64,000 bases of DNA, from positions 1 to 64,000 of the forward strand of contig JAJYIF010000009.1 of NCBI GenBank assembly GCA_021790195.1, in the 5' to 3' direction. The notes under the pieces were generated by a model. The model saw nothing but the letters and a program-made list of their open reading frames with translations. It was not told the DNA's origin and did not search any database. How positions within the stretch are numbered: position 1 is the stretch's first letter; the number at the start of each line of letters is the position of its first letter. Position numbers and translations under genes: made by a program. Positions 1 to 64,000 of this stretch are shown in pieces. Source of the DNA: Nitrospirota bacterium. Lineage in GTDB: Bacteria; Nitrospirota; Thermodesulfovibrionia; Thermodesulfovibrionales; UBA9159.

Positions 1-901
1 CTGAAACCACCGTATTTGTCCAAGCAAGGTTGAAGGTCGTGGCCGCGCAGGTTGCGCTGTCATTATTAGTTACAGTCAACGTATAGCTTACCGACGTGCC
101 CTGTGTCACATTCTGAGTGGTTGGGCTAATGGAGACTGTGGGGGCATTCCGGGTGCAGGAGGCACCCTTAAAAGTGGCTACCGCCCCAGCCCAGGTTTGG
201 GAATTATTCGTTTGAGGCTGGGCATTTGCGGTTCCCGTACTTGAAACGATCTGGCTTGTGTAATATGTCGTGTTGTTGTTTGATTGGGCCTGAGTGCCGG
301 CGCTCCAGTTGCCGCCCGGCGACTGATAAGTATCCTGTGCCCTACAGCTAAAGCCGGCCACCCATAATTCATTGGCCTGACTTGTCGTGGATGTTGTGCC
401 GGAATTCTCAGTAGTACCTGACCCTGTACTGGAAGCCGTCCGGTCAAGAGGCGAGGTCGTGGTCACGCCTGAGTATTCGTAAATAACTGCTGAGGCAACC
501 ACCGAGCTGCTGAGGGTTATTGTGACCGTGTTGGTAGGTGACGAAATGTTCGCCGCATAAAATATTTGTGTGCGCTCGCCGTTGCCATTGCTCGATTGAA
601 TTGCAGATGTCCATGTCCCGCCGGAGCCTCCACTCAGACTTGCAGTGTACGAAGAAGACCTCCATCCTACAACTGCTATAAGGATATTCCCCGATGTCGG
701 GGTAGTTGAGAACGTGCATGTAACGCTGGTCGATCCGGAGCCGTTATTGCAGGTAGTGCTCTGGACACTCGCAATCGCCGCCTCTGCCGCTTTCGGTCCA
801 TTAATAGTGAAGATGCAGAAAATAATTGCAAAGGCCAGCGCAAGGCCGATCTTTGCCGGATATTCCCGCTTAGATTCTCGACTATCTATTGTCATTTTCA
901 T
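1..901 (-). CDS. Secreted Ig-like/NEW3-type surface protein (3' part outside window)
   Basis: The reading frame stays open from an ATG at 901 to the window edge, about 300 codons, so the C-terminus is missing. The start MKMTIDSRESK is followed by a hydrophobic stretch (about residues 17-35) ending in KAAEAA, which looks like a signal peptide. The rest is rich in Ser, Thr, Gly and Asn, as in beta-sandwich surface proteins. Near the cut end the pattern PTVSISPTTQNVTQGTSVSY resembles NEW3/Ig-like domains that often repeat in secreted proteins of this kind of bacterium. Function is unknown; a cell-surface or extracellular structural role is inferred. Confidence 0.75.
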   Translation of the reverse strand, partial: MKMTIDSRESKREYPAKIGLALAFAIIFCIFTINGPKAAEAAIASVQSTTCNNGSGSTSVTCTFSTTPTSGNILIAVVGWRSSSYTASLSGGSGGTWTSAIQSSNGNGERTQIFYAANISSPTNTVTITLSSSVVASAVIYEYSGVTTTSPLDRTASSTGSGTTENSGTTSTTSQANELWVAGFSCRAQDTYQSPGGNWSAGTQAQSNNNTTYYTSQIVSSTGTANAQPQTNNSQTWAGAVATFKGASCTRNAPTVSISPTTQNVTQGTSVSYTLTVTNNDSATCAATTFNLAWTNTVVS

Positions 902-1388
902 GCCTATCGTCCCGTGCTACTGATGAGGGAAACGTATTGTGGCCAATCCCTCTTTTTGTTAAAATGATAACACATTTATTCCTGCAATCTCAAATTTGCC
1001 TACCCCTCAGATAGAGAAGCAACAAGTATGCCAGTATTCCAAGAAGAGCAGATATTTATGGAAGATTCAATGCAATACAGCTTTTGTCCTTTAAATCGCA
1101 CGCGATGGGTGAAAACACGCTTGTTGGGCAATGGCATGTGCGAATTGGCGTAGGCGCGGGGATGACCGCAGAAAGGTTTCTTTCTATTGCGGAAAAGAAC
1201 AAAAAATGTTATCTTAGCAATGTCGGTGCGCCTTTTTCAGGGACGACCGTTTTCTTCTTTATATTTGGCTGATTAACGCGCTTGAAAAACTTCGTCCAGG
1301 GGGCTAAGATTGTAGGAAATGAGAGGCGGATGCCGATTTCTTGTTTGAGGGGACAGAAGGACCGGCAGTTTTTGTGCTTGAGAGACCA
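902..1388. other. Intergenic region between divergent genes
   Basis: This 487-bp stretch holds the leftward promoter at 964-993 and ends at the rightward sigma54 promoter. A 62-codon frame at 1084-1272 has no convincing ribosome site and no recognisable domain, so I do not call it a gene. Nothing else is evident. Confidence 0.5.
964..993 (-). promoter_or_regulatory. Putative sigma70 promoter for the Ig-like protein
   Basis: On the minus strand TTGAGA (988-993) and TATCAT (964-969) are separated by 18 bp, about 60 bp upstream of the ATG at 901. Seen in the sequence; activity is inferred. Confidence 0.45.
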
Positions 1389-1403
1389 TGGTACGATAAT
1401 TGC
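1389..1403 (+). promoter_or_regulatory. Sigma54 promoter of the NHL/cytochrome operon
   Basis: TGGTACG-N4-TTGC matches the -24/-12 consensus TGGCACG-N4-TTGC with one change. GG and GC are spaced exactly 12 bp. Transcription should start near 1415, so the upstream TTG at 1400 cannot be a translation start and the ATG at 1454 is preferred. An enhancer-binding regulator would be needed; none is in the window. Confidence 0.75.
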
Positions 1404-1453
1404 TTTTATTCAGATTTAGGAATTATGCGGTAAATTTAGGAGGGACGGGTAAA

Positions 1454-4400
1454 ATGAATCAATACATATTATTTATGATGCGGTCACTTCGGACCGGCAG
1501 GAAATCATCTTTTTTGATGCTCTCGTTCCTTTTGGGACTTTTTTTGCTTTTGTCTTATGGCCCTGCATTCGGCATGGGCTTGTCTTTCGGCGGGACAACC
1601 ACGACCACGCCTCCTTTCTCGGCAAACTACTCTTCTCTTATTTCTATCGGCGGGAGTCCTACAAGAATTGCCGTCGACAGCAAGGGCGTTCTTTACGTGT
1701 CACAACCCTCTTCTAAGAGCATTCTGAAGTTTTATCAAGACGGCTCTTCAGCTGGTTCTATTGCCGGCTTTAAGAATTCCGCGGGCGTTATGGGTCTGTT
1801 TCAAACACCCTTATCGGTCGCGGTCGACAGTTCCGGCTATGTATATGTTGGAGATTCTATGTCCGGCAAGGTCAGTGTGGGGACTGCGGATGGCCGGCTT
1901 GTCGGTGTGCTCGGTCGGGGCAACAGAGAATTCGTGATGCCGAACGACATCGCAATCGCTTCCAATGGGTGGATTTATGTGACTGACAGCAAAAGCAACA
2001 TTGTTAAAGTTTACAGCCCGGACGGAAGCGGCAACTATCCACTTAAGTTTTCCTTCGGAAGTCCCAATGATGTTAAGAGCAGCGTACAAGGCCAGTTTAA
2101 TTTCCCGACAGGCATTTGCTCGGATGACGTAAATCAAGAGATATATGTAGTTGACCAGTTCAATTTCAGGGTAGAGGTTTTTGACCGTAATGGTAATTTC
2201 AAGAGGACCTTCGGGGGTTTCACCTACGGGCAGGGAATTTATGTAGCAAACGGAAAAGTATTCGTAGCGGATTCTTATCAGGATGATGTGGCGGTCTTTG
2301 ATACGGCAGGGAGCTCTGTCGGTTATGTGGGGGGATATGACAACACTACCCCCGGGAGTTTATTCGGCCCTTATGATGTGATAATAGTCGGCGGCACACT
2401 TTTTGTCGCCAATTACGGATACGGTCAGATAGTCGAATTTAGCATCCTCGACCCCAAGGGCTTGAGTATTAGTCCTTTAACCTTAACGTTTACTGCTGAT
2501 GCGGGCGTTAATCCTTCAGGGCAGGCGGTCCAGGTAAATCCGAAAGTGTCGGGCAATACACCTTCGTGGACGGCAGCGGCATCCGGGCCGTTTACCATCA
2601 ACCTGGATTCTTTGTCCGGAAATGCCCCGGCAAGCGTGACCGCGAGTGTCGATGTGACAGGCCTTAATCCCGGGTCTTATACCGGTGTTGTAACATTCCA
2701 GGATGCCAGCGGCAACAGTTATCCCGTTACGGTGAACCTGACCGTGAAACAGCCCCAGATACAGCTCACGGTCTCGCCCACGACGCCTATCGCTTTAACA
2801 TATGAAGGCGGGGTCTTGACTTCGCAAGCGCTCTCAGTCAGCAGCACGGGAGGAAGCGTTTCCTGGACGGCGGCGGGCAATGCGCCTTGGCTTACTGTTA
2901 CGCCTGTTTCAGGAGCGAACACTCCTAATAGTGTCATGGTCGGCCTTAATCAGACAGAGGTCAACAAGCTTGCGGATGGGACGTATAACGCCTCTGTGAC
3001 GATAACAGCGCCTAACGCGACAGGCAGTCCCGCGACCATCCCGGTGACCCTTACAGTGGTGAGACAGAAGCTTCTCTCATCTCCGGGCAGTATAGACTTG
3101 TTCCATCAGGTGAACGGAGATCTTGAGAATACTTCCCTCTCGGTTTTGAGCAGCGAAGGCACATTGCAGTGGACTGGATCGTCCGATGCTGCATGGCTTA
3201 ATCTGTCCCCTGTGCCCATTACGGGCATAACTCCCTCTGTTATAACAGTTGCCCTCAATCAAGGCGCGGACACTTTGGCCGAAGGCAATTATACCGCCGA
3301 TATTACGCTGAATGCGACCAATGCGGTCAACAGTCCGGTAAATGTTCCTGTTACTCTTAGGGTTGTCGTCGGCGGCACGATCATAGTCAACATTTTGAAT
3401 ACCGATCTCAGTTCCGCGTCTTTCACTGTGACGGGAACTCTCTCCGACGGCTCAACAGTTACTTATAAGGAAACAGGCAAGACATGGAGGACCGATGAGG
3501 CAAAACCAGGCAGCTACGCAATACAGTTTGATTATATAAAAGGCTACCGGAGACCTGCCTCTAAGAAGTTCGATATAGAGACCGGCAAGTCGGTTACTAT
3601 TGATGCTCAGTACAAGCCGCTGCCCGTGGCAAACGTGATCGCTGCGGCTGAGGGGCCCGGTCCGATGAACCCGGCCACGGTAAGACTGCTCGACCTGCTT
3701 AATCTCAGCGGAAAGCCCATCAGCGAATTCCAGGCGTTCACTACAATGTACGGCGCAGAGGTCGCGATGGGAGATATAGACGGCGACGGTTCCGATGAAA
3801 TTATTGCTGCGCCGGGTCCCGGACCTAAGAACCAGGCTTATGTGGAGGTCTTCAGATATGATGGTTCTCTTGTCGCATCGTCCTTGCCGGTTCCGAAGAC
3901 ACTTTTCGGAGCGAACATTGCAGTAGGAGATATTGACGGCAACGGCAAGGCAGAGATAGCAATGAGCATTGTGGATTCAAGCGGTTCCAAGACCGTAATC
4001 GTCTATGCCTTTGACGGAAGCCAGCTGATCGAGAAGCTGAGGGTACCTGTAACGGGAGTGAGGTCGGCTGCAATTACGTATCCGGCTTCCATCGCCTTTG
4101 CAGATACGACAGGCGACGGGTGGTTAAAGCTGGTAGTTGCGAACATGGGTAATATAAGCGTCTATGCGTTTGATTCCACCATGTCATCGGCGTCGGTGAT
4201 TGCGTCCGTTACAACTAAAGCGCCGCCTGCCGACCTCATGCATCAATGGCATATCTCCGCAGGGGACCTGAACGGAGACGGCGTAGACGAAATCCTCATC
4301 GGGTCCGTTGACGCCCAGATCCCTCAGGACTCGGTTGTTCTTGAGTTGAAGGAAGACCTCAGCAATTCTCCCGGAGCCCTGTTGGTCAAGGCATTTGACA

Positions 4401-4600
4401 AGGGAAAATCGTCGCCAAGTCTTTCTTCGATGGACGTCAATGGAGACGGTCTCTGCGAGTTCCTTGCAGGGGCAGGGGCCCTTCCAACTAATGACCCCAT
4501 TTTGAAGATCTTCGATTCGGGCGGCAACCAACTGAACCAGGTGAAGGCGTTCGATGCTTCTAAATACGGCGTTAACGCGGCCTTCGGCGTGAAGAAATAA
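1454..4600 (+). CDS. Secreted NHL-propeller / BACON-like / FG-GAP protein
   Basis: Protein of 1048 aa, started at the ATG preceded by TAGGAGGGA. The longer frame from a TTG at 1400 overlaps the sigma54 -12 element. Order: signal peptide (about 1-45), NHL beta-propeller (about 50-330, repeated 'YVxDSxxxxVxVF' blades), three BACON/Ig-like domains (about 336-430, 435-534, 538-637), a PEGA-like domain (about 639-724), then FG-GAP-like repeats to the C-terminus. The FG-GAP repeats carry calcium-type loops such as DIDGDGSDE, DIDGNGKAE and DLNGDGVDE. It lies 9 bp upstream of a multihaem cytochrome, so both share one operon. NHL proteins often sit beside exported cytochromes; a scaffold or surface-display role is inferred. 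No catalytic residues recognised. Confidence 0.85.
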   Translation: MNQYILFMMRSLRTGRKSSFLMLSFLLGLFLLLSYGPAFGMGLSFGGTTTTTPPFSANYSSLISIGGSPTRIAVDSKGVLYVSQPSSKSILKFYQDGSSAGSIAGFKNSAGVMGLFQTPLSVAVDSSGYVYVGDSMSGKVSVGTADGRLVGVLGRGNREFVMPNDIAIASNGWIYVTDSKSNIVKVYSPDGSGNYPLKFSFGSPNDVKSSVQGQFNFPTGICSDDVNQEIYVVDQFNFRVEVFDRNGNFKRTFGGFTYGQGIYVANGKVFVADSYQDDVAVFDTAGSSVGYVGGYDNTTPGSLFGPYDVIIVGGTLFVANYGYGQIVEFSILDPKGLSISPLTLTFTADAGVNPSGQAVQVNPKVSGNTPSWTAAASGPFTINLDSLSGNAPASVTASVDVTGLNPGSYTGVVTFQDASGNSYPVTVNLTVKQPQIQLTVSPTTPIALTYEGGVLTSQALSVSSTGGSVSWTAAGNAPWLTVTPVSGANTPNSVMVGLNQTEVNKLADGTYNASVTITAPNATGSPATIPVTLTVVRQKLLSSPGSIDLFHQVNGDLENTSLSVLSSEGTLQWTGSSDAAWLNLSPVPITGITPSVITVALNQGADTLAEGNYTADITLNATNAVNSPVNVPVTLRVVVGGTIIVNILNTDLSSASFTVTGTLSDGSTVTYKETGKTWRTDEAKPGSYAIQFDYIKGYRRPASKKFDIETGKSVTIDAQYKPLPVANVIAAAEGPGPMNPATVRLLDLLNLSGKPISEFQAFTTMYGAEVAMGDIDGDGSDEIIAAPGPGPKNQAYVEVFRYDGSLVASSLPVPKTLFGANIAVGDIDGNGKAEIAMSIVDSSGSKTVIVYAFDGSQLIEKLRVPVTGVRSAAITYPASIAFADTTGDGWLKLVVANMGNISVYAFDSTMSSASVIASVTTKAPPADLMHQWHISAGDLNGDGVDEILIGSVDAQIPQDSVVLELKEDLSNSPGALLVKAFDKGKSSPSLSSMDVNGDGLCEFLAGAGALPTNDPILKIFDSGGNQLNQVKAFDASKYGVNAAFGVKK

Positions 4601-4609
4601 GGGGGTTAT

Positions 4610-6145
4610 ATGAGGTTTAGAAAATACAGCTTCATAATCAGCTTGCTCGGATTAAGTATTTTGGTCGTTTTTGGTTTAGCGCTTGCAAGCGATCCTCCCC
4701 ATACTACTCCGGAAGGTATAGGCTGTTCCAGTTGCCATGTGATGCATTCTCAGTTCGGCAACAGTCAAGGCCCGAGTCTGACCAAGGCGTCAAACGCCAA
4801 CCTGTGCATGAATAATTGCCATTCCATAGGCGGCGTTGCAAGTAACTGGCCGTTTTCCCCAACGGATCAAGCCGCTCCGGGAGTCTCGGGCACGTCCCAC
4901 CGCTGGGACGGCACGATGCCGGCAACGTCTAATGCCAATAACCAGTACGGCCTGAGGTCGGCCGCAGACGTGAAGAACCCCGCGATTGTCAGAATGCTTA
5001 ACAAATTCGGAAGTTGTTCAGTATCGACCTGCTATACGCAGCCTACCTGCGTTACTGCCGGATCCGCTTGTCTTGGTGGAGCTCAGTCTGGAACCTGGAC
5101 GTCCGGAGTTGTCTGTTCTACCTGCCACCAGCAGCACAACCAGATAGCTACTCCGTATGACGCATATTCATATAATTCATCGAACGGTGACCCCGGAGGG
5201 ACCGATACTACTTCGACGTGCTCTTCTACAACAACATTGACAGACAGCAACAAGACATGGTCCGTGAACCAGTGGAATTATTACACTTTGGTAATCACCG
5301 GACCAAGCAGCAGCGCCAATGTCGGACAGTCAAGAACAATTAGCGCAACCAGCGCGTCTTCCGTTACCGTTTCGTCGGCATTTCCCGCCTGTCTTTACGG
5401 CAATACTTACTACATTGTGAAGAACGGTTCCACCTGGGATTCCGGCACTGCCACCGGTGGTTCTCAGACTACACTGATTGACACTACCAAGTCTGCAAAT
5501 ACGGCTTGGAGCACCGTTAACGCCTGGGTCGGATACTATGTTAAGATGATTGGAGGCCTTTGTAACGGCCAGAGAAGGCATGTTACCGCTTACAACAATG
5601 CCACCTTCACCTTAACGGTAGATTCTTTCGATGCATGCAATGTGTCCGCAGGGGACCCTTATTATATTACGAGCGGAAGACACTATATGCGCGCAAACAA
5701 CGCATTAGATGATATGTGTGTGGATTGCCACTATTACAGGTCGGCTGCGGTGACGCAGACAAATGTCGAGACTTGGGATGGGAACGAGAAGAGTCATCCG
5801 GTCGGAAAAAATCTCAGTCAATATGATCCGACTAACAATCCGAACGGTGTCAAGGACGCCACGCAGTTCAATTCCACTCCTTTGGAGCCGGCATCCCAGA
5901 GCTGGGCGGCTCAAACGGGGACCCGCTACGAGCAGAATGCTATAGCTTACTGCAGCAATTCCGCTTATAGCAGCCAGAGCGCCTGTGTGACTGCTGGGGC
6001 GACCTGGTATCCGGCCAACTGGAATATTACGGGCAATATCAACGTCGGCATTGACGGGAAAATTGGTTGTCTCTCATGTCATAACGTACATTACTCAGAC
6101 TCGAATTCATCGACTGTAGATACGCCATCAGGTTACGCTCCGTAG
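4610..6145 (+). CDS. Secreted multihaem c-type cytochrome with tandem beta inserts
   Basis: Protein of 511 aa with a signal peptide (cleavage near ALASD, residues 25-28). Haem sites are CSSCH (39-43), CMNNCH (66-71, a CX3CH site), CSTCH (169-173), CVDCH (370-374) and CLSCH (487-491): five predicted haems. Between haems 3 and 4 are two related domains of about 75 residues (roughly 199-350), each with a pattern like TLxDxxKxW..N.W..YYV....G...GQ.R.I and ending in YYI. Extra cysteine pairs (for example CSVSTC, 'CVTAG') suggest disulfides. The Ser/Thr-rich linkers could be glycosylated. It is the second gene of the sigma54 operon, with AAGGGGG as ribosome site. A periplasmic or extracellular electron carrier is inferred. 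Confidence 0.88.
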   Translation: MRFRKYSFIISLLGLSILVVFGLALASDPPHTTPEGIGCSSCHVMHSQFGNSQGPSLTKASNANLCMNNCHSIGGVASNWPFSPTDQAAPGVSGTSHRWDGTMPATSNANNQYGLRSAADVKNPAIVRMLNKFGSCSVSTCYTQPTCVTAGSACLGGAQSGTWTSGVVCSTCHQQHNQIATPYDAYSYNSSNGDPGGTDTTSTCSSTTTLTDSNKTWSVNQWNYYTLVITGPSSSANVGQSRTISATSASSVTVSSAFPACLYGNTYYIVKNGSTWDSGTATGGSQTTLIDTTKSANTAWSTVNAWVGYYVKMIGGLCNGQRRHVTAYNNATFTLTVDSFDACNVSAGDPYYITSGRHYMRANNALDDMCVDCHYYRSAAVTQTNVETWDGNEKSHPVGKNLSQYDPTNNPNGVKDATQFNSTPLEPASQSWAAQTGTRYEQNAIAYCSNSAYSSQSACVTAGATWYPANWNITGNINVGIDGKIGCLSCHNVHYSDSNSSTVDTPSGYAP

Positions 6146-6165
6146 GAGTCTTTCTTTTCGGATGG

Positions 6166-7296
6166 CTACTTTTCGATCTCGCTCTTCAGAGCGGCTGCGA
6201 CAAACCTCACTTCTTCTTCCTTAAGTGAAGGGTAGAAGGGAAGGGAAATGGTCCTCTTGCCTATCTCCTCCGCCACGGGATAATCTCCCTCCCGGTATCC
6301 GAACCTCTCCTTGTAGTATTTGAGCAGATGGATGGGCTTGAAATTTACCGCCACTCCGATGCCTTTTTCCTGAAGCGACCATAGTAGTGGATCTCTTTTT
6401 TCGGCAGCGACAAGCACGGTGAAAAGATGCATTGCGTGCCTGGCGCCCGGGACAGTCGTCAGAGTCTCAACCCCTTCTATGTCCCTCAGAAATTCCTTAT
6501 AAACGTCCCAAACCTTCCTCCTGCGTTCCCACAGCGTATCTATCCTTTCGAGCTGACCTATAAGGAGCGCGGCATGGATATTGTCCATATTGTATTTCCA
6601 GCCCAAAAGGGGCATGTCGTATTGCTGGAAGCGCTTCGAATATCTTTCTGAAGCTCCCTTGTCAATGCCGTGGAGTCTCGACATCCTGACTGTTTCGGCA
6701 AGGGCCTCGCTGTCAGTGCATATCGCCCCTCCTTCACCCGAGGTAATATTCTTGGTCGCGTAAAAGCTGAAACAGGCGCTCTCCGAAAGCTGACCTGCTC
6801 TCACGCCGTCCCTTGAGGCCTCGACCGCGTGGGCCGCGTCTTCAATAATCTTGAGGTCGTATTTGTCAGCCACAGTCCTTATCTTCTTCATGTCGCACAT
6901 CTGACCGTATAAGTGGACGGGGATAATCGCCTTCGTCTTTTTGGTGACGGCGGATTCGATCAGGTCCGCGTTCATGTTGCCGGTCTCCTTCTCCACGTCC
7001 ACAAATACAGGCACTGCGCCTGCGTGAAGAACGGCGTTAGCTGTTGCACAGAAGCTCATCGGGGTCGTAATTACCTCATCTCCCGTGCCTATTCCGAGAG
7101 AAATCAGGCTCAGATGAAGGGCCGCCGTGCAGCTCGTAAGCCCCACGGTATGTTTCCTGCCCGAGTATGAGGAAAACTTCTCCTCAAACTCCCCGACCTC
7201 CTTGCCGGTCGTGAGGAACAGGGAGCGGAGGACGGCACTGACCCTCTCTATATCTGTTTCTTCAATACTGTGTCTGAAGAATTCTATTTTTCTCAT
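6166..7296 (-). CDS. DegT/DnrJ/EryC1/StrS sugar aminotransferase
   Basis: Protein of 376 aa, PLP-dependent fold-type I, near the usual family length. FYATKNITSGEGG carries the Schiff-base lysine; EDAAHAVEA and TSCTAALHLSL are the other cofactor-pocket motifs. The family makes 4-amino- or 3-amino-NDP-sugars from keto-sugars, with glutamate as amino donor; ArnB-like and PseC-like enzymes are close in length. The substrate cannot be told. It converges on the cytochrome operon and stands alone. Product likely feeds a surface glycan. Confidence 0.88.
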   Translation of the reverse strand: MRKIEFFRHSIEETDIERVSAVLRSLFLTTGKEVGEFEEKFSSYSGRKHTVGLTSCTAALHLSLISLGIGTGDEVITTPMSFCATANAVLHAGAVPVFVDVEKETGNMNADLIESAVTKKTKAIIPVHLYGQMCDMKKIRTVADKYDLKIIEDAAHAVEASRDGVRAGQLSESACFSFYATKNITSGEGGAICTDSEALAETVRMSRLHGIDKGASERYSKRFQQYDMPLLGWKYNMDNIHAALLIGQLERIDTLWERRRKVWDVYKEFLRDIEGVETLTTVPGARHAMHLFTVLVAAEKRDPLLWSLQEKGIGVAVNFKPIHLLKYYKERFGYREGDYPVAEEIGKRTISLPFYPSLKEEEVRFVAAALKSEIEK

Positions 7297-7433
7297 GACG
7301 GCATATTATAACTGAAATCCGGCGAGGGGAGCAGGCAATGATCTATGCAACAGTATTCCCTCAGTCCTCCTCTGCCCTTTGTGGCCCCAACCGTGATAAA
7401 GTAGTAGGAGGCTTTGTGAGGTGACATGATAGG

Positions 7434-9026
7434 ATGAATCCTGACATTACCGGGCAAAATAGAGGCATATTTGTTGCTGCATTAATAACAGCGCTCATAA
7501 CGTTTGCGGTTTATCTGCCCGCGCTGAGAAACGGCTTCGTCACGTGGGACGACAATGAATATGTCTATAACAATCTGAAGATCGGGAACCTCGATGCCGA
7601 TTTTGTCCGCTGGGCCTTCACTACCCCTCAGGTAGGCATGTACTCTCCGCTCACCTTGCTTTCGTTGGGTTTGGACTTTTTCCTTTGGGACCTGAAGCCG
7701 TCGGGATATCACCTTACAAACGTGGTCCTCCATGTCCTGAACACATTCCTTGTTGTCCTTTGTATTGCGCGAATTCTTCAGGTTGCCTCTCAGGCGGGAT
7801 ATTTGCGCCCCTTGTCTCCACGAAGAATGCTCATTACAGCCGGGGTAACGGGGCTCCTATTCGGCATTCATCCAATCCATGTCGAGTCTGTCGCCTGGAT
7901 ATCTGAAAGAAAAGATGTGCTATACACATTTTTCTTTCTCCTGTCCGTTCTGTCATATCTGCGCTATGCCGCCATAGAAAAAAAGGCGGTCCTCTTTTAT
8001 TTTCTGGCCCTCCTGACGTTTGCGCTTTCCCTGCTGAGCAAACCCATGGCTGTGACTCTTCCCGCAGTGCTTATTGTCCTCGACGTTTATCCGCTAAACA
8101 GGCTTTCGTTCAGCGCCGGCCTTGCAAAAGTTAAAAGAGTCATCCTGGAGAAATTGCCTTTTCTCTGTTTGAGCATCATCTTTTCGCTGGTGGCCGTTCG
8201 GGCACAACAGGCCGTGAATGCGATGATGGTCTCTGCGGAATTCGGAGCTCTTGAGAGACTTCTGACTGCTGCGAGGGCAATGGTCTTTTATCTTCAGAAA
8301 TTTTTCCTGCCGGTCCATCTCTCTCCCTTTTATCCGTTGTTTCTTCCTATAACCTTTACTGCGAAAGATATCGCAGCTCTTCTGGTCTTATTCGGTATTA
8401 CCTTATTCTGTGCCAGGGCCTGGCGAAAGAGCCGGGTCTGGATGATAGCGTGGCTTTATTATCTCGTTTCGGTGTTGCCGGTATCGGGCATTTTGCAGGT
8501 GGGCAGTCAGGCTGCCGCGGACAGATATGCATACATGCCTCTTATAGGTCCCATGGCCATGGTGGGGGCAGGGGTTGCATACGCTGTTGAAAAGGCCCTC
8601 GAACGTCCGGAGCGGGGTAAACTGAGGGCGAAACTGCTCATTGCTGTCATGGCGATTCTCTGTATAGCGCTGATCGTTATTGCCGAGGGACAGATAAGAG
8701 TCTGGAAGGACGGCCTTACGCTATGGGGCCGCGTTTTTGAAATCTATCCGAACAGTACGCCACCGGCTTATAGGGGCAGGGCCGAGGCCTATTATAGGGC
8801 CGGAGATTTCGAAAGGGCTGTTGCTGATTATACGGAGGCGATCAGGCTCGATCCCCTTGACTATCGTTCTTATTCATCTAGAGGTATAGTATATTTTGTA
8901 TCCGAGAGTTACGCTCTCGCCCTGGAAGATTTCAATAGGACACTGAGTATCGATCCGCGTGACAGAAGAGCTATTTATTACAGGAGTTTGATTTGCCGGG
9001 GGGATAAGTCGCCGGCCTGTTACTAA
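7434..9026 (+). CDS. GT-C membrane glycosyltransferase-like protein with C-terminal TPRs
   Basis: Protein of 530 aa with about 10-12 hydrophobic segments and two or three TPR units near 440-525 (RAEAYYRAGDFERAVADY; ALEDFNRTLSIDP). The first periplasmic loop has NGFVTWDDNEYV, and HPIHVESVAWISERKDVLY is a strong family signature. Both match the TMTC/DUF1736-like GT-C group, which uses polyprenyl-phosphate sugars. The acidic WDD is the likely catalytic or metal site (family knowledge). The GT2 gene 23 bp downstream probably supplies the lipid-linked sugar. Most similar in this window to the gene at 53442-55004. Confidence 0.85.
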   Translation: MNPDITGQNRGIFVAALITALITFAVYLPALRNGFVTWDDNEYVYNNLKIGNLDADFVRWAFTTPQVGMYSPLTLLSLGLDFFLWDLKPSGYHLTNVVLHVLNTFLVVLCIARILQVASQAGYLRPLSPRRMLITAGVTGLLFGIHPIHVESVAWISERKDVLYTFFFLLSVLSYLRYAAIEKKAVLFYFLALLTFALSLLSKPMAVTLPAVLIVLDVYPLNRLSFSAGLAKVKRVILEKLPFLCLSIIFSLVAVRAQQAVNAMMVSAEFGALERLLTAARAMVFYLQKFFLPVHLSPFYPLFLPITFTAKDIAALLVLFGITLFCARAWRKSRVWMIAWLYYLVSVLPVSGILQVGSQAAADRYAYMPLIGPMAMVGAGVAYAVEKALERPERGKLRAKLLIAVMAILCIALIVIAEGQIRVWKDGLTLWGRVFEIYPNSTPPAYRGRAEAYYRAGDFERAVADYTEAIRLDPLDYRSYSSRGIVYFVSESYALALEDFNRTLSIDPRDRRAIYYRSLICRGDKSPACY

Positions 9027-9049
9027 CGCCCTGTTATTAGTCGATAAAC

Positions 9050-9808
9050 ATGATACTGAATAAGAAATTGATCGTAGTGATGCCGGCATACAACGCCGAG
9101 CAGACTCTGCGTCAAACATTTGATGAGCTGCCTCATGAATATGTAGATGAAGTGATACTCGTAGATGATGCCTCTGTTGACCGCACGTCGGAGGTCGCCG
9201 CCGAGTTGGGCATTAAAACGATCATCCATCCTCAAAACAAGGGATACGGCGGGAACCAGAAGACCTGCTATCAGGAGGCCCTTGCGCGCGGCGCCGACAT
9301 AGTGGTGATGCTCCATCCCGACTATCAGTACTCTCCCCGGCTGGTGACAGCCATGGCCTCCATGATAGTATCCGGGCATTATGACGTGGTATTGGGTTCG
9401 AGGATACTTGGCGGCGGAGCTCTTAAGGGCGGGATGCCGCTCTATAAATATGCGGCGAACAGGTTTCTCACGCTTGTCGAAAACATCATGTTAGGCGCCA
9501 AGCTTTCGGAGTATCATACCGGATACAGGGCTTTCACCCGCCAGGTCCTTGAGACCCTGCCGCTCGGCGAGAATTCCGACGACTTCGTTTTCGACAACGA
9601 AATGTTGGCCCAGGCGATCTATTTTGGGTTCAGGATAGGAGAGATCAGCTGTCCCACAAAATACTTTAAGGAGGCCTCGTCGATCAATTTCAGGAGGAGC
9701 GTCAAGTACGGCTTCGGGGTCCTCTCAACGTCGATGAAGTATCTATTGCAAAAAGCGGGAATCGCTAATTCAGCGCTCTTAAGCAGGGGCGGCAGGAGAC
9801 TGAGCTGA
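9050..9808 (+). CDS. GT2 polyprenyl-phosphate sugar transferase (Dpm1-like)
   Basis: Protein of 252 aa, cytosolic GT-A fold. [15 protein letters not shown] and [15 protein letters not shown] are the nucleotide-sugar binding motifs. HPDYQYSP holds the acidic metal-binding motif at the usual DxD place. No C-terminal membrane helices, as in bacterial Dpm1-like enzymes. It follows the GT-C gene by 23 bp and is most simply its donor-making partner: NDP-hexose plus polyprenyl phosphate gives polyprenyl-P-hexose. Confidence 0.88.
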
Positions 9809-9908
9809 ACCCTGACGCTGCATTCCGTCGGGCATGAAGACTGCCTGCCGGCTGGCCCGGCTGTGCCGATTATTTATGCAACTGCAAGGAAAACAAAGGA
9901 CGAGAAGA

Positions 9909-11531
9909 TTAGGAATTCCCGCGATGTGAGAGAGCGTCTATTCTTTTTTCCACCTCGGGGACGACGCCATTATACTCCGGCGGGACTTTCTTCAGGAACA
10001 TTTCATAGTGAGCCAGTGCCTCACCGGGCTCATTAAGCTTTTCAAGCGTTATCGCAAGATTGTACTGCGCCTCGGAATTGCCGGGATTCATCTGAACCGC
10101 TTTAATGAAGTAATCTCGCGCTTTCACAGGAAAATCGGATATATAATAGACATTGCCCAACTGGTTCAGTGCCTGCGAATTATTAGGGTCAATATCCAGT
10201 GTTCTTTCCCATTCCCTCTTTGCGCTGATCAGATCTCCGCGGTCCTTGAAAGCGCATCCAAGGTTGTAATGCCCGAAGGCAGAGTCCGGCTGAGATCTTA
10301 CCACACTCCCAAACAAGGACAAGTCGTCTCTCCAGTCGCTGTTTCTTCTTGCCGTAGTGAACGCCATAGTCAGAAATAATACCGTCGCAGTCGCAACCAA
10401 TGACATGCGCAGCACTATTTTCGAATTCAAATAAGAACGGTAAAGAAGCTCGCCTGCTATAACACATAGGCCCATGACCGGCAGATATATATATCTTTCA
10501 GCCATAGGCGCGCTCGGGATCGGTACAATGTTAGCGATAAGAATGAAATTTATGGCAAACCAGACGATGCCGAAGAACGCCCTTTCGTTATTTTTTCTTG
10601 ATAACCAGAACAAAGATGGAAGAACGACTGACCATCCAAGGACAGGCCATATGTTTTGGTGAAAAAGGTCTCCGGGCGGAGGATAATATATGCTGAGACC
10701 TGATGGATACACAAACATATATAAATATTTCGGAATGATATAAAAGTTTTTCGATATTCTTGACCATAGGCCTCCGGGATCGAGGCTCGTCCCTATCGCA
10801 TTTGAAAGGGCCTGCGCTCTCATGAAAATGTAAAGCGCAGAAAATAAGAGGAACGGCAGCCCAAAGAGAAGTTTTTGTTTCATATTTTTTCCGGATGAGC
10901 CATCCGATTTGAAGCCATAAAGCAATAATATAAGAGGCAGAAAAGCAGCGCTCTCTTTGCACAAGAGACTCAGGAAAAAGAGCAATCCCGACAAGTATGC
11001 ATATCCTATTTTTCGTTCCCCGGTTCCCTTTGTAAAGACGATAAAAGAGGCAAGCGCAAAGGCGGCCGCAAGGATAGTGTTCCTGCCACCGGATATGAAG
11101 TTGACCGCTTCCGAGTTTATGGGATGCAGAGCGAAAATAAATGCTGCGATGAAAGCTACCGCGGAGTTCAAGAACAACTTATTTACCAGCATGAAGAGCA
11201 ATAGTACAACAACCACATGGAGAATCAGATTCTCCATGTGGTAACCCAGTGGATTGAGACCATAGAGCTGGTAGTCCAACATATAGGTGAGCCTGTTGAG
11301 GGGTCTGTAATACGGCGTTTGTTCATCTGAATAGGTTGTGTCAGGGGCAAGAAACAGACCGGTCAAGGCAGACATATCTTTGTTCGCCGGGTTGTTAAGG
11401 ATAATAGAACTGTCGTCCCAAACAAAACCGTTGTTAATGCTGTTCGCATAGACAAGAACTGTGGCGACCGTCAGAACCGCCGACAGAACGATTGGCGAGG
11501 ACAACTTAGGGTATTTCACCATGAAAGCCAA
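9909..11531 (-). CDS. GT-C membrane protein with C-terminal TPRs
   Basis: Protein of 540 aa. NGFVWDDSSIILNN in the first loop and HPINSEAVNFISGGRNT are the family signatures. About ten membrane segments are followed by three or four TPRs (about 405-530, for example LNQLGNVYYISDFPVKARDYF). It lies 8 bp downstream of a tetrahaem cytochrome gene and is co-transcribed with it. That pairing hints at modification of exported haem proteins, though this is inference. Confidence 0.83.
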   Translation of the reverse strand: MAFMVKYPKLSSPIVLSAVLTVATVLVYANSINNGFVWDDSSIILNNPANKDMSALTGLFLAPDTTYSDEQTPYYRPLNRLTYMLDYQLYGLNPLGYHMENLILHVVVVLLLFMLVNKLFLNSAVAFIAAFIFALHPINSEAVNFISGGRNTILAAAFALASFIVFTKGTGERKIGYAYLSGLLFFLSLLCKESAAFLPLILLLYGFKSDGSSGKNMKQKLLFGLPFLLFSALYIFMRAQALSNAIGTSLDPGGLWSRISKNFYIIPKYLYMFVYPSGLSIYYPPPGDLFHQNIWPVLGWSVVLPSLFWLSRKNNERAFFGIVWFAINFILIANIVPIPSAPMAERYIYLPVMGLCVIAGELLYRSYLNSKIVLRMSLVATATVLFLTMAFTTARRNSDWRDDLSLFGSVVRSQPDSAFGHYNLGCAFKDRGDLISAKREWERTLDIDPNNSQALNQLGNVYYISDFPVKARDYFIKAVQMNPGNSEAQYNLAITLEKLNEPGEALAHYEMFLKKVPPEYNGVVPEVEKRIDALSHRGNS

Positions 11532-11539
11532 CCAAGCGT

Positions 11540-11899
11540 CTAATTATTCTTGTGGCATTCGACGCAGAGGTCGTCGAACTTCTTGCGCAGGAGTTTGTCT
11601 ACGGTATTCTTGCCGTGAGGTTCGTGACAAGTAACGCATGTGACCCTGTTCCCTTCTGCCAGCGGCAGATCGGCCGGCACAATGCGAGAGACAACGTCTA
11701 CCGGATGGTCTTTCCCTTTACTGGTAGGATGGCATTTTGCGCAGGTCTCGTTTATCACCGCTTTGACTGCCTTGTAGTCCTGCTCCTTGTGGCAATCCGA
11801 GCATTTTCCGTGTATCTTTTTGGAGACCCCGGCTTCCGCCATGCGCACGCAGAGAAACAGAATAGTCACGCATAAAAGTATTTCGCGACCTTTTCCCAT
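11540..11899 (-). CDS. Small tetrahaem cytochrome (paired CXXCH)
   Basis: Protein of 119 aa: signal peptide (about 1-23), then CSDCH, CAKCH, CVTCH and CVECH. Additional histidines (HPTSKGKDHP, HEPHGK) are potential distal ligands. Size and spacing fit a periplasmic cytochrome c7/c3-like shuttle of the doubled-CXXCH type. First gene of an operon with the TPR GT-C gene. No strong promoter seen; a GTCAT repeat pair lies upstream. Confidence 0.88.
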   Translation of the reverse strand: MGKGREILLCVTILFLCVRMAEAGVSKKIHGKCSDCHKEQDYKAVKAVINETCAKCHPTSKGKDHPVDVVSRIVPADLPLAEGNRVTCVTCHEPHGKNTVDKLLRKKFDDLCVECHKNN

Positions 11900-11919
11900 G
11901 GCGCTTTCACATTGTATGT

Positions 11920-12018
11920 TTCGACAAGCTCACCATGACAATCATACCCCTAAGCTTGCAAAAAGGTTATCCTTAGCATGCATATAAATATTGTCATCCC
12001 CGGGGCTTGTCGAAGGAT
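11920..12018. repeat. Inverted pair of GTCAT-tailed repeats
   Basis: The left copy ends ...GCTCACCATGAC (11920-11939). The right copy starts GTCATCCCCGGGG and contains CTTGTCGAAGG (11993-12018). Both share TTCGACAAG in inverted orientation. No gene lies between them. The right copy abuts the stop codon of the octahaem cytochrome. Confidence 0.6.
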
Positions 12019-13082
12019 CACTTCTTCTTTGTCGACTGCCCCTGCACGTCGGACGTTGGGATGCCATGATCTTTACCGTGGCAGGTAAGGATGCACGTGG
12101 GAGAACCCTTTACACCCGGTATGTATTGTCCGGGTCCTGTCACGATCTGGCGATCAAATTCTATGAGAGACGGATTGATCTGGCTTCCATGAGAGGCATG
12201 GCATGTGTGGCAGGAGGTCTTTACAAAGACTATGTGCTCCCTGTGTCCATAAGGCTGGGTTTGAGAGCCGACGAAACTCTCATTGCCGAGTATGCTTTCA
12301 CGTCTGTGGCAGCTGTAGCAAAGGTCATATGCATATTGCGACTCCGGCCCTTCAGTAGTGGTGTAATTCTTCTTCAGGAGGGGGGGATAATCGGAGCCGT
12401 GAGACTCATGGCAGTCCGTGCAGTCTATAGTTAAGCTGCCCTGCATGTCCTTGAAAAGACTGACGCTTCTTCTTCTTGCGGCCCTTTCTATAGGATGATA
12501 GGATTGGTTGTTCGGGTCGAAGAGCAATCTAATATTGGGAGAAGTTGCGGGCCTGTTTGCGCTGTCGCCATGGCATTTGTAACACACCTCCGAGGCCTTT
12601 GTAGCCACCTTTTTTTGTCCGTTTATCGAAACCCCTGTCACCTTGCCCATTTTGTTCTGATTGTCCAAAGAATGGGGATTATGACAATCATAACAAGCTA
12701 CATGCCTTGGCATTAAAGGGCTGGTTTCCGGAAGCGTCTCATTCCGTTCATGGTACAGCGACGTTTCCAGGATAGGATGGTGCGACCTTTTCTGCAGACT
12801 CGAATATATGTCGGATCCCTTGTCATCGGGGGTTTGCGGATATGGACCGTGGCAGATGAGGCAGAGCTTGTCCGGTGTCGCCCTCAGCATAGGCGTCTTC
12901 GGTTGGCCGTGAGCTACATGACACCCGGAACACCCTTTCGGGTTCTTCTGACGGTCCTCGTGGGTCCCCAGCGTTGTCTTATTTTGCCCACCCTGCGAGG
13001 CGGGCAGGACTATTGCCGTCATAACAGTTATAAGAGATACGATTACCGCGCCGAGCGCTAATAAAAAGAGTTTCGCTTTCAC
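12018..13082 (-). CDS. Octahaem c-type cytochrome (paired CXXCH)
   Basis: I start at the GTG at 13082 because GAGAGAAG precedes it and it lies just after the upstream stop; an upstream GTG at 13130 has no ribosome site. Protein of 354 aa with an N-terminal hydrophobic signal or anchor. Haem sites in order: CSGCH, CLICH, CYDCH, CYKCH, CTDCH, CYSCH, CHTCH and CILTCH, the last a CX3CH. This gives eight predicted haems. Part of the leftward NHL-cytochrome operon. A periplasmic or outer-membrane electron-conduit role is inferred. Lysine-rich C-terminus. Confidence 0.87.
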   Translation of the reverse strand: MKAKLFLLALGAVIVSLITVMTAIVLPASQGGQNKTTLGTHEDRQKNPKGCSGCHVAHGQPKTPMLRATPDKLCLICHGPYPQTPDDKGSDIYSSLQKRSHHPILETSLYHERNETLPETSPLMPRHVACYDCHNPHSLDNQNKMGKVTGVSINGQKKVATKASEVCYKCHGDSANRPATSPNIRLLFDPNNQSYHPIERAARRRSVSLFKDMQGSLTIDCTDCHESHGSDYPPLLKKNYTTTEGPESQYAYDLCYSCHRRESILGNESFVGSQTQPYGHREHIVFVKTSCHTCHASHGSQINPSLIEFDRQIVTGPGQYIPGVKGSPTCILTCHGKDHGIPTSDVQGQSTKKK

Positions 13083-13095
13083 AGTTCTTCTCTCA

Positions 13096-13983
13096 TCAGT
13101 ATGGGTACGAGCAGGTTGGGCAATCAACACCGGGAGTGCAGCTCGTCACATGGCACGCACTGCAAAGGGTATCATCACAGGCTTTCGCAACCCAAAAACA
13201 GGGAAGGTTGGGGGCTGACGGGTTAAAACAACTGCAATTGCCGTTTTCCGGGTGGTCATTGTGCGGGTCATGACAGGATGCGCATTGAACGCCGCCGAAC
13301 CCGCCCCTGATAGGCACGCCCGGATGACCGCCATAAGTCGCATTTGTCGGCTTTAAGAGAGGAAGAAGCGGCGGGATGTTCAGAGCGGTACCGTTGCCGC
13401 TGTTTTCTATATCAGTGTCCAAAGTGCAATTTATAGCAATAGAAACAGGGTGCATGCCTGAAATATCAGTGCCCAGATAGCCGCCATTCGTAGAGGGCAT
13501 AGTGGTAACTCCATTGGCCATTGTTATCTGCCCCGTGCTTCCGGGTCCGGGCGTATTTACCACTGCTCCAATGGCAACGGTGCCGTCATGACAGCTCAGA
13601 CATAGTGTTGAACCTTTATCGGGCTGTCCGACTGTCACATAACTGTCATAGGGAACAATATAGTTTGCCACTGCGCTCAGACTATGGTTCCACAGGGGAG
13701 TGTTGGAGGTGTCGCCGCTGAATTTCCCGATTGACCCGTGAGGAGTATGGCAGAACACGCATATCTCCGTAGTTCCCCCAGCCGCAGCTTTTATAGTTCC
13801 CGGACCGTTTACGGACAGGTTATGTCTTGTTGTTGCGACCCCGGCGTAAGCCCTGACCGCGTAATGGACGGCATAAGCCGCATAAAAAAGAAAGATCAGG
13901 ATGAAGACCAGGGCTAAGGTTGAGGTAACTGTGACACCCTTTGGCTGTCTTCCTCTTCTTCTCAGGCTAAACCTTGATCTCAA
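13096..13983 (-). CDS. Tetrahaem cytochrome, candidate filament-type
   Basis: Protein of 295 aa starting at a TTG behind GGAGAAAGG. A basic N-terminus and long hydrophobic segment (about 18-45) form the export signal or anchor. The mature part begins RHNLS and carries CVFCHTPHG, PLWNHS, CLSCHDG, CASCHDPH and CSACH: four haems. The same layout is seen in the cytochrome at 19560-20312. From memory, OmcE-like and related tetrahaem cytochromes share the CxFCHTPH...PLWN...CLxCHxG pattern; I could not align them. The C-terminus is cysteine-rich (CTPGVDCPTC). Confidence 0.85.
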   Translation of the reverse strand: MRSRFSLRRRGRQPKGVTVTSTLALVFILIFLFYAAYAVHYAVRAYAGVATTRHNLSVNGPGTIKAAAGGTTEICVFCHTPHGSIGKFSGDTSNTPLWNHSLSAVANYIVPYDSYVTVGQPDKGSTLCLSCHDGTVAIGAVVNTPGPGSTGQITMANGVTTMPSTNGGYLGTDISGMHPVSIAINCTLDTDIENSGNGTALNIPPLLPLLKPTNATYGGHPGVPIRGGFGGVQCASCHDPHNDHPENGNCSCFNPSAPNLPCFWVAKACDDTLCSACHVTSCTPGVDCPTCSYPY

Positions 13984-14017
13984 CTTGACCTTTCTCCTTA
14001 ATCTTTACCTTGACCTG
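13984..14017. repeat. 9-bp-period repeat (TTGACC family), left copy
   Basis: TTGACC units at 9-bp-like spacing begin beside the stop codon of the NHL lipoprotein and supply the ribosome site (GGAGAAAGG) of the tetrahaem cytochrome. An oppositely oriented copy lies in the 5' coding part of the NHL gene. Confidence 0.6.
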
Positions 14018-15136
14018 TTATTGTTCTTCTATCAATTGAAACGCCTGGACTCTCATATTGTAAGTATCGGCAACATAGATTACGTTGTTATGATTAATAA
14101 ATATACCATTTGGAAGGGTAAATTTTCCATAAGCTTTGCCCTCTTCGCCGAAGAAGAGGAGGAGTCTGCCGTCCTTGTTGAAAATCTTTATCATGCCCTG
14201 CTCCGAATCCACAACATAAATATTGCCGTGTGTGTCGGTCGCAACACCCTTCGGCCTTGCGAATTCGTTATATGATCCCCCTCTCGATCCGAACTTGAAG
14301 AGGAACTTGCCGCTTGTGTCGAACACCTCTATCCTTGCGTTCATAGTGTCGGAAACATAGAGTCTGCCATTGTTGTCCGCCCAGCAATAAGTCGGGAAAT
14401 TGAACTCTCCGTCTCCTTCTCCCCTTTTCCCGATGATAAATTTTTTATTGCCGTCTCTGTCCGCCGCAATAACATCGTGATTGTCCGTGTCGACGATGAA
14501 AAGGGTATCTGACTTTTCATCGTATGCGAGACCGACGGGCCTCATCCCCTCCCGTGAGATAGACTTGATGAAATTGCCCTGAGGGTCGTACTTAAATATC
14601 TTCTTGGCCGCAGAATCGGAAACATAGATATTCCCATCTCTGTCGGTCACAACACAGACGGGGTCCGCGAGAGACCCATCTCCGCTGGTCCCGACGTGAA
14701 AAAAGTCATTTGTCTTCAGGTTCACCACTGTTACCCGCTGAGCGCCGGAATCCGCAATGTAAAGGTCGTCGCCCCTTTGGTAAACATACATGGGCTTTAG
14801 GAGAATGGGTGCTTCCCTGGCTTCGAAGAATTCGTACTTCCCGGTCAACACATCGAGCACTGAAGAGCCCTCGGGAAGCAAAGAGGTGAAGCTCCAGAGG
14901 TACCGTATCCTCGGCTTCTCGGGCGGTCCGGGCCAGATTATCTTGTTCTCCATCGAAGTGTCGAAATGCGCCCTCTGCTCGGTGGCGCAGCCGACCATAA
15001 TCAGCAGGGCAGCAAGGGTAAACAGTTTAAGCAGGTCAACAACCGAGAGGGCAAAAAGTTTAACAAGATCAATAAAGAAAACTTTAAGGAGTTCAGATAG
15101 GTCAAAAAGGCAAGAAACTTTACGAAACAATTTCAT
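14018..15136 (-). CDS. NHL-repeat beta-propeller lipoprotein
   Basis: Protein of 372 aa, lipobox LIMVGC near residue 50. The mature part opens with WPGPPEKPRI, also found as WPLPPDKPRI in the second NHL lipoprotein (25096-26199), then about six NHL blades (LYIADSGAQRVTVV; IYVSDSAAKKIFKY; LYVSDTMNARIEVF; IYVVDSEQGMIKIF). Start: ATG with AAGGAAG upstream. The unusually long N-terminus (LSELLKVFFIDLVKLF...) is encoded by the 9-bp TTGACC-family repeat. Likely an outer- or inner-membrane lipoprotein in the periplasm or on the surface, assisting cytochrome assembly or contact; this role is inferred from neighbours. Confidence 0.87.
   Translation of the reverse strand: MKLFRKVSCLFDLSELLKVFFIDLVKLFALSVVDLLKLFTLAALLIMVGCATEQRAHFDTSMENKIIWPGPPEKPRIRYLWSFTSLLPEGSSVLDVLTGKYEFFEAREAPILLKPMYVYQRGDDLYIADSGAQRVTVVNLKTNDFFHVGTSGDGSLADPVCVVTDRDGNIYVSDSAAKKIFKYDPQGNFIKSISREGMRPVGLAYDEKSDTLFIVDTDNHDVIAADRDGNKKFIIGKRGEGDGEFNFPTYCWADNNGRLYVSDTMNARIEVFDTSGKFLFKFGSRGGSYNEFARPKGVATDTHGNIYVVDSEQGMIKIFNKDGRLLLFFGEEGKAYGKFTLPNGIFINHNNVIYVADTYNMRVQAFQLIEEQ
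14990..15125. repeat. 9-bp-period repeat encoding a signal peptide
   Basis: On the minus strand, units like TTGACCTGC, TTAAACTGT and TTGATCTTG, TTAAACTTT recur. They are translated in frame as the hydrophobic signal of the NHL lipoprotein. Orientation is opposite to the copy at 13984-14017. Confidence 0.65.
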
Positions 15137-15160
15137 TTAAATTTACTTCCTTTTAATTTT

Positions 15161-15184
15161 GTCATTCCGGCTTGTCCGGAATCC
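15161..15184. repeat. GTCAT hairpin, type 2
   Basis: GTCATTCCGG-CTTG-TCCGGAATCC: a 7-bp stem with GTCAT tail. Its minus strand supplies the last codons (IPDKPE) and TGA stop of the GIY-YIG remnant at 15162-15300, as the copy at 26231 does for the intact gene. Confidence 0.8.
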
Positions 15185-15300
15185 TTCTGACGATGTCGCA
15201 GTATAAGTCCTGCATTGAAGAAATAGTCTTTCTGATAAGCTCCAGTTTACTGCGCCTGCTCATATTCTTTAGCTGTTTCTTCAGGCCTTCCACTGGAACA
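15162..15300 (-). pseudogene. Remnant of a second GIY-YIG gene (C-terminal part)
   Basis: About 42 codons (KKQLKNMSRRSKLELIRK..., ending DIVRRIPDKPE) align with the C-terminus of the GIY-YIG protein at 26232-26549 ([18 protein letters not shown]..., ending [11 protein letters not shown]). The catalytic N-terminal half is absent. It lies directly against the bracketed GIY-YIG element at 15318-15704. Confidence 0.7.
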
Positions 15301-15317
15301 AGCACATCCCCTTTTTC

Positions 15318-15344
15318 GTCATTCCCGCGAAGGCGGGAATCCAG
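15318..15344. repeat. Terminal inverted repeat, GTCAT hairpin type 1 (left)
   Basis: A 27-bp copy: GTC, an 8-bp stem ATTCCCGC-GAAG-GCGGGAAT, and CCAG. It is the exact reverse complement of 15678-15704. Its minus strand gives the last codons (GFPPSRE) and the TGA stop of the GIY-YIG gene. Confidence 0.9.
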
Positions 15345-15641
15345 TCCTCTCCAGCAAATCATCATACAAATCTTTCCATTCAGGATTACTCTCCTCTATG
15401 GGCCGCAATTTCCAGCACCTCTCCCATTTCTTTATCTGCTTCTCTCTCAGTATCGCCGCCTCAGCAGAGGCGTGAATCTCATACCATACCATACCAGACT
15501 ATGCACACTATATTTCTTTGTGAACCCGTCAACGAGATTGTTCTTGTGCTCATATATTCGCTTGATCAAGTCCGAAGTCACGCCGATATAGAGAGTTCCA
15601 TTCTGTCTGCTGCATAGCATATAAACACAAAAGGATTTCAT
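15319..15641 (-). pseudogene. GIY-YIG nuclease gene with 5-bp slippage frameshift
   Basis: The ATG at 15641 is preceded by AGAGGC. VYMLCSRQNGTLYIGVTSDLIKRIYEHK is interrupted here as motifs VYML and LYIGV, then R and YEHKNN: the GIY-YIG core. At 15481-15495 the unit ATACC is present three times. Removing one unit joins HSLVWYE to ...AAILREKQIKKWER... and gives 105 codons, the same as the intact gene at 26232-26549. As it stands the frame breaks. It may be a dead gene or one switched by slippage. Small stand-alone GIY-YIG proteins are DNA endonucleases of unclear role. Confidence 0.8.
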
Positions 15642-15677
15642 GCCTCTACACCGTTCTCGTCTTCTCAAGGGTACTGC

Positions 15678-15704
15678 CTGGATTCCCGCCTTCGCGGGAA
15701 TGAC
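15678..15704. repeat. Terminal inverted repeat, GTCAT hairpin type 1 (right)
   Basis: Exact 27-bp inverted copy of 15318-15344, lying 36 bp upstream of the GIY-YIG start. Together the two bracket a 387-bp unit. Confidence 0.9.
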
Positions 15705-15784
15705 ACCTAAAAATGCTCTACTAATGGTCTTATTAGTGTCTGCCTTTCGTTATTCAAAGATATTATTCTACGAGGTGAATTGAC

Positions 15785-16786
15785 CTACTTAACCTCATTG
15801 ACCTTGTTATCATATGTTATTATCTTCGCCTTTTCCCGGAGGCCCTTTATAAGCTCTTCATAGAGCTGCGTTCTCTTTTTGTTTAAGAGTTCTTTTTCCA
15901 GCCCTGGCTTGACCTCGTCAAAGGACATCTGCCGCTCGGGTTCGCGGCCGTCGAATTTCACTATCATTATGCCCCTTGAGATAGTGATCATTTTGACTTC
16001 GCCTTCCTTCATGCTCCAGACTTCCTTTTCAAGGTCTTCCTCGAGCCTTCCCTTGTGCAGATAACCCATGTCTCCGCACTTCTCCCGCAATGCGTCGTCC
16101 GAGTATTCCTTCGCCAGCTTGCAGAAATCTCCTCCGGCCTTGACCTTGCTTAAAACCTCTGCGGCTTTGTCCATTTTCTCCTTTCCGACCTTGTCGGTTG
16201 CGTCAGGGGCTATGTAGACGAATATCTCATTAAACTTTATCTTTTCGGGCTCGACAAAACGTTTCTTGTTTGCTTCATAATAATCTTTCACTTCCGAATC
16301 AGTGGGTTTGGAAACTTGATCGACCTTCGTCTTCATCAGTTTGTCGATGGACAGCCCTTCCCGGATCTCTTTTTCGTAAGATGCCTCGGTGAGACCTCTC
16401 TGTTTAAGGGCGTCTTCGAAATCCGACTTCGATTTGAAATGCGACTTCTGCCCGTCGAATATCTTCCTGACATCAGCGTCCGTGGCCGACATCCCAAGCC
16501 TCACCGCCTCCTGGTAGAGCAATTCCGAAACGATAAGCCGATCGATCGCCTCTTTCCTGTACTGGTCCTTTTTCTCTTGCGCAAGGTCGGGATGAAACGA
16601 AAGGGAGGGGATCATCTGGTCGATCATGGCATCCACATCCGCCTCTGTAATGGCGACTCCGTTCACCGAGGCAGCGGGTTTGGAGTCCTCTGCGAAGACA
16701 TCAGGCGTGTAGCGTGTAACGTATAGCGTGCAGAGAAGAAAGGCAAACAAAGCAGCGTGCAGCGTATAGCAAGTAGTGATTTTCAT
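15785..16786 (-). CDS. PpiC/SurA-type peptidyl-prolyl isomerase
   Basis: Protein of 333 aa, periplasmic foldase. SurA-like N-terminal helical domain (about 38-175, VNGVAITEADVDAMIDQM) and one parvulin domain (about 178-285, with CKLAKEYSDD, GDMGYLHKGRL, GIMIVKFDG). Start overlaps the stop of the four-helix-bundle gene by 4 bp, so translation is coupled. The signal peptide (residues 1-32, containing CYTLHAALFAFLLCTLYV) is encoded by the GCGTATA-type 7-bp repeat. PpiC proteins often sit with exported multihaem cytochromes, for example at Geobacter omcZ (recalled, not checked). Confidence 0.9.
   Translation of the reverse strand: MKITTCYTLHAALFAFLLCTLYVTRYTPDVFAEDSKPAASVNGVAITEADVDAMIDQMIPSLSFHPDLAQEKKDQYRKEAIDRLIVSELLYQEAVRLGMSATDADVRKIFDGQKSHFKSKSDFEDALKQRGLTEASYEKEIREGLSIDKLMKTKVDQVSKPTDSEVKDYYEANKKRFVEPEKIKFNEIFVYIAPDATDKVGKEKMDKAAEVLSKVKAGGDFCKLAKEYSDDALREKCGDMGYLHKGRLEEDLEKEVWSMKEGEVKMITISRGIMIVKFDGREPERQMSFDEVKPGLEKELLNKKRTQLYEELIKGLREKAKIITYDNKVNEVK
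16704..16778. repeat. 7-bp-period repeat (GCGTGTA family), in frame in the PpiC signal peptide
   Basis: Units GCGTGTA, GCGTGTA, ACGTATA, GCGTGCA, then AGCGTGCAGCGTATAGC. Positions 16756-16770 (CGTGCAGCGTATAGC) match 17147-17161 exactly in inverted orientation, so the two copies bracket the four-helix-bundle gene. Confidence 0.8.
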
Positions 16787-17139
16787 GTCCTCATTCTCCT
16801 GATTACTGTTGCCAGTAGTTTTGAGGTTTCTTCCTGAAGAGAATACAATCTCTGAAAGTCTTCTGACTTCAGATAACCAAGATCTTTTGATGAAGATATC
16901 TGTGTTTCGAATTCGGAACAGGGGCCGAAGGCGATTCTCAAATATTGCAAGTACTCATTCCGACTTCTTCTATATCCCTCAGCAATATTTGAAGGAATAG
17001 ACACAGCACACCTTCTCAATTGAGAAACTAATCCAAACTTTTCTGTTCCGGGGAATGCATCTGTAGCTCTATAGATTTCAAGGGCCAATTTGTACGCTTT
17101 CTGATAAACGATCAAATCTTTATACGAATTCGTCTTCAT
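16783..17139 (-). CDS. Four-helix-bundle protein (S23 / 23S rRNA-IVP / Avd-like)
   Basis: Protein of 118 aa. Motifs SYKDLIVYQKAYKLALEIY, RRCAVSIPSNIAEGYRR and LRIAFGPCSEFET are typical of the TIGR02436/PF05635 four-helix bundle family, which includes proteins encoded in 23S rRNA intervening sequences and Avd of diversity-generating retroelements. I chose the ATG at 17139; a GTG at 17160 would extend it into the repeat. Stop overlaps the PpiC start. Flanked by inverted 7-bp-period repeats. Function unknown; nucleic-acid binding is inferred from Avd. Confidence 0.85.
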   Translation of the reverse strand: MKTNSYKDLIVYQKAYKLALEIYRATDAFPGTEKFGLVSQLRRCAVSIPSNIAEGYRRSRNEYLQYLRIAFGPCSEFETQISSSKDLGYLKSEDFQRLYSLQEETSKLLATVIRRMRT

Positions 17140-17146
17140 ATTATAC

Positions 17147-17212
17147 GCTATACGCTGCACGTCTCTCGTGTCGCAGCATACACGCTACTCGCTAAACGCT
17201 ACGCGCTCAACG
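17147..17212. repeat. 7-bp-period repeat (GCGTGTA family), inverted copy
   Basis: Plus strand reads TATACGC, TGCACG, then CACGCTACTCGCTAAACGCT: the reverse orientation of the copy at 16704-16778. It fills the gap between barrel gene and four-helix-bundle gene. Confidence 0.8.
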
Positions 17213-17215
17213 GTG

Positions 17216-19129
17216 TCACAGCAATCTGAACGGTCTTGTCACCCGCAGGGTTATCCTCCTGTCGGTTATCCTCGGGCTGTTAGTGGCATCGGTCACCGTA
17301 TACCTGCCGTCTGCCGTGATTATAAGTCTTCTCCAGAACCAGGTAATGAAGGGGTTTACATTCCACGATTCAGTCGTGGTCTTTGTCCCGTAAAAGATAT
17401 TTTTAGAATCGTTCTTGGTATAAACCGAGCTCAAAGTGAAGGAACTGTTTCTGAAAAAGAACGGCCCGCTTATCGTGTTAAAGAAACTGTAGCCCGTCGC
17501 TTCGGTTGCGCCGAGGTCGGACGTATCGCGGTTCTTGTCCCGCGTCAAGTCCGAGCCTAATACCACGTTTAATTGCCAGATGCGCGTCGAAGCGGTTGTA
17601 TACCACTTATCGCTTTCGGTCTTCGGGGACCACGAAACAAAGATATTGCTCGAGAGATTTATCCGGTTGTAATAGCTCACGCCTGCCTCGGCAGTCTGCA
17701 AAGGTCCCTTGTCCGGCAGTGCCGAGTTGTCCGCATTCTGTGTCATCGCGCCCTGAATGGAATAAGCCGCGTAAAGGAAAAGCCTTGGCAAGGGCGTGTA
17801 ATTGGCCCGTATTCCGAAGCTGTAACCACTTCCGTTTGTTCCACCCGTCAGGGAAGAGGAAGTGCCGAGCGACACCTTTGTCGAGAGCGGCGTATTCGTG
17901 CCGAGGACTGCTATTCCGTATCCGTTTTCGAAAGCTGTCGAGTTCTCGGTCCGGTTGTAGCCCGCGGTGAAGCGGTAGTTCAGGAACGTCTTGCGCCAGA
18001 TGGAGGAGCTTCCCGTGCTTGCCGACACGCCGTAATCCGTGGAGGTGCCGTTGTCGGTTGTTGCTCTATAGCCGGCAGATGCGCTGTAATCCCATGTGCT
18101 TGCCCGCGAGAGGAAACCGTGGACCGCTGAGGATAGCCCGTAGGCCGAGGTTGCGCCGCACTTGTTGAAGAAGGCGTCGTTGTCCAGGCTCATTATGCTC
18201 CACCTGTTCCATCCCGTGTGCGTGGAGAGGTCCGAAAATAAGGAGTTCGTGGAATCTGAATCCGACTTCTGGTATACGTCCGAGACAGAAAGGGTATAGT
18301 TGGTCTTCCCGTAGTCGCCGCGCGCGGCAAACCGCGTGCTGTATGAGGTCGTATTACTGTCTCCTGTGTTTGCAGTATAGGCGTCGAAATCAAGGTTGAA
18401 GATCTTAGGCAGGAAATAATACAGGAACCCTTTTTCGTATTTCTTCAGCTCCGCCTTCATGGCCGCCTCGTTGGCCGCCGCGCTCTGGGACGTGTTGCCC
18501 TGTCCTCCCGTATTTTCTTCGCTATTCGATTGTTGCTGCTGCTGCTGCGGCTGTTGTTGTCTTTGCTGCCGCTGTTGCTTAATGAACTCTTTGACTGCGC
18601 TTTCAGGGACAACGCTCCTCGTGTAAACAACGCTGAATCCCACGGTCTTTAAATCATAGCCGGGGCCGTCCGAATAGGAGGCCCTCAGAGACCCGTTGAG
18701 CGGTCTAAAGGGAAGAAACATGAGGTTAAGGTTTACGCTCTTGTAGTCTCCCGTCAAAGACGCTGTGCCGTCCGACCGTTCATAGTCCACCCCAACGTTA
18801 TACTGCAGGAGCCTCCTGTCCACAATGAAGCCCGCTGCGTTGAGGTTGAGATGCTCGGTGAACTGATATGTGTGGCTGGAGATGTCGCCTATCTTGGTAT
18901 AAAAGTCGTCGTATCTCCCGTCCACGAAGCCTGTGATCATCAGCCTCGGCATGAACATGAGCCTGTCCCTGTCCGTCATTGCGCCGGCGTGGACACTGGA
19001 GACGAAGAGGAAGACAAGAAGCACGGCAAGAAGCGTTTCCGAAAGCGCTCTCAGCAAAATAAAGAACGGACTGCGGAAGCGCCCGGACACAGCGAACGGT
19101 GCGCGATAGTCAGTTTTTGTTTTCCTCAT
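17216..19129 (-). CDS. Outer-membrane beta-barrel protein (candidate electron-conduit porin)
   Basis: Protein of 637 aa. A basic N-terminus and hydrophobic segment (about 22-48, ending VHA-GA) form the signal peptide. Then come many alternating amphipathic strands with aromatic girdles (for example LNLNAAGFIVDRRLLQYNVG; YSFGIRANYTPLPRLFLYAAY) and a C-terminus RVTRPFRLL. A Gln-rich linker (about 183-205) divides N-terminal and main barrel parts. No haem motif. Its place upstream of PpiC, NHL lipoprotein and cytochromes fits a porin-cytochrome complex; no MtrB similarity could be proven by eye. It could also be a sugar-export or TIGR03016-like barrel. Sigma70-like promoter at 19279-19308. Confidence 0.82.
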   Translation of the reverse strand: MRKTKTDYRAPFAVSGRFRSPFFILLRALSETLLAVLLVFLFVSSVHAGAMTDRDRLMFMPRLMITGFVDGRYDDFYTKIGDISSHTYQFTEHLNLNAAGFIVDRRLLQYNVGVDYERSDGTASLTGDYKSVNLNLMFLPFRPLNGSLRASYSDGPGYDLKTVGFSVVYTRSVVPESAVKEFIKQQRQQRQQQPQQQQQQSNSEENTGGQGNTSQSAAANEAAMKAELKKYEKGFLYYFLPKIFNLDFDAYTANTGDSNTTSYSTRFAARGDYGKTNYTLSVSDVYQKSDSDSTNSLFSDLSTHTGWNRWSIMSLDNDAFFNKCGATSAYGLSSAVHGFLSRASTWDYSASAGYRATTDNGTSTDYGVSASTGSSSIWRKTFLNYRFTAGYNRTENSTAFENGYGIAVLGTNTPLSTKVSLGTSSSLTGGTNGSGYSFGIRANYTPLPRLFLYAAYSIQGAMTQNADNSALPDKGPLQTAEAGVSYYNRINLSSNIFVSWSPKTESDKWYTTASTRIWQLNVVLGSDLTRDKNRDTSDLGATEATGYSFFNTISGPFFFRNSSFTLSSVYTKNDSKNIFYGTKTTTESWNVNPFITWFWRRLIITADGRYTVTDATNSPRITDRRITLRVTRPFRLL

Positions 19130-19278
19130 TATCCATCTGGTAAAAGGGCCTTGAAACAGCAGGGAATCCTTCGCAAGCGAGTGCTTTGTTGTTGATCTGA
19201 CGCTATATCCGTGCCCCTGTGATTATTCCTCTTTGACCCAAGAATATTCTTAAACCCCTTCCGAAAGAAAATCTCATA

Positions 19279-19308
19279 ATTATAATTAACAAACAGTGGA
19301 ATTCGCAA
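19279..19308 (-). promoter_or_regulatory. Sigma70 promoter of the barrel-PpiC-cytochrome block
   Basis: Minus strand TTGCGA (19303-19308), 18 bp, TATAAT (19279-19284). The -10 is perfect. Start near 19271 leaves a 140-nt leader before the ATG at 19129. Confidence 0.65.
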
Positions 19309-19353
19309 GTATTTTCTTAGGACTTAAGCAATATTTATACCATGGCACAAGGA

Positions 19354-19432
19354 AAGGTCAAACAGTTCAAGAAGGGCAAATGGGTTAAGCAGTTCGAAAA
19401 GGTCATTTTCAGACTTGGAACTATTTGACCTT
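19354..19432. repeat. Inverted 9-bp-period repeat (GGTCAA family)
   Basis: Left arm AAGGTCAAACAGTTCAAG (19354-19371) pairs with right arm CTTGGAACTATTTGACCTT (19414-19432), differing at two points. Further GGTTAAG/GTTC units extend both arms to about 19462. Left-arm units repeat every 9 bp. Confidence 0.7.
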
Positions 19433-19510
19433 GAAACTTCTTAACCTTTTCATATCGCCCGGGGCTTATTCAGTGAGGATTCTGTTACTCTGCGGTGAGC
19501 CTGAAGTCCT

Positions 19511-19549
19511 GAAAAAAAAGAAGGGAGGAAAATCCCCCCTTCTTTTTTG
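19511..19549 (-). terminator. Rho-independent terminator of the tetrahaem cytochrome gene
   Basis: On the minus strand, AAGAAGGGGGGA pairs with TCCTCCCTTCTT (one G-U pair) and is followed by a run of T. It lies 10 bp past the stop codon of 19560-20312. A strong terminator plus strong ribosome site suggests high expression. Confidence 0.85.
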
Positions 19550-19559
19550 TGTTGATGTA

Positions 19560-20312
19560 CTACCTGTTCACATGACAATCCTGGCACAACTCTGAAGCCG
19601 TGTTGGTCGTTCTCAGGAAGTAAACCTGATTACCGCCGCCGATGTGATTTGTAGTGGCCGTGCTCCATCCGTTGTGGTCGTAAGTTGAGTCTGTGTCGTG
19701 GACCGAATGGCATGTTGCGCACTCAAACTTGTTTGCGCCGGTGCCATAGAGCTTGTACTTGCCTCCTGCGCCGGAATTGGTCTGACCCGGTATCCATCCG
19801 TTGACCGCAGTCGGGAACCCGTTGTTGTCCGTAACGGCGTCCAACGCCGGGTTATAAGTGAAGCCGATTGGATGGTCGTTAGAGAGGTCGGTCCCCAGGT
19901 TGGCCCAGTTAGAATAAACCGGATTTCCGTAGTTGGACATTGTGAAGTTTGCGTAGAGGGCACTTGGCACAGAGCCCGGACCCGGATAGTTCACAAGACC
20001 GCTCACCTGACCGTTATGGCATACAAGACAGCCGAGGGAGCCGATGCTTGGCTGGCCCACTGTTGCCGACATATCAAAGGTTGCTGAAGAGTACGTAATA
20101 TATGTGGCAGTGCTTGACGAACGGTTCCAGAGTGGAGCGTGCGTTGCTGAGTCTGAGCTCGATGAGTGAGGCGTATGGCAGAATGCGCATATCTCACCGG
20201 CTGTGCCACCGCTTCTCAGATCGTGGGGCGAACCGGAAACCTTTGCCATAACGACCGCTGCTCCCGCGCATACCATCGCGAGGGCAAGCAATACAATAAG
20301 TGTCTTCTTCAT
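19560..20312 (-). CDS. Tetrahaem secreted cytochrome, monocistronic, candidate filament subunit
   Basis: Protein of 250 aa. Signal peptide about 1-23 (VMA-K). The mature protein begins near HDLRSGG and carries CAFCHTPHS, PLWNRS, CLVCHNG, CATCHSVH and CQDCH: four haems. Histidines outside CXXCH, such as HDL, TPH, DHPIGF and SVHD, are candidate axial ligands. Close paralogue in layout to 13096-13983. It has its own TTGACT-18-TAATAT promoter, an AAAGGAGGTG ribosome site and a strong terminator, all signs of an abundant product. Tetrahaem cytochromes of this general pattern include polymerising nanowire proteins (OmcE; recalled, not aligned), so a filament role is a hypothesis. Confidence 0.87.
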   Translation of the reverse strand: MKKTLIVLLALAMVCAGAAVVMAKVSGSPHDLRSGGTAGEICAFCHTPHSSSSDSATHAPLWNRSSSTATYITYSSATFDMSATVGQPSIGSLGCLVCHNGQVSGLVNYPGPGSVPSALYANFTMSNYGNPVYSNWANLGTDLSNDHPIGFTYNPALDAVTDNNGFPTAVNGWIPGQTNSGAGGKYKLYGTGANKFECATCHSVHDTDSTYDHNGWSTATTNHIGGGNQVYFLRTTNTASELCQDCHVNR

Positions 20313-20364
20313 ATTTCTTTTTCACCTCCTTTCCTTTTGATTAACCTTCACTAAACCGATACGT

Positions 20365-20394
20365 ATATTAATGAAAGGTTTCCCTTAAAGTCAA
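20365..20394 (-). promoter_or_regulatory. Sigma70 promoter of the tetrahaem cytochrome
   Basis: Minus strand TTGACT (20389-20394), 18 bp, TATAAT-like TAATAT (20365-20370). The leader carries AAAGGAGGTG about 8 nt before the ATG at 20312. Confidence 0.7.
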
Positions 20395-20455
20395 TATTAA
20401 AATGGAATCTGCAAAGTGATAATTAGTAATGCAAACAATATGCCATTTTTCTGTT

Positions 20456-20630
20456 CGGAATCCAGAATCCAGGAGTCGGGAGTCAGAAGTCGGCGGGCTA
20501 CTGTATGAGAAATGGATCGAGAGAGAGTCACACTCTTCTTTGCGCCCTTTGCGGCTTTGCGAGAGAAAGGAAGTATTTTTTTATCTTGTCTTTTACGTTC
20601 TCTGTGTCTCTGTGGTTAAATTATCTTTTT
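20456..20630. repeat. Solo copies of CAGGAGT- and CTCTGTG-type repeats
   Basis: 20463-20500 shows CAGGAGT, CGGGAGT, CAGAAGT at 7-bp spacing. 20545-20570 shows CTTTGCGCC, CTTTGCGG, CTTTGCG. 20600-20625 shows TCTCTGTG twice, then GTTAAA. The same families bracket small genes elsewhere in this window. Confidence 0.65.
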
Positions 20631-20737
20631 GCCAGGCAAGGGCGGCTGATCTAAACAGGCATTAAATTTTCTTAATGAACAACTTTATAAATTGGGTGAC
20701 TTGGCGCAATATTGGGCGGAAAGGCGCATCGGAAGAA

Positions 20738-20791
20738 AGTAGACGGCATATAGTAGGCAGCATGTAGTAGATAGTAGATAGTAAGTCTCTA
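20738..20791. repeat. 7-bp-period repeat (AGTAGAT family)
   Basis: Units like GTAGTAGATAGTAGATAGTA recur. Related pieces lie at 22538-22590 and 22735-22757, and inverted at about 33610-33650. Confidence 0.6.
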
Positions 20792-20845
20792 TTACCGCTT
20801 GTTCGCTCCTTGCGAAAGTCTTCCCAAGGGGAGTATATTTTAGAG

Positions 20846-22537
20846 ATGCCGGATAATGACGGGACCTTTCGGCCGGGAATATCCAAACAAGCGCTTCTTG
20901 GATATGCTGCCGTCTTCGTCTCATTCCTTATAATCTTTGCCGTGCCCCTGTGGGACATAGATCTGTGGTGGCACCTTGCGACCGGGAGATACATAGTCGA
21001 GCATAGGTCCCTGCTTGCTGCCGACCCGTTTTCATATACGTCGGGCCATGACTCTTCCTTGCGTGCGATCATACTCAACGGCTACTGGCTGTCCCAGGTA
21101 ATTCTGTATCAGGCCCATAGTGTTTTCGGCAATTACGGCATAATAGCCTTTAGGGTCCTGGTCCTGATTTCGATTCTTTTCATGGTCCTCCGCATAGGCC
21201 GCAGGCTCGGGGCCGAAGACCCAGCCTTAATCATTGTTCTTGTGATGACAGGTTTTGTTTCTCGCCGTTTTACCGGCGAAAGGCCGCAGTTGTTTTCTTT
21301 TCTGCTTGCGCCGGTAGTTTTCTATTTATTGAACGACCTGAAGGAAGCGTATAGCGCACAGCGTATAGCGAGTAGTGAACAACAAGAAGAAGCGTATAGC
21401 GTGAAGCGTGTAGCGAGTATGGGACAACAGAAAGAAGCGAGTGGCGTGCAGCATAATACGCCCTACACGCTACACCCTAGTCGTTTGTCTCATAATGTTA
21501 CACGCTGCCCGCTACCCCCTGCACGCTATTTTCTATTGCCTTTGACGATGCTCTTATGGGCGAACCTCCACCGGGGGTTCATGATGGGCACGGCGCTGAT
21601 CGCTCTTTTCGGAGTATCGGAGACAGTCAGACTTTATCTTAAGAGAGGGATCGACAAGCCATTTCTTAAAGGGTGCCTTATAATGGCGGTCGCAATTTCC
21701 GCGTCTTTCATTAACCCGAACACATATAAACCGTATTTGGAACTTATTGTATTCCAGGCCAGCGCCCTGCAGCAAAGGACCAGCGAGTATCTTTCACCGG
21801 TAACGCTCATGTTGCACCGGCAATATCTGGTTTCATATTGGCTGTATCTAACCGCGAGCGCTATTGTCTTCGGTCTGTCATCCAGAAGAATGGACAAGAC
21901 CAATCTCCTAATCTTTGTCTTCCTGGCGGCCCTGAGTCTTTCCGCATTCAGGTACATCCCTTTTTTCGTGTTCGTTACGGCGCCGTATGTTGCGCTTTAT
22001 CTTTCGGATATTCTTAAGATACCCCTCCCCCCCAATGGGCGAGGGGAGAAGAAGGGAACTCTCTACTTTGCACGTCCGATCAGCGTTCTTGCGGCCTTGC
22101 TTGTCATAGCGACTTTCATGTTCATGCTCAAGAGCTTCGACTCAACTCTCGGGAGCGCCCTCAGACACCCCACCATGGCCCGCCGGTTCCCGGAAAAAGC
22201 AGCGTCCTTTATTGAAGAACATCATCTTCCAGGCAGGATCTTCAATCATTTCAACTGGGGAGGGTATCTCATATGGAGACTGTATCCGGAGCGCAGGGTC
22301 TTCATAGACGGCAGGGCCCTCAGCTTGAAGGCATTTTCCGATTACACAGAGATACTTTGGGACAAGGACAAATGGAAGGCCCTTCTCGGTTATTATGGGG
22401 TAAGGGTAATTGTCATGCCGAGGTCGAACCCTCTTACGGGCGAATTATACGAACTGATAAACCGCCTTTACGAAGACCCGGACTGGGCATTGGTTTACAG
22501 CGACGACACAGCGATGGTCTTTCTCAACAGACAGTAG
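20846..22537 (+). CDS. GT-C-like membrane protein with in-frame repeat insertion
   Basis: The ATG at 20846 (upstream AAGGGGAG) is preferred over a TTG at 20810. Protein of 563 aa with about ten membrane segments. First-loop signature DIDLWWHLATGRYIVEH and C-terminal signature FNWGGYLIWRLYPERRVFIDGRALS define a family with 22769, 29221 and 33637. The acidic D-x-D in the first loop suits a GT-C polyprenyl-sugar transferase; acceptor unknown. After FYLLNDLKEA a stretch of about 58 residues with three tandem EAYSxxR(I/V)AS units is encoded by the GCGTATA repeat (21345-21530) and sits in a loop before YFLLPL. A second palindrome encodes IPLPPNGRGEK. Confidence 0.8.
   Translation: MPDNDGTFRPGISKQALLGYAAVFVSFLIIFAVPLWDIDLWWHLATGRYIVEHRSLLAADPFSYTSGHDSSLRAIILNGYWLSQVILYQAHSVFGNYGIIAFRVLVLISILFMVLRIGRRLGAEDPALIIVLVMTGFVSRRFTGERPQLFSFLLAPVVFYLLNDLKEAYSAQRIASSEQQEEAYSVKRVASMGQQKEASGVQHNTPYTLHPSRLSHNVTRCPLPPARYFLLPLTMLLWANLHRGFMMGTALIALFGVSETVRLYLKRGIDKPFLKGCLIMAVAISASFINPNTYKPYLELIVFQASALQQRTSEYLSPVTLMLHRQYLVSYWLYLTASAIVFGLSSRRMDKTNLLIFVFLAALSLSAFRYIPFFVFVTAPYVALYLSDILKIPLPPNGRGEKKGTLYFARPISVLAALLVIATFMFMLKSFDSTLGSALRHPTMARRFPEKAASFIEEHHLPGRIFNHFNWGGYLIWRLYPERRVFIDGRALSLKAFSDYTEILWDKDKWKALLGYYGVRVIVMPRSNPLTGELYELINRLYEDPDWALVYSDDTAMVFLNRQ
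21345..21530. repeat. In-frame 7-bp-period palindromic element
   Basis: Left arms carry GCGTATA, GCGCACA, GCGTATA, GCGAGTA three times over; the right arms read TACACGC/TACACCC and GCACGCTATT. Length keeps the frame. Confidence 0.8.
22022..22047. repeat. In-frame CCCCTC/GAGGGG palindrome
   Basis: CCCCTC and GAGGGG flank a short centre; translated as PLPPNGRGE in a loop of the GT-C protein. Confidence 0.5.
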
Positions 22538-22708
22538 GTTGCAGTAGTAGACACCAACAACGCTAGTAGTAAGCATGTAGTAAACAGTAGAAAGAGTGTT
22601 ATATATCCTTGCATAATGAAAGCGTCATTGCGAGGAGAGGAACAACATGGCAATCTTAATATTGCTTCGCAATAAAACGCGGGATTGCTTCGCTTCGCTC
22701 GCAATGAC
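22538..22708. repeat. AGTAGAT-type repeat plus inverted GTCATTGCGAG hairpin pair
   Basis: Just past the GT-C stop lie AGTAG units (22538-22590). Then GTCATTGCGAGGAG (from 22624) and, inverted, CGCTCGCAATGAC (to 22708). An ATTGCTTCGCAAT hairpin lies between. No gene. Confidence 0.7.
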
Positions 22709-22768
22709 ATGCAGTCTTATTTACGCACGGCCATATAGTAGACAATAGATAGTGTGCCTACTTTTTTT

Positions 22769-24667
22769 CTACGGCAGACCCATGTCCTTGTGAAGGATGT
22801 CCTTCCCATTTTTGATCAACTCAAGCGCCTTTTCCACCGGTCCTCCTTTCAGGGAAGGTCTCTTCTTCAAGGCGTCTTTGAGAAACTCTATTGCATCGTC
22901 CCGCCTGCCGAGGCCGAGCTCGGACCTTGCCACCGTGAGATAGGGACGAGGGTTGTCCGTGCCTAGCATGGTGTAAGCGCTTGCCATCGCAGCGGCATAG
23001 GAAAGAACCTTGGGAAAATCAGGCTCGAAATTCTCTCTCGTGAACAAAAGGCAATTCTTTGCATAGAAGATCAACTTCCATTCAGGGTCATCGACGAGAA
23101 TAGGCAACAGAGGAGCCATGCCGCCTTCGCGAGCAATCCCGGGTATAAGGATGTACTTCACCGAATAGGTGTCGAGTATGGCTTTATAGGCCGGAACGTC
23201 CACAATTTTCTCCCTGTCGCCTGATATCACAGCTAAGTATTGAAGAAATCCCTTCTGTGAAAGAGCCCTGCCGTCCATGAACACGACCTGATCGGGATAG
23301 AACCTCCATATGAGATAACCGCCCCAGTCATAATAGTTGAACAATCTGTCATTCAGATTCCGGCTCTTAATAAATCTGACTGCGGCTTCTGGAAAATAAT
23401 CTTCAATTATCGGTTTTTTAAATATTGTCATTGGATATATTGTCCAAGCTCCGAAAAGGATAACGCTAACGACAAGAATATCGGGAACCATGAATTTCGA
23501 AAGTTTAAGGAAGATGTGGTCGGCCTTCCCCGAGAAAATGCCCCCGATAATAGGAGTAGCTGCTATGGCCAGAAGAGGTATGACCCTTATGGCTGTGAAG
23601 GACAGAATACCAAAAAGGGCAATAACGAGGACCTCTTCGCTATGACTAAAGAGGATGGCGCGCAGTGTGCAGCGCGTTTCCATCCCGACTTCGGGCTCCT
23701 GGCCCCTGGCCCCACACCCCCGCCTTTTGTATTCAAGAATAACGTGCGCCGTTACCGAAAAGGCCGCAGCGGCAAGGTACAAGAGCGTCCATGTAACAAA
23801 ACGATACGTACCGACCGCGATATATGCAAAAGGCGTCATGAGCTCCGCTACGGATGCACTTTGGATGGGCGACGCTTCCTTTATTATGCCGTATATAACG
23901 TTGTAACCGTTCGGATTCAGAAGACCGGCAAAGATCGTGACCAATGAGACAATGAGCAGCCGTTTATTTATTAAACGACCACGGACGAGAAGCTTCCTTA
24001 ACAGCTCAGAAAAGACATAGATTACAGCGATCGCAGTCCCGACTATGAAGCCGCCGTGCATATTCGCCCAGAAAAGCATCAATAAAGGCAAAAGAAAATA
24101 GCGGGTAGCGTGTAGCGGATAGCGTGTATTAGCTTGCCCCGTGTCCGTTTTTTCATCACTGCACGTTACCCGCTGTACGCTGCCCGCTTCTTTAAGATCT
24201 TCAATCAAATACAGAAACGCCGCAACGAAAAAGAAGGTCATCTGGTTCGGTCTGTCGCCCTTGAACTGTAACAGGATATAGGTCAGAGGGAGGAGCAGGG
24301 GGAGCGACGTGATGACGCTCAATCTTTTCCTCCTGAGGTGCAGAAAAACCATGAGCAGCGTGAGGAAGGCGAAAAAAAGCCTTATCACTATTATCCCACG
24401 ATAACCTGCCAGATTAAAGGCGCCATATTGAATGAGGTTTGCAACCCAGTACTGCCTCGGTATTATTTTAGCCATGAAAGAATCTTCATACGCCTTGACG
24501 GAAGTGGTGTAGTTAAATAGATCGCGGTCGGGGAGTTGGTGATGTTCCCATATCCACCTCCCGGTCGCGAGATGCCAGAAGAGGTCCGGGTCGGTGATCT
24601 GAGTCAAATGGGCAAAAAGCACAACGGCAAAGAAGAGGACGAGCAGTATACGGGATTTTAGCTTCAT
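22769..24667 (-). CDS. GT-C-like membrane protein with TPR-like tail and in-frame repeat
   Basis: Protein of 632 aa. DPDLFWHLATGRWIWEH and FNYYDWGGYLIWRFYPDQVVFMDGRALS, given here as the motifs FWHLATGRW and WGGYLIWRFYP, place it with 20846 and 29221. About ten membrane segments; the C-terminus (about 560-630) has one or two TPR-like units (LGLGRRDDAIEFLKDALKKR). After YLIEDLKEA the repeat at 24092-24190 encodes GSVQRVTCS...TRYPLHATR. A second loop (about 325-345, RGCGARGQEPEVGMETR) also looks repeat-derived (TGGCCCC units near 23695). Presumed polyprenyl-sugar transferase in the inner membrane. Confidence 0.78.
   Translation of the reverse strand: MKLKSRILLVLFFAVVLFAHLTQITDPDLFWHLATGRWIWEHHQLPDRDLFNYTTSVKAYEDSFMAKIIPRQYWVANLIQYGAFNLAGYRGIIVIRLFFAFLTLLMVFLHLRRKRLSVITSLPLLLPLTYILLQFKGDRPNQMTFFFVAAFLYLIEDLKEAGSVQRVTCSDEKTDTGQANTRYPLHATRYFLLPLLMLFWANMHGGFIVGTAIAVIYVFSELLRKLLVRGRLINKRLLIVSLVTIFAGLLNPNGYNVIYGIIKEASPIQSASVAELMTPFAYIAVGTYRFVTWTLLYLAAAAFSVTAHVILEYKRRGCGARGQEPEVGMETRCTLRAILFSHSEEVLVIALFGILSFTAIRVIPLLAIAATPIIGGIFSGKADHIFLKLSKFMVPDILVVSVILFGAWTIYPMTIFKKPIIEDYFPEAAVRFIKSRNLNDRLFNYYDWGGYLIWRFYPDQVVFMDGRALSQKGFLQYLAVISGDREKIVDVPAYKAILDTYSVKYILIPGIAREGGMAPLLPILVDDPEWKLIFYAKNCLLFTRENFEPDFPKVLSYAAAMASAYTMLGTDNPRPYLTVARSELGLGRRDDAIEFLKDALKKRPSLKGGPVEKALELIKNGKDILHKDMGLP
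24092..24190. repeat. In-frame 7-bp-period palindromic element
   Basis: Plus strand GCGGGTA, GCGTGTA, GCGGATA, GCGTGTA, then the inverted arm CACGTTACCCGCTGTACGC. Same protein position as in the two paralogues. Confidence 0.8.
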
Positions 24668-24683
24668 AGACAGAACCCAGAAG

Positions 24684-25070
24684 TCAGGAGCCAGAATTCA
24701 GAATGGAAGAGCAGTATGATTCGAGCAATTTGCTGACTTCCTCAAGCTGGGGTATAGACTCCAGACGGTTTGCGTAACCCAAATCTTTCGCGAGAATCAA
24801 ATAGTAACGGCACTCCTCAATTGAACCTTGAGCGATATTCATGAAGCGGGCCTTGTCCGGTCTGGTCTTCTTTTTGAATCCCTCCGCTATGTTGGCCGGA
24901 ATTGAGACAGCAGACCGTCTGAGCTGTGACGTTAATCCGTATATCTCGTTCTTCGGAAAGCCATCAGTAAAATGATAAACAGACAAAACGAACTGATGAG
25001 CTTTTTGCCACACGATAAGATCCTGGAAAGTTCTCGCCGGTATTCTTTTCACGATATCCCCTCTGTTCAC
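24684..25070 (-). CDS. Four-helix-bundle protein (S23 / Avd-like), second copy
   Basis: Protein of 128 aa from a GTG at 25070; a GTG seven codons in (VKRIPARTF) is an alternative. RTFQDLIVWQKAHQFVLSVY, RRSAVSIPANIAEGFKK and IAQGSIEECRYYL match the same family as 16783-17139. The final codons (ILNSGS) and stop are supplied by the CAGGAGT-type repeat. Flanked on both sides by inverted copies of that repeat. Lies between a GT-C gene and an NHL lipoprotein, but there is no reason to link it to them functionally. Confidence 0.85.
   Translation of the reverse strand: MNRGDIVKRIPARTFQDLIVWQKAHQFVLSVYHFTDGFPKNEIYGLTSQLRRSAVSIPANIAEGFKKKTRPDKARFMNIAQGSIEECRYYLILAKDLGYANRLESIPQLEEVSKLLESYCSSILNSGS
24690..24706. 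repeat. 7-bp-period repeat (CAGGAGT family), left copy
   Basis: CAGAAGT, CAGGAGC, CAGAATT, CAGAATG at 7-bp spacing around 24678-24705. The core CAGGAGCCAGAATTCAG matches 25073-25089 inverted with one mismatch. Confidence 0.75.
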
Positions 25071-25072
25071 TC

Positions 25073-25089
25073 CTGAATTCTGACTCCTG
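25073..25089. repeat. 7-bp-period repeat (CAGGAGT family), inverted right copy
   Basis: Plus strand CTGAATTCTGACTCCTG. It stands just upstream of the four-helix-bundle start. More units at 25140-25178 encode the tail of the neighbouring NHL lipoprotein. Confidence 0.75.
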
Positions 25090-25095
25090 TATTCA

Positions 25096-26199
25096 TTATT
25101 TCTTGCTTTTGCCTTCTTGTTTCTGACTGCCGACTTGTTTCTCTTCTGAATTCTGACTCCTGACTCCTGTATTCTCTTCTTTCAGGTACTGGAACACCTG
25201 GACCCGTTTATTCAGAGAGTCGGCAACGTATATCTTATCGTTTTTGTCTATCCACATCTGCATTGGCAATAGAAAAAGACCGGGACCGCTGCCGTTGCTG
25301 CCGAATACCATCAGCAGCCGGCCTTTCTGGTCGAATATCTGAACGTTGCCGAAATTGCCGTCGGACACATAGATATGCCCTTCGGAATCAACCGCAATCC
25401 CGTATGGTCTTGAAAAAAAGCCCGGCGAGTCGCCGAGGCCGCCGAACGCCCTGATAAAGAAGCCATCAGGGCCGAATATCTTTACCTTGAAGTTCATTGT
25501 GTCCGCAACATACACCTTGCCTTCTCTGTCGACATAGACCTGTCCGGGGATATAAACCTCATTGTCCTTGTTCCCTGACTTTGCTATAGTCGATATGAAA
25601 TTGCCGTTCATGTCGAATGCCCGGAGCTCGCTTAGTTTGGAATCTGTGACGTAAATCCTTCCTCTGTCCTCGTCGACTGCCACTCCCACAGGGTTCCTGA
25701 AAAACCCCGGCTTCTGGCCTATAACAAACCGGATCTTCCCTGTATTAAGGTCATATGCGGTCACCCTTTTTGAAGCGATGGAGGCATAAAGGAGCAGGTT
25801 GGACTTCGGGGCTATTGCTATCCCCATGGGCTGGGCCGGCGGCTCTTCGGCCCCCTCGCCGAAAAACCCGAGCCTCTTGTGCGTCAAATCGAATACAAAG
25901 ATCTGGTTGCGTATTGTGTCGGCGACATAGATATTGCCCATTCCGTCCACGGCAACTCCCTGCGGCCTCACCAGGCTTTGTCCTACATCGACTCCCACAA
26001 GAGATTCCAGAAAGGGATTTCGTTCCGCGATATCTATCGCAGCGGAATAGGCCCCGAGCCATTTTATCCTCGGCTTGTCCGGCGGCAGGGGCCAGACAAG
26101 GTCCTTCGGCGCCTCAGCCTGCTGCGGCGCACACGCAGAGAGCAGCGCAATGCATATGGAAAAACATATTAAAGCAGCAATTCTCAATTTACGGTTCAT
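25096..26199 (-). CDS. NHL-repeat beta-propeller lipoprotein, second copy
   Basis: Protein of 367 aa. Lipobox LLSAC (about residues 18-22), then WPLPPDKPRIKWL, shared with 14018-15136, and about six NHL blades (IYVADTIRNQIFVF; IYVTDSKLSELRAF; VYVADTMNFKVKIF; IYVSDGNFGNVQIF). ATG preceded by GGAGGATG. The C-terminal 25 residues (TGVRSQNSEEK...) are encoded by CAGGAGT-type repeats and probably form a disordered tail. It stands near a heptahaem cytochrome, repeating the NHL-cytochrome association seen twice already. Confidence 0.87.
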   Translation of the reverse strand: MNRKLRIAALICFSICIALLSACAPQQAEAPKDLVWPLPPDKPRIKWLGAYSAAIDIAERNPFLESLVGVDVGQSLVRPQGVAVDGMGNIYVADTIRNQIFVFDLTHKRLGFFGEGAEEPPAQPMGIAIAPKSNLLLYASIASKRVTAYDLNTGKIRFVIGQKPGFFRNPVGVAVDEDRGRIYVTDSKLSELRAFDMNGNFISTIAKSGNKDNEVYIPGQVYVDREGKVYVADTMNFKVKIFGPDGFFIRAFGGLGDSPGFFSRPYGIAVDSEGHIYVSDGNFGNVQIFDQKGRLLMVFGSNGSGPGLFLLPMQMWIDKNDKIYVADSLNKRVQVFQYLKEENTGVRSQNSEEKQVGSQKQEGKSKK

Positions 26200-26230
26200 A
26201 TATCATCCTCCGCTTCAGTTTATTGTTTCT

Positions 26231-26254
26231 GTCATTCCGGCTTGTCCGGAATCT
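26231..26254. repeat. GTCAT hairpin type 2, left bracket of GIY-YIG gene
   Basis: GTCATTCCGG-CTTG-TCCGGAATCT. The minus strand encodes IPDKPE plus TGA at the end of the GIY-YIG protein. Confidence 0.85.
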
Positions 26255-26549
26255 TTCCGCAAATGTCTTCGTACAAGTCTCTGAACGTTGAATTATTCTG
26301 CCTGACGAGGTCTATCTTCGCCTGCCTCTTCATATTCTTGATCTGCTTTTCTCTTATTATCGCAGCGAAACTATTCTCGCAAAACTCACAATATACAAGT
26401 TTGTGCAAGTGATACCTTGCTGTAAAGCAGTGAGGATTTAGATCGTTCTTATGTTCATAGACTCTTTTCATGAGATCTCCCGTCACTCCAACATAAAGAG
26501 TCGGTCTGCTGTTGGCCATTATATACACTGCAAAGTCCTTGCCCAACAT
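26232..26549 (-). CDS. Small GIY-YIG endonuclease
   Basis: I start at the ATG at 26549, which gives 105 aa, the same as the repaired gene at 15319-15641; upstream ATGs at 26567 and 26615 are possible. [20 protein letters not shown] is the GIY-YIG core, [11 protein letters not shown] carries the conserved Arg and Glu, and [12 protein letters not shown] follows. It belongs to the small stand-alone GIY-YIG (UvrC-N-like) family. Catalytic residues look intact. Bracketed by inverted GTCAT hairpins 26231-26254 and 26603-26626. Confidence 0.85.
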
Positions 26550-26602
26550 CAAAGCCAACCGCTCCATGCCGCATTGGCCCGACCAAGACATATTCTCAAG
26601 AA

Positions 26603-26626
26603 GGATTCCGAACAAGTCGGAATGAC
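26603..26626. repeat. GTCAT hairpin type 2, right bracket (inverted)
   Basis: GGATTCCGA-ACAAG-TCGGAATGAC. Compared with the inverted left copy it differs at two positions, G to A and C to T, which pair with each other in the stem, so the hairpin is preserved. Confidence 0.85.
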
Positions 26627-26683
26627 AAGAATGATTTGGCTGCCTCCGTGTCTCAGTGGTTGACAGTCTTTCTTAAATCGCAT

Positions 26684-27319
26684 TTAAAGTTCCTTATGGC
26701 AATACTTGCATAGCCCATATGCGTCTTTTGCCTTATATCTGAAAAGGTTGGGGCTGTCGGAGCTATGCGGGTCATGACAGCTTCCGCAGTAGAATACCTT
26801 GCCGGGCCGCGAAGGGTCCATAACAGGCTTTTGCCAAACCTTGACAATCCCTAGCGGATGAGCGCCGGACGCGGGATGGGGTTTCTTCAAGATCTTCGCG
26901 TGACATTCCAAACAACTATCGGCAGGCTTTTTCTTGAGCATGGCCATTTCATCGGAGGCATGAGGGTTATGGCAGCTCAGGCACTTGCCCTTTGCAACAG
27001 GCTCATGGACATTCTTCTTTGTAAATTCCAATTTGTCGTGGCAATTGAAGCATAAATCAGGCGGCTCAGCAGCAAGTCCTTTTGGAATGTTGTTTGTGAT
27101 CTTGTGCGGTTTTGATGAGGCATCTATACCGATATGGCACGCCTGGCATCCCAATTGAAGGGCCGGATGAACGACTGCTCCTTTCGAGATGTTGTCGTGA
27201 TCATGGCACGATGTAAGACAATTATCTTCCGCTGCAGCCCGACTGCAGGGCATGCTTCCGACAAGAAAGACCGCACCCGACAACAAAGAGATTAAAGCGA
27301 ATCCAACAAACTTTCCCAT
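26684..27319 (-). CDS. Heptahaem c-type cytochrome (paired CXXCH)
   Basis: Protein of 211 aa, signal peptide about 1-28. Sites: CLTSCH (a CX3CH), CQACH, CFNCH, CLSCH, CLECH, CGSCH and CKYCH. NPHASD and DPHSSD after two motifs are typical of doubled-CXXCH decahaem-like or NapC-linked electron carriers. Seven haems in about 180 residues is dense, so a compact periplasmic carrier is likely. No strong Shine-Dalgarno site seen; a TTGAAT-18-TAAATT element lies upstream at about 27340. Confidence 0.87.
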   Translation of the reverse strand: MGKFVGFALISLLSGAVFLVGSMPCSRAAAEDNCLTSCHDHDNISKGAVVHPALQLGCQACHIGIDASSKPHKITNNIPKGLAAEPPDLCFNCHDKLEFTKKNVHEPVAKGKCLSCHNPHASDEMAMLKKKPADSCLECHAKILKKPHPASGAHPLGIVKVWQKPVMDPSRPGKVFYCGSCHDPHSSDSPNLFRYKAKDAYGLCKYCHKEL

Positions 27320-27488
27320 AAAAATTCAACTAAGTTAATTTACCAGAGATGCAAGAGACAATTCAACAGGCCCGACGTATAAGGTCAAAAAGGTCAAAGG
27401 GTAAGTAGGTCAATAAGCGCCAGAACCCGAAGTCTTTCTTACTTACTAAGCTGTGCATAATAGTATTTACAGATTTATGGCTTTGTCC

Positions 27489-27557
27489 GTCATGCCCGAG
27501 GTTCTTTGTCGGGCATCCAAGTTCCTTAGAATGGATTCCCGCCTCCGCGGGAATGAC
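27489..27557. repeat. Facing GTCAT hairpin pair without a gene
   Basis: 27489-27518: GTCATGCCCGA...TCGGGCATCC. 27533-27557, inverted: GGATTCCCGC...GCGGGAATGAC. Two different stem sequences share the GTCAT tail and face each other 14 bp apart. Confidence 0.75.
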
Positions 27558-27648
27558 GACTACTTATGTACAGACCATTATGGGAACATTAATAACTTTT
27601 TGCACTTGGACCTCTTCGACCCGTCGAAAGAGGAATATTTCTTGCATA

Positions 27649-27657
27649 TGATATAAT
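27649..27657 (+). promoter_or_regulatory. Extended -10 promoter (TGATATAAT)
   Basis: TG-A-TATAAT with only 8 bp between it and the ATG at 27666. The transcript would be nearly leaderless. Confidence 0.55.
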
Positions 27658-27665
27658 TACGTGTT

Positions 27666-28607
27666 ATGTCTTTGCGTCATATAATAAGCGTTCTTCTGGT
27701 GTCCCTGGCCCTTAATGCCTGTGTCTCTGCGCCGGTCGTGAAGATGGGGGAGTATTATCCGAAGAAGGTCAAAAATCTCGACCGGATAGTGGGAGAGATA
27801 CAGGAAAGAAATAATACCCTCGAAAAGCACCCCGCGTGGATTTCTATGGCCGAGCAGGACATTATGTTGAAAAAGCTTCACGACCTTCCCGAATCAGACT
27901 ATTCATCGTACAAAAAGTATCTCGACGACGGGACCCTCTACATCATAGTGCACCCGGCCTATTCGGTCTTTTTCAGCGGCGGGGATTCTCCCCTGACGTC
28001 ACAGCTCCCGATAGACGCATTCCTGAACGAAACTGCGTTTACCTCGGGCCACAGGTTCATCCAGGAGCAGGAGAGGTCGATGAGGGACTTCCTGGAGATT
28101 ACCTCAACGAGAAAGAAACTCATAATACTCGTACTTCCCGGGGATTACAAAGACTTCATCGGCTATGTCTATAAAGACTCAACCGATGAGTACGCGAGGT
28201 ATATCAACAGCGTCACCAACAGCTCCGAATCCGTGATCTATCTCTATTCTAAGGAACCCAATAACGGACATTTGTCGGATGCATCAAAGAAGAGGATACT
28301 CAAATTTATCGAAGCCGTAAATCCCTCGTCTATTGTGATCGGGGGCGGCTATCTCGGCAGGTGCGTAGCTGATTTCTACAGCGACCTTGCGCCTCTTGTC
28401 GGCAAGGAAAAGTTGTCGGTGGCCGCCGAGATAACCGCCATCAGCTCGGAAGACCTCAGGAACTTCTCGGTGAGCGATTTTTTGAAAGACGGAAAACTCA
28501 ATATAACGGCGCTGAGGGAAGTAATAAACTCAAAGGACATGAAAGGAAGCTCCCTGAAGGATTTTATGAGGAGCTATAATAATTTCAGGACGCAGCAGAG
28601 GAGATGA
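27666..28607 (+). CDS. Lipoprotein of unknown function
   Basis: Protein of 313 aa with lipobox LALNAC (about residues 14-19), so exported and lipid-anchored. I recognise no domain. Mixed alpha/beta sequence with IIVHPAYSVFF, KLIILVLPGDY and SSIVIGGGYLGRC, the last like a Rossmann-type strand-loop. No cysteine pairs or haem sites. Preceded by an extended -10 promoter with almost no leader. Neighbours give no clear job. Confidence 0.75.
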   Translation: MSLRHIISVLLVSLALNACVSAPVVKMGEYYPKKVKNLDRIVGEIQERNNTLEKHPAWISMAEQDIMLKKLHDLPESDYSSYKKYLDDGTLYIIVHPAYSVFFSGGDSPLTSQLPIDAFLNETAFTSGHRFIQEQERSMRDFLEITSTRKKLIILVLPGDYKDFIGYVYKDSTDEYARYINSVTNSSESVIYLYSKEPNNGHLSDASKKRILKFIEAVNPSSIVIGGGYLGRCVADFYSDLAPLVGKEKLSVAAEITAISSEDLRNFSVSDFLKDGKLNITALREVINSKDMKGSSLKDFMRSYNNFRTQQRR

Positions 28608-28628
28608 CGGACAATCAAAGGCCATCCG

Positions 28629-28646
28629 GCCACAGAGGACACAGAG
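28629..28646. repeat. 9-bp-period repeat (CACAGAGGA family), left bracket
   Basis: GCCACAGAGGACACAGAG, continuing as GTCTCAGAGAA. Exact inverted match at 29185-29202. They bracket the GxxExxY gene. Confidence 0.85.
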
Positions 28647-28728
28647 GTCTCAGAGAAAATATGTGTCACTGAAAGGATCTTGAATCTATGCTCTCTGTAA
28701 CTGAATAGCTATAGAATTGAGGGGCAGC

Positions 28729-29094
28729 ATGTCTGACAGGCTTACCGAACAGATAATAGCTTCAGCAATCGAGGTCCATCGCATTCTTGGGCCGGGATTG
28801 CTTGAGTCCATATATGAGGAGGCTCTTTGCCATGAATTCTCAATGAGGGATATTGCCTTTGAGCGGCAAACGGAAGTTGATGTGCGTTACAAAGATAAGG
28901 TCATCAAAGGTCAAAGACTTGACCTCTTGGTGAATGGAGAAGTTGTAGTTGAGATAAAATCAGTGCGCAAACTGGAAGACGTTTTTACTGCTCAGGTATT
29001 GTCGTACCTGAAAAGTACCGGACTCAAACGCGGTTTGCTTCTGAATTTTGGAGAGGGCAGGTTAATTGACGGCGTCAAGAGGTTCTCAATATAA
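28729..29094 (+). CDS. GxxExxY protein (PD-(D/E)XK nuclease-like)
   Basis: Protein of 121 aa from the ATG behind GAGG; a TTG at 28717 lies in the ribosome site. AIEVHRILGPGLLESIYEEAL contains the naming motif G-x-x-E-x-x-Y as GLLESIY. RLDLLVNGEVVVEIKSV gives D-...-E-x-K, the nuclease-core pattern of this PD-(D/E)XK-related family. VLSYLKSTGLKRGLLLNFG is the conserved end. Biological role of the family is unknown. Bracketed by exact 18-bp inverted CACAGAGGA repeats. Confidence 0.88.
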   Translation: MSDRLTEQIIASAIEVHRILGPGLLESIYEEALCHEFSMRDIAFERQTEVDVRYKDKVIKGQRLDLLVNGEVVVEIKSVRKLEDVFTAQVLSYLKSTGLKRGLLLNFGEGRLIDGVKRFSI

Positions 29095-29184
29095 TTACGG
29101 AGGACATCCCGCACTGCTAGACAGGTCCGGTATAGCAGTGCGATTTCCCGCTTGTTCTTTGTATATTAAGGCAAACTCTGTGCT

Positions 29185-29202
29185 CTCTGTGTCCTCTGTG
29201 GC
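29185..29202. repeat. 9-bp-period repeat (CACAGAGGA family), right bracket
   Basis: CTCTGTGTCCTCTGTGGC: exact reverse complement of 28629-28646, located 90 bp past the GxxExxY stop. Confidence 0.85.
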
Positions 29203-29220
29203 AGAAGATTTCTTTTTTGT

Positions 29221-31032
29221 ATGAATGCTTTTTCCGTAAGAAGTTCGATTCTCAGTCGACTCCTGTTTCTTGTCCTCCTCTTTTTCGCTTTTTCGTTCTG
29301 GTTTCAAAAACTCGGCAATTTCGACTTCTGGTGGCACATAAAAACGGGACAATACATCATCGAGCACAGAGCGCTCCCGGATAAAGACCCGTTTACATAC
29401 ACCTTCCTCGAACATGACAAAGACGCGCCGGAAATGCCTGCTGTCGTCCTGAAATCGTATTGGCTGAGTCAGATTATATTCTTCCTTATCTATCAGCGCT
29501 TCGGCCCTCCCGGCATTATCCTCTTTAAGTCATCCGTTTTCGCTCTGATGCTGACCTTCCTCTGGAAGTATATGCGTGACCGCTCGGTATCTATGGCGCT
29601 TACCTTTATCATGCTCACCGGCTTCATCATATTTGCCAAAGAATTCATAGCAGAAAGGCCCCAGATATTCTCCTTCCTGTTCGCAGCAATTGTATTTTAT
29701 ATGCTGGAAGGTGTAAGGGAAGCGTATAGCGTGCAGCGCATAGCGAGTAGTAAAGAAGGTGAAACTATTAATAGTACACGCTACCCCTTACACGCTATAT
29801 GCTATTTCTTATTGCCTTTAATCATGCTCCTCTGGGCCAATATGCACCGTGGCTATATGGTAGGCATGGTCTTCATTCTTGTATATGCCTTCAGTCTGTT
29901 GCTCAGGAGGACCCCGGGTGACTCACGGCTCTTGCCGATCGCGGTCTATCTCGTCTCTTTGTTTGTAACGTTGCTGAATCCCGTAACATATCATCCCATC
30001 ACCTCTTTTATCTCATCTGAAATGAGCGGGTATCAAAATGAAGCGCTTGAGTTTAATCCGGTCTTCAAAGTGCTCCCGTTCCTCAACCGGAACTGGACCC
30101 CCTTTTTCTTGATGTTGGTCTTGGCGGCTGTAATTATCGCCGCAAGTTTGATATCCACGCTGCGACCAGTCGGCAGGCAAGGTTCTGAGTCTTCTGTCAT
30201 AACTCCCTCCTCTTATCTTAAGAGGGGAAGATCGGGGAGGGCGTTATCTTTTCTTCCCTTCGAGCATCTTATTCTTCTGATCGGGACAGCGGTTGCGTCG
30301 CTGAGTTCGATGAGATATTCGATGTTCTTCATGATCGTGGCTGTTCCGATTGTTACTGTCTATCTGAGCAGGAGGTTTGGAAGTGATTCACATAAGCCCT
30401 CTGCGGTCATAACCCCACCTTCACCTCCCCTTAACTTAAGGGGAGGACTGGAGGGGTTAAGAAGGAGAATGAAAAGTTATGAAACCTTAACTGTCATAAT
30501 ATTGTCCATTATCCTCCTTGTCCTTTCTCTTCGTTCCCCTCTCTTTACTCAATCCCGCAAAGACCTCATTGACTCGTCGGTCTTGCCTGTAAGAGCGGTT
30601 GAATTCCTGAAAGAGAAATCATTGCCTCCCAACATCTTCAACGATATCAACTGGGGAGGTTATATGATGTGGGAGCTTTATCCGAAATATCAGGTCTTCT
30701 CCGACACAAGGGCATTGAACCTGGAGATATACCGCCAGTACCTCAGCATTCTTCATGCAAACGAGACAATGCATCTCGGCGTGCCGGAGTGGAAAGCTCT
30801 CCTCGACATGTACGGCATAAATACCATCATCCATAGCACGGTGAATCCTTATTCAGGAGAGGTCTGGCCGTTGATGTCAAAACTCTTCAAGGACCCTGAA
30901 TGGCATCTTGTTTACATCGATGGGATAACGGCGATATTGGTGAGGAATGCGCAGCCCGGACTTCCCGAACTTCCAAAGAGCGAGCTTCTGAAGCAGGTGC
31001 GGTTGGAGGCATCGAAAGAGGACCGGCAATAA
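29221..31032 (+). CDS. GT-C-like membrane protein with three in-frame repeats
   Basis: Protein of 603 aa. FDFWWHIKTGQYIIEHRALP and FNDINWGGYMMWELYPKYQVF (core WGGYMMWELYP) assign it to the family of 20846, 22769 and 33637. About ten membrane segments. After YMLEGVREA the GCGTATA element (29721-29805) encodes YSVQRIASS...STRYPLHAI. Two more loop insertions, near residues 323-340 and 396-415, come from GTCAT palindromes (VITPSSYLKRGRSG; VITPPSPPLNLRGG). Shorter paralogue 33637 lacks all three, so they are probably dispensable. Presumed lipid-linked-sugar transferase. Confidence 0.8.
   Translation: MNAFSVRSSILSRLLFLVLLFFAFSFWFQKLGNFDFWWHIKTGQYIIEHRALPDKDPFTYTFLEHDKDAPEMPAVVLKSYWLSQIIFFLIYQRFGPPGIILFKSSVFALMLTFLWKYMRDRSVSMALTFIMLTGFIIFAKEFIAERPQIFSFLFAAIVFYMLEGVREAYSVQRIASSKEGETINSTRYPLHAICYFLLPLIMLLWANMHRGYMVGMVFILVYAFSLLLRRTPGDSRLLPIAVYLVSLFVTLLNPVTYHPITSFISSEMSGYQNEALEFNPVFKVLPFLNRNWTPFFLMLVLAAVIIAASLISTLRPVGRQGSESSVITPSSYLKRGRSGRALSFLPFEHLILLIGTAVASLSSMRYSMFFMIVAVPIVTVYLSRRFGSDSHKPSAVITPPSPPLNLRGGLEGLRRRMKSYETLTVIILSIILLVLSLRSPLFTQSRKDLIDSSVLPVRAVEFLKEKSLPPNIFNDINWGGYMMWELYPKYQVFSDTRALNLEIYRQYLSILHANETMHLGVPEWKALLDMYGINTIIHSTVNPYSGEVWPLMSKLFKDPEWHLVYIDGITAILVRNAQPGLPELPKSELLKQVRLEASKEDRQ
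29721..29805. repeat. In-frame 7-bp-period palindromic element
   Basis: Left arm GCGTATA, GCGTGCA, GCGCATA, GCGAGTA; right arm TACACGC, TACCCCT, TACACGC, TATATGC. Arms of about 30 bp, imperfectly complementary. Confidence 0.85.
30195..30446. repeat. Two in-frame GTCAT palindromes
   Basis: 30197-30225: GTCATAACTCCC then CCTCTT-ATC-TTAAGAGG. 30407-30446: GTCATAACCCC, then CCTCCCCTTAA-C-TTAAGGGGAGG with perfect 11-bp arms. Both keep the GT-C reading frame. Confidence 0.75.
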
Positions 31033-31038
31033 TGACTG

Positions 31039-31527
31039 CTAACGTCTTTTTTCCCCTCCGAGAAAACTGCAGAACTTTCTTGTTTCCCGATCGAACTTCT
31101 TATATGTTTTAACAAATATCTTTTCCAGCTCTTCAAGTTTCTTTTGATCCAATTGAAAGCCGTAAGCCTGCCTTACAACATGTCTGAACCCAAGGAACTT
31201 TAATAGATTCTGATACAACTCTTCTGATATAACGGGAGGCCTTATTCCTTTCATCTCAATAGTCATTGCATGGAGAAGCCTTTTGTGCCATCCCTCTCCT
31301 CTCGGGGCCCCTCCGTTCAACTCTTCTATTATGGTCCTGAGAATCTTTTCGGCGCCCATATAAAAATCGGCCATGAAGGACGCTTTAACTCTTAACAGGT
31401 AGACGTCCATATGGCCGGAATATTTATCGACAAAATCCCCGTACTCGTCCATTAATCTCGAAACCTCTTCAAGCTCCGCGAGAAGCTCTGTCTTTATCCT
31501 TTGAAGGAAAAGCTCATCTTTTTTCAT
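31039..31527 (-). CDS. HepT-like HEPN-domain toxin
   Basis: Protein of 162 aa, all-helical. RGEGWH gives the R-x4-H pattern and FLGFRHVVRQAYGFQLD is the family signature of long HepT-like proteins. HEPN toxins are usually RNases. Start ATG lies inside the end of the nucleotidyltransferase gene (14-bp overlap). Forms a TA module with 31514-31858. Confidence 0.8.
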   Translation of the reverse strand: MKKDELFLQRIKTELLAELEEVSRLMDEYGDFVDKYSGHMDVYLLRVKASFMADFYMGAEKILRTIIEELNGGAPRGEGWHKRLLHAMTIEMKGIRPPVISEELYQNLLKFLGFRHVVRQAYGFQLDQKKLEELEKIFVKTYKKFDRETRKFCSFLGGEKRR

Positions 31528-31858
31528 AGAGCACCTTCCCCTTTTCTATCTTCCCTCTCATGGACCGCGCCGCATTTTCGATGGGTATGATATCGACGTC
31601 GAATTCATCTGCAGCCGAAAGAAGATCTCCCACCGCCTTGAAATAGAGTTTATCGGGGAGCCCCTCCACGCAAAGATCGATATCCGAATGAAAGCCGAAG
31701 TGGTCTTTATCGGCAAGAGAGCCTATCAGAATGATTTTTTTTACATGATATCTTCTGATAAGCATAGTCGTTATTCTTCTTAAAGCCGACCGGGCCCTGA
31801 GAAATCTTTGGTTTCGCAGGTTTGAAATGCCGGATGCCACATCGTCCAGGGTGACCAT
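31514..31858 (-). CDS. MntA-like nucleotidyltransferase antitoxin
   Basis: Protein of 114 aa. ILIGSLADKDHFGFHSDIDL holds the G-S...D-x-D motif of minimal nucleotidyltransferases, with 11 residues between GS and D where 10 is usual. DVDIIPIENA gives the third acidic residue. MntA-type proteins neutralise HepT by AMPylation (family knowledge). ATG behind AGAGGAAAGAG; extended -10 promoter at 31877-31885. Confidence 0.82.
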   Translation of the reverse strand: MVTLDDVASGISNLRNQRFLRARSALRRITTMLIRRYHVKKIILIGSLADKDHFGFHSDIDLCVEGLPDKLYFKAVGDLLSAADEFDVDIIPIENAARSMRGKIEKGKVLYEKR

Positions 31859-31876
31859 TACTCTTTCCTCTATAGA

Positions 31877-31885
31877 ATTATAGCA
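31877..31885 (-). promoter_or_regulatory. Extended -10 promoter of HEPN/NTase module 1
   Basis: Minus strand TG-C-TATAAT, 18 bp upstream of the ATG at 31858. The same TGCTATAAT precedes module 2. Confidence 0.65.
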
Positions 31886-31974
31886 CAGGCCCTGGAGCGA
31901 GTCCCAACCCGGAAAATAACATCCCCTATTGAGTTATAGTATCTTGTATGGTATCAAGGATGGGGAAATTATAA

Positions 31975-33606
31975 ATGAAAAGAGCGGCATTCACCTTGCC
32001 CGTATTCATAACCGTTCTCTACTGGCGAAGCATATATGGCGCTTTTGTGCTGGACGACCGGACATTTTTTATAGAAAACGATGTCCTCCCTCATATTAAA
32101 CCCTGGAACGTGAAAGCGATTTTTTCCGGAGCAACCAATTACTGGGGCGACCTTCTGCCGGTGAGAGATGTCCTTTATGTCCTGGAATATAATCTTTTCG
32201 GGTTGAACACCATCGGATATCATTTGGTGAGCATAGCTTTATATATTCTCGTGTGCTCCTCCGCATATCTTTTCCTGCGCCGCTTCTATTCGGATGAAGA
32301 CAGCATCAATGCTACGTCCGGACGGGCAAGGCCGGCTTTGGTCGCGTTAATCGTGGCGTTGATATTTGCGGCATATCCCGTCCATGTGGAAGCCGTCGCT
32401 TACATCACCGGGCAGAAAGACCTGCTCTTTTCCTTGTTTGCTTTTGTCGCGATGCTCGTATTCTATGTGTTCTTCAACTCATCGAAAAGGGGCAAGAAGT
32501 TCGCAATCATCGGCATAGCCTTATACTACCTTGCGCTTCTCTCAAAGCCGACTGCCGTCATGCTTTCAATCGTTATACCACTAATCTATTTGTTGAGTGA
32601 CAGGGCTAAGAGGCCTAAGCCCTTAAATGCGCTTGTTTTGTGGGTTGTCGCGCAGATACCGGCACTTCTGTGGATTATCACATATATCCACCTGGGCCGG
32701 CCACTTTACAAAAGCATACCTGCAATACTACATGTCCCTCTCGGGGAGCGACTTATTGCAGCCCTGAGGATTCTTGGGGCGCATACTGTCCTTGCCTTCA
32801 AGCCTTTCCCTCTCAGTTTCGGCTATCCTTTCCGTTTGTCTGCCTCAGTAGACCTAAACTTTGTTGCAGGTCTTGTTGTCCTGGCGGCCGCAATCCTGCT
32901 TCTTTTGAGATTCAGAAATGACCGTGTCGTGGTATTCGCAATCTGCCTTTATATGTTCTCTCTGTTCCCTGTTTTGCAACTGCAGGGTCCCCTTGGCAAT
33001 GAATCCATCTATGACCGGTATCTCTTCATCCCTGTCCTCAGCGTGGCGATGCTGTTTGAACGCGGTCTGAGATCCCTCGCTTTGACCCATAATCGTCCTA
33101 CCGCTTATCTCACGGCTGTTTTTGTCGTGGTCATTGTCTTTTCAGCTATCACATTTTCTTATATCCCCGCCTTCAGAAACGACATCGCCGTTACAAGGAA
33201 CACTTATCAGAAGTTCCCTGAAGGACCCGGCAGCGGCTTCAACTATGTATATTCCCTCATAGAAAGCGGCAGGCTCGATGAGGCATATCAAATCACTTTG
33301 AAAGAAAAGACTCTTTCATCTCCGCCATGGGTGCGGGATTATTTTATCGGCTGGATCCTGCTCGAAAGAGGACTGACTGAGCAGGCTATACCGGAACTGA
33401 ATGCGGCGGCATATATTGCCATGAGCGGAGGATATTTCCCGTTTCCAAATCTCCCTCTTGCACGCGCATATATCCGTGCGGGAAGGGATTCCGAGGCAAT
33501 ATGGCTGCTGCAGGAAGCATTGAAGTCACCTATCTATCAGCCTCTTGAGGAATACCGGGCCAGGGAAATTCTTAAGCAGATCGGATCCGGAAAGGATCAT
33601 ACATAA
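31975..33606 (+). CDS. GT-C membrane protein with TPR-like tail
   Basis: Protein of 543 aa. First-loop acidic site is YGAFVLDDRTFF; YPVHVEAVAYITGQKDLLF is the TMTC-like signature. About ten membrane segments, then helical repeats (about 415-535, LIESGRLDEAYQITLK; YIRAGRDSEAIWLLQEAL). Short GGGGAAATT leader before the ATG. Presumed polyprenyl-sugar-dependent transferase. Confidence 0.82.
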   Translation: MKRAAFTLPVFITVLYWRSIYGAFVLDDRTFFIENDVLPHIKPWNVKAIFSGATNYWGDLLPVRDVLYVLEYNLFGLNTIGYHLVSIALYILVCSSAYLFLRRFYSDEDSINATSGRARPALVALIVALIFAAYPVHVEAVAYITGQKDLLFSLFAFVAMLVFYVFFNSSKRGKKFAIIGIALYYLALLSKPTAVMLSIVIPLIYLLSDRAKRPKPLNALVLWVVAQIPALLWIITYIHLGRPLYKSIPAILHVPLGERLIAALRILGAHTVLAFKPFPLSFGYPFRLSASVDLNFVAGLVVLAAAILLLLRFRNDRVVVFAICLYMFSLFPVLQLQGPLGNESIYDRYLFIPVLSVAMLFERGLRSLALTHNRPTAYLTAVFVVVIVFSAITFSYIPAFRNDIAVTRNTYQKFPEGPGSGFNYVYSLIESGRLDEAYQITLKEKTLSSPPWVRDYFIGWILLERGLTEQAIPELNAAAYIAMSGGYFPFPNLPLARAYIRAGRDSEAIWLLQEALKSPIYQPLEEYRAREILKQIGSGKDHT

Positions 33607-33636
33607 CCATATCAGTAACTGTCTATTACCTGCCGC

Positions 33637-35121
33637 CTACTGTCTTTTTACGAACAGCACCTGTCTGTCATCCTGATAAATCTTCTCCCAGTCGTTGTCG
33701 ACCAAAAGCCTGTTGATCAGCGCAATGGGCTTTCCGGTCACGAAGTCGTTAGGGGGTAGAATAATTGTGTCGACATCGTATCTGTCGAGGTTGTACTTCC
33801 ATTCTTTCTGTCCCATCGCCTCTGTCCCCTCGAGCGTTGCTTCATACTGGGCCAGCACGCCCTCGCTCAGTATCTTGCCGTCTATAAAAACTCTGGCGCC
33901 CGGCAGGAAATAGCCTGCGAACCCTCCCCACTCGAGATAGGCGAAGACCCTTTTGGGACTCTTTTCTTTCAAAATACTGACTGACTTTAAAGGATAAGTT
34001 TCCCTGATCGAAAAATTAAAGGGTCTGAAATAGCTCATATTCAGGACCACAGGCACAAGAGCGATAAGGACGGCCGCTTTTTGGACGTATTTGTTCAGCC
34101 TGATTTGAGGGAGCCTGAAAAGCAGAGGTACGGTGAGCGCAAGGAAAACCATATACCGTGCCCCGGTCAGACTCAGCACCAGGGTCGCAATTACGCACAA
34201 CGCAGCCGCAAGAGGTGTCCTTCTGATGTTGGTCAGGAGGACTGCTACGGCGATCAAGAGGCACGCCATGTAGACCGGATAAAGTTTATGGTATAACGAA
34301 AACAATACGAACGGAGACAGGAACTCAATAGTCCCTCCCGTCCAAACACTTCTTTGAAATACGTTGAGGTCCTTTATCTTATCAAATCCCACCGGCGAAG
34401 CGAAGACCGTTGCGACCGAGAAAAGACAAACAAGTGTGAAGATCGCCTTACGGCGTCTGTCCAAAGAGATATTATCATCGAAAGTCTGTCGAAGGTGGAC
34501 TAATGAGCCTGTGACGTATATCAGGATTATGACTACCGCAAAAAGACTGCTCCTGTGCAGATTAGTCCACAGCAGAGTCACGACGGGCAGGAGGAATATC
34601 GCCTTGCTCCTTTTCTCGATATAAGCCTGCAGTATCATGAGGAGCAATATTGTAAGAGGAAAGACAAAGATCTGCGGTCTTTCTCCCGTGAAATAAAAGA
34701 GCGTGTTTCCTGCCAGAAGGAGACCCGCCAGTCTCAAGTACGTGCTTCCTCCCCTTGTGAATCGCCATACCATCCAGAGCGTAAGCGCCAACAATATGAC
34801 CCGGAAGACGATTGTCCCCGTCACGCCGCCGATCTTCCAGACCTCATAAAGGACAATCTGAGCGAGCCAGTAGCCCTTGAGCGTCGCGATATTAGCCTTC
34901 ATGTCTTTCCCCATGGGAGTGAAAACGAAGAGGTCTTTGTCCGGAAGGCTGCCGTGTTCGACTATATACTTGCCTGTATTGATGTGCCACCAGAAATCCG
35001 GGTCCCACAGGGAGATGCTGCTGTAGAGGAGCGCGAAGAATACGATAACAAGAACTGCAGCGGCGGCTAGTATCCTCTTATCGCGTCGAGCTTTGGGAGT
35101 TGTCAAATTCGTTATTTTCAT
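33637..35121 (-). CDS. GT-C-like membrane protein without repeat insertions
   Basis: The frame is open to 35394 but the upstream part is translated repeat DNA; the ATG at 35121 (MKITNLTTPKARR) gives 494 aa and is preferred. LWDPDFWWHINTGKYIVEH and YLEWGGFAGYFLPGARVFIDGK are the family motifs. Where its three paralogues carry the GCGTATA insertion, it runs directly from LQAYIEKRSKAIFLLPVV. This makes it the uninterrupted reference for the family in this window. Confidence 0.8.
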   Translation of the reverse strand: MKITNLTTPKARRDKRILAAAAVLVIVFFALLYSSISLWDPDFWWHINTGKYIVEHGSLPDKDLFVFTPMGKDMKANIATLKGYWLAQIVLYEVWKIGGVTGTIVFRVILLALTLWMVWRFTRGGSTYLRLAGLLLAGNTLFYFTGERPQIFVFPLTILLLMILQAYIEKRSKAIFLLPVVTLLWTNLHRSSLFAVVIILIYVTGSLVHLRQTFDDNISLDRRRKAIFTLVCLFSVATVFASPVGFDKIKDLNVFQRSVWTGGTIEFLSPFVLFSLYHKLYPVYMACLLIAVAVLLTNIRRTPLAAALCVIATLVLSLTGARYMVFLALTVPLLFRLPQIRLNKYVQKAAVLIALVPVVLNMSYFRPFNFSIRETYPLKSVSILKEKSPKRVFAYLEWGGFAGYFLPGARVFIDGKILSEGVLAQYEATLEGTEAMGQKEWKYNLDRYDVDTIILPPNDFVTGKPIALINRLLVDNDWEKIYQDDRQVLFVKRQ

Positions 35122-35155
35122 GAATAGTAGTATCCGACGAGTGCCTATATTTTGC

Positions 35156-35278
35156 CACAGAGGCCGCAGAGAATACGAGGGCCTCAACAAGAAATTACCA
35201 TTGGACCACAGAGGCACGGAGGAAGCCCGGGAATAAACGGGAAATAATATTCTGTGTCCCCGTGTCTCTGTGGTCAAT
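35156..35278. repeat. CACAGAG-type repeats including a facing pair
   Basis: GCCACAGAGGCCGCAGAG (35157-), GACCACAGAGGCACGG (35213-35228), and the inverted CCGTGTCTCTGTGGTC (35259-35274). The last two form a gene-less inverted pair. Confidence 0.7.
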
Positions 35279-35297
35279 TCCATTCGGAAAGGCGAAT

Positions 35298-35337
35298 TTG
35301 ACAATACACGCAAATATGTGCTACACATAATTATGTG
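35298..35337 (+). promoter_or_regulatory. Promoter and operator of the vapBC-like operon
   Basis: TTGACA (35298-35303) is followed by TATGTG-CTA-CACATA (35315-35329) and the perfect palindrome CACATAATTATGTG (35324-35337). Three half-sites overlap the -10 area. Autoregulation by the antitoxin is inferred. Confidence 0.6.
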
Positions 35338-35351
35338 AGAGGAGGCCCTAG

Positions 35352-35597
35352 ATGGAAAAGCAGAATATAACGTTATCGCTTCCAAAGGTGACATTAAAAA
35401 AGGCCAGGATGTTGGCGCTGAAGGAGGAGAAGTCGTTGAGCGCTCTGATAAGGGAATCCCTTGAAGAGAGAATCAGAAAGGACACGGGGTACAAGAAAGC
35501 CATGGAGCGCGAAATAACCCTTATGGAAAAAGGGTTTAAGTTAGGCACTGGCGGCCGCAGGCCCTGCTCGCGCGAGGAATTGCATGAACGGCGATAA
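35352..35597 (+). CDS. VapB-type antitoxin (ribbon-helix-helix-like)
   Basis: Protein of 81 aa. NITLSLPKVTLKKARMLALKEEKSLSALIRE has a short strand and two helices as in CopG/RHH DNA-binding domains; the C-terminal tail (GGRRPCSREELHERR) would bind the toxin. Ribosome site GAGGAGG. Overlaps the toxin gene by 14 bp. Confidence 0.8.
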   Translation: MEKQNITLSLPKVTLKKARMLALKEEKSLSALIRESLEERIRKDTGYKKAMEREITLMEKGFKLGTGGRRPCSREELHERR

Positions 35598-36012
35598 GGT
35601 GTTTGTAGACACAAATATAATTGTTTATGCATATGACAACGACGCTGGAGAAAAGCATAGTGTGGCCTTGAATGTTATGAAAGATCTTTGGCGCTCCGGA
35701 CTCGGAGTTATAAGCACGCAGGTTCTCCAGGAGTTTTTCGTAACTATGACAAGAAAGATCCCTGGGCCGCTCGATATATCGGTTGTAAGAGAAACAATTA
35801 AGAGATTTTCGAGATGGGACGTCTTCCCTGTTGATGTAGACACGATAATAGGGGCGACGGAATTGCAGGAGAGATACAAATACTCATTTTGGGATTCTCT
35901 GATCATGGCTTCCGCTAGCGTCGCCGGGGCAAAAACCCTTCTTTCCGAGGATTTTGGGGACGGACAGAAGATAAAGGGCGTGACGATCAGAAACCCGTTC
36001 ATCGACCGATAG
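35584..36012 (+). CDS. VapC-type PIN-domain toxin
   Basis: Protein of 142 aa. FVDTNIIVYAYD has the first acidic residue, STQVLQEFFV the second, and YSFWDSLIMASA and LLSEDFGDG the C-terminal pair, a complete PIN active site. PIN toxins are Mg-dependent RNases. Paired with the RHH antitoxin just upstream. Confidence 0.88.
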   Translation: MNGDKVFVDTNIIVYAYDNDAGEKHSVALNVMKDLWRSGLGVISTQVLQEFFVTMTRKIPGPLDISVVRETIKRFSRWDVFPVDVDTIIGATELQERYKYSFWDSLIMASASVAGAKTLLSEDFGDGQKIKGVTIRNPFIDR

Positions 36013-36019
36013 ACTTCAT

Positions 36020-37711
36020 ATGCTTACGCGGAACATGCAGACTATCGGGACCGGCAGTCACTCTGAAACATATCGCATCTTTCTTGTTATTTGCATTCTC
36101 TCCTTTGCCGTTTTCGCTGTCAGTCTGGGGGGCGATTTTATAATGGATGAGGTCCCCGGATTCGTCGAAAGCACCATGATAAAGTCGATTAAGTATTGGC
36201 CGAGCTACTTCACGACGGGCCTCCTGGAAAATACTTCGCTCGGTTTGAAGGACCAATTCCTTTACCGGCCTCTTAATCTCCTTTACGCCTCAATCATGTA
36301 CCACATCTTCGGCCTTCGTCCCTTTATGTTCCATCTCATGAACGTTCTCTTGCATACCGCGAATTCGATAATGGTATTTTTTCTGGCGAGGACCATTCTT
36401 AAGACCAAGGATACCTTTCTGCCATCTTGTGCCGCCCTGCTCTTTGTCCTTCATCCAGTCCATGTAGAAGCAGTCGCCTGGATCGGGGGCGGCGTAGACG
36501 TATTTATGACCTTCCTCTTCCTTCTGTCTTTTTTGTCCTATGTCCGTTACCGGAGAGACCATCACTTAAGGTTTTTCATCTTTTCATGTTTTCTTTATGT
36601 CCTTGACCTTCTTTACAAGGAGACGGCTATAATATTGCCTGCGCTTGTCTTCCTTTATGATTTCACCGAGGAAAGGAAGGTCTACTGGAAAAGGCTTGCT
36701 GTCCTATTTCTCATTTCAGTTGTCTATTTCATTGTCCGTACGTCCGTCCTGGGCAAATCGCTCGGCACGCTCAAATATTCCGTTCAAGGTCTGCAAAATG
36801 TCCTGCATCTTGTTTTGCTTGACATAAAGTTCCTCTTTTTCCCCTGGCCTATGGGATACAAGTTCCAGATGCCGAAAATCGACTTTGGAGCGTTTGTTGC
36901 CCTCCCTGTATTCATAGTCCTCCTGATTTTTGCGATAAAGAAGAACAGGAAGACACTATTCCCCGCACTTTGGATATTTGTCCCCCTTGCTCCTCCGTTG
37001 ATGCTTGCGTTCGCTTCGCACCCGGTATTTGGAGACCGGTTCCTCTATCTGCCTTCCATAGGGTTCGTGATAATATTGGCTTCATTATTCGATCGGCTCA
37101 GAAGGGACAGGAAGACGCTGATAGTCCTCTGCTCGCTCCTCGCTTTTTGGGGAGCGGTGACTGCGGTATCGAGCTCTCTTTGGAAGAATGACGAAATCGT
37201 ATATTCGAGGGCGATACGGAATTCGCCCAAGTATATCGGCCCCTACGTAGGACTTGCGCTGTATTATGAAAGAAAAGGGCAGTTTGAGAAGTCAGTGAAT
37301 ACCTATCTCATGGCCGTCGAGAACCTCGAAGGAAGGTACAAGGCCGCCGCATATGATAACATCGCTTATCTCTACGGCACGCGGGGATATTCCAAAGAAA
37401 GCATTTTCTATTACAAGAAGGAATTGGAGATCGACCCGCAGAGCACGGATGCGCTGATAGGACTCGGAAACAATTATCTGTCCCTGAAAGAATACGCAAA
37501 GGCGATTGATTATTACATGAGTGTCTTGCCGCTGTCCGGCAAGAATCTTACGGCTTACTTCAATCTCGCCCTGGCATACGAAGGCATGGGCAATGAAGCG
37601 CGCGCGGCTTTTTATTACAGGAAGTTTATCGCGGAGGCCCCTCCGGAGAAATATCGCGACAATATAGAGCAGGCGCAGCGGGCGCTTGAGTCATATCGGA
37701 AAGCCCGCTGA
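36020..37711 (+). CDS. GT-C membrane protein with C-terminal TPRs
   Basis: Protein of 563 aa. GGDFIMDEVPGF is the first-loop acidic region and HPVHVEAVAWIGGGVDVFM the family signature. About ten membrane segments, then at least four TPRs (about 405-550, for example GLALYYERKGQFEKSVNTYL and GLGNNYLSLKEYAKAIDYY). The gene begins 7 bp after VapC; a Met six codons in is an alternative start. Confidence 0.83.
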   Translation: MLTRNMQTIGTGSHSETYRIFLVICILSFAVFAVSLGGDFIMDEVPGFVESTMIKSIKYWPSYFTTGLLENTSLGLKDQFLYRPLNLLYASIMYHIFGLRPFMFHLMNVLLHTANSIMVFFLARTILKTKDTFLPSCAALLFVLHPVHVEAVAWIGGGVDVFMTFLFLLSFLSYVRYRRDHHLRFFIFSCFLYVLDLLYKETAIILPALVFLYDFTEERKVYWKRLAVLFLISVVYFIVRTSVLGKSLGTLKYSVQGLQNVLHLVLLDIKFLFFPWPMGYKFQMPKIDFGAFVALPVFIVLLIFAIKKNRKTLFPALWIFVPLAPPLMLAFASHPVFGDRFLYLPSIGFVIILASLFDRLRRDRKTLIVLCSLLAFWGAVTAVSSSLWKNDEIVYSRAIRNSPKYIGPYVGLALYYERKGQFEKSVNTYLMAVENLEGRYKAAAYDNIAYLYGTRGYSKESIFYYKKELEIDPQSTDALIGLGNNYLSLKEYAKAIDYYMSVLPLSGKNLTAYFNLALAYEGMGNEARAAFYYRKFIAEAPPEKYRDNIEQAQRALESYRKAR

Positions 37712-37772
37712 CAATTCGATTCTCTTTGCGCTCTTTGCGGCTTTGCGCGGGGAACTGCCGTCCTTCTGGGTC

Positions 37773-38210
37773 TTATTTGTTTCCTTTCCTGAAAGAGAAC
37801 CTTGAGTGGCCGGTGTAACTGATTACGGTACAAAGGAGGACTACGATCAAGCCTGCTATTTTCGGCGAGATCTTGAATACCTCCACGAAGAAAGGCAGGA
37901 GTATCAGGCTCAGGCAGAAGGTGACGACATAAGTCATAGAGAACCTGAAAAACTCAGTGATCATCCCTTTGCCTTTTACGGCCGATCTGAAGGTGACATA
38001 TTTATGAAAGATATAGGCGTTTGTGACCGAAAAGATGTTGCCGGAGGCCATGGCGGACATATAGGCGACATACCTGAGCGAGAAAATCCGGGAGAATACC
38101 GTATCGAGCAGGACGAAAACAAGGTACCCGAAGACAGTGTTCCAGCCGCCTATGACCAGGAACCGGATGCGCTGACTGTTATAGGCCCGCTGAAAAGCCC
38201 CGCTAATCAA
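37773..38210 (-). CDS. GtrA-like membrane protein
   Basis: Protein of 145 aa, four membrane segments. RFLVIGGWNTVFGYLVF and SVTNAYIFHKYVTF are the classic GtrA motifs. The TTG start is preceded by AGAAGGA; no ATG is available in frame. GtrA proteins are thought to flip or assist transfer of polyprenyl-P-glucose. A GtrB-like partner lies 1.2 kb away (39397-40329), with a TA module between. Confidence 0.85.
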   Translation of the reverse strand: MISGAFQRAYNSQRIRFLVIGGWNTVFGYLVFVLLDTVFSRIFSLRYVAYMSAMASGNIFSVTNAYIFHKYVTFRSAVKGKGMITEFFRFSMTYVVTFCLSLILLPFFVEVFKISPKIAGLIVVLLCTVISYTGHSRFSFRKGNK

Positions 38211-38357
38211 AACTGTCCTTCTGATATGTTATTCATCTGATTCCCGAGCTCTTTTTGGCGGAGATAAACGGTAGTCACTCCATAAAACAATCGGATTATG
38301 CTAATAACCAACATGTCAGGCACAGACTACGCAGCATAGTCGGATCTCTTCATCTCT

Positions 38358-38843
38358 CTACTCAGAGAGACCCTTTAAGAAAGTAAGGAAACCCCCGACG
38401 TCTGCTTTAAAGCTGCCGAATGTCTTGTTCAGCCTCTTGACAAGTCTCCCCAGTCTTTCGCTATCAATTTCAAACCCGTAAATATTTCTGACCACATGCC
38501 TGAAAGCAAGATACTCTTCAAGCGCTCTTTCGGTTTCCCTCGATATGAGCGGAGGTCTCACATTATCGATTTCAAGAGACATGCTCTTCAATAATCTCCT
38601 ATGCCAATCAAAAGACCGCGGGACCCCTCCGTTGATATCATCTGCGATCTTCTGGAAGATCCTTTCGCAGCCCGTATAGAAATTGTGCAGTTTGAGGGCA
38701 AGGCTTTCCTCATAGATCCGCTTCCTGTCAGTCGACCTCGGTATTGTTCTGCTCGTCATTTCCACCTCCGAGACAAGACGATGCAGCAGCATGACTTCAT
38801 CCCTTATTTCTGAAATCAGGTCAGGAATTCTTTCTTTTCTCAT
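38358..38843 (-). CDS. HepT-like HEPN-domain toxin, second copy
   Basis: Protein of 161 aa from the ATG at 38843. RSFDWH gives R-x4-H and LAFRHVVRNIYGFEID the family signature; clear paralogue of 31039-31527. The ATG lies within the end of the nucleotidyltransferase gene (KVLYEKRKNS), the same arrangement as module 1. Confidence 0.8.
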   Translation of the reverse strand: MRKERIPDLISEIRDEVMLLHRLVSEVEMTSRTIPRSTDRKRIYEESLALKLHNFYTGCERIFQKIADDINGGVPRSFDWHRRLLKSMSLEIDNVRPPLISRETERALEEYLAFRHVVRNIYGFEIDSERLGRLVKRLNKTFGSFKADVGGFLTFLKGLSE

Positions 38844-39192
38844 AGAGGACTTTGCCCTTTTCGATGCTCCGCTTAATCGCACCGTTAACATCTTCGACAG
38901 GTTTCAAGTCGATCTCAAACCGGCTTGACATCATTAGTCGCGCGAGCGCTGTAAAGTAGGCAGGTTTCCGAAGGCCCTCAACGGCGATATCAATATCCGA
39001 GGCTTCGTCAAACGCCTCCTTATCCAGAATGGATCCAAACACGATGATCCTGGTCGCACCGAACTCCTTCACGAGTATGCCGGCCATCTTGCGGGCATCC
39101 TTAAGGGCCGCCTTACGAAGATGCTCCAGACGGATCTCGTGGCGCGATGCGGCGTCGTTCCAGTTTCTCCTGTATTCGGCAAGCGTCGCCAT
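38821..39192 (-). CDS. MntA-like nucleotidyltransferase antitoxin, second copy
   Basis: Protein of 123 aa. IIVFGSILDKEAFDEASDIDIAV holds GS...DxD, again with 11 residues between. The ATG at 39192 is only 6 bp after TATAAT, so the mRNA should be leaderless; the longer TTG frame to 39210 overlaps the promoter and is rejected. Confidence 0.82.
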   Translation of the reverse strand: MATLAEYRRNWNDAASRHEIRLEHLRKAALKDARKMAGILVKEFGATRIIVFGSILDKEAFDEASDIDIAVEGLRKPAYFTALARLMMSSRFEIDLKPVEDVNGAIKRSIEKGKVLYEKRKNS

Positions 39193-39198
39193 GAGACA

Positions 39199-39207
39199 AT
39201 TATAGCA
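39199..39207 (-). promoter_or_regulatory. Extended -10 promoter of HEPN/NTase module 2
   Basis: Minus strand TG-C-TATAAT ending 6 bp before the ATG. Predicted transcription start falls on the start codon. Confidence 0.65.
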
Positions 39208-39330
39208 CAACCGGTTTTGGGGCCGAAGATATGTCGCGGAATTTATTGGGTTTTGGATACTTCCCCTGTGAACCGGGTATCCTCTGTGGCAAGAACGTAT
39301 TTTTTCTTCGAGTTTTTTGCGCCTGCCTGC

Positions 39331-39377
39331 CCTGCCTACCGCCTGCCTGCCGGTAGGCAGGGCAGGCGGTAGGCAGG
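39331..39377. repeat. Long GC-rich hairpin
   Basis: CCTGCCTACCGCCTGCC (39331-39347) pairs perfectly with GGCAGGCGGTAGGCAGG (39361-39377), with 13 bp between. No T-run on the minus strand, so it is not a standard terminator for the GT2 gene ending at 39397, though it could stabilise the 3' end. Confidence 0.8.
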
Positions 39378-39396
39378 ACTTTGCGCGAGATCGGCT

Positions 39397-40329
39397 CTAA
39401 TCGAAATTGATCCGCTCTTTTTCTATGACGAGAGGTCTCTTCAGCACCTGTGTGTGTATCGAGCCTATGTATTCGCCGATGATGCCCAGGAAAAACAGTT
39501 GGACCGACCCGATAAAAAACATTCCTATTACGAGCGGCGCTATGCCGACTGTAAAACTCTTCCAGAATATCAGCTTGTATAAGAAATATATCAGACCGGT
39601 CAATAGGCTTAGGATCGACATCCCAAAACCCAGCATGGCAGCCAGCCGCAGAGGCACTTTTGAATGGTTGGTAATGCCGAGCATCGCCATGTCATAAAGA
39701 GTATAGAAATTATTTTTTGTAATACCCCTCTTCCTTGCAGGCTGGACGTATTCTATCTTTGCGGCCTCAAAACCGATATCGGCAATAAGGCCCCTGAAAT
39801 AGGGATAAGGATCGTCGATCTTCCTCAGTATCTCGATTACTTGCTTATCGTATAAACCAAAGCCGGTGAAATCCTTTAACAGCTCAACCTCTGCCAGCCT
39901 TGCGGCCATCCTGTAATAAAACCTCCTGATTGCAAACATGAGAGGAGTCTCTTTGCTCTGTGTCTTAATACCGACCACTATTTTGTACCCCTCCTCCCAT
40001 TTCTTTATAAAATCAGCAATCATGGCCGGAGGATCTTGGAGATCGGCAACGAGAAAAAGAGCGGCATCTCCATGAGACTGAAGCAAAGCGTAATAAGGTG
40101 AACGAATATGGCCGAAATTTCTGGCGTTAACGATAAGCTTCACATTCCGGTCCGCCGAGGCGATCTCCTTAAGTATCGACACAGTTCTATCCTTAGAGGA
40201 ATTGTCGATGAAAATGTGCTCGTAGGAATACCCCGGCAAACGCGAAAAGACCTCTTTAACCTGTTGGTAGACGCTTTCGACGTTTTCTTCCTCGTTGTAA
40301 CAAGGTGTGATAACGCTTATGAGTTTCAT
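39397..40329 (-). CDS. GtrB-like polyprenyl-phosphate glycosyltransferase
   Basis: Protein of 310 aa. SVITPCYNEEENVE, FIDNSSKDRT and LVADLQDPP are the GT2 motifs, the last containing the D-x-D-like metal site. Two C-terminal membrane helices (about 228-295) match GtrB/DPM-type enzymes that charge undecaprenyl phosphate with a hexose. ATG behind ACTGGAGGG. Natural partner of the GtrA-like protein. Confidence 0.9.
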   Translation of the reverse strand: MKLISVITPCYNEEENVESVYQQVKEVFSRLPGYSYEHIFIDNSSKDRTVSILKEIASADRNVKLIVNARNFGHIRSPYYALLQSHGDAALFLVADLQDPPAMIADFIKKWEEGYKIVVGIKTQSKETPLMFAIRRFYYRMAARLAEVELLKDFTGFGLYDKQVIEILRKIDDPYPYFRGLIADIGFEAAKIEYVQPARKRGITKNNFYTLYDMAMLGITNHSKVPLRLAAMLGFGMSILSLLTGLIYFLYKLIFWKSFTVGIAPLVIGMFFIGSVQLFFLGIIGEYIGSIHTQVLKRPLVIEKERINFD

Positions 40330-40432
40330 TTCCCTCCAGTTCCCGTCATATGTATCTTAAAGAATTGAGCAGTTTCAGGCAAGGCCGCAAAAGGTCAGGC
40401 CCTGAAAACTGCAGCAAGCAAATAGTCCAGGC

Positions 40433-41506
40433 TCATCCGAAATATAATATCTCGCAATCACGGATGTGAGCGAGAGTTCGCTCAATAGATGATCTAATAT
40501 CCACAATCTGTTTAACGCCTAATTCTCTCTGCGCCCGCTTTGTGGACGGCACGTATCGGTCAGCAGACCTGACTGGATCCGGCGATTTCAATATCTTGAC
40601 CTCTGTGAGTTTTTGAAAGCTCCGAGCCACCGTCCGAGCCAGTTCGCCAATAGTTATGTCTTCTTCTGAGCCGACATTGTATGGACGGCAGGACTCGCCC
40701 CTAAAGAGGATCGTCCAGAGCCAAATCATCAAATCGGCGCCATAAAGATAGGACCGATAGGGCGTTCCATCGCCCCTCACAACAATGGGGCCCCCTCTCA
40801 GTCCGTCCCTCATAAAATTTCCTATAGCGTAATGTATGTTGAGGGGCAGATACGGACCCACAAAGGAAAAACAGCGGGCGATCTTTGTTTCGATGCCGTG
40901 CCGCACCGAATAATATGTGCAATGGAATTCGGCCGCGCGCTTGCTTTCCCCCCAGGCGGAATTCGGATCGGCAGGGTCAGGTGCACCCCGGTAGTCCTCC
41001 GAGACATGAGTAACATCGGATGGTTGCCTGCCGTAAACAGCCCCCGAACTGGTATAAAGAAACTTTTGTGCATGACAATGGACGGCAAAATCAAGTGTGT
41101 GTCTTGTGCCCTGGACGACCGTATCAAACTTGATTAAGGGGTCCTCGTTGTTAAAGGTTGCAAGAGCGGATGTGGCGGCGGCATGAATGATATACGGGAA
41201 TTCCCCCTCTGGGAAGGTAAAGTCTCTGATATCTCCGGTATGAAACTGGATCGACGTATCCGCTGCAAGATGCGGCATTTTTCTCTTAAACCCTTCGCTA
41301 TTTCTTGTGAGAACAAGGGCCGATGAATCAAGATTGAGCCTGTGATTGGCCCAAGCAAAGCTTTCCAAAAGCCATGAACCAAAAAAACCTGTGCCGCCAG
41401 TAATAAAAAGTCGCTTGCCGCGCAGGTCTTCCCACAGACCTTCAGTGTGGGACAATATGTGGTCCAAATCTTCTGAAAGAGGATTATTCCGGATAGTGCC
41501 GCTCAT
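40433..41506 (-). CDS. NAD-dependent sugar epimerase/dehydratase (extended SDR), altered active site
   Basis: Protein of 357 aa. FITGGTGFFGSWLLE is the NAD-binding glycine motif; YTSSGAVYG carries the catalytic Ser. The expected Y-x3-K appears as SAWGESK, so the catalytic tyrosine is replaced by tryptophan (codon TGG). The enzyme may be inactive, act as a binding protein, or use another residue. Starts 2 bp after the radical SAM gene: same operon. Confidence 0.85.
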   Translation of the reverse strand: MSGTIRNNPLSEDLDHILSHTEGLWEDLRGKRLFITGGTGFFGSWLLESFAWANHRLNLDSSALVLTRNSEGFKRKMPHLAADTSIQFHTGDIRDFTFPEGEFPYIIHAAATSALATFNNEDPLIKFDTVVQGTRHTLDFAVHCHAQKFLYTSSGAVYGRQPSDVTHVSEDYRGAPDPADPNSAWGESKRAAEFHCTYYSVRHGIETKIARCFSFVGPYLPLNIHYAIGNFMRDGLRGGPIVVRGDGTPYRSYLYGADLMIWLWTILFRGESCRPYNVGSEEDITIGELARTVARSFQKLTEVKILKSPDPVRSADRYVPSTKRAQRELGVKQIVDIRSSIERTLAHIRDCEILYFG

Positions 41507-41508
41507 TC

Positions 41509-42618
41509 TTATTTTGCCGGACGGAGAAGCCTCCTCTGCCCCGGCTCTATGAAATCCTCAGGTGCAAATACGTCGGAACAGGGCACTGGCAGCGGGCGCC
41601 CCATTATCTTCTTTCTTTCATAGTTATTAATAAAATTCCTGTCCTCGGCGATGAGGCACGTATCAATATATTGCCCAAAATACCTGATATTCAATCCTCT
41701 CTCAATAATATTCTTCAGAGGTTCCTTGAAAAAGTTTCCGAGCGAACAATGTATATATGGACATGGCATTACATCGCCATATTTTGTGATCGACACCATC
41801 CGTTTAACAGCTATACATCCGAAATCAAGGCCGTACCCGGGCGTAAGATGGGTGAACACATTATACTTCTGCTCCAATCCTCTCATATAGTCCATGTCGT
41901 CTCTGCTGACAAGGACGTCGAAATTGCCTTCCCAATCCCCAACCGGCTTTGCATAAGTGACGAACACTCCAACACCCTTTCCGTTCAAGAATTCCAGAAA
42001 TTTGACAAACTCTTCAGACCTGACCCTCTGCTTTGTAACAACCGTCTGAATTATGATGTTTAGTCCGGCTTTTTGTGCTGCATCAATGGCCCGCAGGCAT
42101 CTTTCATGTGAGCCCTTTTTCCGTCTGAATGCGTCATGTTCGGTTGCCGAAAGGCTGTCGAGACTCAACTGGATCTTGTCGACCCCGATACTCTTTAGAT
42201 GCTTTGCCCTTTCCGCGTCCAAAAACCAGCCGTTTGTATCAGAAGTAATGTAGAATTTTTGCGGGTCTACAGCTTTGACTATATCATCGAAATCAGGGAA
42301 GACCAGCGGCTCACCACCGGTGATCACAAGGTGGGCCAAGCCCATTTCGTCAGCCTGGCGAGAGAGTTCCCTGACATCAGGAATAGTAAAAGAGCGTGGT
42401 CCCTTTTCGCGGCGCAACTTTGTTATACAGCAATGTTCGCAGTGGAAATTGCAGGTGTAATCGTACTGAAATTGAAGTATGGCTACACTCTCGCCTCGCT
42501 TGACCTTATCGTCATATTTCATGATTTTTTCATAGACATAAGGTTTTTCTTTCTCGAGAGTGCTCCTTTTCCCTTTTTCTGCGTCAGACAGATGCACTCG
42601 TTCCTGTCGAAATGTCAT
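41509..42618 (-). CDS. Radical SAM protein with SPASM-like tail
   Basis: Protein of 369 aa. CNFHCEHC is the CX3CX2C iron-sulphur motif; VITGGEPLVFPDF is the SAM-binding GGE motif. C-terminal cysteines (FGCIAVKRM, PCPYIHC) could bind a further cluster, as in SPASM or Twitch domains. ATG behind AAGGAG. Substrate unknown; the context suggests unusual sugar or peptide modification in a surface-glycan operon. Confidence 0.87.
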   Translation of the reverse strand: MTFRQERVHLSDAEKGKRSTLEKEKPYVYEKIMKYDDKVKRGESVAILQFQYDYTCNFHCEHCCITKLRREKGPRSFTIPDVRELSRQADEMGLAHLVITGGEPLVFPDFDDIVKAVDPQKFYITSDTNGWFLDAERAKHLKSIGVDKIQLSLDSLSATEHDAFRRKKGSHERCLRAIDAAQKAGLNIIIQTVVTKQRVRSEEFVKFLEFLNGKGVGVFVTYAKPVGDWEGNFDVLVSRDDMDYMRGLEQKYNVFTHLTPGYGLDFGCIAVKRMVSITKYGDVMPCPYIHCSLGNFFKEPLKNIIERGLNIRYFGQYIDTCLIAEDRNFINNYERKKIMGRPLPVPCSDVFAPEDFIEPGQRRLLRPAK

Positions 42619-42634
42619 AATGGTTGCTCCTTGA

Positions 42635-44299
42635 TCAAAGGGGAATCTTAAACATATCTATGTATTTACGCCAAAAAGGTATCTTTGCCGAGGCGATTGC
42701 AATACCCATATATCGTTGGGCCTTTTCAGAATCGCCCAAGTTCTCATAGCATTTCGCCGCATAATAGTGAGCTAAAGCATGGTCGCTCTTTGCCCTTATG
42801 GCATTCTCGAAACCCTTTAAAGCTGTTTCGTAATCACCCAAGCGAAAGTCGCTGTTGTTTGCGAAATTTAGATCCAGATTCATAATGTAAGCCATCTCCT
42901 GTATGTACTCAGCGGTAAAATCCTCTGTCTCAACTACTGCTTTTTTATAATCGCTGCCTATATAATCTTCCGTAAGATAATTCTTTTTTTTGCATATATC
43001 GAACATCTCGCTTCCCACAAGAGGATTGGCACAAAATATCAAAAACCAGTTTGCATTAATGGTCTTCAAAAATGACCTCGCATTTTCGATATCCTTCTTT
43101 GTTTCGCCGGGAAGTCCTATTAATATATTTACACTCGTATAAATTCCAAGGTCACGGCAATCATCGGCAACTCGTTTTACGATAGAAAGGTTAAGAGGCT
43201 TGTGCATTATTTCCTTTAATACCCTATTGCTTCCAGATTCGACCGACAAAAGCATCTGATTGACACCTGCACTTTTCAATGCCTCAAGCATCTTCCTATC
43301 GAGGGCATATAAAGCCAAACCATTTTGAAAAACCGCAGTTATTCCCAACTCTTTTACTATATCGATAATCTCGAAAGCCCTTTGTTTGTTCCCCATAAAG
43401 TGATCGTCCTGAAAAACCAATGTCTTTGCCCCGTATCGATCTCTAAGGCGAATGAAATCCTCCCTCACCCGATTCACAGTGTAATATCGCATCTTTCTGC
43501 CGTGAACGGTATGCGATGCGCAAAAGCAACAGCGGTTAGGACAGCCTCTCGATGTCATCACATGAAAGTTTTGCTTTTTTTGATCAACACCGGCATAAGC
43601 CGTTATCGCAGGGTTTAATCCGTATTCTTCCACTTCGCAAATGTCATAATCATAGAAAGGTATTTCATCAAGGTTTTCGATGAAATCATGTCTAAACGGC
43701 TGTCCGCTTCCGATCTTGCTACGCGTAATCCATGAAGGATTCTCTTCAATATGCTGTAATTTATCATCGGCTTGCACAAGGTATAACATTGGCCTTTCGC
43801 CCTCGCCGTAACAAAGAGCATTAAAGCACTCACTCTCTCTGAATATTTCTTTATACATATTTGTCGGTACACTCCCGCCTGCCGTTATAACAGCGCCGTT
43901 AAATATATTGCGGCAGCACTGCGCGATGTCCAGCACATTCCGATACGATGGAGTAAACAATGCGGATATGCCTATTACATTCGGTGCATAATCCACCCAC
44001 TTTGGCGAAGAAAGAAAGTTATGGAAGAACTCCCGGAAAGAACCGAATTCAAAGCCATCTGATTTGTTTAAAACAACATTGAAATCTATAAGCATTGTTT
44101 GTACATCCGCACTCTTCTTAAGATACGAACTTATAGCCATTACGCCTAAAGGCATGTCGGTAAGCACGCTTCCATAATTACCGTATTTCTTTTTCACTAC
44201 CCTTGCATTATAAGAAGGATTAATGAAATCATCGAATTTGATATGCGGTGGTACTATGAACAGAATCCTATCTTTATTTACCTGCTGTGGTGCCATCAT
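42635..44299 (-). CDS. B12-binding-type radical SAM protein with TPR tail
   Basis: Protein of 554 aa. N-terminal cobalamin-binding-like domain (about 10-190: VIGISALFTPSYRNV, ITAGGS), radical SAM core (about 235-450) with CPNRCCFC, then two TPR units (about 480-540, FRLGDYETALKGFENAIR). The B12 histidine motif DxHxxG is not seen. Such enzymes do methylations or rearrangements. Starts with ATGA overlap on the methyltransferase gene, so translation is coupled. Confidence 0.85.
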   Translation of the reverse strand: MMAPQQVNKDRILFIVPPHIKFDDFINPSYNARVVKKKYGNYGSVLTDMPLGVMAISSYLKKSADVQTMLIDFNVVLNKSDGFEFGSFREFFHNFLSSPKWVDYAPNVIGISALFTPSYRNVLDIAQCCRNIFNGAVITAGGSVPTNMYKEIFRESECFNALCYGEGERPMLYLVQADDKLQHIEENPSWITRSKIGSGQPFRHDFIENLDEIPFYDYDICEVEEYGLNPAITAYAGVDQKKQNFHVMTSRGCPNRCCFCASHTVHGRKMRYYTVNRVREDFIRLRDRYGAKTLVFQDDHFMGNKQRAFEIIDIVKELGITAVFQNGLALYALDRKMLEALKSAGVNQMLLSVESGSNRVLKEIMHKPLNLSIVKRVADDCRDLGIYTSVNILIGLPGETKKDIENARSFLKTINANWFLIFCANPLVGSEMFDICKKKNYLTEDYIGSDYKKAVVETEDFTAEYIQEMAYIMNLDLNFANNSDFRLGDYETALKGFENAIRAKSDHALAHYYAAKCYENLGDSEKAQRYMGIAIASAKIPFWRKYIDMFKIPL

Positions 44300-45432
44300 G
44301 CTGCCTCTAATCCGAGATCTCTCAAGATAGATACCTTGATATCTTTGCCAAATCTCCGCCGTATAATCCCCGCCACCTCATCAGAATAACTTGCCGCCAT
44401 TACAATGACGGCATCTACCGGGTCCGTTTTAAGTGCATCGGGAGAAACTATAGGCAGATGTGTGGCTGGAGTATATTTGCCTTGTTTAAATGGCGCAGAA
44501 TCAACAACGTATCTGATCTTGTCCGCTATATTTGTCAAAGCAATAACTGCGAGCGCCTGATGCCCAGCTCCCCAGATTGCCACTTTTTTATCCGTGAAAC
44601 TGCCAATGTACTTCTCTATTTCACTCTTGAGTCGCGCCTGATGTTCGTAGAAAGAAGACAAATCAGCTTTTTGTCTCTTCCTTACAATAACAGAAAGTAT
44701 ATATTTGTGCCAAACTTCGCTACGGTCAACGACTTCAAAGCCATTCATTTCCAATGTCGTGTCAAGAGTCTTACCGGTGAAATAGAAAAGATGATCAGGT
44801 ATGAATTCAGAAAAGAGTTTGTTGCGTAAAATCATATCGAAATTCGGCACCTCGACAAGTCCCGCGGCATTTTCCGATAGGTTATTATATATACCTCTAA
44901 GAGTCAAATTCGGGTCGGGCAGATGTTCAAGGAAATTCAGTATAAAAAAGGCATCAAAAGGGGCATCATCTAACTGGTGATCATAGCTTTCAACAAATCC
45001 TTTTGAAACCTTCAAGCCATCCTTGATGCACTGCGCCACTGATTCCCCTAAGTGCTCCAGTCCATAAGTTTGCACTCCGCATTGCCGCATAAGTGAAAGG
45101 TACTCTCCGCGCCCGCAGCCGATCTCAATAACCTTTTTTCCATTAAGCGAATACTTCTGCACGAATTCGCTGAACTGCTTTCTTCTGAATTCCTTCATCT
45201 CCTCTGAAAAGGCCGTAGCGCGTATGACATCCTTATAGTAAGGCACCGGATCACCACTCAACTGCACCAGGCCGCATCCTGAACACTGACATACTTCCAG
45301 ATCAATTCCTCTATCGTTGAAAATCGTCCCAGCATCGGGCAAGAATTGGGCTGCCTTCGGCATATTCGCATATCGCAACAAAGGCCCTTCAAAAAAAGGA
45401 TGACCACAAACTCTGCATTTATTCGTTTTCAT
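44296..45432 (-). CDS. SAM-dependent sugar C-methyltransferase-like protein
   Basis: Protein of 378 aa with the three-part layout of NDP-sugar C-methyltransferases (TylC3/NovU type): an N-terminal zinc motif (CRVCG...CQCSGCG), central SAM-binding domain (VIEIGCGRGEYL), and a C-terminal Rossmann-like part (KVAIWGAGHQALAVIAL). These methylate 4-keto-deoxysugars at C3 or C5. I chose ATG 45432 after the Nudix stop; an ATG at 45465 would overlap it. Confidence 0.87.
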   Translation of the reverse strand: MKTNKCRVCGHPFFEGPLLRYANMPKAAQFLPDAGTIFNDRGIDLEVCQCSGCGLVQLSGDPVPYYKDVIRATAFSEEMKEFRRKQFSEFVQKYSLNGKKVIEIGCGRGEYLSLMRQCGVQTYGLEHLGESVAQCIKDGLKVSKGFVESYDHQLDDAPFDAFFILNFLEHLPDPNLTLRGIYNNLSENAAGLVEVPNFDMILRNKLFSEFIPDHLFYFTGKTLDTTLEMNGFEVVDRSEVWHKYILSVIVRKRQKADLSSFYEHQARLKSEIEKYIGSFTDKKVAIWGAGHQALAVIALTNIADKIRYVVDSAPFKQGKYTPATHLPIVSPDALKTDPVDAVIVMAASYSDEVAGIIRRRFGKDIKVSILRDLGLEAA

Positions 45433-45439
45433 TGCAGGC

Positions 45440-45943
45440 TTAGATAAACTGCCTATACATCTCATGTACGGATATTATGTTTGATGGACACGAGCTGTGC
45501 CACATCCATTCATTCGGCTTAGGTGGATTGTCTTTGCACCTTAGATCTTCATCCGGTTCGGTTATAAGATGACATTGATATAGCAAAGAAATGAAATGCC
45601 CCCGGTTCTTCCTCGATTTATGTATCACCTCGTTAACAGCCAGCGGAGCATATTCAAACTCTACCTCTGCACCAAGCTCGTTCTTTGCAACTGCTTTCAC
45701 TCTCTCAGAAATAGTTTCTTTATATCTTATAATCCCACCAGGCACATGCCAGCCTGGAGGATAATAGCCATCGTCTCTCCAGGTAAGAAGAGTTTGGTTT
45801 TGTTCATCTTTTATCAATAAATCTACGTTGATGATAGGTGTAATTCTTGTAATAAAAAGAAACAGTTCTTCGGGAAGGCCGATTGATGGATTGGGAACAG
45901 CCGACTCTAACACTTCAATGATCTCTTCCAAGTCCAAAGCCAA
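45440..45943 (-). CDS. Nudix hydrolase, GDP-mannose mannosyl hydrolase-like
   Basis: Protein of 167 aa starting at a TTG three bases after the truncated SDR frame. PGGIIRYKETISERVKAVAKNELGAEVEF is a Nudix box (core motifs GGIIRYKE and NELG) in which the usual R-E is A-V. The E. coli GDP-mannose mannosyl hydrolase has a similarly altered box (recalled), and lengths agree. It may cleave a GDP-hexose. Same operon as the methyltransferase. Confidence 0.8.
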   Translation of the reverse strand: MALDLEEIIEVLESAVPNPSIGLPEELFLFITRITPIINVDLLIKDEQNQTLLTWRDDGYYPPGWHVPGGIIRYKETISERVKAVAKNELGAEVEFEYAPLAVNEVIHKSRKNRGHFISLLYQCHLITEPDEDLRCKDNPPKPNEWMWHSSCPSNIISVHEMYRQFI

Positions 45944-45945
45944 AC

Positions 45946-46014
45946 CTATGCCCTCAACTGCTCCTTCAGGTTCCGACCGATAAAACCGCTGCCGCCTGTA
46001 ATGAAGACTTTCAT
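45946..46014 (-). pseudogene. Truncated 5' end of an SDR epimerase gene (22 codons)
   Basis: ATG at 46014 encodes MKVFITGGSGFIGRNLKEQL then RA and a TAG at 45946. It is the glycine-rich start of an NAD-dependent epimerase cut short. A similar fragment with its break at the same motif lies at 50780-50863. Confidence 0.75.
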
Positions 46015-46054
46015 TCTGAAACGTGAAACTTCCGCCCTAACCTATTTTCCATCC

Positions 46055-46483
46055 CTAGAATAGATTCCCCAGCCATTCTATGTGCCGGCCCAGCTCGCCG
46101 ACTTCTAACCTGTCGACAAGCCTCTTGTCAGCTGTAAGCAGTTTCGTATCATATGTAGCAGCAAGAGAAAAATATATGGCGTCATACATCGTGATCCCAT
46201 ATATTAGAGCAATTTCAATAGCCAATCGAGCGATAGATTTAGAAGGTTCCACCTTAAGCGGCAGTGTAATGATTTCATTCAGGATTTCTTTGGATTCTTC
46301 ACCGGTCAGTTCATTCAGCCTGTTTTTCTTCCACAAGATACTACCGATTTCAGGGAATATCAAATCGGGGACTACAAATAAAGGACTCTTTCTTTCGAGC
46401 TTTCGGAGCAGATCCCCTGCCTTTTCAGACAGTACTTCAGGGACATACGCCTTTATCAATACATTCGCATCAACAACGATCAC
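46055..46483 (-). CDS. VapC-type PIN-domain toxin, second module
   Basis: Protein of 142 aa. VVDANVLIKAYV, FPEIGSILWK, MYDAIYFSLAA and LLTADKRLVD supply the PIN acidic residues. Mg-dependent RNase toxin family. Overlaps its antitoxin by 4 bp (ATGA). Confidence 0.88.
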   Translation of the reverse strand: MIVVDANVLIKAYVPEVLSEKAGDLLRKLERKSPLFVVPDLIFPEIGSILWKKNRLNELTGEESKEILNEIITLPLKVEPSKSIARLAIEIALIYGITMYDAIYFSLAATYDTKLLTADKRLVDRLEVGELGRHIEWLGNLF

Positions 46484-46716
46484 CTTCCCCTGTCCTCTCT
46501 TAGGAGTTTCGTACTGTCGGTGAATGAAATCTTCTTTGACCGCAGTTTCTCTATGATTGAAGCAGCCCGCCGGGAAGTATCAACAGGGACCAGTTCCGAC
46601 CATTCAATGATCTTGTCTTTCAATTCTTGCTGAAGGGACCTGTTATGAGCTTCAGCGATCTTCTTCAAGTTCTTCAAAGACCCTTCCGGAATGTCCCGTA
46701 TAAGCAAGTTTGGCAT
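46480..46716 (-). CDS. FitA/VapB-type antitoxin
   Basis: Protein of 78 aa. NLLIRDIPEGSLKNLKKIAEAHNRSLQQEL is a ribbon-helix-helix domain of the Arc/FitA type. Ribosome site AGGAGGTGG. First gene of the module. Confidence 0.85.
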   Translation of the reverse strand: MPNLLIRDIPEGSLKNLKKIAEAHNRSLQQELKDKIIEWSELVPVDTSRRAASIIEKLRSKKISFTDSTKLLREDRGR

Positions 46717-46730
46717 TATCCACCTCCTGC

Positions 46731-46767
46731 TATCAATATGCTATCAAGAGCACGCTCTTTTTATCAA
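46731..46767 (-). promoter_or_regulatory. Probable operator/promoter of the second VapBC module
   Basis: Minus strand carries TTGATA three times (46762-46767, 46742-46747, 46731-46736) and the inverted repeat GAGC-AC-GCTC (46748-46757). TTGATA at 46762 with TAGCAT 18 bp on could be -35/-10. Confidence 0.45.
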
Positions 46768-46786
46768 GTTTCCCAAGAACGGACTT

Positions 46787-48595
46787 TTATCCCTCCTTAA
46801 GCGACGGAATAATCATGTTGGCCCTAAATTCTTCTCTATCCAAAAAGGGCCAGAGGTCTTCAAGCGGCTTGGAGACCATTGAGCCGTCGGGTCTCGCCAT
46901 TGACGAAAGTTTGGGGGCCATTTGCAAATCCGGGTCAACCATTACATCACAGACCACAGGCCCGTCCGTGTTAAGAACATTGAGAACTTCTTCCCGTAAG
47001 TTGTACTGGTCGGAAATTCTTGTTGTTTTCAGGCCATATGCGGAAGCGATCTTGCACGTGTCCGGCAGCGTAAGGCCGCTGGAGGGATCGCAGCACACCA
47101 GACGCCCCTCAAAAAAACGGTTGTGGGTGCTCCTGATCGCGGCATAGCCGTTATTGTTGAGGACAAAAAGCTTAATCGGGACATTCAGTCGCTTCAGGGT
47201 TTCGAGCTCCTGGATATTGTGCTGAAGGCCGCCGTCTCCTATTATGCATACCGTGCGCTTTCCCCCGCTTGCCAGACATACTCCGATGCTCTGTGGAAGG
47301 CCGAACCCCATCGAGCCCAGACCCGGAGAATTTATCAGGCGCTGGCCGCGCTTGACCTTAAAAGCCTGAAGCGTGATCTCGGCGCAGCTTCCCGAGCTCC
47401 CAGGCACAATAACGTCATTTTCGGACAGCAGCCCGGAAAGGGTTTCTATTAAAGCGTATGTATTCACATATTCTGCGGGTTTCAAATAATCATAGAGAAC
47501 GACCGGATAATTCGACTTCCATTCCCTGCACCTTGCCAGCCACGGAGAAATATCCCTTGTCCTTACGCTGCCAAACTTCTTGAGAAACTCCCGGAGGAAT
47601 TCCCCTGCGTCGCTTACAACAGGCAGATCTATCTTCGTGTCTATCTTTCTGATCTCGTTCTCATCAATGTCGACGACAACCTTCCTTGCCGCGCGGGCGA
47701 AGTTCGAATAGCTGTGACCTACCTGCGGCAGGTCGAGACGCGCACCCAGGACAAGAATAAAATCTGCATTCTGCTGGACAAAGTTGGCCCCTCTCGACGC
47801 AATAGACCCGGGCCGTCCGAAATAGATATCGCTGTCTTCGGGTAATGCATCCGCCATCCGCCATGTCGTGAGCACAGGGACATTCAGAGACCGGATTACC
47901 TCAAGGAATTCCTTGTCCGCTCTCGCAAGGCGTATTCCCCGCCCGGCGAGAATCACGGGCCTCTCGGATTTATTCAAAAGGGCTATTGCTTCGTCGACCA
48001 AACGAGGCAGTCCGGCATTCGTTTGTTCCCCGGTTTCATCGCCCGGTTCGAAGCTCTCCAAACGCGTTTCATCGATCAAAGAACCCTGTACGTCGAGAGG
48101 AATATCAAGCCATACCGGACCGGGGCGTCCGTGGTTCGCGAGATAGAAAGCCTTCTCCAGATGATAGCGGATTGATTCAGGCTCAAGGATGGTGGCGGCA
48201 TACTTTGTTATAGGCCTGACCATCGATACGATATCAACTTCCTGTATGCCCATCTGACGAACGCCTTTTCCCGCGAGCAGATCCTTCCGCTTGACCTGCC
48301 CGGAAAAGATCATCATAGGTGTAGAATCGATCCAGGCGGCAGCGACCCCTGTTATTGCATTGGTACTGCCCGGGCCGGTAGTCACAAGGGCGATTCCGGT
48401 TCCGCCGCCGTACTGGGCATAACCGTCCGCCGCAATAACCGCCGCCTGTTCGTGGAGACAGCAGACATAAACAATGTCTTTGTTCTTGCCGAGGGAATCT
48501 ACAAGGTGCATGCAGCCGCCGCCGGGCAGTAGGAAGACGTGCCTTGTGCCGACTTTGGAAACGAAGTCCATTACATAATCGGACAATTTAATCAT
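46787..48595 (-). CDS. Thiamine-diphosphate enzyme, acetolactate-synthase/YerE-like
   Basis: Protein of 602 aa with all three TPP-enzyme domains. CLHEQAAVIAADGYA has the cofactor-activating Glu; middle domain about 190-330; IIGDGGLQHNIQEL and NNNGYAAI form the C-terminal ThDP/Mg motif (GDG...N). In a glycan cluster the closest role is YerE-like addition of a two-carbon unit from pyruvate onto a 4-keto-deoxysugar. True acetolactate synthase is less likely with no small subunit or ilv genes nearby. Overlaps the HAD gene by 8 bp. Confidence 0.85.
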   Translation of the reverse strand: MIKLSDYVMDFVSKVGTRHVFLLPGGGCMHLVDSLGKNKDIVYVCCLHEQAAVIAADGYAQYGGGTGIALVTTGPGSTNAITGVAAAWIDSTPMMIFSGQVKRKDLLAGKGVRQMGIQEVDIVSMVRPITKYAATILEPESIRYHLEKAFYLANHGRPGPVWLDIPLDVQGSLIDETRLESFEPGDETGEQTNAGLPRLVDEAIALLNKSERPVILAGRGIRLARADKEFLEVIRSLNVPVLTTWRMADALPEDSDIYFGRPGSIASRGANFVQQNADFILVLGARLDLPQVGHSYSNFARAARKVVVDIDENEIRKIDTKIDLPVVSDAGEFLREFLKKFGSVRTRDISPWLARCREWKSNYPVVLYDYLKPAEYVNTYALIETLSGLLSENDVIVPGSSGSCAEITLQAFKVKRGQRLINSPGLGSMGFGLPQSIGVCLASGGKRTVCIIGDGGLQHNIQELETLKRLNVPIKLFVLNNNGYAAIRSTHNRFFEGRLVCCDPSSGLTLPDTCKIASAYGLKTTRISDQYNLREEVLNVLNTDGPVVCDVMVDPDLQMAPKLSSMARPDGSMVSKPLEDLWPFLDREEFRANMIIPSLKEG

Positions 48596-49190
48596 GGCCG
48601 CGCATCCCCTTTAGAAGTTCCGTCAGCCGACTCAGCGCCTCCCCCACAGTAGCTCTGCTGCCGTTCCATCGCTGAGGCATCAATATGCCCCTGACACCGG
48701 CCTTCTCCGCACCGGTTATGTTTGCTTCATTATCGTCAACCATTATCTCTACCTTGCCCGTCCATTTCAGGAAAGCTTCTTTGCCCGCGTCATATTCAGG
48801 TATGTCCTGTCCCTTTCTCTTAGAAGGCACAAAATGATAGGTCCTTATCCATGTCCCGAAATGTTTGAATACCCATGCCGAGGAGGCAGACGCGGCGGAC
48901 AGCGGGACTGCCGTGAGCGCGATATGCCTGGCCAGTTCGCCGTGTTCGATAAACCACTTTTTCACCTCAGGGACCGGTTTCATGGCCTGGAAAGACTCCG
49001 AAAGTCTGAAAGCGTCAAGGGATGAAAGATAATCATCGAGGCCGACATTCAGAATTTTGTGAGGAGGGTTTTCAGTGATGCTTTCATATAATAAGCTGCA
49101 GTTATGATGGGTCGCCAGCCATTGTCTTTCGAACCAGGACTGCATAAGGTTGTTCAGGACATCATCAACGTCCCACGCTACGGTAATCAA
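48588..49190 (-). CDS. HAD-superfamily phosphatase-like protein
   Basis: Protein of 200 aa from a TTG. WDVDDVLN is the DxD nucleophile motif; LTAVPLSAA the second and MVDDNEANI the third (acidic) motif. The short cap fits a small-molecule phosphatase. Placed between the NeuB-like synthase and the TPP enzyme, it could remove phosphate from the nonulosonate-type product. Confidence 0.8.
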   Translation of the reverse strand: MITVAWDVDDVLNNLMQSWFERQWLATHHNCSLLYESITENPPHKILNVGLDDYLSSLDAFRLSESFQAMKPVPEVKKWFIEHGELARHIALTAVPLSAASASSAWVFKHFGTWIRTYHFVPSKRKGQDIPEYDAGKEAFLKWTGKVEIMVDDNEANITGAEKAGVRGILMPQRWNGSRATVGEALSRLTELLKGMRGHD

Positions 49191-49193
49191 TGC

Positions 49194-50723
49194 TTACGTT
49201 ATCGGTCTGTAGAGCCAGTCGGACCAGAAGGTCATCTCGGTCTTTCTGCTCTTGTTCTTCAGGATTTCGGCGTCCTCGTAATATGAATCGTCTTTGTAGT
49301 GCGTTGTCGATATCTCTTCAAATATAGCGCCCGTATCCGAGCTGAAACTGTGATTCATCCCTCTCTCCACGACAACCAGGTCTCCGCTCTTGTATTTTCT
49401 TTCTTCGCCGTTAAGGTTCAGAGACATCTCTCCGTAGAGGACGTGGAAGGTCTCCTCTTTCTTCTTATGGTGATGGGAGGGATGTTTTTGATTCGGGAGC
49501 AATATTATAAGCTTCTTGCAGTATTCCCGGTTGATGCAGTTGATTATGGCGGCGCCCCATTGATCAAAATTTTCAATGCCGTAATGATGCGAAAGCTCAA
49601 GCTCCAGCCTCTGCGGTAAAACAATCCTGCTCTCCGCAAGCATCTTGCTCATGCGCTTTATGATCTCCAACACCTTCTCGCGCAGGTTCTTCACATCCAC
49701 GTCCTCCGACATGACCGCTCCCCTTGCGGCTATATCCCTCCCGGCTATGAGCTTCGTGTACTTTGACATGTCGTTGGCAAGAATCTGGCCTTCAGCCGTG
49801 GGTATGGCGAAGAAGACATTGCTTGAAGAGACCTCTTCTCCCATTTTGACTTCCTGCCTGACGAAGACGCCCCTCCTGAGTCCCTTCAGATCGGACAATT
49901 CCTTTGGAGAAAACTCGCTCCTCCGGTTTGAAATACCGCACATTTTGAAGGCTTCCCTCGCGGAAGATAACCAGTTGCGTATCTGCTCGGGCGTCGAAGA
50001 ATAAGCATTCAGATCGTATTTATCCGTTTTCACTCCCACATGTCTTTCAAATACGGTCGCGCCTTTACCCACTGCAATCTTGACGGCATCGGTATTGTCG
50101 GGATGCTCATGAGTCGAATAGCCGACCGAGACCTCGGGATATCTGCCTTTCAAAAGGTCGATCTGGTTCAACTGTAGGTTATCCCCGCCTGTAGGGTATT
50201 CGCCGACGCAATGCATTACGCATAATTCCTTTCTTCTGTGCTCGAAAAAGGATACTACTTTGTCTATGTCCTCCAGCGACGCGCCTGCCGTAGATGCGAT
50301 GATCGGCTTATCAGTCCTCGCTATTCTTTCGAGGAGGGGCCAGTCCGTAAAGGAACAACTGGCTATCTTTATTACGTCGAACCCGTGTTTCTCGATGAGG
50401 TCAACGGAGTTCTCATCAAAAGGGGTGCAAATAGACATAAAACCCAGCTTGACCATCTCGTCCTTCAGGCGCTTTTGGTCCGTCTCTGCAAGACGGGTCT
50501 CCTCGAAGCGCTTTACATATTTGATATCTTTCCTTCCTTTGAAGTCCGGGTGGATAAAGGTGTCCAGGTCGCGATACTGAAGCTTAAAGGCGAACTTGAA
50601 ATCGAAGCCCTTGCCGGCCTCATGAAACTCCCTGATTATCCTGAGGCCGTGCTCCACATCTCCCATGTGGTTATTTGCCATCTCAAGAATGAACAGATTA
50701 TGAAATACTTTGTTATTGGTCAT
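49194..50723 (-). CDS. NeuB-like synthase fused to SAF and cupin domains
   Basis: ATG at 50723 behind AGAGGC gives 509 aa; a TTG at 50759 lacks support. NeuB barrel about 5-275 (EMANNHMGD, FKLQYRD, IKIASCSFTDWPLL, GYSTHEHP, ERHVG), SAF domain about 285-345 (RRGVFVRQEVKMGEEV), and C-terminal cupin about 385-480 (HPSHHHKKKEETFHVLYGEM, metal-binding His). NeuB-family enzymes condense phosphoenolpyruvate with a hexosamine or other aldose to form sialic-acid-like sugars. The cupin may isomerise or bind the sugar. No CMP-transferase is in view. Confidence 0.88.
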   Translation of the reverse strand: MTNNKVFHNLFILEMANNHMGDVEHGLRIIREFHEAGKGFDFKFAFKLQYRDLDTFIHPDFKGRKDIKYVKRFEETRLAETDQKRLKDEMVKLGFMSICTPFDENSVDLIEKHGFDVIKIASCSFTDWPLLERIARTDKPIIASTAGASLEDIDKVVSFFEHRRKELCVMHCVGEYPTGGDNLQLNQIDLLKGRYPEVSVGYSTHEHPDNTDAVKIAVGKGATVFERHVGVKTDKYDLNAYSSTPEQIRNWLSSAREAFKMCGISNRRSEFSPKELSDLKGLRRGVFVRQEVKMGEEVSSSNVFFAIPTAEGQILANDMSKYTKLIAGRDIAARGAVMSEDVDVKNLREKVLEIIKRMSKMLAESRIVLPQRLELELSHHYGIENFDQWGAAIINCINREYCKKLIILLPNQKHPSHHHKKKEETFHVLYGEMSLNLNGEERKYKSGDLVVVERGMNHSFSSDTGAIFEEISTTHYKDDSYYEDAEILKNKSRKTEMTFWSDWLYRPIT

Positions 50724-50779
50724 TTTTGCCTCTGTACATCTCCGATCAAAAAATTCCAAAAGATAAAATAGTTTGTCTA

Positions 50780-50863
50780 TTATAAAACATCGGAACGTCG
50801 CATGTCATGAACGGTTTTTCCCCGACCTATAAAACCGCTGCCGCTGGTTAAGAATAGTTTCAT
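50780..50863 (-). pseudogene. Truncated 5' end of a second SDR epimerase gene
   Basis: ATG at 50863 encodes MKLFLTSGSGFIGR then GKTVHDM... and a TAA. It matches the fragment at 45946-46014 up to GFIGR, and the DNA there (ATAAAACCGCTGCCGC) is the same. Confidence 0.65.
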
Positions 50864-50895
50864 ATCAGTAGTTGTGGTGTATAATGCGTCGCAAT

Positions 50896-51315
50896 TTAGG
50901 CAGCTTTCCCGGACATCGCCGCCGATACAATCTTTACGACGAACTTTGCGTCCCTTATGGCGTCCCTCGCGTCCGCCGTGTCATATTCCTCTGTGGGGAT
51001 GAAATCCTCGTCGCCATAAAAGGAGAGCTCCCTCTCCTTCCTCAATCTCTTGGATATCTTGGTCATCCTGTCGAGTTCCTTTAAAGCCCGCGAAGGAAGC
51101 AGCTTCTTATTTTCCCTCAAGACCGAGCTGACATCATGCCATTTCGGGGGCTCGATGCCGACATGTCTCAAAAGCCCCTTCAGCGCAAGCTCTACTATCT
51201 CCTGCGCCTCGCGGACGACGTCCGAATAGGCCTTGTCACGGAAAAGGACATCAAGTATCTTCAGCCTCTTTTCCGCTTTTACAAGATAACTCTTTGCGAG
51301 GCTGTCAGTAGTCAT
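50896..51315 (-). CDS. HEPN-domain protein
   Basis: Protein of 139 aa. SDVVREAQEIVELALKGLL and PPKWHDVSSVL are typical of PF05168-type HEPN proteins paired with nucleotidyltransferases. Overlaps its partner by 4 bp. Distinct from the two long HepT-like copies. Toxin or inactive regulator cannot be told. Confidence 0.8.
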   Translation of the reverse strand: MTTDSLAKSYLVKAEKRLKILDVLFRDKAYSDVVREAQEIVELALKGLLRHVGIEPPKWHDVSSVLRENKKLLPSRALKELDRMTKISKRLRKERELSFYGDEDFIPTEEYDTADARDAIRDAKFVVKIVSAAMSGKAA

Positions 51316-51776
51316 AGCTCAATAATATCTCCCGGCTTATAATCCGGCTTCAATATCCAATACCATCTATTGCCCCTGAATACTCTCTTTGATCCGAGTT
51401 CATCGAGTCTCCGTCTCAGCCTATCTAAAATTCGCATGAAGAACCCATCCTTGTCGTAAAGTATCAATGAGTCGTACACCATATCGAGGAAAAGGGGACT
51501 GCCGAGAGATGCCTCTTCAGGGGCCTTGATCACGGGGGACAGATAGCGCGACACATCCCCGAGTTTGTCCTCTATATTATCGATGAATTCATCGATCCTT
51601 TTCATCTTTCTTTTATGCAGGCCCTCGGCAATTATAAGGATGTCGATATCGGATTCCGGACCTGCCTTGCCCCTCGCGAGCGAGCCGAAGATGACGAGAC
51701 TTACAAGTCGCTTGCCGTAGTATTCGATTATTCTATCTCTGAGTTTTCTCGTCAGTTTTGCCTCTGTCGTTTTCAT
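51312..51776 (-). CDS. Nucleotidyltransferase-domain protein
   Basis: Start ATG 51776 (MKTTEAKLTRK), 154 aa; the longer frame to 51803 runs through the promoter. VIFGSLARGKAGPESDIDIL has the standard GS-x10-D-x-D. Pairs with the HEPN gene. Confidence 0.82.
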   Translation of the reverse strand: MKTTEAKLTRKLRDRIIEYYGKRLVSLVIFGSLARGKAGPESDIDILIIAEGLHKRKMKRIDEFIDNIEDKLGDVSRYLSPVIKAPEEASLGSPLFLDMVYDSLILYDKDGFFMRILDRLRRRLDELGSKRVFRGNRWYWILKPDYKPGDIIEL

Positions 51777-51782
51777 AAAGCT

Positions 51783-51791
51783 ATTATACCA
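51783..51791 (-). promoter_or_regulatory. Extended -10 promoter of HEPN/NTase module 3
   Basis: Minus strand TG-G-TATAAT ending 6 bp before the ATG at 51776: predicted leaderless. Confidence 0.6.
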
Positions 51792-51888
51792 ATTTGAATA
51801 CAATGCCGCCTCCCGATCCGCGACCCATGACTTTGATCACACGCGACATTTAAACGGAGAAACTGCCTCCAGGCTTGTGACGCTCTTC

Positions 51889-51960
51889 CTATCTCACACG
51901 CTCCATATCTTTCAGGGCATTCGCCCTGTTATTGCGATAAATGGGCTCGTTCGGATTCAT
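51889..51960 (-). pseudogene. Remnant of a GT-C/TPR gene 3' end
   Basis: MNPNEPIYRNNRANALKDME then RVR and TAG, matching MNPNEPIYRTNRENALRDME at the end of 53442-55004. The frame upstream is broken. The AAA ATPase gene lies between this remnant and the intact gene. The rest of 51777-52125 shows no gene. Confidence 0.7.
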
Positions 51961-52125
51961 GAAGACACAATGCTTTCTGTATAGACGCCATCAGCAATAT
52001 CGCGGAATATTTCATGGAATCTTTCTCTGTCTTCGTGAGAAACACCGGCTCTTCCTGCTCCGCCTCAGATTTGCCGAATTGGCTTGTTGACTTATCGTCA
52101 AATATATGGTAAAAATAACGGTAAC

Positions 52126-53292
52126 ATGTCGACGAAATTATATAAAAGGCTTTTGACGCCACCTAAACACAATAGTTTCTTTCTTTTTGGTCTCCGCGGT
52201 GTGGGAAAGAGCACCTGGGTCCGGCAGGCCTTTCCGGATGCCATACGATTTGACCTGCTCGATGAAGGGATTTATCAGAATTACTTGCGCGATTCCAGGC
52301 TGTTCGGTCGGGAATTACTCAGGGTTCCGCGTACGCGTACTGTGGTTGTAGATGAGGTGCAGCGCTTGCCGTGGCTGCTGAACGAAGTTCACCGGTTTAT
52401 CGAGGAGCGCAATCAACGCTTTGTCCTTTTGGGCTCAAGCGCGAAGAAACTCAAACAGTCCGGCACGAACTTGCTCGCCGGAAGGGCTCTGCGGCGTATC
52501 ATGCTGCCCTTTGTGCCTGCCGAGCTCGGCGACGATTTTGATCTTGATGAGGTTCTGCGTTTTGGCAGTCTTCCTGTAATCTGGCAGGCCCCATCAAAAC
52601 CGGATAGTCTTGATGGTTATGTACAGCTCTTTCTAAAGGAAGAAATACAGGCGGAAGCATTGGTCCGCAACCTCCCGGGGTTTGCGCGTTTCCTGCCTGT
52701 GGCGTCGCTGTTTCACGGTCAGGTATTAAGCATATCCGGCCTTGCGAGGGATGCCGGAGTTGCCCGCACAACGGTCGCGGGCTATATCAATATCATGGAA
52801 GATACTCATCTGGCATGGCTGTTGCCGGCCTATGAAGGCAGGGTGAGGGTAAAGGAGCGCAAACATCCAAAGCTCTACTGGGCCGACACCGGCATTGTAC
52901 GGGCTATCCGGCGCGAATTCCATCCCCCCGCCGAAGTTGAGCGTGGCGTTCTCTTTGAGGGATGGATTGCCGGCCTTCTAAGGGCCTATGGAGAACCGAG
53001 CAGCGCTTTGGGACTTCCGTATGATGCTATATATTACTGGTCCCCTGCTCAGGGAGGGAATGAAGTGGATTTTCTGATCCGGCGAGGCAAAGAATTCATT
53101 GCCATTGAGGTCAAGGCCAAGGAGAGTCTGAGTAACCGCGACTTTGGCGGTTTAAGAACGATCTCTGAACTGCGTGGCATTTCGCGGCGAATAATGATTT
53201 TCTTAGGATCTCGCGCATTTCAAACTGAGGACGGCATTGAGGTACTGCCGTTCCAGGAGTTTCTCCATCAACTTGAAGGGAAAGGGCTGTAA
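52126..53292 (+). CDS. AAA_14/DUF4143 ATPase
   Basis: Protein of 388 aa from the ATG at 52126; a frame from 52084 is possible. GLRGVGKST is Walker A, TVVVDEVQRLP Walker B, LLGSSAKKLKQ sensor 1. The C-terminal DUF4143 nuclease-like part has GNEVDFLIRRGKEFIAIEVKA (D-...-E-x-K). Family members are common in mobile or accessory regions and have no settled role. Opposite orientation to neighbours, flanked by a partial duplication of the GT-C 3' end, so probably inserted. Confidence 0.87.
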   Translation: MSTKLYKRLLTPPKHNSFFLFGLRGVGKSTWVRQAFPDAIRFDLLDEGIYQNYLRDSRLFGRELLRVPRTRTVVVDEVQRLPWLLNEVHRFIEERNQRFVLLGSSAKKLKQSGTNLLAGRALRRIMLPFVPAELGDDFDLDEVLRFGSLPVIWQAPSKPDSLDGYVQLFLKEEIQAEALVRNLPGFARFLPVASLFHGQVLSISGLARDAGVARTTVAGYINIMEDTHLAWLLPAYEGRVRVKERKHPKLYWADTGIVRAIRREFHPPAEVERGVLFEGWIAGLLRAYGEPSSALGLPYDAIYYWSPAQGGNEVDFLIRRGKEFIAIEVKAKESLSNRDFGGLRTISELRGISRRIMIFLGSRAFQTEDGIEVLPFQEFLHQLEGKGL

Positions 53293-53441
53293 ACAGGTCT
53301 CTAACGATTTCAGCCGCCATATCTTCCGAATCACCCTTAACCTTGACGATACTGCATCTTAAAAGATCTTTCTATAGAACTCTATGAACAACTTTTCGCA
53401 AGCCAGTTCTGACAATATCTCTTCGCAGGCTCAATTAGGCA

Positions 53442-55004
53442 CTACGGATGTTCCATATCCCTTAGTGCATTTTCCCGGTTCGTCCGATAAATAGGCTCGT
53501 TCGGATTCATATAAATGGCCGTGTCGAAATCCTGAAGCGCTTCTTTGAATAGGCGGAGGTTGGCGAAGCAAATCCCGCGGTCATCGTAATAATTAGGCTC
53601 GGAAAAAGGGTCCAGACTGATCGCCTTTGTATAGTCCGTTATGGCTTCGACAAAACTTCCTTGTTTTCTCAATGCATTTGCGCGGCGCTGATATGCCTCG
53701 GGAAACTGAGGCTCTGCCTTTACCTCATACGTCCATAGTGTGACCCCGTCTTTCCAGATGCCGATCTGCTTCATTGTCGCGGAGGCCAGACCACCGAGGA
53801 TTGCGGTAAAACATACGAAGAGGGCCATTTGCAGAAGCCGTTTGTAGTTATGCTGACGGTGAATTCTTTCATAAACATGTCCGACAATTAACCCGACAAG
53901 CATTGCAGGTCCCAGAAGCGCCAGATAGACGTAGCGGTCGGCCATGGACTGTCTTCCCACCTGAATAAGCCCCAGCACCGGCAGCAAACTCACAATATAG
54001 AAAAGCCATGCGGCAAGAAGATATTTTCTCTTCTTGATCGAAAAAATGCACATCGTAGTGACCCCTATAAGTAATACTATCGGAATAAAATAACTGGGAG
54101 ACCAGAGAGAGACATTCTTGGGATACCTATATAACGGAATTAAATTGAGCGGAATTAGGAAGCTCTTAATATACATAAATATTGCCTTGAAAGCAACGGG
54201 AATTCTTGTCGAAATCGGTAATTCTCTTAAAGAAGCAGCGTAGGAATTTTCTGAGTTTTGGGCCATGAGGGTAACAATGCCGGAAAAGAGGCTTAATATA
54301 AAAAAAGGTATTTTTTCCAGCACTATTATTTTCAAATTCCTCCTTGCCCGGAATCTTCCAAGGGGATACCAGTCTAAAATGAGCAGAACAACAGGGAGGG
54401 TTATCGCCATCGGCTTGCTCATTAAAGAGAATGTAAACAGAGTCAAGGTGACAAGATATCGGTAATTAAAATATGTCCCGGGAATCTCCTTCTTCGAGTC
54501 CTTCGCCTTTACAGTTTCCACATATCTCACATAACTGAGAAGGCCCAGCAGATAAAAGAAGGCATAAAGAACGTCTTTTCTTTCAGAGACCCAGGCTACC
54601 GATTCAACGTGGATGGGGTGAATCCCAAACAACAGGCCGGTTATCGCGGCTGGTAGAAGGACCCTGCTTTGCCGCACTTTGCTCAACAGCTTCATAGTCA
54701 AAAACACCACAAGAAAAGTATTGAGCCCGTGCAGTATAACGCTTGTCAGATGATGTCCGAACGGGTTGAGACCCCATAAGGCATAATCGACTGCATGTGA
54801 TATCCAGGTCAGCGGATGCCAGTTGGAGGCGGAGAACCCGAAAAAGGCCCATCTCAGGAAACTAAGGTCCAGGGACCTTATGTGAATATTGTCTACAACA
54901 TAGGCCTCGTCATCCCAATTCACGAACCCATTTTGCAGGGCGGGAAGATACACGAGTATCGCAACGGTTGCGATGAGAAATGCTATCCACATATTTTTTT
55001 TCAT
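53442..55004 (-). CDS. GT-C membrane glycosyltransferase-like protein with TPRs
   Basis: Protein of 520 aa. NGFVNWDDEAYVVDN and HPIHVESVAWVSERKDVLY match 7434-9026 closely. About ten membrane segments then two or three TPRs (RRANALRKQGSFVEAITDY; FKEALQDFDTAIYMNPNEP). TMTC/DUF1736-like, polyprenyl-sugar dependent. Confidence 0.85.
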   Translation of the reverse strand: MKKNMWIAFLIATVAILVYLPALQNGFVNWDDEAYVVDNIHIRSLDLSFLRWAFFGFSASNWHPLTWISHAVDYALWGLNPFGHHLTSVILHGLNTFLVVFLTMKLLSKVRQSRVLLPAAITGLLFGIHPIHVESVAWVSERKDVLYAFFYLLGLLSYVRYVETVKAKDSKKEIPGTYFNYRYLVTLTLFTFSLMSKPMAITLPVVLLILDWYPLGRFRARRNLKIIVLEKIPFFILSLFSGIVTLMAQNSENSYAASLRELPISTRIPVAFKAIFMYIKSFLIPLNLIPLYRYPKNVSLWSPSYFIPIVLLIGVTTMCIFSIKKRKYLLAAWLFYIVSLLPVLGLIQVGRQSMADRYVYLALLGPAMLVGLIVGHVYERIHRQHNYKRLLQMALFVCFTAILGGLASATMKQIGIWKDGVTLWTYEVKAEPQFPEAYQRRANALRKQGSFVEAITDYTKAISLDPFSEPNYYDDRGICFANLRLFKEALQDFDTAIYMNPNEPIYRTNRENALRDMEHP

Positions 55005-55033
55005 TCCGTGCGTCCCGCCATTGAGAAGCTGTT

Positions 55034-56725
55034 TTATCTAAATACACGCAAAAACAGGAAAACTTCGTCCGGTTCCCGGGATATTGCAAAGGGCAATAGT
55101 CCAAAGTTTGTGGTATAAAAACCGGCCCTGCTTCGAGCGTTGAAAAGTCTGAGAGGAAGCGGCGAAATCATTTTTTTCTGGGCGAAGGGCACAAGTCTGT
55201 ACTGCAAAGAGGGGGAAGGCGTCCAGAAATTAGGCATGTCAGGAATGACCACAATATCTCCTCTCACCGGCGAGTTATCGTCAGCGAGAAGGTAATGAGC
55301 GCCAACCTTCTGCAGATAATATTGCATCCCCCATTTGCCGATAAACCATACCTTTCCCTCTGAAGCCGGCTGCTTAAGAGCCTGGGCCAATTCCCGATAA
55401 GAATCGGCATACTTGTAATCCGAATAAGCGCTCGCAAAGCCGAAAAAGACCGATAGAAGAGCCGCAACCGCCACTACGATTTTCTTTTTCACTGTTCCGG
55501 AAAAAGTGAAGCCACGGGCCAGTATCATTATGACCGGCGGCAGGATTGGAAGGACGTACCGTGCGGCCATCCATGGATAGACTGCTACCGTGTATACTAC
55601 GCAGATTATTATCCAGGTCATTAAGAATAGAGACCGACCCTTGAATCGGCTATTGCGGTATTCTTCAGCACATTTAAAGAATGCCTCTGTAAGTGCAAAA
55701 AAACCGAGTGAGGCGAGTAGTGCGAGAAATAGTCTTGGAAACAGGGGATAATCAGCAACAAAGGGGATCGTAAAGAACAATATAACGAGCGAAGGGACAA
55801 TAATGACAAGGAACCTGATGATCGATCTCGCAAAAAAGAGATATGCCGGAACCAGGAAAAGAAGAGATGAGCCTGTGAACGACAGAAACGTTATGAATTT
55901 GACGAGAAGTCTCTGAAAACTCAAACCTACCGAGACAACGTTGACAGATGAGGATTCGCCTCCTCGATTAAAGAATGGAAAGATGCCATGGGTTTGATAT
56001 ACGAGCAGAAACCATACGAACAGCATAACCCATGGCAGCACTAAAGTGACGGCCGAACGGATGTCAACTCTTCTCTTCGCCGCGAGATAAATAAATAGGA
56101 TTACGCTGAACAATAATGATTGATATGAGGTAAATGCGGCGAGAGTAAGAAAGCCTCCTCCAATATAAGCTGATAGCGGACGCCCTGTCTCTACGAAATG
56201 ACAGTAGCAGGCAACAGAACATAACAGCAGCGCGAGTGTGGGGACATCAGTCATAAGATCCTGAGAATTGACGAGAAATGCCGGAGCAGCCAGCAAGAAA
56301 AGCGCGGCAACCTTTCCGGAACCGTTGTCTTCCGGAAACAATGCCCTGTTGATCAGAAGCAAAGATGCCAGGGTCATGACAACAAAGATCATGAATGACA
56401 AGTGCAGGCTGACCTCGCTCTGTCCGAACAGTGCGGAGAATATCTTTATGAGGTAAGGCACCAATAAGGGGTGGGTCATCTCATAAGGCGGAAGAGCGCC
56501 TTTAAGAAGCATTCCGTTGTACTGATAATCTATAGGTGTTGCGTGCAGGGGATTCCAACCTATCATCCCGGACATATTTATGAATTCAGAATCGTCGATG
56601 TGATAGGCCTTATCTATAAACGGAAGATACAAGATAAGAATAAGCAAGAGGAAATACAAGAAAGTCTTCAGCCCGCGCTTATTGAATCGACTGCTGAAGG
56701 TATCAGAACCGGGCAATTGATTCAA
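55034..56725 (-). CDS. GT-C glycosyltransferase (PMT/ArnT-like, GT39/83)
   Basis: Protein of 563 aa from a TTG behind AGAGGTGAT. YHIDDSEFINMSG is the first-loop acidic motif and THPLLVPYLI plus SQDLMTDVPTLAL are typical of ArnT/PMT-2 proteins. About 11-12 membrane segments; the last 120 residues are periplasmic. Likely transfers a sugar from a polyprenyl carrier. Lies 29 bp upstream of the TPR-type GT-C gene. Confidence 0.83.
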   Translation of the reverse strand: MNQLPGSDTFSSRFNKRGLKTFLYFLLLILILYLPFIDKAYHIDDSEFINMSGMIGWNPLHATPIDYQYNGMLLKGALPPYEMTHPLLVPYLIKIFSALFGQSEVSLHLSFMIFVVMTLASLLLINRALFPEDNGSGKVAALFLLAAPAFLVNSQDLMTDVPTLALLLCSVACYCHFVETGRPLSAYIGGGFLTLAAFTSYQSLLFSVILFIYLAAKRRVDIRSAVTLVLPWVMLFVWFLLVYQTHGIFPFFNRGGESSSVNVVSVGLSFQRLLVKFITFLSFTGSSLLFLVPAYLFFARSIIRFLVIIVPSLVILFFTIPFVADYPLFPRLFLALLASLGFFALTEAFFKCAEEYRNSRFKGRSLFLMTWIIICVVYTVAVYPWMAARYVLPILPPVIMILARGFTFSGTVKKKIVVAVAALLSVFFGFASAYSDYKYADSYRELAQALKQPASEGKVWFIGKWGMQYYLQKVGAHYLLADDNSPVRGDIVVIPDMPNFWTPSPSLQYRLVPFAQKKMISPLPLRLFNARSRAGFYTTNFGLLPFAISREPDEVFLFLRVFR

Positions 56726-56754
56726 AACTTATCACCTCTATCACGAAGGCGGAA

Positions 56755-58107
56755 TTATCCACGTACAAAGGCCTTGATCTTGCCGATAATAAATGTGAGC
56801 ATCTCAGGGGTCATGCCGGGATAGACGCCGACCCAGAAGGACCGGTACATTATCAGGTCCGTATTCTTCAGATCTCCGACTACCCTGTATCCCTTGCCCG
56901 GGCCTCTAATCTCGTCGAAGCAGGGATGTTTTATGAGATTGCCCGCGAACAAGGTCCTCGTCTGAATCCCGTTCGATTCCAGATAGCTCACAATTTCGTC
57001 TCTGCTGAAGCCGGCGTTCTCTCTCACTGTCAGCAGGAAGCCGAACCACGAAGGGTCGGAGCCCGGCGCGGCCTCCGGCAGCACAAAAAAGTCACCCAGA
57101 CCCTTGAGGCCTTCTCTTAGACGTTTCCAGTTCTTCTTCCTCGCCTTGATGAAGTCAGGAAGTTTTTCGATTTGGGCGCAGCCTATGGCCGCCTGCATAT
57201 CCGTCACCCGCAGGTTGTAGCCGAAATGGGAATAGACATATTTGTGGTCGTATCCGAAGGGGAGTGCCCCGAACTGCTGCTGGAATCTCTTCTTGCATGT
57301 GTTGTCGCGCCCCGAAGGGCACCAGCAATCGCGGCCCCAGTCACGGAAAGATTCGACGAGACGCTTAAGGACGGCATCGTCGGTGTAGACGGCCCCTCCC
57401 TCTCCCATCGTTATGTGGTGCGGGGGATAGAAACTCGAGGTCCCGAGATCACCGAAGGTCCCGGTAAACCGCCATTCCCCTTCATAGAGATACTTGGAGC
57501 CGAGCGAATCGCAGTTGTCTTCGATGAGCCAGAGGTCGTGCCTGTCGCAGAACGCTCTTACGGCCTTCACGTCGAAAGGGTTGCCGAGAGTATGGGCTAT
57601 CATCACCGCCTTTGTCTTTCCGGAGAGAGCAGCCTCAAGCCGCGAGCAGTCGATGTTATAGGAAGGCAAGGTCACGTCAACGAAGACCGGCACAGCCCCG
57701 TATTGTATGGCCGGGGAAACAGTCGTCGGAAACGACGCTGCCGTTGTGATCACCTCGTCGCCCGGCCTGATCCGTTTGCTGCCGAGCCTGGGGGACGTGA
57801 GGGCCGCAAAGGCCAGCAGGTTGGCCGATGATCCTGAGTTGGTCAGGGAGCAGTATTTCATACCGAGGAATTCTGCAAGCTCTTTTTCAAACCTCTCCGC
57901 ATACCGGCCTGCAGTAAGCCAGAAGTCGAGAGATGCGTCGACGAGAGCGGAAACCTCCCTCTCATCAAATACGCGCCCCGCATATGGGATGCGGTCTCCG
58001 GGCGCAAATTCCCTCTTCTCCTGTCGGCGTTTGAATTTGTGATGCCTGACAGCCGCCCTAATTGCGTCCCGCCGTAAAATCTTTTCAGAGACCTTATTTC
58101 TCCTCAT
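56755..58107 (-). CDS. rfbH: CDP-4-keto-6-deoxyglucose 3-dehydrase (E1)
   Basis: Protein of 450 aa, family length. PLP fold-type I, but the Schiff-base lysine is replaced: [12 protein letters not shown] has His, as in RfbH/DdhC. C-x-C-x7-C ([11 protein letters not shown]) plus an upstream Cys (EDNCDSLGS) bind the [2Fe-2S] cluster. Removes the C3 hydroxyl to give CDP-4-keto-3,6-dideoxyglucose with an E3 reductase, which is not seen here. Works after RfbF and RfbG. Confidence 0.93.
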
Positions 58108-58320
58108 AGTTCCTTTGCCGTCATAACTGAAGAACGTGCTGCACAGAAGGCAGGCGTGCCGATAGACCTTTTATCGCGATACATTAAAGTATCTGTGACC
58201 ACGTTCAAAAACATGCTCCCATGGTTAACAAACAAAAGACGACATTTCCGGTTCCATAAGATCATCGCATATAAAAGGACTTGAGGCATGCCTGCCTTTT
58301 CACAGCCAACCACGCGCTCA

Positions 58321-59394
58321 TTATTTAATTTCAGTATGTTCGTACTCCTCTATCTGCTTCATGCATACCTTTGCCAGATCCCTGCCTTCTTTGTATGCCC
58401 GCGTCCACTCGATTACCTTATCGATCGCCGTGTCCAGGCCCCATCTCGGACGCCAGCCGAGTTCTGTCCTGGCCTTAGAACAGTCCAGCTTAAGATAATG
58501 GGCTTCGTGCGGGTGCTCCGCCCTGTCGATTTCATAAGACGGCTTGTGGTCCCACTTCACACAAATATTTTTCACTATCCATTCGACCGGCTTCGGCTCC
58601 TCGTCCGGCCCGAAATTCCACGCGCCTTCGAACCGCTGCGGGTCTTCCACGAGTCTCTGGGCAAGCAGCAAATAACCTCCGAGCGGCTCCAGCACATGCT
58701 GCCAGGGCCTGACGGCGCGCGGGTTCCTGACAATTATCCTTTCTCCCTTCAGGACCGACCTCACGCAATCCGGGACGAGCCTGTCCGCGGCCCAGTCCCC
58801 TCCGCCTATGACATTGCCCGATCTTGCCGATGCTATGCCGATAGCCGGCCCTGCAGGACCAAAGAATGAGCTTCTGTAGGCATTAGTAACAAGCTCGGCA
58901 CATGCCTTGCTGCTCGAATAGGGATCATAGCCTCCAAGGGGTTCGTTCTCCCTGTATCCCCATACCCATTCCTTGTTCTCGTAACATTTGTCCGATGTCA
59001 CATTTACCACCGCCTTGACACTTCGGCAATCCCTGATCGCATCGAAGAGGTTCACCGTACCCATCACGTTTGTGGAATAGGTCCCTGCAGGGTCCCGGTA
59101 GGACTCCCTGACAAGCGACTGCGCGGCCATGTGAATGACTATCTCGGGGGATGCACCCTTCATCGCCGAGGTAAGGGCGCTTCTGTCTCTTATGTCTGCG
59201 GTTATCGGCCTGATAAAACGGTCTACGCCGGAAAGCCTGCAGAGGCTCGGCTCGGTAGGAGGGTCCAGCGCATATCCGGTGACTTCTGCGCCCAGGGAGT
59301 GGAGCCAGAGACAGAGCCACGAACCCTTGAAACCCGAATGGCCTGTGACAAATACCCTTCGCTTGCTCCAGAAATCCCTGCCGGTCTCTACCAT
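58321..59394 (-). CDS. rfbG: CDP-glucose 4,6-dehydratase
   Basis: Protein of 357 aa from the ATG at 59394 inside the rfbF stop (AAATGGTAGAG). [13 protein letters not shown] is the NAD motif; [12 protein letters not shown] and [12 protein letters not shown] are the catalytic TSDK and Y-x3-K regions specific to this enzyme. Converts CDP-glucose to CDP-4-keto-6-deoxyglucose. A 213-bp gap without a clear gene separates it from rfbH. Confidence 0.94.
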
Positions 59395-60155
59395 TTCTTC
59401 CAGGGGGCTTTTCCCGACGCCCACAGGTCTTCGAGATAATTCCTGTCGCGGAGGGTGTCCATCGGGTGCCAGAAGCCCTTGTGGAAGTAAGCCGAAAGCT
59501 GCCCTTCCTTTGCAAGCCGCTCCATGGGCTTGCCCTCCCATGAGGACTCGTCTCCGTCGATGTAATCAAACACCTTCGAGGACAAGACAAAGAAACCTCC
59601 GTTGATCCATCCGCCGTCGCCCTCGGGCTTTTCCTGAAAACCGATGACCCGTTGCCCTTCGAGGTTGAGTGCGCCGAACCGCCCGGGCGGCTGGACTGCG
59701 GTGACCGTCGATAGCTTGCCGTGAGAGTTGTGGAAGGCGATAAGCTCGGCAATATTGACGTCCCCGATACCGTCTCCGTAGGTAAAGCAAAAGTCTTCGC
59801 CGTTAAGATATGAGCTGACGCGCTTGAGACGGCCGCCCGTCGCAGTCTGTTCTCCCGTATCCACGAGCGTCACTTTCCAGGGCTCGGCATTGCGCTGGTG
59901 TATGACCATTGTGTTATGGACCATATCGAAGGTGACGTCCGACATATGCAGGAAGTAGTTGGCAAAATATTCCTTTATCATGTATCCCTTATAACCGACG
60001 CATATGACGAATTCCTTTATGCCGTGGCTGGAATATATCTTCATGATATGCCAGAGGATCGGCTTGCCGCCGATTTCTACCATGGGCTTTGGTCTGGTCG
60101 AAGTTTCTTCGGCAATGCGAGTGCCCAGCCCTCCGGCCAGAATGACTGTCTTCAT
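59388..60155 (-). CDS. rfbF: Glucose-1-phosphate cytidylyltransferase
   Basis: Protein of 255 aa. [22 protein letters not shown] is the nucleotide-binding signature ([13 protein letters not shown]); [13 protein letters not shown] and [10 protein letters not shown] are conserved in RfbF. Makes CDP-glucose from CTP and glucose-1-phosphate, the entry to the CDP-dideoxysugars. ATG behind GGAGGAC. First gene of rfbFG. Confidence 0.95.
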
Positions 60156-60269
60156 AATGTCCTCCGCAAGAGCGTTTCTATTCAGCGAACCGGAAAAATC
60201 GCATTTCTCGCGACAGCTTATTATAATATTTTCTCAGGAATTTGGCTCTCCTGTGACGGGTTGGATCCG

Positions 60270-60285
60270 TGGCGTGATTTTTGCA
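60270..60285 (+). promoter_or_regulatory. Candidate sigma54 promoter for the histidine kinase
   Basis: TGGCGTG-ATTT-TTGCA: GG and GC are 12 bp apart; two mismatches to TGGCACG-N4-TTGC. Start near 60296 leaves a 60-nt leader. Confidence 0.5.
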
Positions 60286-60355
60286 GGCACTATAGGCGGT
60301 AGATAATCGCCAATTGCAGAATTTCTGACAGGCAGTCCGGAAGTGGAGGGGAAAT

Positions 60356-61069
60356 ATGGAGAGATCGAAGACTGCGGAGCAGGCGCAGTTTATCAAGGAC
60401 ATAACCGCGGGCCTGGCGCATGAGATCAGGAACCCTATAGCGGGAATAAAAGGGGCGCTCGAGGTCTTTCATCGGGAGCTCGATCTGTCTGGAGAAGACA
60501 GGGCCGTATTCGAAGAGATGCTCTTTCAGGTGAGAAAGCTCGATTTCATGGTCAGGAGCTTTCTCGAATACGCGAGGCCGCCCGAACCGAGAAACGTGCC
60601 GTCGAACATCAACTCTGTTATCCGGGATTCGCTAGCGCTTTTGTCCCGCTATGAGCTGCACAGGAACATCAGAAAGGTCTCGATCAGGGAGGACTTCAGT
60701 GATCCGGCCCCCTTGGTGAATGCGGATTCCAGGCAGCTCCAGCATGTCTTTTTGAACCTGACTCTTAATGCCCTGGACACAATGAAAGAAGGTGGAACGC
60801 TGTTATACAAGACCGCCGTTGACAAAGACTCTGTGAGGGTAGAGGTTTCAGATGCCGGCCTCGGCATAAACAGAGAAACCGTGGATACGATGCCCCGGCA
60901 GTTTCTTGCAGACCAGAGTCTTAGAAGGGGAGCCAACCTGGTGGTGAGCAGGTTGCTGATTGAGCGTCACGGCGGTCAAATAACAGTGGATAGCGGGGAA
61001 AAAGGGACGGTCTTCAGATTGAATCTGCCGCTGAGTAACGCTGCCGGCCAGGCGCTGCCTATTGAATAG
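60356..61069 (+). CDS. Sensorless histidine kinase (NtrB-like core)
   Basis: Protein of 237 aa: DITAGLAHEIRNPIAGIKGAL is the HisKA H-box, NLTLNALDTM the N-box, VSDAGLGI the G1 box and GANLVVSRLLIERHGG a weakened G2 box. There is no input domain or membrane segment; it begins directly before HisKA, behind GGAGGGGAAAT. No response regulator adjacent. It may take signals from a partner protein, or be the 3' part of a once longer kinase. Its sigma54-like promoter hints at a link to the sigma54 operon at 1.4 kb. Confidence 0.83.
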   Translation: MERSKTAEQAQFIKDITAGLAHEIRNPIAGIKGALEVFHRELDLSGEDRAVFEEMLFQVRKLDFMVRSFLEYARPPEPRNVPSNINSVIRDSLALLSRYELHRNIRKVSIREDFSDPAPLVNADSRQLQHVFLNLTLNALDTMKEGGTLLYKTAVDKDSVRVEVSDAGLGINRETVDTMPRQFLADQSLRRGANLVVSRLLIERHGGQITVDSGEKGTVFRLNLPLSNAAGQALPIE

Positions 61070-61438
61070 AAGCGGAACGCATAGCCTTCCGGTTGCCCGG
61101 GGAGGAAGCGGTACTCGCCTCAAGACCTTGCGTCAAATGGCACATGGTCAGCGATTTGGCGCAGCCCGTTAGCGCAGATGAACTTCGTCGCATGATGGGC
61201 AGGCACGACTCAAGAACTTTTTGCAACCGACGAGATGTCATGTTCGGGAAGCTCCGGGATTAATGAAAGCCGACTGTGTGAACATTTGTCAAAACGCTTA
61301 TGGAAAATTTACATTAAGGTGTCGAAACAAAAAAGTTTTGCGTCGCACCTGCCTATATTTTATGAATGATGTTGGCTAAGCAGTTTTGATTTTGAATTTC
61401 GGGCTGGAGCGCATGCGAAACTGCCGATTCGGGAAAGA
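61070..61438. other. Intergenic region without recognised features
   Basis: Lies between two convergent genes. A TTGTCA-18-TACATT pair on the plus strand near 61289 could be a promoter but no gene follows. No clear terminator or RNA motif seen. Confidence 0.4.
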
Positions 61439-61939
61439 CTAAATTATTTGAGGCTTGCCGGGAGTCTTCCTGGGATCAGGAGCTTCCTGGTGCTCGAAAA
61501 GGTTCTTTACCTCGTCCATAAGGTCGTTGATGTCTTTGAATTGTCTGTAGACCGACGCGAACCTGACGTAGGCGACCTTGTCCGTATCCTTCAGGGAAGA
61601 CATCACCTCTTCGCCGATCCATGTGCTCGGTATTTCTTTCACGCCCAGACCGATGAGTTTCTTTTCTATGGAATCAGTAAGACCGTCGAGGGAGTCGATG
61701 CTGATAGGTCTCTTCTCGCAGGCCTTCTTCAGTCCGTGGAGTATCTTTGACCTGTCAAAGGACTCGCGTCTGCCGTCTTTCTTTATGACCATGGGGATTA
61801 CGTCTTCGACGCGCTCATAAGAGGTGAACCTCTTGCCGCACTGAAGGCACTCCCTCCTGCGGCGGATCGCTTCTCCTTCTTTGCTTGTGCGGGAATCGAT
61901 GACCTTGTCTTCGAGGTTTCCGCAAAAGGGGCACTTCAT
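61439..61939 (-). CDS. nrdR: Transcriptional repressor NrdR
   Basis: Protein of 166 aa. [17 protein letters not shown] and [17 protein letters not shown] form the zinc ribbon; the ATP-cone follows ([16 protein letters not shown]). NrdR senses ATP/dATP and represses ribonucleotide reductase genes. Starts in the glyA stop (ATGA overlap). Confidence 0.96.
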
Positions 61940-63177
61940 TGGTAAATGGGAAAACGCTCGCAGAGCGCCTTTGCGCGCTCTTTAAGGAGTCCGATCTCCT
62001 CGGGGTTCTTGCTGTTTTCGAGCACGGCTGATATGATGTCGGATATCTCGGACATCTCAGCCTCTTTCATCCCCCGTGTGGTGACGCAGGGTGTCCCTAG
62101 TCTTATTCCGCTGGTCACTGCGGGCGGCCTCGAATCATAAGGGATAGCGTTTTTGTTCACCGTTATGCCGGCGCCGTCAAGGGCCTCCTCGGCCTCTTTC
62201 CCGGTTATGTTCTTGTCGGTGAGGTCGACCAGCATAAGGTGGTTGTCCGTCCCGCCTGAGACGATCTTGAACCCCTTCTTTGTCAGCTCCTGCGCAAGCC
62301 GTCCAGCATTCTTTACCACCTGCCGCTGGTATTCCTTGAACTCCTCGCCCAAAGCCTCCTTCAGGGCCACCGCCTTTGCGGCGATCACATGGACCAGAGG
62401 GCCGCCCTGTATTCCGGGGAATATCATCTTGTCTATGGCCTTGCCGTATTCGGACCTGCACATTATCAATCCCCCGCGAGGGCCCCTGAGGGTCTTGTGC
62501 GTTGTGGTCGTTACAAAGTCGGCATACGGCACGGGCGACGGATGGACGCCGGTCGCCACGAGGCCCGCGATGTGGGCGATGTCCGCCATGAAGAGGGCGC
62601 CCACCTCTTTTGCGATTTCCGAGAATGCCTTGAAGTCCAGTATCCTCGAATAGGCGCTCGCTCCGGCAATTATCATCTTCGGCTTATGCTCCCTGGCGGT
62701 CCTACCTATCTCGTCGTAATCGATGAGCCCTGTTTTCGGGTCCACGCCATAAGAGACGCTCTTGAACAGAAGTCCGGAGAAACTTACGGCCGCCCCGTGC
62801 GACAGGTGACCGCCGTGGTTCAGGCTCATGCCGAGGATAGTATCTCCAGGCTTCAGGCAGGAAAAATAGACAGCCATGTTCGCCTGGGAGCCGGAATGGG
62901 GCTGGACATTCACATGCCCGGCTCCGAAAAGCTCCCGGGCGCGCCTTACCGCAAGATTTTCCACCTCGTCGGCAAATTCGCAGCCGCCGTAATATCTCCT
63001 TCCCGGATAGCCTTCAGCGTACTTATTTGTAAATATGGAACCCTGGGCCTCGAGCACCGCGTTGCTGACATAGTTTTCAGAGGCTATAAGGACAATCTTC
63101 TGCCGCTCCCGGTCCCTTTCCTTCTGAAGGGCTTCGAAGACCTCAGGATCAACACTCTTGAGCTGTTCCCGCGCCAT
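61936..63177 (-). CDS. glyA: Serine hydroxymethyltransferase
   Basis: Protein of 413 aa, full length. [44 protein letters not shown] and [15 protein letters not shown] (the PLP lysine lies in TTTHKTLRG) are canonical. Interconverts serine and glycine with tetrahydrofolate. The start overlaps rpiB by 29 bp, so the genes are coupled. Confidence 0.97.
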
Positions 63178-63631
63178 GTCCCTTACCTCTTATCTTTCCT
63201 TCTATCGTCACAATCTTCCCGAGTCTGTTCGTATGTCTTCCCGCCTCGAAGTCCGTGGAAAACCATACCTTTACGATCTCCTTGGCAAGGTCTTTGCCGA
63301 TGACCCTTCCTCCCATCACGAGTATGTTCGCGTCGTTATGCAGCCTGCTCATCCTCGCGGCAAAAAGGTCGTTGCAGAGCGACGCCCTTATACCGGGGAA
63401 CTTGTTTGCCACTATGGACATGCCTATGCCGGTGCCGCAGATGAGTATGCCCCTGTCGATCTCTCCGCTTCCGACAGCCACGGAGACCCTCTCTCCGAAG
63501 TCGGGGTAGTCCACCGACTGAGGTCCGTTGGTGCCGTAGTCGACGCACTCGACCCCCCTGTCTTTAAGGACGGAAATTATCTCCAGCTTGAGTTCCAGGC
63601 CGGCATGGTCACAACCGATTCCGATTTTCAT
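63149..63631 (-). CDS. rpiB: Ribose-5-phosphate isomerase B
   Basis: Protein of 160 aa. [30 protein letters not shown] and [17 protein letters not shown] are RpiB signatures (catalytic Cys in CGTG). Pentose-phosphate pathway. First gene of rpiB-glyA-nrdR. About ten residues longer than usual at the C-terminus ([11 protein letters not shown]), in the overlap with glyA. Confidence 0.95.
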
Positions 63632-63724
63632 TCAAACCCCAGCTTCTTATCTTATCCGACAGATTCTCTCCAAGTCAAGAAAAGCCCGAAGCACGGCGGA
63701 AAAGGCGGCACACACGAGATTTGC

Positions 63725-63753
63725 TACAGTATTTCGGGTCCTTATGGTATTCT
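63725..63753 (+). promoter_or_regulatory. Possible promoter, leaderless start
   Basis: TATTCT (63748-63753) with weak TACAGT 17 bp upstream. The ATG at 63759 is 5 bp after the -10 and no ribosome site exists. Confidence 0.35.
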
Positions 63754-63758
63754 AAAAA

Positions 63759-64000
63759 ATGAACTTTTCTCTCTTCGAGAAGCCGAGCAGATACATAAAC
63801 AACGAGGTCAACGCAGTTCATAAGACCGGGGAGGTTAGGGTCGTCCTCGCATTCCCGGACATCTATGACGTGGGCATGTCGCACCTCGGCCTAAAGATAC
63901 TTTACAAGATAATAAACGGGCTGCCTTACGCGTCTGCGGAGCGGGTCTTTTCCCCATGGCTCGATATGGAGGCCGGGATGAAGGCGAAGGGCACTCTGCT
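63759..64000 (+). CDS. Radical SAM protein, TIGR03960-like (5' part)
   Basis: Translated by hand from ATG 63759: MNFSLFEKPSRYINNEVN..., FPDIYDVGMSHLGLKILY, RVFSPWLDMEAGM, open to the window end (80 codons). This matches the N-terminal B12-binding-like part of the large radical SAM family TIGR03960 often located near rng/rplU. Iron-sulphur motif lies beyond the window. Confidence 0.8.
   Translation, partial: MNFSLFEKPSRYINNEVNAVHKTGEVRVVLAFPDIYDVGMSHLGLKILYKIINGLPYASAERVFSPWLDMEAGMKAKGTL

Follow-up and report, generated by a model that had tools for sequence, protein, structure and literature searches.

A probable mobile hairpin element with heptad-repeat arms around a PF05635 (S23) gene in an ordinary operon of a Nitrospirota bacterium

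The window analysed here is a 64,000-nucleotide stretch of a Nitrospirota contig. It contains a gene of the S23 / 23S_rRNA_IVP family (gene 1) between inverted repeat arms, and gene and arms together probably form a hairpin element of ~510 bp, of the type known as intervening sequences (IVS) of rRNA, which sits in an ordinary operon and moves with the assistance of a ring of S23 protein. A broader reading, which we regard as evenly balanced, is that S23 genes mark out a class of hairpin elements that is widespread in chromosomes across bacterial phyla and in one archaeal lineage, with the 23S-rRNA IVS as a special case. Each arm in that class would carry five AG at 7- or 8-nt spacing, one per subunit of a pentamer, and the ring would act in trans on gene-less derivatives. 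We know of no function for the common PF05635 family, whose pentamer was reportedly solved in 2006. A five-repeat site that is constant around almost every member would thus be the first concrete candidate ligand. The element and its neighbour comprise the following features (window positions):

16783–17139, minus strand: S23 / 23S_rRNA_IVP gene 1 (PF05635, TIGR02436), from open reading frame, profile search and fold model
16704–16736, plus strand: outer array of the left arm, GGCGTGTAGCGTGTAACGTATAGCGTGCAG, whose dinucleotides, spaced at 7–8 nt, are four AG and one AA, from the sequence; tandem repeat of period 7
16754–16776, plus strand: inner array of the left arm, with four AG spaced at 7 nt; it includes the 15-mer CGTGCAGCGTATAGC
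17142–17161, minus strand: inner array of the right arm, in which the left 15-mer recurs as its exact reverse complement
17182–17212, minus strand: outer array of the right arm, with four AG spaced at 7 nt and one degenerate unit
15785–16786, minus strand: SurA/PPIase-like gene, from open reading frame and profile search; its orthologue at locus L207 is without S23

Gene 1 is a member of the S23 / 23S_rRNA_IVP family by profile and by predicted fold. Its product is 118 aa long counted from the ATG, and an in-frame GTG would lengthen the gene to 17160. In a profile search the protein passed the cut-offs of PF05635 (E 2.2e-35; 121.5 bits, cut-off 33.8) and of TIGR02436, 'four helix bundle protein' (E 5e-33; 113.6 bits, cut-off 24). 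AlphaFold2 predicted a four-helix bundle (pLDDT 95.7), and structure comparison placed the model nearest to 2GSC (TM 0.90), with 2RLD also among the closest and with matches to Avd of diversity-generating retroelements (DGRs; 4DWL and DGR RNP structures). The Avd and bAvd profile models scored below their cut-offs (22.5 bits against 80 and 20.6 against 40, respectively). No HUH/Y1 transposase domain was found in the protein, PF05635 and the weak bAvd match being the sole profile matches, and S23 carries no recognised nuclease. PADLOC gave no match and a defence function was therefore set aside.

The earlier note had claimed that CGTGCAGCGTATAGC lies exact and inverted around this gene, and this was confirmed: the 15-mer is exact at 16756–16770 (plus) and 17147–17161 (minus). 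With at most two mismatches it has 8 matches in the window, a number not reached in any of 100 shuffles, from which 0.07 would be expected. Moreover, the repeat arrays go beyond the 15-mer on both sides, spanning 16704–16776 and 17142–17212. The transcript is predicted to fold into a single long stem, formed by the two arms and closed by a loop that contains the S23 frame (z −4.67). The TGA of gene 1 overlaps the ATG of the SurA/PPIase-like gene that follows (ATGA), and the left arm supplies the coding sequence for the signal peptide of the latter (MKITTCYTLHAALFAFLLCTLYVTRYTPDVFAED). No rRNA was found in window positions 12000–31000, around gene 1.

A second S23 element and several arrays without S23 lie in the same window:

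24684–25052, minus strand: S23 gene 2, second such element, with another heptad (CAGAAGT type)
24672–24701, plus strand: gene 2 left arm, exactly five AG at 7-nt spacing (AGAACCCAGAAGTCAGGAGCCAGAATTCAG)
25146–25175, minus strand: gene 2 right arm, again exactly five AG at 7-nt spacing; predicted to pair with the left arm
21344–21480, no strand assigned: solo GCGTATA arrays, without S23, in a membrane-protein-like open reading frame; five-AG array at 21346
24099–24187, no strand assigned: solo inverted hairpin of GCGTATA type, without S23
29721–29802, no strand assigned: solo inverted hairpin of GCGTATA type; five-AG array at 29721–29750

The gene 2 transcript is likewise predicted to form an arm–arm stem with the S23 frame in the loop (z −3.26); the arms of gene 1, with runs of four exact AG each, are more degenerate than those of gene 2. 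Genome-wide there are five PF05635 matches, four of them strong, and each of the four strong genes lies between inverted short tandem repeats, of a different sequence in each case: GCGTATA, CAGAAGT, GTCGGCA and the 8-mer GGTGACCC. The fifth, weak match (L005) has no such flanking repeats. GCGTATA was rejected as a common motif, each locus having its own heptad. The solo arrays at 21344–21480 and 29721–29802 lie inside or at open reading frames, and the frame at 21344–21480 is open, apparently since CAG/AAG variants replace those units that would put TAG in frame. The GCGTRYA double-repeat sites of this genome (G000) are concentrated, 13 out of 25, on the single 128-kb contig C24, so that the heptad type is clustered locally, as if spreading to nearby sites.

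The generality of the inverted flanks was assessed by scoring the 200 bp on the left against the reverse-complemented 200 bp on the right at 71 S23 loci in the phylum. The mean score was 34.1, against 17.8 for partners exchanged among loci and 23.8 for the direct orientation; scores of at least 34 were reached at 37/71 loci and by 2% of swapped pairs, and 64/71 loci exceeded at least 95% of their dinucleotide shuffles. ParE-toxin genes, small accessory genes that served as the control, averaged 17.0 with no high scores (0/24). A further 79 S23 loci were sampled across phyla from one-genome-per-species data, including Bacteroidota, Patescibacteria, Planctomycetota, Acidobacteriota, Pseudomonadota, Bacillota, Chloroflexota, Gemmatimonadota, Elusimicrobia and Methanophagales archaea among others; here the scores were 37.5 against 16.7, with p ≤0.02 at 72/79 loci. 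A scan of 21 other S23 loci for rRNA found none. The earlier note had named as its refuter that other PF05635 genes lack a 7-bp-period flank, which did not hold, given the flanks at 64/71 and 72/79 loci. Its linking of the family to inverted 7-bp repeats is thus correct and applies very generally, but the link is not tied to GCGTGTA, the heptad being specific to the locus. A minority of arms are direct rather than inverted (L035, L037), have a period of 6, 8 or 9, or are without AG.

GIY-YIG genes were unsuitable as a negative control because they have direct repeats of their own. Direct-repeat flanks are frequent at these genes in the same genomes (L144–L173; 11/21 high scores), which resembles the S23 case but is a separate association of small gene and repeats. 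The window contains two GIY-YIG genes near S23 genes, at 15447–15668 and 26316–26531, and a palindromic repeat of a separate family (GGATTCCCGCCTTCGCGGGAATGAC, 15679–15706) adjoins a GIY-YIG gene.

Pooling of the arms gave an autocorrelation of ~0.5–0.6 at 7, 14 and 21 and of ~0.25–0.3 otherwise, a minority at 8 excepted, and, on the inward-reading strand, a heptad profile of NNNNNAG (A 0.75, G 0.92). An alignment-independent count was made, per arm, of AG dinucleotides following one another every 7 nt. Five was the commonest number in both data sets (five in 30 arms, four in 20 and six in 7; five in 39, four in 12 and six in 8), whilst shuffled arms gave counts near zero. The mode was also five in arrays with 8-nt spacing (20 vs 7 and 7) and in solo arrays distant from S23 genes (48 vs 28 and 11). 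S23 loci agree in period, inward AG, a copy number of five and inversion. Where both arms have five AG, the N positions are alike across the array and show no register-specific match between the arms; register-specific base pairing was not found, and strict base pairing is therefore not conserved. Plain terminators or recombination by-products, that is, ordinary slippage-born hairpins around a small gene, might be suspected from the low complexity of the 7-mers and from stems near gene ends, but they fit poorly with the uniformity across phyla, the phase of AG on the inward strand and the sharp mode at five in place of a falling length distribution, and we consider this origin very improbable. 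A fixed five, rather than the falling distribution expected from slippage, suggests a reader with five sites. Both solved family members, 2GSC and 2RLD, comprise five chains, and a paper cited in PMC3936711 describes XCC0516 as having a quaternary structure of five four-helix bundles. We infer that the five repeats correspond to five S23 subunits, one repeat each.

Comparison of loci, at which gene names were read from translated frames and partly from general knowledge of the families, shows that S23 elements move, from occupied and empty sites, a copy at an unrelated place and an inverted copy. In two genera (L047/L052), S23 occupies reciprocal sites 0.5 kb apart, with a gene-less hairpin opposite in the other genome, and the heptad is common to both sites within a genome, not to orthologous sites. 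Genes cas1 and cas2 are neighbours at L032, and at L048 the element lies precisely between them. Loci L076 and L088 share flanks and outer arms, between which the gene is inverted in one relative to the other. Within one genus, the elements after purN (L064) and after nadB (L098) are 94% identical over 440 bp from arm to arm, in unrelated flanks. An empty site for gene 1 was found in genome G004, where the order of outer-membrane-protein-like gene, PPIase and NHL-repeat gene is kept and 46 bp without S23 separate the first two; PPIase and NHL are 38% and 44% identical to those of the window and the first gene is weakly similar. A near-identical S23 pair in G020 was unusable as evidence for the borders, its similarity passing the arms into CRISPR-linked sequence.

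S23 elements were also observed in or beside CRISPR arrays (L204 of G005, 3234–4230; L202 and L203 of G020). Both S23 copies at L204 come after a CRISPR repeat, truncated in each case at the same base, and the two near-identical copies of G020 lie beside CRISPR repeats at unrelated places. Loci L068 (G120) and L075 (G046), from different families, are 97–98% identical in the S23 region and 90% in the left flank, which would reflect either recent transfer or mis-binning.

The main rival explanation is an RNA-regulatory cassette, in which S23 would be a regulator that binds RNA in the manner of the trp RNA-binding attenuation protein (TRAP), its leader array autoregulatory, the solo arrays at operon junctions its regulon, and any spread secondary. 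Arrays do lie at gene junctions, the stop codon of gene 1 overlapping the next start codon; the solos too obey the five-copy rule, and the arms form stable predicted stems. However, both the heptad sequence and the presence of S23 turn over at orthologous sites, orthologous operons occur without arrays, and the solos of genome G160 are near-identical dispersed copies. We therefore consider a regulator with a solo-array regulon unlikely.

Lastly, five-unit YAG arrays were counted in 295 genomes of the phylum. The 167 genomes with S23 averaged 24.6 arrays and the 128 without averaged 1.45, a ~17-fold difference, and at least 10 arrays were present in 66/167 and 5/128, respectively. Array load follows S23 copy number (Spearman 0.61), also under within-family permutation (p 2e-4). 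In one family, G160, with four S23 genes, has 235 arrays and eight S23-less relatives have none. Exceptions are the S23-less genomes G001, G221 and G273, which have arrays, and several S23 genomes without arrays of the searched type. The control pattern, read backwards, correlates with S23 too, and the correlation therefore concerns 7-periodic arrays in general, not AG alone. The suggestion in the earlier note of a role for the gene in spreading the repeat is plausible and is better supported by the array load, as far as correlation and comparative sequence go.

Most arrays are gene-less. Genome G160 contains a dispersed hairpin family of 130–160 bp (L306–L335) with defined ends, CTAAAAACAGC and GCTGTTTTTAG, five AG heptads in the left arm of 25/27 copies and more than 200 array hits genome-wide; target-site duplication (TSD) at these hairpins gave p about 0.05, with none convincing. 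It is conceivable that S23 is a passive hitch-hiker, inserting into or captured by hairpins that another agent (a host RT, a Y1 transposase or replication slippage) spreads. Such a history would account for solo hairpins at orthologous sites and for the G160 hairpins having their own CTAAAAACAGC..GCTGTTTTTAG ends, unlike the S23 copy L073. It is nevertheless doubtful, since ParE toxin genes, accessory as they are, lack such flanks, the exact five-copy rule fits the S23 pentamer, and array load follows S23 within families.

Under the preferred reading of an S23-assisted mobile hairpin, the paired arms would form a hairpin whose loop contains the S23 gene, each arm reading AG-N5-AG-N5-AG-N5-AG-N5-AG on the strand towards the gene, slightly degenerate at gene 1 and exact at gene 2. 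The S23 homopentamer may bind the array as a single strand around the ring, one AG per subunit as in TRAP, the five-AG array of the 5′ arm being bound in competition with its pairing to the 3′ arm. RNA is the likelier ligand than DNA because of the fold kinship with Avd, an RNP component. The bound form would serve the spread of the element and, in trans, that of gene-less hairpins with the same arrays, whilst arm pairing and cutting of the stem in the transcript by RNase III may allow the host to tolerate the insertion.

The closest known system is the 23S rRNA IVS of Coxiella, Leptospira and others. That of Coxiella is 428 nt long; its terminal stem measures 28 bp, its loop contains an S23p frame, it is cut by RNase III, and upstream of the frame it has tandem heptamers GACAGAT in varying number (PMC4990558). 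Like the elements described here, these IVS are about 0.4–0.5 kb long and have terminal inverted repeats that form a stem with an S23 ORF in the loop; the build being the same, rRNA IVS and chromosomal elements appear to belong to a single kind. Unlike the IVS, for which location in rRNA is defining, the elements of the window lie in protein operons, and the chromosomal elements are genome-wide and multi-copy, with gene-less derivatives and locus-specific heptads under the five-AG rule. Such genes have been seen in rRNA insertions of CPR bacteria (PMC11270868), and 18 were seen, unexplained, in cas loci (PMC3936711). S23 hairpin elements would explain the occurrence of S23 genes in rRNA, cas operons and CRISPR arrays. 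A search of open-licence PMC papers turned up no account of heptad-armed S23 elements outside rRNA. Avd of DGRs shares the fold and pentamer class of S23, with weak sub-cut-off profile matches, but no RT or template/variable repeat was found beside gene 1, and the only RVT_1 match of the genome is on contig C23, the window being on C24. REP/RAYT and MITE systems resemble the S23 elements in having inverted hairpins that flank a protein gene and many gene-less copies per genome; they differ in that S23 is without a Y1 or other transposase domain, the heptad arms are locus-specific and there is no clear TSD. TRAP is a ring of 11 subunits that binds one NAG-type repeat per subunit at short spacing. 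One repeat per ring subunit is also proposed here for S23; the fold, the 11-mer ring and the short spacing of TRAP are unlike S23. The cyanobacterial STRR heptanucleotide repeats are 7-bp degenerate tandem repeats, as are the units of the S23 arms. In many genomes, S23 elements may be the source of a large fraction of the degenerate 7-bp repeats that have seemed puzzling.

What the first reader, a model, noticed from the sequence alone, without database searches (positions are those of the whole stretch)
24678..25089. Four-helix-bundle gene 2 inside inverted CAGGAGT-type 7-bp repeats
The second family member shows the same plan with a different heptamer: CAGGAGCCAGAATTCAG at its 3' end and CTGAATTCTGACTCCTG at its 5' end. 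Two independent cases with different sequences but the same 7-bp period argue against chance.
Basis: partly seen in the sequence, partly recalled or inferred. Interest (0 to 1): 0.75.

Follow-up and report, generated by a model that had tools for sequence, protein, structure and literature searches.

The report
Mobile four-helix-bundle gene with 7-base arms
A tiny (about 0.45 kb) bacterial mobile element consists of one gene for a ring-forming four-helix-bundle protein between mirror-image arrays of a 7- to 9-base repeat that matches that protein's subfamily, which may explain both an 'unknown function' protein family and the puzzling heptamer repeats of bacterial genomes.

Summary
The gene at 24684-25070(-) (PF05635/TIGR02436, '23S rRNA intervening-sequence protein') lies between inverted arrays of a degenerate heptamer, CAG[AG]A[GT][TAC], well above shuffles. 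It is not a local oddity. Of 154 such genes from many phyla, 94% have a 7-9-nt array on at least one side and 69% on both, against 22% and 2.6% for 194 other genes in the same loci; both arms nearly always share the period. The array sequence follows the protein, not the genome: proteins at least 60% identical share it across phyla, while the four copies in this genome carry four different ones. Near-identical cyanobacterial plasmids with and without the unit show it is inserted whole (423 bp plus a 5-bp target duplication in the cleanest case). The genome also holds gene-less hairpins with the same arms. I read it as a minimal mobile element whose Avd-like protein (homologues are pentamers) recognises its own arrays and helps move both the element and the hairpins. 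Insertion as a unit and protein/array matching are shown; binding and catalysis are inferred. The closest known thing is the rRNA-borne intervening sequence (IVS). I found no paper linking this family to heptamer repeats.

The parts
24684..25070 (-). Four-helix-bundle gene (m2), 128 aa, PF05635/TIGR02436; its last residues (ILNSGS) and stop codon are encoded by the array
   Evidence: PF05635 E=4.4e-37, TIGR02436 5.7e-35; AlphaFold2 model pLDDT 91.6, four helices; Foldseek to 2gsc, 2rld, Avd 4dwl
24671..24704 (+). Left arm: 7-nt array CAGAACC CAGAAGT CAGGAGC CAGAATT CAGAAT
25066..25095 (-). Inner right arm, inverted copy of the heptad array
25139..25175 (-). Outer right arm; best complement of the left arm (37 nt, 84%)
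   Evidence: pair I1
16783..17160 (-). First family member (m1) in the window, PF05635; an ATG at 17137-17139 is a more likely start than the listed GTG
16704..16778 (+). m1 left array(s), AGCGTRY heptads; also encode part of the N-terminus of the SurA-like gene 15785-16786
17142..17207 (-). m1 right array, inverted AGCGTRY heptads
24099..24190 (.). Gene-less hairpin of m1 type: two inverted AGCGTRY arms with a short loop
21346..21419 (+). m1-type heptad array without gene
20456..20491 (+). m2-type heptad array without gene

Best explanation
This is a minimal mobile element: a left array of about 4-5 heptads, a start codon, one gene for an Avd-like four-helix-bundle (FHB) protein, a stop codon inside the right array, and an inverted right array (about 0.42-0.5 kb in all). 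Shown: the unit is inserted whole, array sequence and protein subfamily travel together, and gene-less hairpins with the same arms are scattered in the same genome. Inferred: the protein assembles as a pentamer, as its solved homologues do, binds its own periodic array (perhaps one subunit per heptad) on a single strand or a hairpin, and thereby directs copying or insertion of the element and, in trans, of the gene-less hairpins. The chemistry (its own conserved S56/N60/E63/E86 site, or a host nuclease or polymerase) and the intermediate (DNA or RNA) are not known. Sites between operon genes or at stop/start codons are probably what survives selection.
For: Arrays on at least one side of 94% and both sides of 69% of 154 FHB genes, against 22% and 2.6% for 194 other genes of the same loci; 20 of 20 in an independent sample. 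The two arms share the period in 100 of 107 cases and are inverted (score 15 against 5 direct). Protein identity of 55-60% or more goes with a shared array across phyla, below 50% it does not; Mantel r=0.63, permutation maximum 0.15. Empty sites with 97.5% identical flanks: 423-bp insert plus 5-bp duplication GTAAT; further presence/absence sites. Gene-less hairpins: 47 m2-type pattern hits against 2 in the reversed control, 22 m1-type against 0. In one pair of 97% identical loci one has the gene between the arms and the other has unrelated sequence. A gene-less unit is nested inside an FHB gene. Third-position changes predominate in most compared pairs, so the protein is maintained. Fold matches pentameric homologues and Avd in the DGR ribonucleoprotein.
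Against: The protein has no known nuclease or recombinase motif. Target duplication is clear at one site only (5 bp), compatible with 4-5 bp at a second and 7 bp at a third, and unclear at others, so the insertion chemistry may not be uniform. m2-type arrays occur in relatives of the same order that lack an m2-type gene, so array spread does not strictly need a resident cognate gene. Array lengths vary widely (10th-90th percentile about 26-84 nt on the left), so 'five units for five subunits' is weak. About 6% of FHB genes have no detectable array.
Confidence: 0.62

Rival explanations
1. The element is a passive passenger: FHB protein and arrays are a selfish RNA-level unit, as in rRNA intervening sequences. 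The arms form a stem in the transcript that RNase III cuts, which limits damage to operons; the protein binds the excised RNA. Movement is by unrelated host processes such as template switching.
For: Arms pair in the predicted transcript of m1 and m2. The rRNA IVS of Coxiella has the same size (428-444 nt), the same protein family and a 28-bp terminal stem cut by RNase III (PMC4990558). Many elements sit inside operons.
Against: Does not explain why the array sequence is specific to the protein subfamily, why arms are periodic, or the many gene-less hairpins. N. edaphicum has the gene antisense to the operon around it.
Confidence: 0.2
2. The FHB protein is an accessory to a reverse transcriptase acting in trans (as Avd is in diversity-generating retroelements), and the element moves by retrotransposition.
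For: Fold and weak sequence match to Avd; reverse transcriptases are encoded near the element on two plasmids.
Against: 18 of 34 FHB-carrying relatives have no detectable reverse transcriptase; presence is not associated (p=0.20).
Confidence: 0.1
3. The arrays are ordinary host repeats made by polymerase slippage, and FHB genes merely tend to be found in or move into them.
For: Arrays grow and shrink by whole units (14 bp between two near-identical copies), and heptamer repeats are common in many genomes (PMC4679880, PMC4692102).
Against: Empty sites have no array; gene and both arms arrive together. Arms are inverted and subfamily-specific.
Confidence: 0.05

Closest known systems
Intervening sequence (IVS) of bacterial 23S/16S rRNA genes encoding S23p/23S_rRNA_IVP
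   Same: Same protein family, same length (Coxiella IVS 428-444 nt), ORF between complementary terminal arms (28-bp stem); ORF-containing and ORF-less insertions at the same rRNA sites are described in CPR bacteria (PMC4990558, PMC11270868).
   Different: These units lie in intergenic and operon DNA, not in rRNA genes (no rRNA match in 40 loci); arms are 7-9-nt periodic arrays specific to the protein subfamily. Whether rRNA IVSs have periodic arms was not tested here.
REPIN/RAYT (TnpA-REP) system
   Same: Works like it: a protein gene with cognate short inverted repeats and many gene-less repeat copies in the same genome.
   Different: FHB has no Y1/HUH domain (Pfam finds only PF05635 and bAvd); arms are periodic arrays.
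Avd of diversity-generating retroelements
   Same: Same fold (Foldseek probability 1.00, TM about 0.7) and weak sequence kinship.
   Different: 10-12% identity in the fold search, below the curated Avd cut-off; no reverse transcriptase in the unit.
Heptanucleotide tandem repeats (cyanobacterial STRR; TAACTGA in Beggiatoaceae; GGGAATC in Xanthomonas)
   Same: 7-nt units, intergenic, phylogenetically patchy, no mechanism known (PMC4679880, PMC4692102). X. campestris, rich in GGGAATC repeats, is also the source of the solved FHB protein XCC0516 (2gsc).
   Different: Not previously linked to an encoded protein or to inverted pairs flanking a gene in the papers I could search; the Xanthomonas and Beggiatoa cases were not tested here.

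Membership tests
PF05635 / TIGR02436 four-helix-bundle (23S_rRNA_IVP) proteins | Profile match above curated cut-off | tested here: met
   127 bits against 33.8; 119.8 against 24
PF05635 / TIGR02436 four-helix-bundle (23S_rRNA_IVP) proteins | Four-helix fold as in 2gsc/2rld | tested here: met
   pLDDT 91.6; Foldseek 2gsc E=1.6e-7
PF05635 / TIGR02436 four-helix-bundle (23S_rRNA_IVP) proteins | Pentameric assembly | not testable with these tools
   2gsc and 2rld each have 5 chains; homopentamer stated for Xanthomonas S23p in PMC4990558
rRNA intervening sequence (IVS) element | Lies within a 16S or 23S rRNA gene | tested here: not met
   No rRNA match in window 16000-26500 or in 40 related loci
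rRNA intervening sequence (IVS) element | IVP/S23p ORF between complementary arms able to form a stem | tested here: met
rRNA intervening sequence (IVS) element | Excised from RNA by RNase III | not testable with these tools
   needs RNA data
REPIN/RAYT | Y1 (HUH) transposase domain | tested here: not met
   Only PF05635 and bAvd match
REPIN/RAYT | Cognate inverted repeats with gene-less copies genome-wide | tested here: met
   but m2-type arrays also occur in relatives without an m2-type gene
DGR Avd | Match to the Avd equivalog model above cut-off, with a reverse transcriptase in the unit | tested here: not met
   25.2 bits against 80; no reverse transcriptase gene in the unit
Transposable element | Precise insertion polymorphism with target-site duplication | tested here: met
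   One clean site, 5 bp; other sites 4-7 bp or unclear
Transposable element | Self-encoded transposition enzyme | tested here: inconclusive
   FHB is the only gene; invariant S56, N60, E63, E86 but no known catalytic motif

The most novel reading that the evidence does not exclude
A new class of mobile DNA in which a pentameric, non-transposase four-helix-bundle protein recognises 7-9-nt periodic arrays (about one unit per subunit) and moves or copies both its own gene and gene-less hairpins; protein and array co-diversify into many specificities, and this is the source of much of the heptamer-repeat content of bacterial genomes.
Probability: 0.45. Interest if true: 0.93.

Novelty: new variant of a known kind. 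Interest (0 to 1): 0.86.

Why it matters
A large protein family of unknown function (found above cut-off in 76 of 148 sampled genomes of this phylum) and a long-standing oddity of bacterial genomes (heptamer repeats) would turn out to be two halves of one element. The old suggestion that the IVS ORF encodes a mobility component (Ralph and McClelland 1993, as cited in PMC4990558) becomes directly testable. It would also explain FHB genes reported 'in cas loci' (PMC3936711) as insertions. If the protein reads periodic arrays with subfamily-specific sequence, it is a natural, diversified nucleic-acid recognition module of about 120 residues.

Tried and rejected
Chance periodicity: rejected by shuffles, windows elsewhere in the loci and flanks of 194 other genes. 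Reverse transcriptase required in trans: not supported. Y1 transposase in trans: a positive association (30/34 against 15/27, p=0.007) but four FHB-carrying genomes have none, and general mobile-element load confounds it. Strict dependence of arrays on a resident cognate gene: rejected. Phage-borne element: only 3 relatives in 2.9 million viral contigs and none for m1. Defence gene: no PADLOC match. Known RNA family at the arms: none. rRNA location: none. A fixed target-duplication length could not be established. Boundary mapping from two 97% identical copies in one genome (L009/L116) was not clean because the duplicated stretch runs past the arrays. Heptamer literature does not mention this protein family; only open-licence papers could be searched.

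Full report
OBSERVATION. The gene at 24684-25070 (minus strand) is flanked as described. Reading the plus strand, the left side is CAGAACC CAGAAGT CAGGAGC CAGAATT CAGAAT (24671-24704) and the right side is its inverse around 25066-25095, with a second inverse copy at 25139-25175. Seven is the best period of all tested on both sides; at most 2 of 500 dinucleotide shuffles reach the observed score, and the left/right inverted match (25) exceeds every one of 100 shuffles (maximum 18). The other family member in the window, 16783-17160, has the same plan with AGCGTRY heptads.

WHAT THE GENE IS. It belongs to PF05635 / TIGR02436, the four-helix-bundle or '23S rRNA intervening sequence protein' family. 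Solved relatives are XCC0516 of Xanthomonas campestris (2gsc) and BT_0352 (2rld), each with five chains in the entry; a homopentameric ring is stated for the Xanthomonas protein in PMC4990558. The AlphaFold2 model (pLDDT 91.6) matches these and, with low sequence identity, the Avd protein of diversity-generating retroelements, alone (4dwl) and in its ribonucleoprotein (8ub7). Across 41-45 diverse members S56, N60, E63 and E86 are invariant, and Q49, R52, S83 and G64 nearly so.

A GENERAL RULE. This genome has four clear members. Each is bracketed by an inverted periodic array of a different sequence: CAGRAKH (7), AGCGTRY (7), AGTCGGC-like (7; visible by eye in L002 but below the scoring threshold) and GGTGACCC (8). 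I then gathered 154 distinct members from many phyla. An array of score 10 or more is on the left in 81%, right in 82%, both in 69%, either in 94%; the periods are 7 (193 flanks), 8 (41) and 9 (10), and the two arms have the same period in 100 of 107 cases. For 194 other genes in the same loci the figures are either 21.6% and both 2.6%. A further phylum-level sample gave 20 of 20 with an array and 15 with both. Arms are inverted rather than direct (median score 15 against 5), and the two arms of one element match each other better than arms of different elements of the subfamily (15.1 against 11.2, p=1e-6). Array-to-array span is about 460 bp. Median arm length is 4.6-5.4 units for periods 7 and 8, with wide spread.

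PROTEIN AND ARRAY MATCH. Members 57-76% identical to the query protein in Chloroflexi, Cyanobacteria, Verrucomicrobia, Acidobacteria, Planctomycetes, Bacteroidota and others mostly carry the same CAGRAKH heptad, whereas the other three members of this very genome do not. Over all pairs, array similarity is flat (about 0.18-0.20) below 50% protein identity and rises to 0.38-0.66 above 55% (Mantel r=0.63, maximum of 500 permutations 0.15). Outside the large m2 cluster the same step is seen above 60% identity, on few pairs.

IT IS AN INSERTION. On a conserved conjugative plasmid family, Trichormus variabilis and Scytonema carry the unit between two operon genes, while plasmids of Nostoc linckia, Tolypothrix, Aulosira and N. 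carneum with about 97.5% identical flanks do not. The empty site reads AAAAAGTAATTAACAAATA; the filled one has AAAAAGTAAT, then AAATCAGAATTC...GAGTTCTTCTTT, then GTAATTAACAAATA: 423 bp plus a 5-bp duplication GTAAT. The two filled copies differ by 14 bp, two heptads, in the left arm. A second plasmid site is filled in three and empty in five records, compatible with a 4-5-bp duplication (TTCT or TTCTA); a third, with a GGGAAAA-type array, is also present/absent. A fourth is antisense between nrdB and nrdA. In the genus of G136 one locus is empty in two species, holds the gene between its arms in G136, and in 97% identical G217 holds the same arms around an unrelated hairpin; there the repeated target is GAACGCT. 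In the genus of G152, 5 of 29 genomes have the unit at one site, though the others hold a different intergenic repeat there. Duplication length is thus not settled.

GENE-LESS RELATIVES. In this genome 47 places match an m2-type pattern (2 in the reversed control) and 22 an m1-type one (0 in the control). Many are pairs of inverted arms of about 4-5 units with a 14-45-nt loop and no gene; one lies at 24099-24190 in the window. Brasilonema has such a hairpin at the plasmid site where others have the gene, and Nostoc N6 has one inside its FHB gene. They behave like non-autonomous copies. However, m2-type arrays are also found in relatives of the same order with no m2-type gene, so either they persist after gene loss or something else spreads them too.

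MECHANISM. The protein is the only gene, and codon-position counts show constraint in most compared pairs, so it does something for the unit. The match between array and protein subfamily is most simply explained by binding. A ring of five subunits and an array of about five units suggest, but do not show, one unit per subunit. A reverse transcriptase in the cell is not needed for presence (18 of 34 carrying genomes have none). Whether the protein cuts or joins DNA itself, or only marks and holds the array for host enzymes, cannot be decided here.

PLACE AMONG KNOWN THINGS. rRNA intervening sequences have the same protein, size and stem-forming ends, and it was proposed long ago that their ORF serves mobility (PMC4990558); ORF-less insertions sharing sites with ORF-bearing ones are described in CPR rRNA genes (PMC11270868). 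The present units are outside rRNA and have periodic, subfamily-specific arms, so I file them as a new variant of that kind rather than as members. In logic they resemble REPIN/RAYT (from general knowledge), but the protein has no Y1 domain. Papers on heptamer repeats in cyanobacteria, Beggiatoaceae and Xanthomonas report no mechanism, and none found links them to this family; subscription papers and preprints could not be searched.

Noticed in passing
25096-26199 (-): The C-terminal tail of the NHL-repeat protein (EENTGVRSQNSEEKQVGSQKQEGKSKK) is encoded by the outer array region, so the insertion seems to have given a host protein a new tail.
   Followed up: partly
15785-16786 (-): The N-terminal signal-like stretch of a SurA/PpiC-like protein is encoded by m1-type heptads (AGCGTRY).
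   Followed up: partly
L117, L010, L013, L008: The right array lies inside the N-terminal coding sequence of a gene with a GKGGVGKT P-loop, next to the FHB gene, in four genomes of the order.
   Followed up: partly
L159; L228: FHB units sit between cas10 and cmr3 (Picosynechococcus plasmid) and between cas6 and cas4 (Anabaena sp. 90 plasmid), which may explain the reported co-occurrence of this family with cas genes (PMC3936711).
   Followed up: partly
L005 1501-1707 (G000:C22:1577-1783): A longer (about 195-aa frame), divergent relative below the Pfam cut-off recurs in many genomes of the order, mostly matching profile positions of about 8-73; probably a separate family.
   Followed up: no
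L304-L318: Genomes of genus g62 without the unit carry an unrelated ~150-bp intergenic repeat (GGATGCTCAAAATGG...), sometimes tandem, at the same site.
   Followed up: no
L016, L123: One FHB cluster has arrays that mix 6- and 7-nt units (period 13 in L016: AGTGTC AGTGATT).
   Followed up: no
L009 and L116: Two 97% identical FHB copies in one complete genome share about 500 bp that runs past the arrays, and both carry an in-frame TAA.
   Followed up: partly
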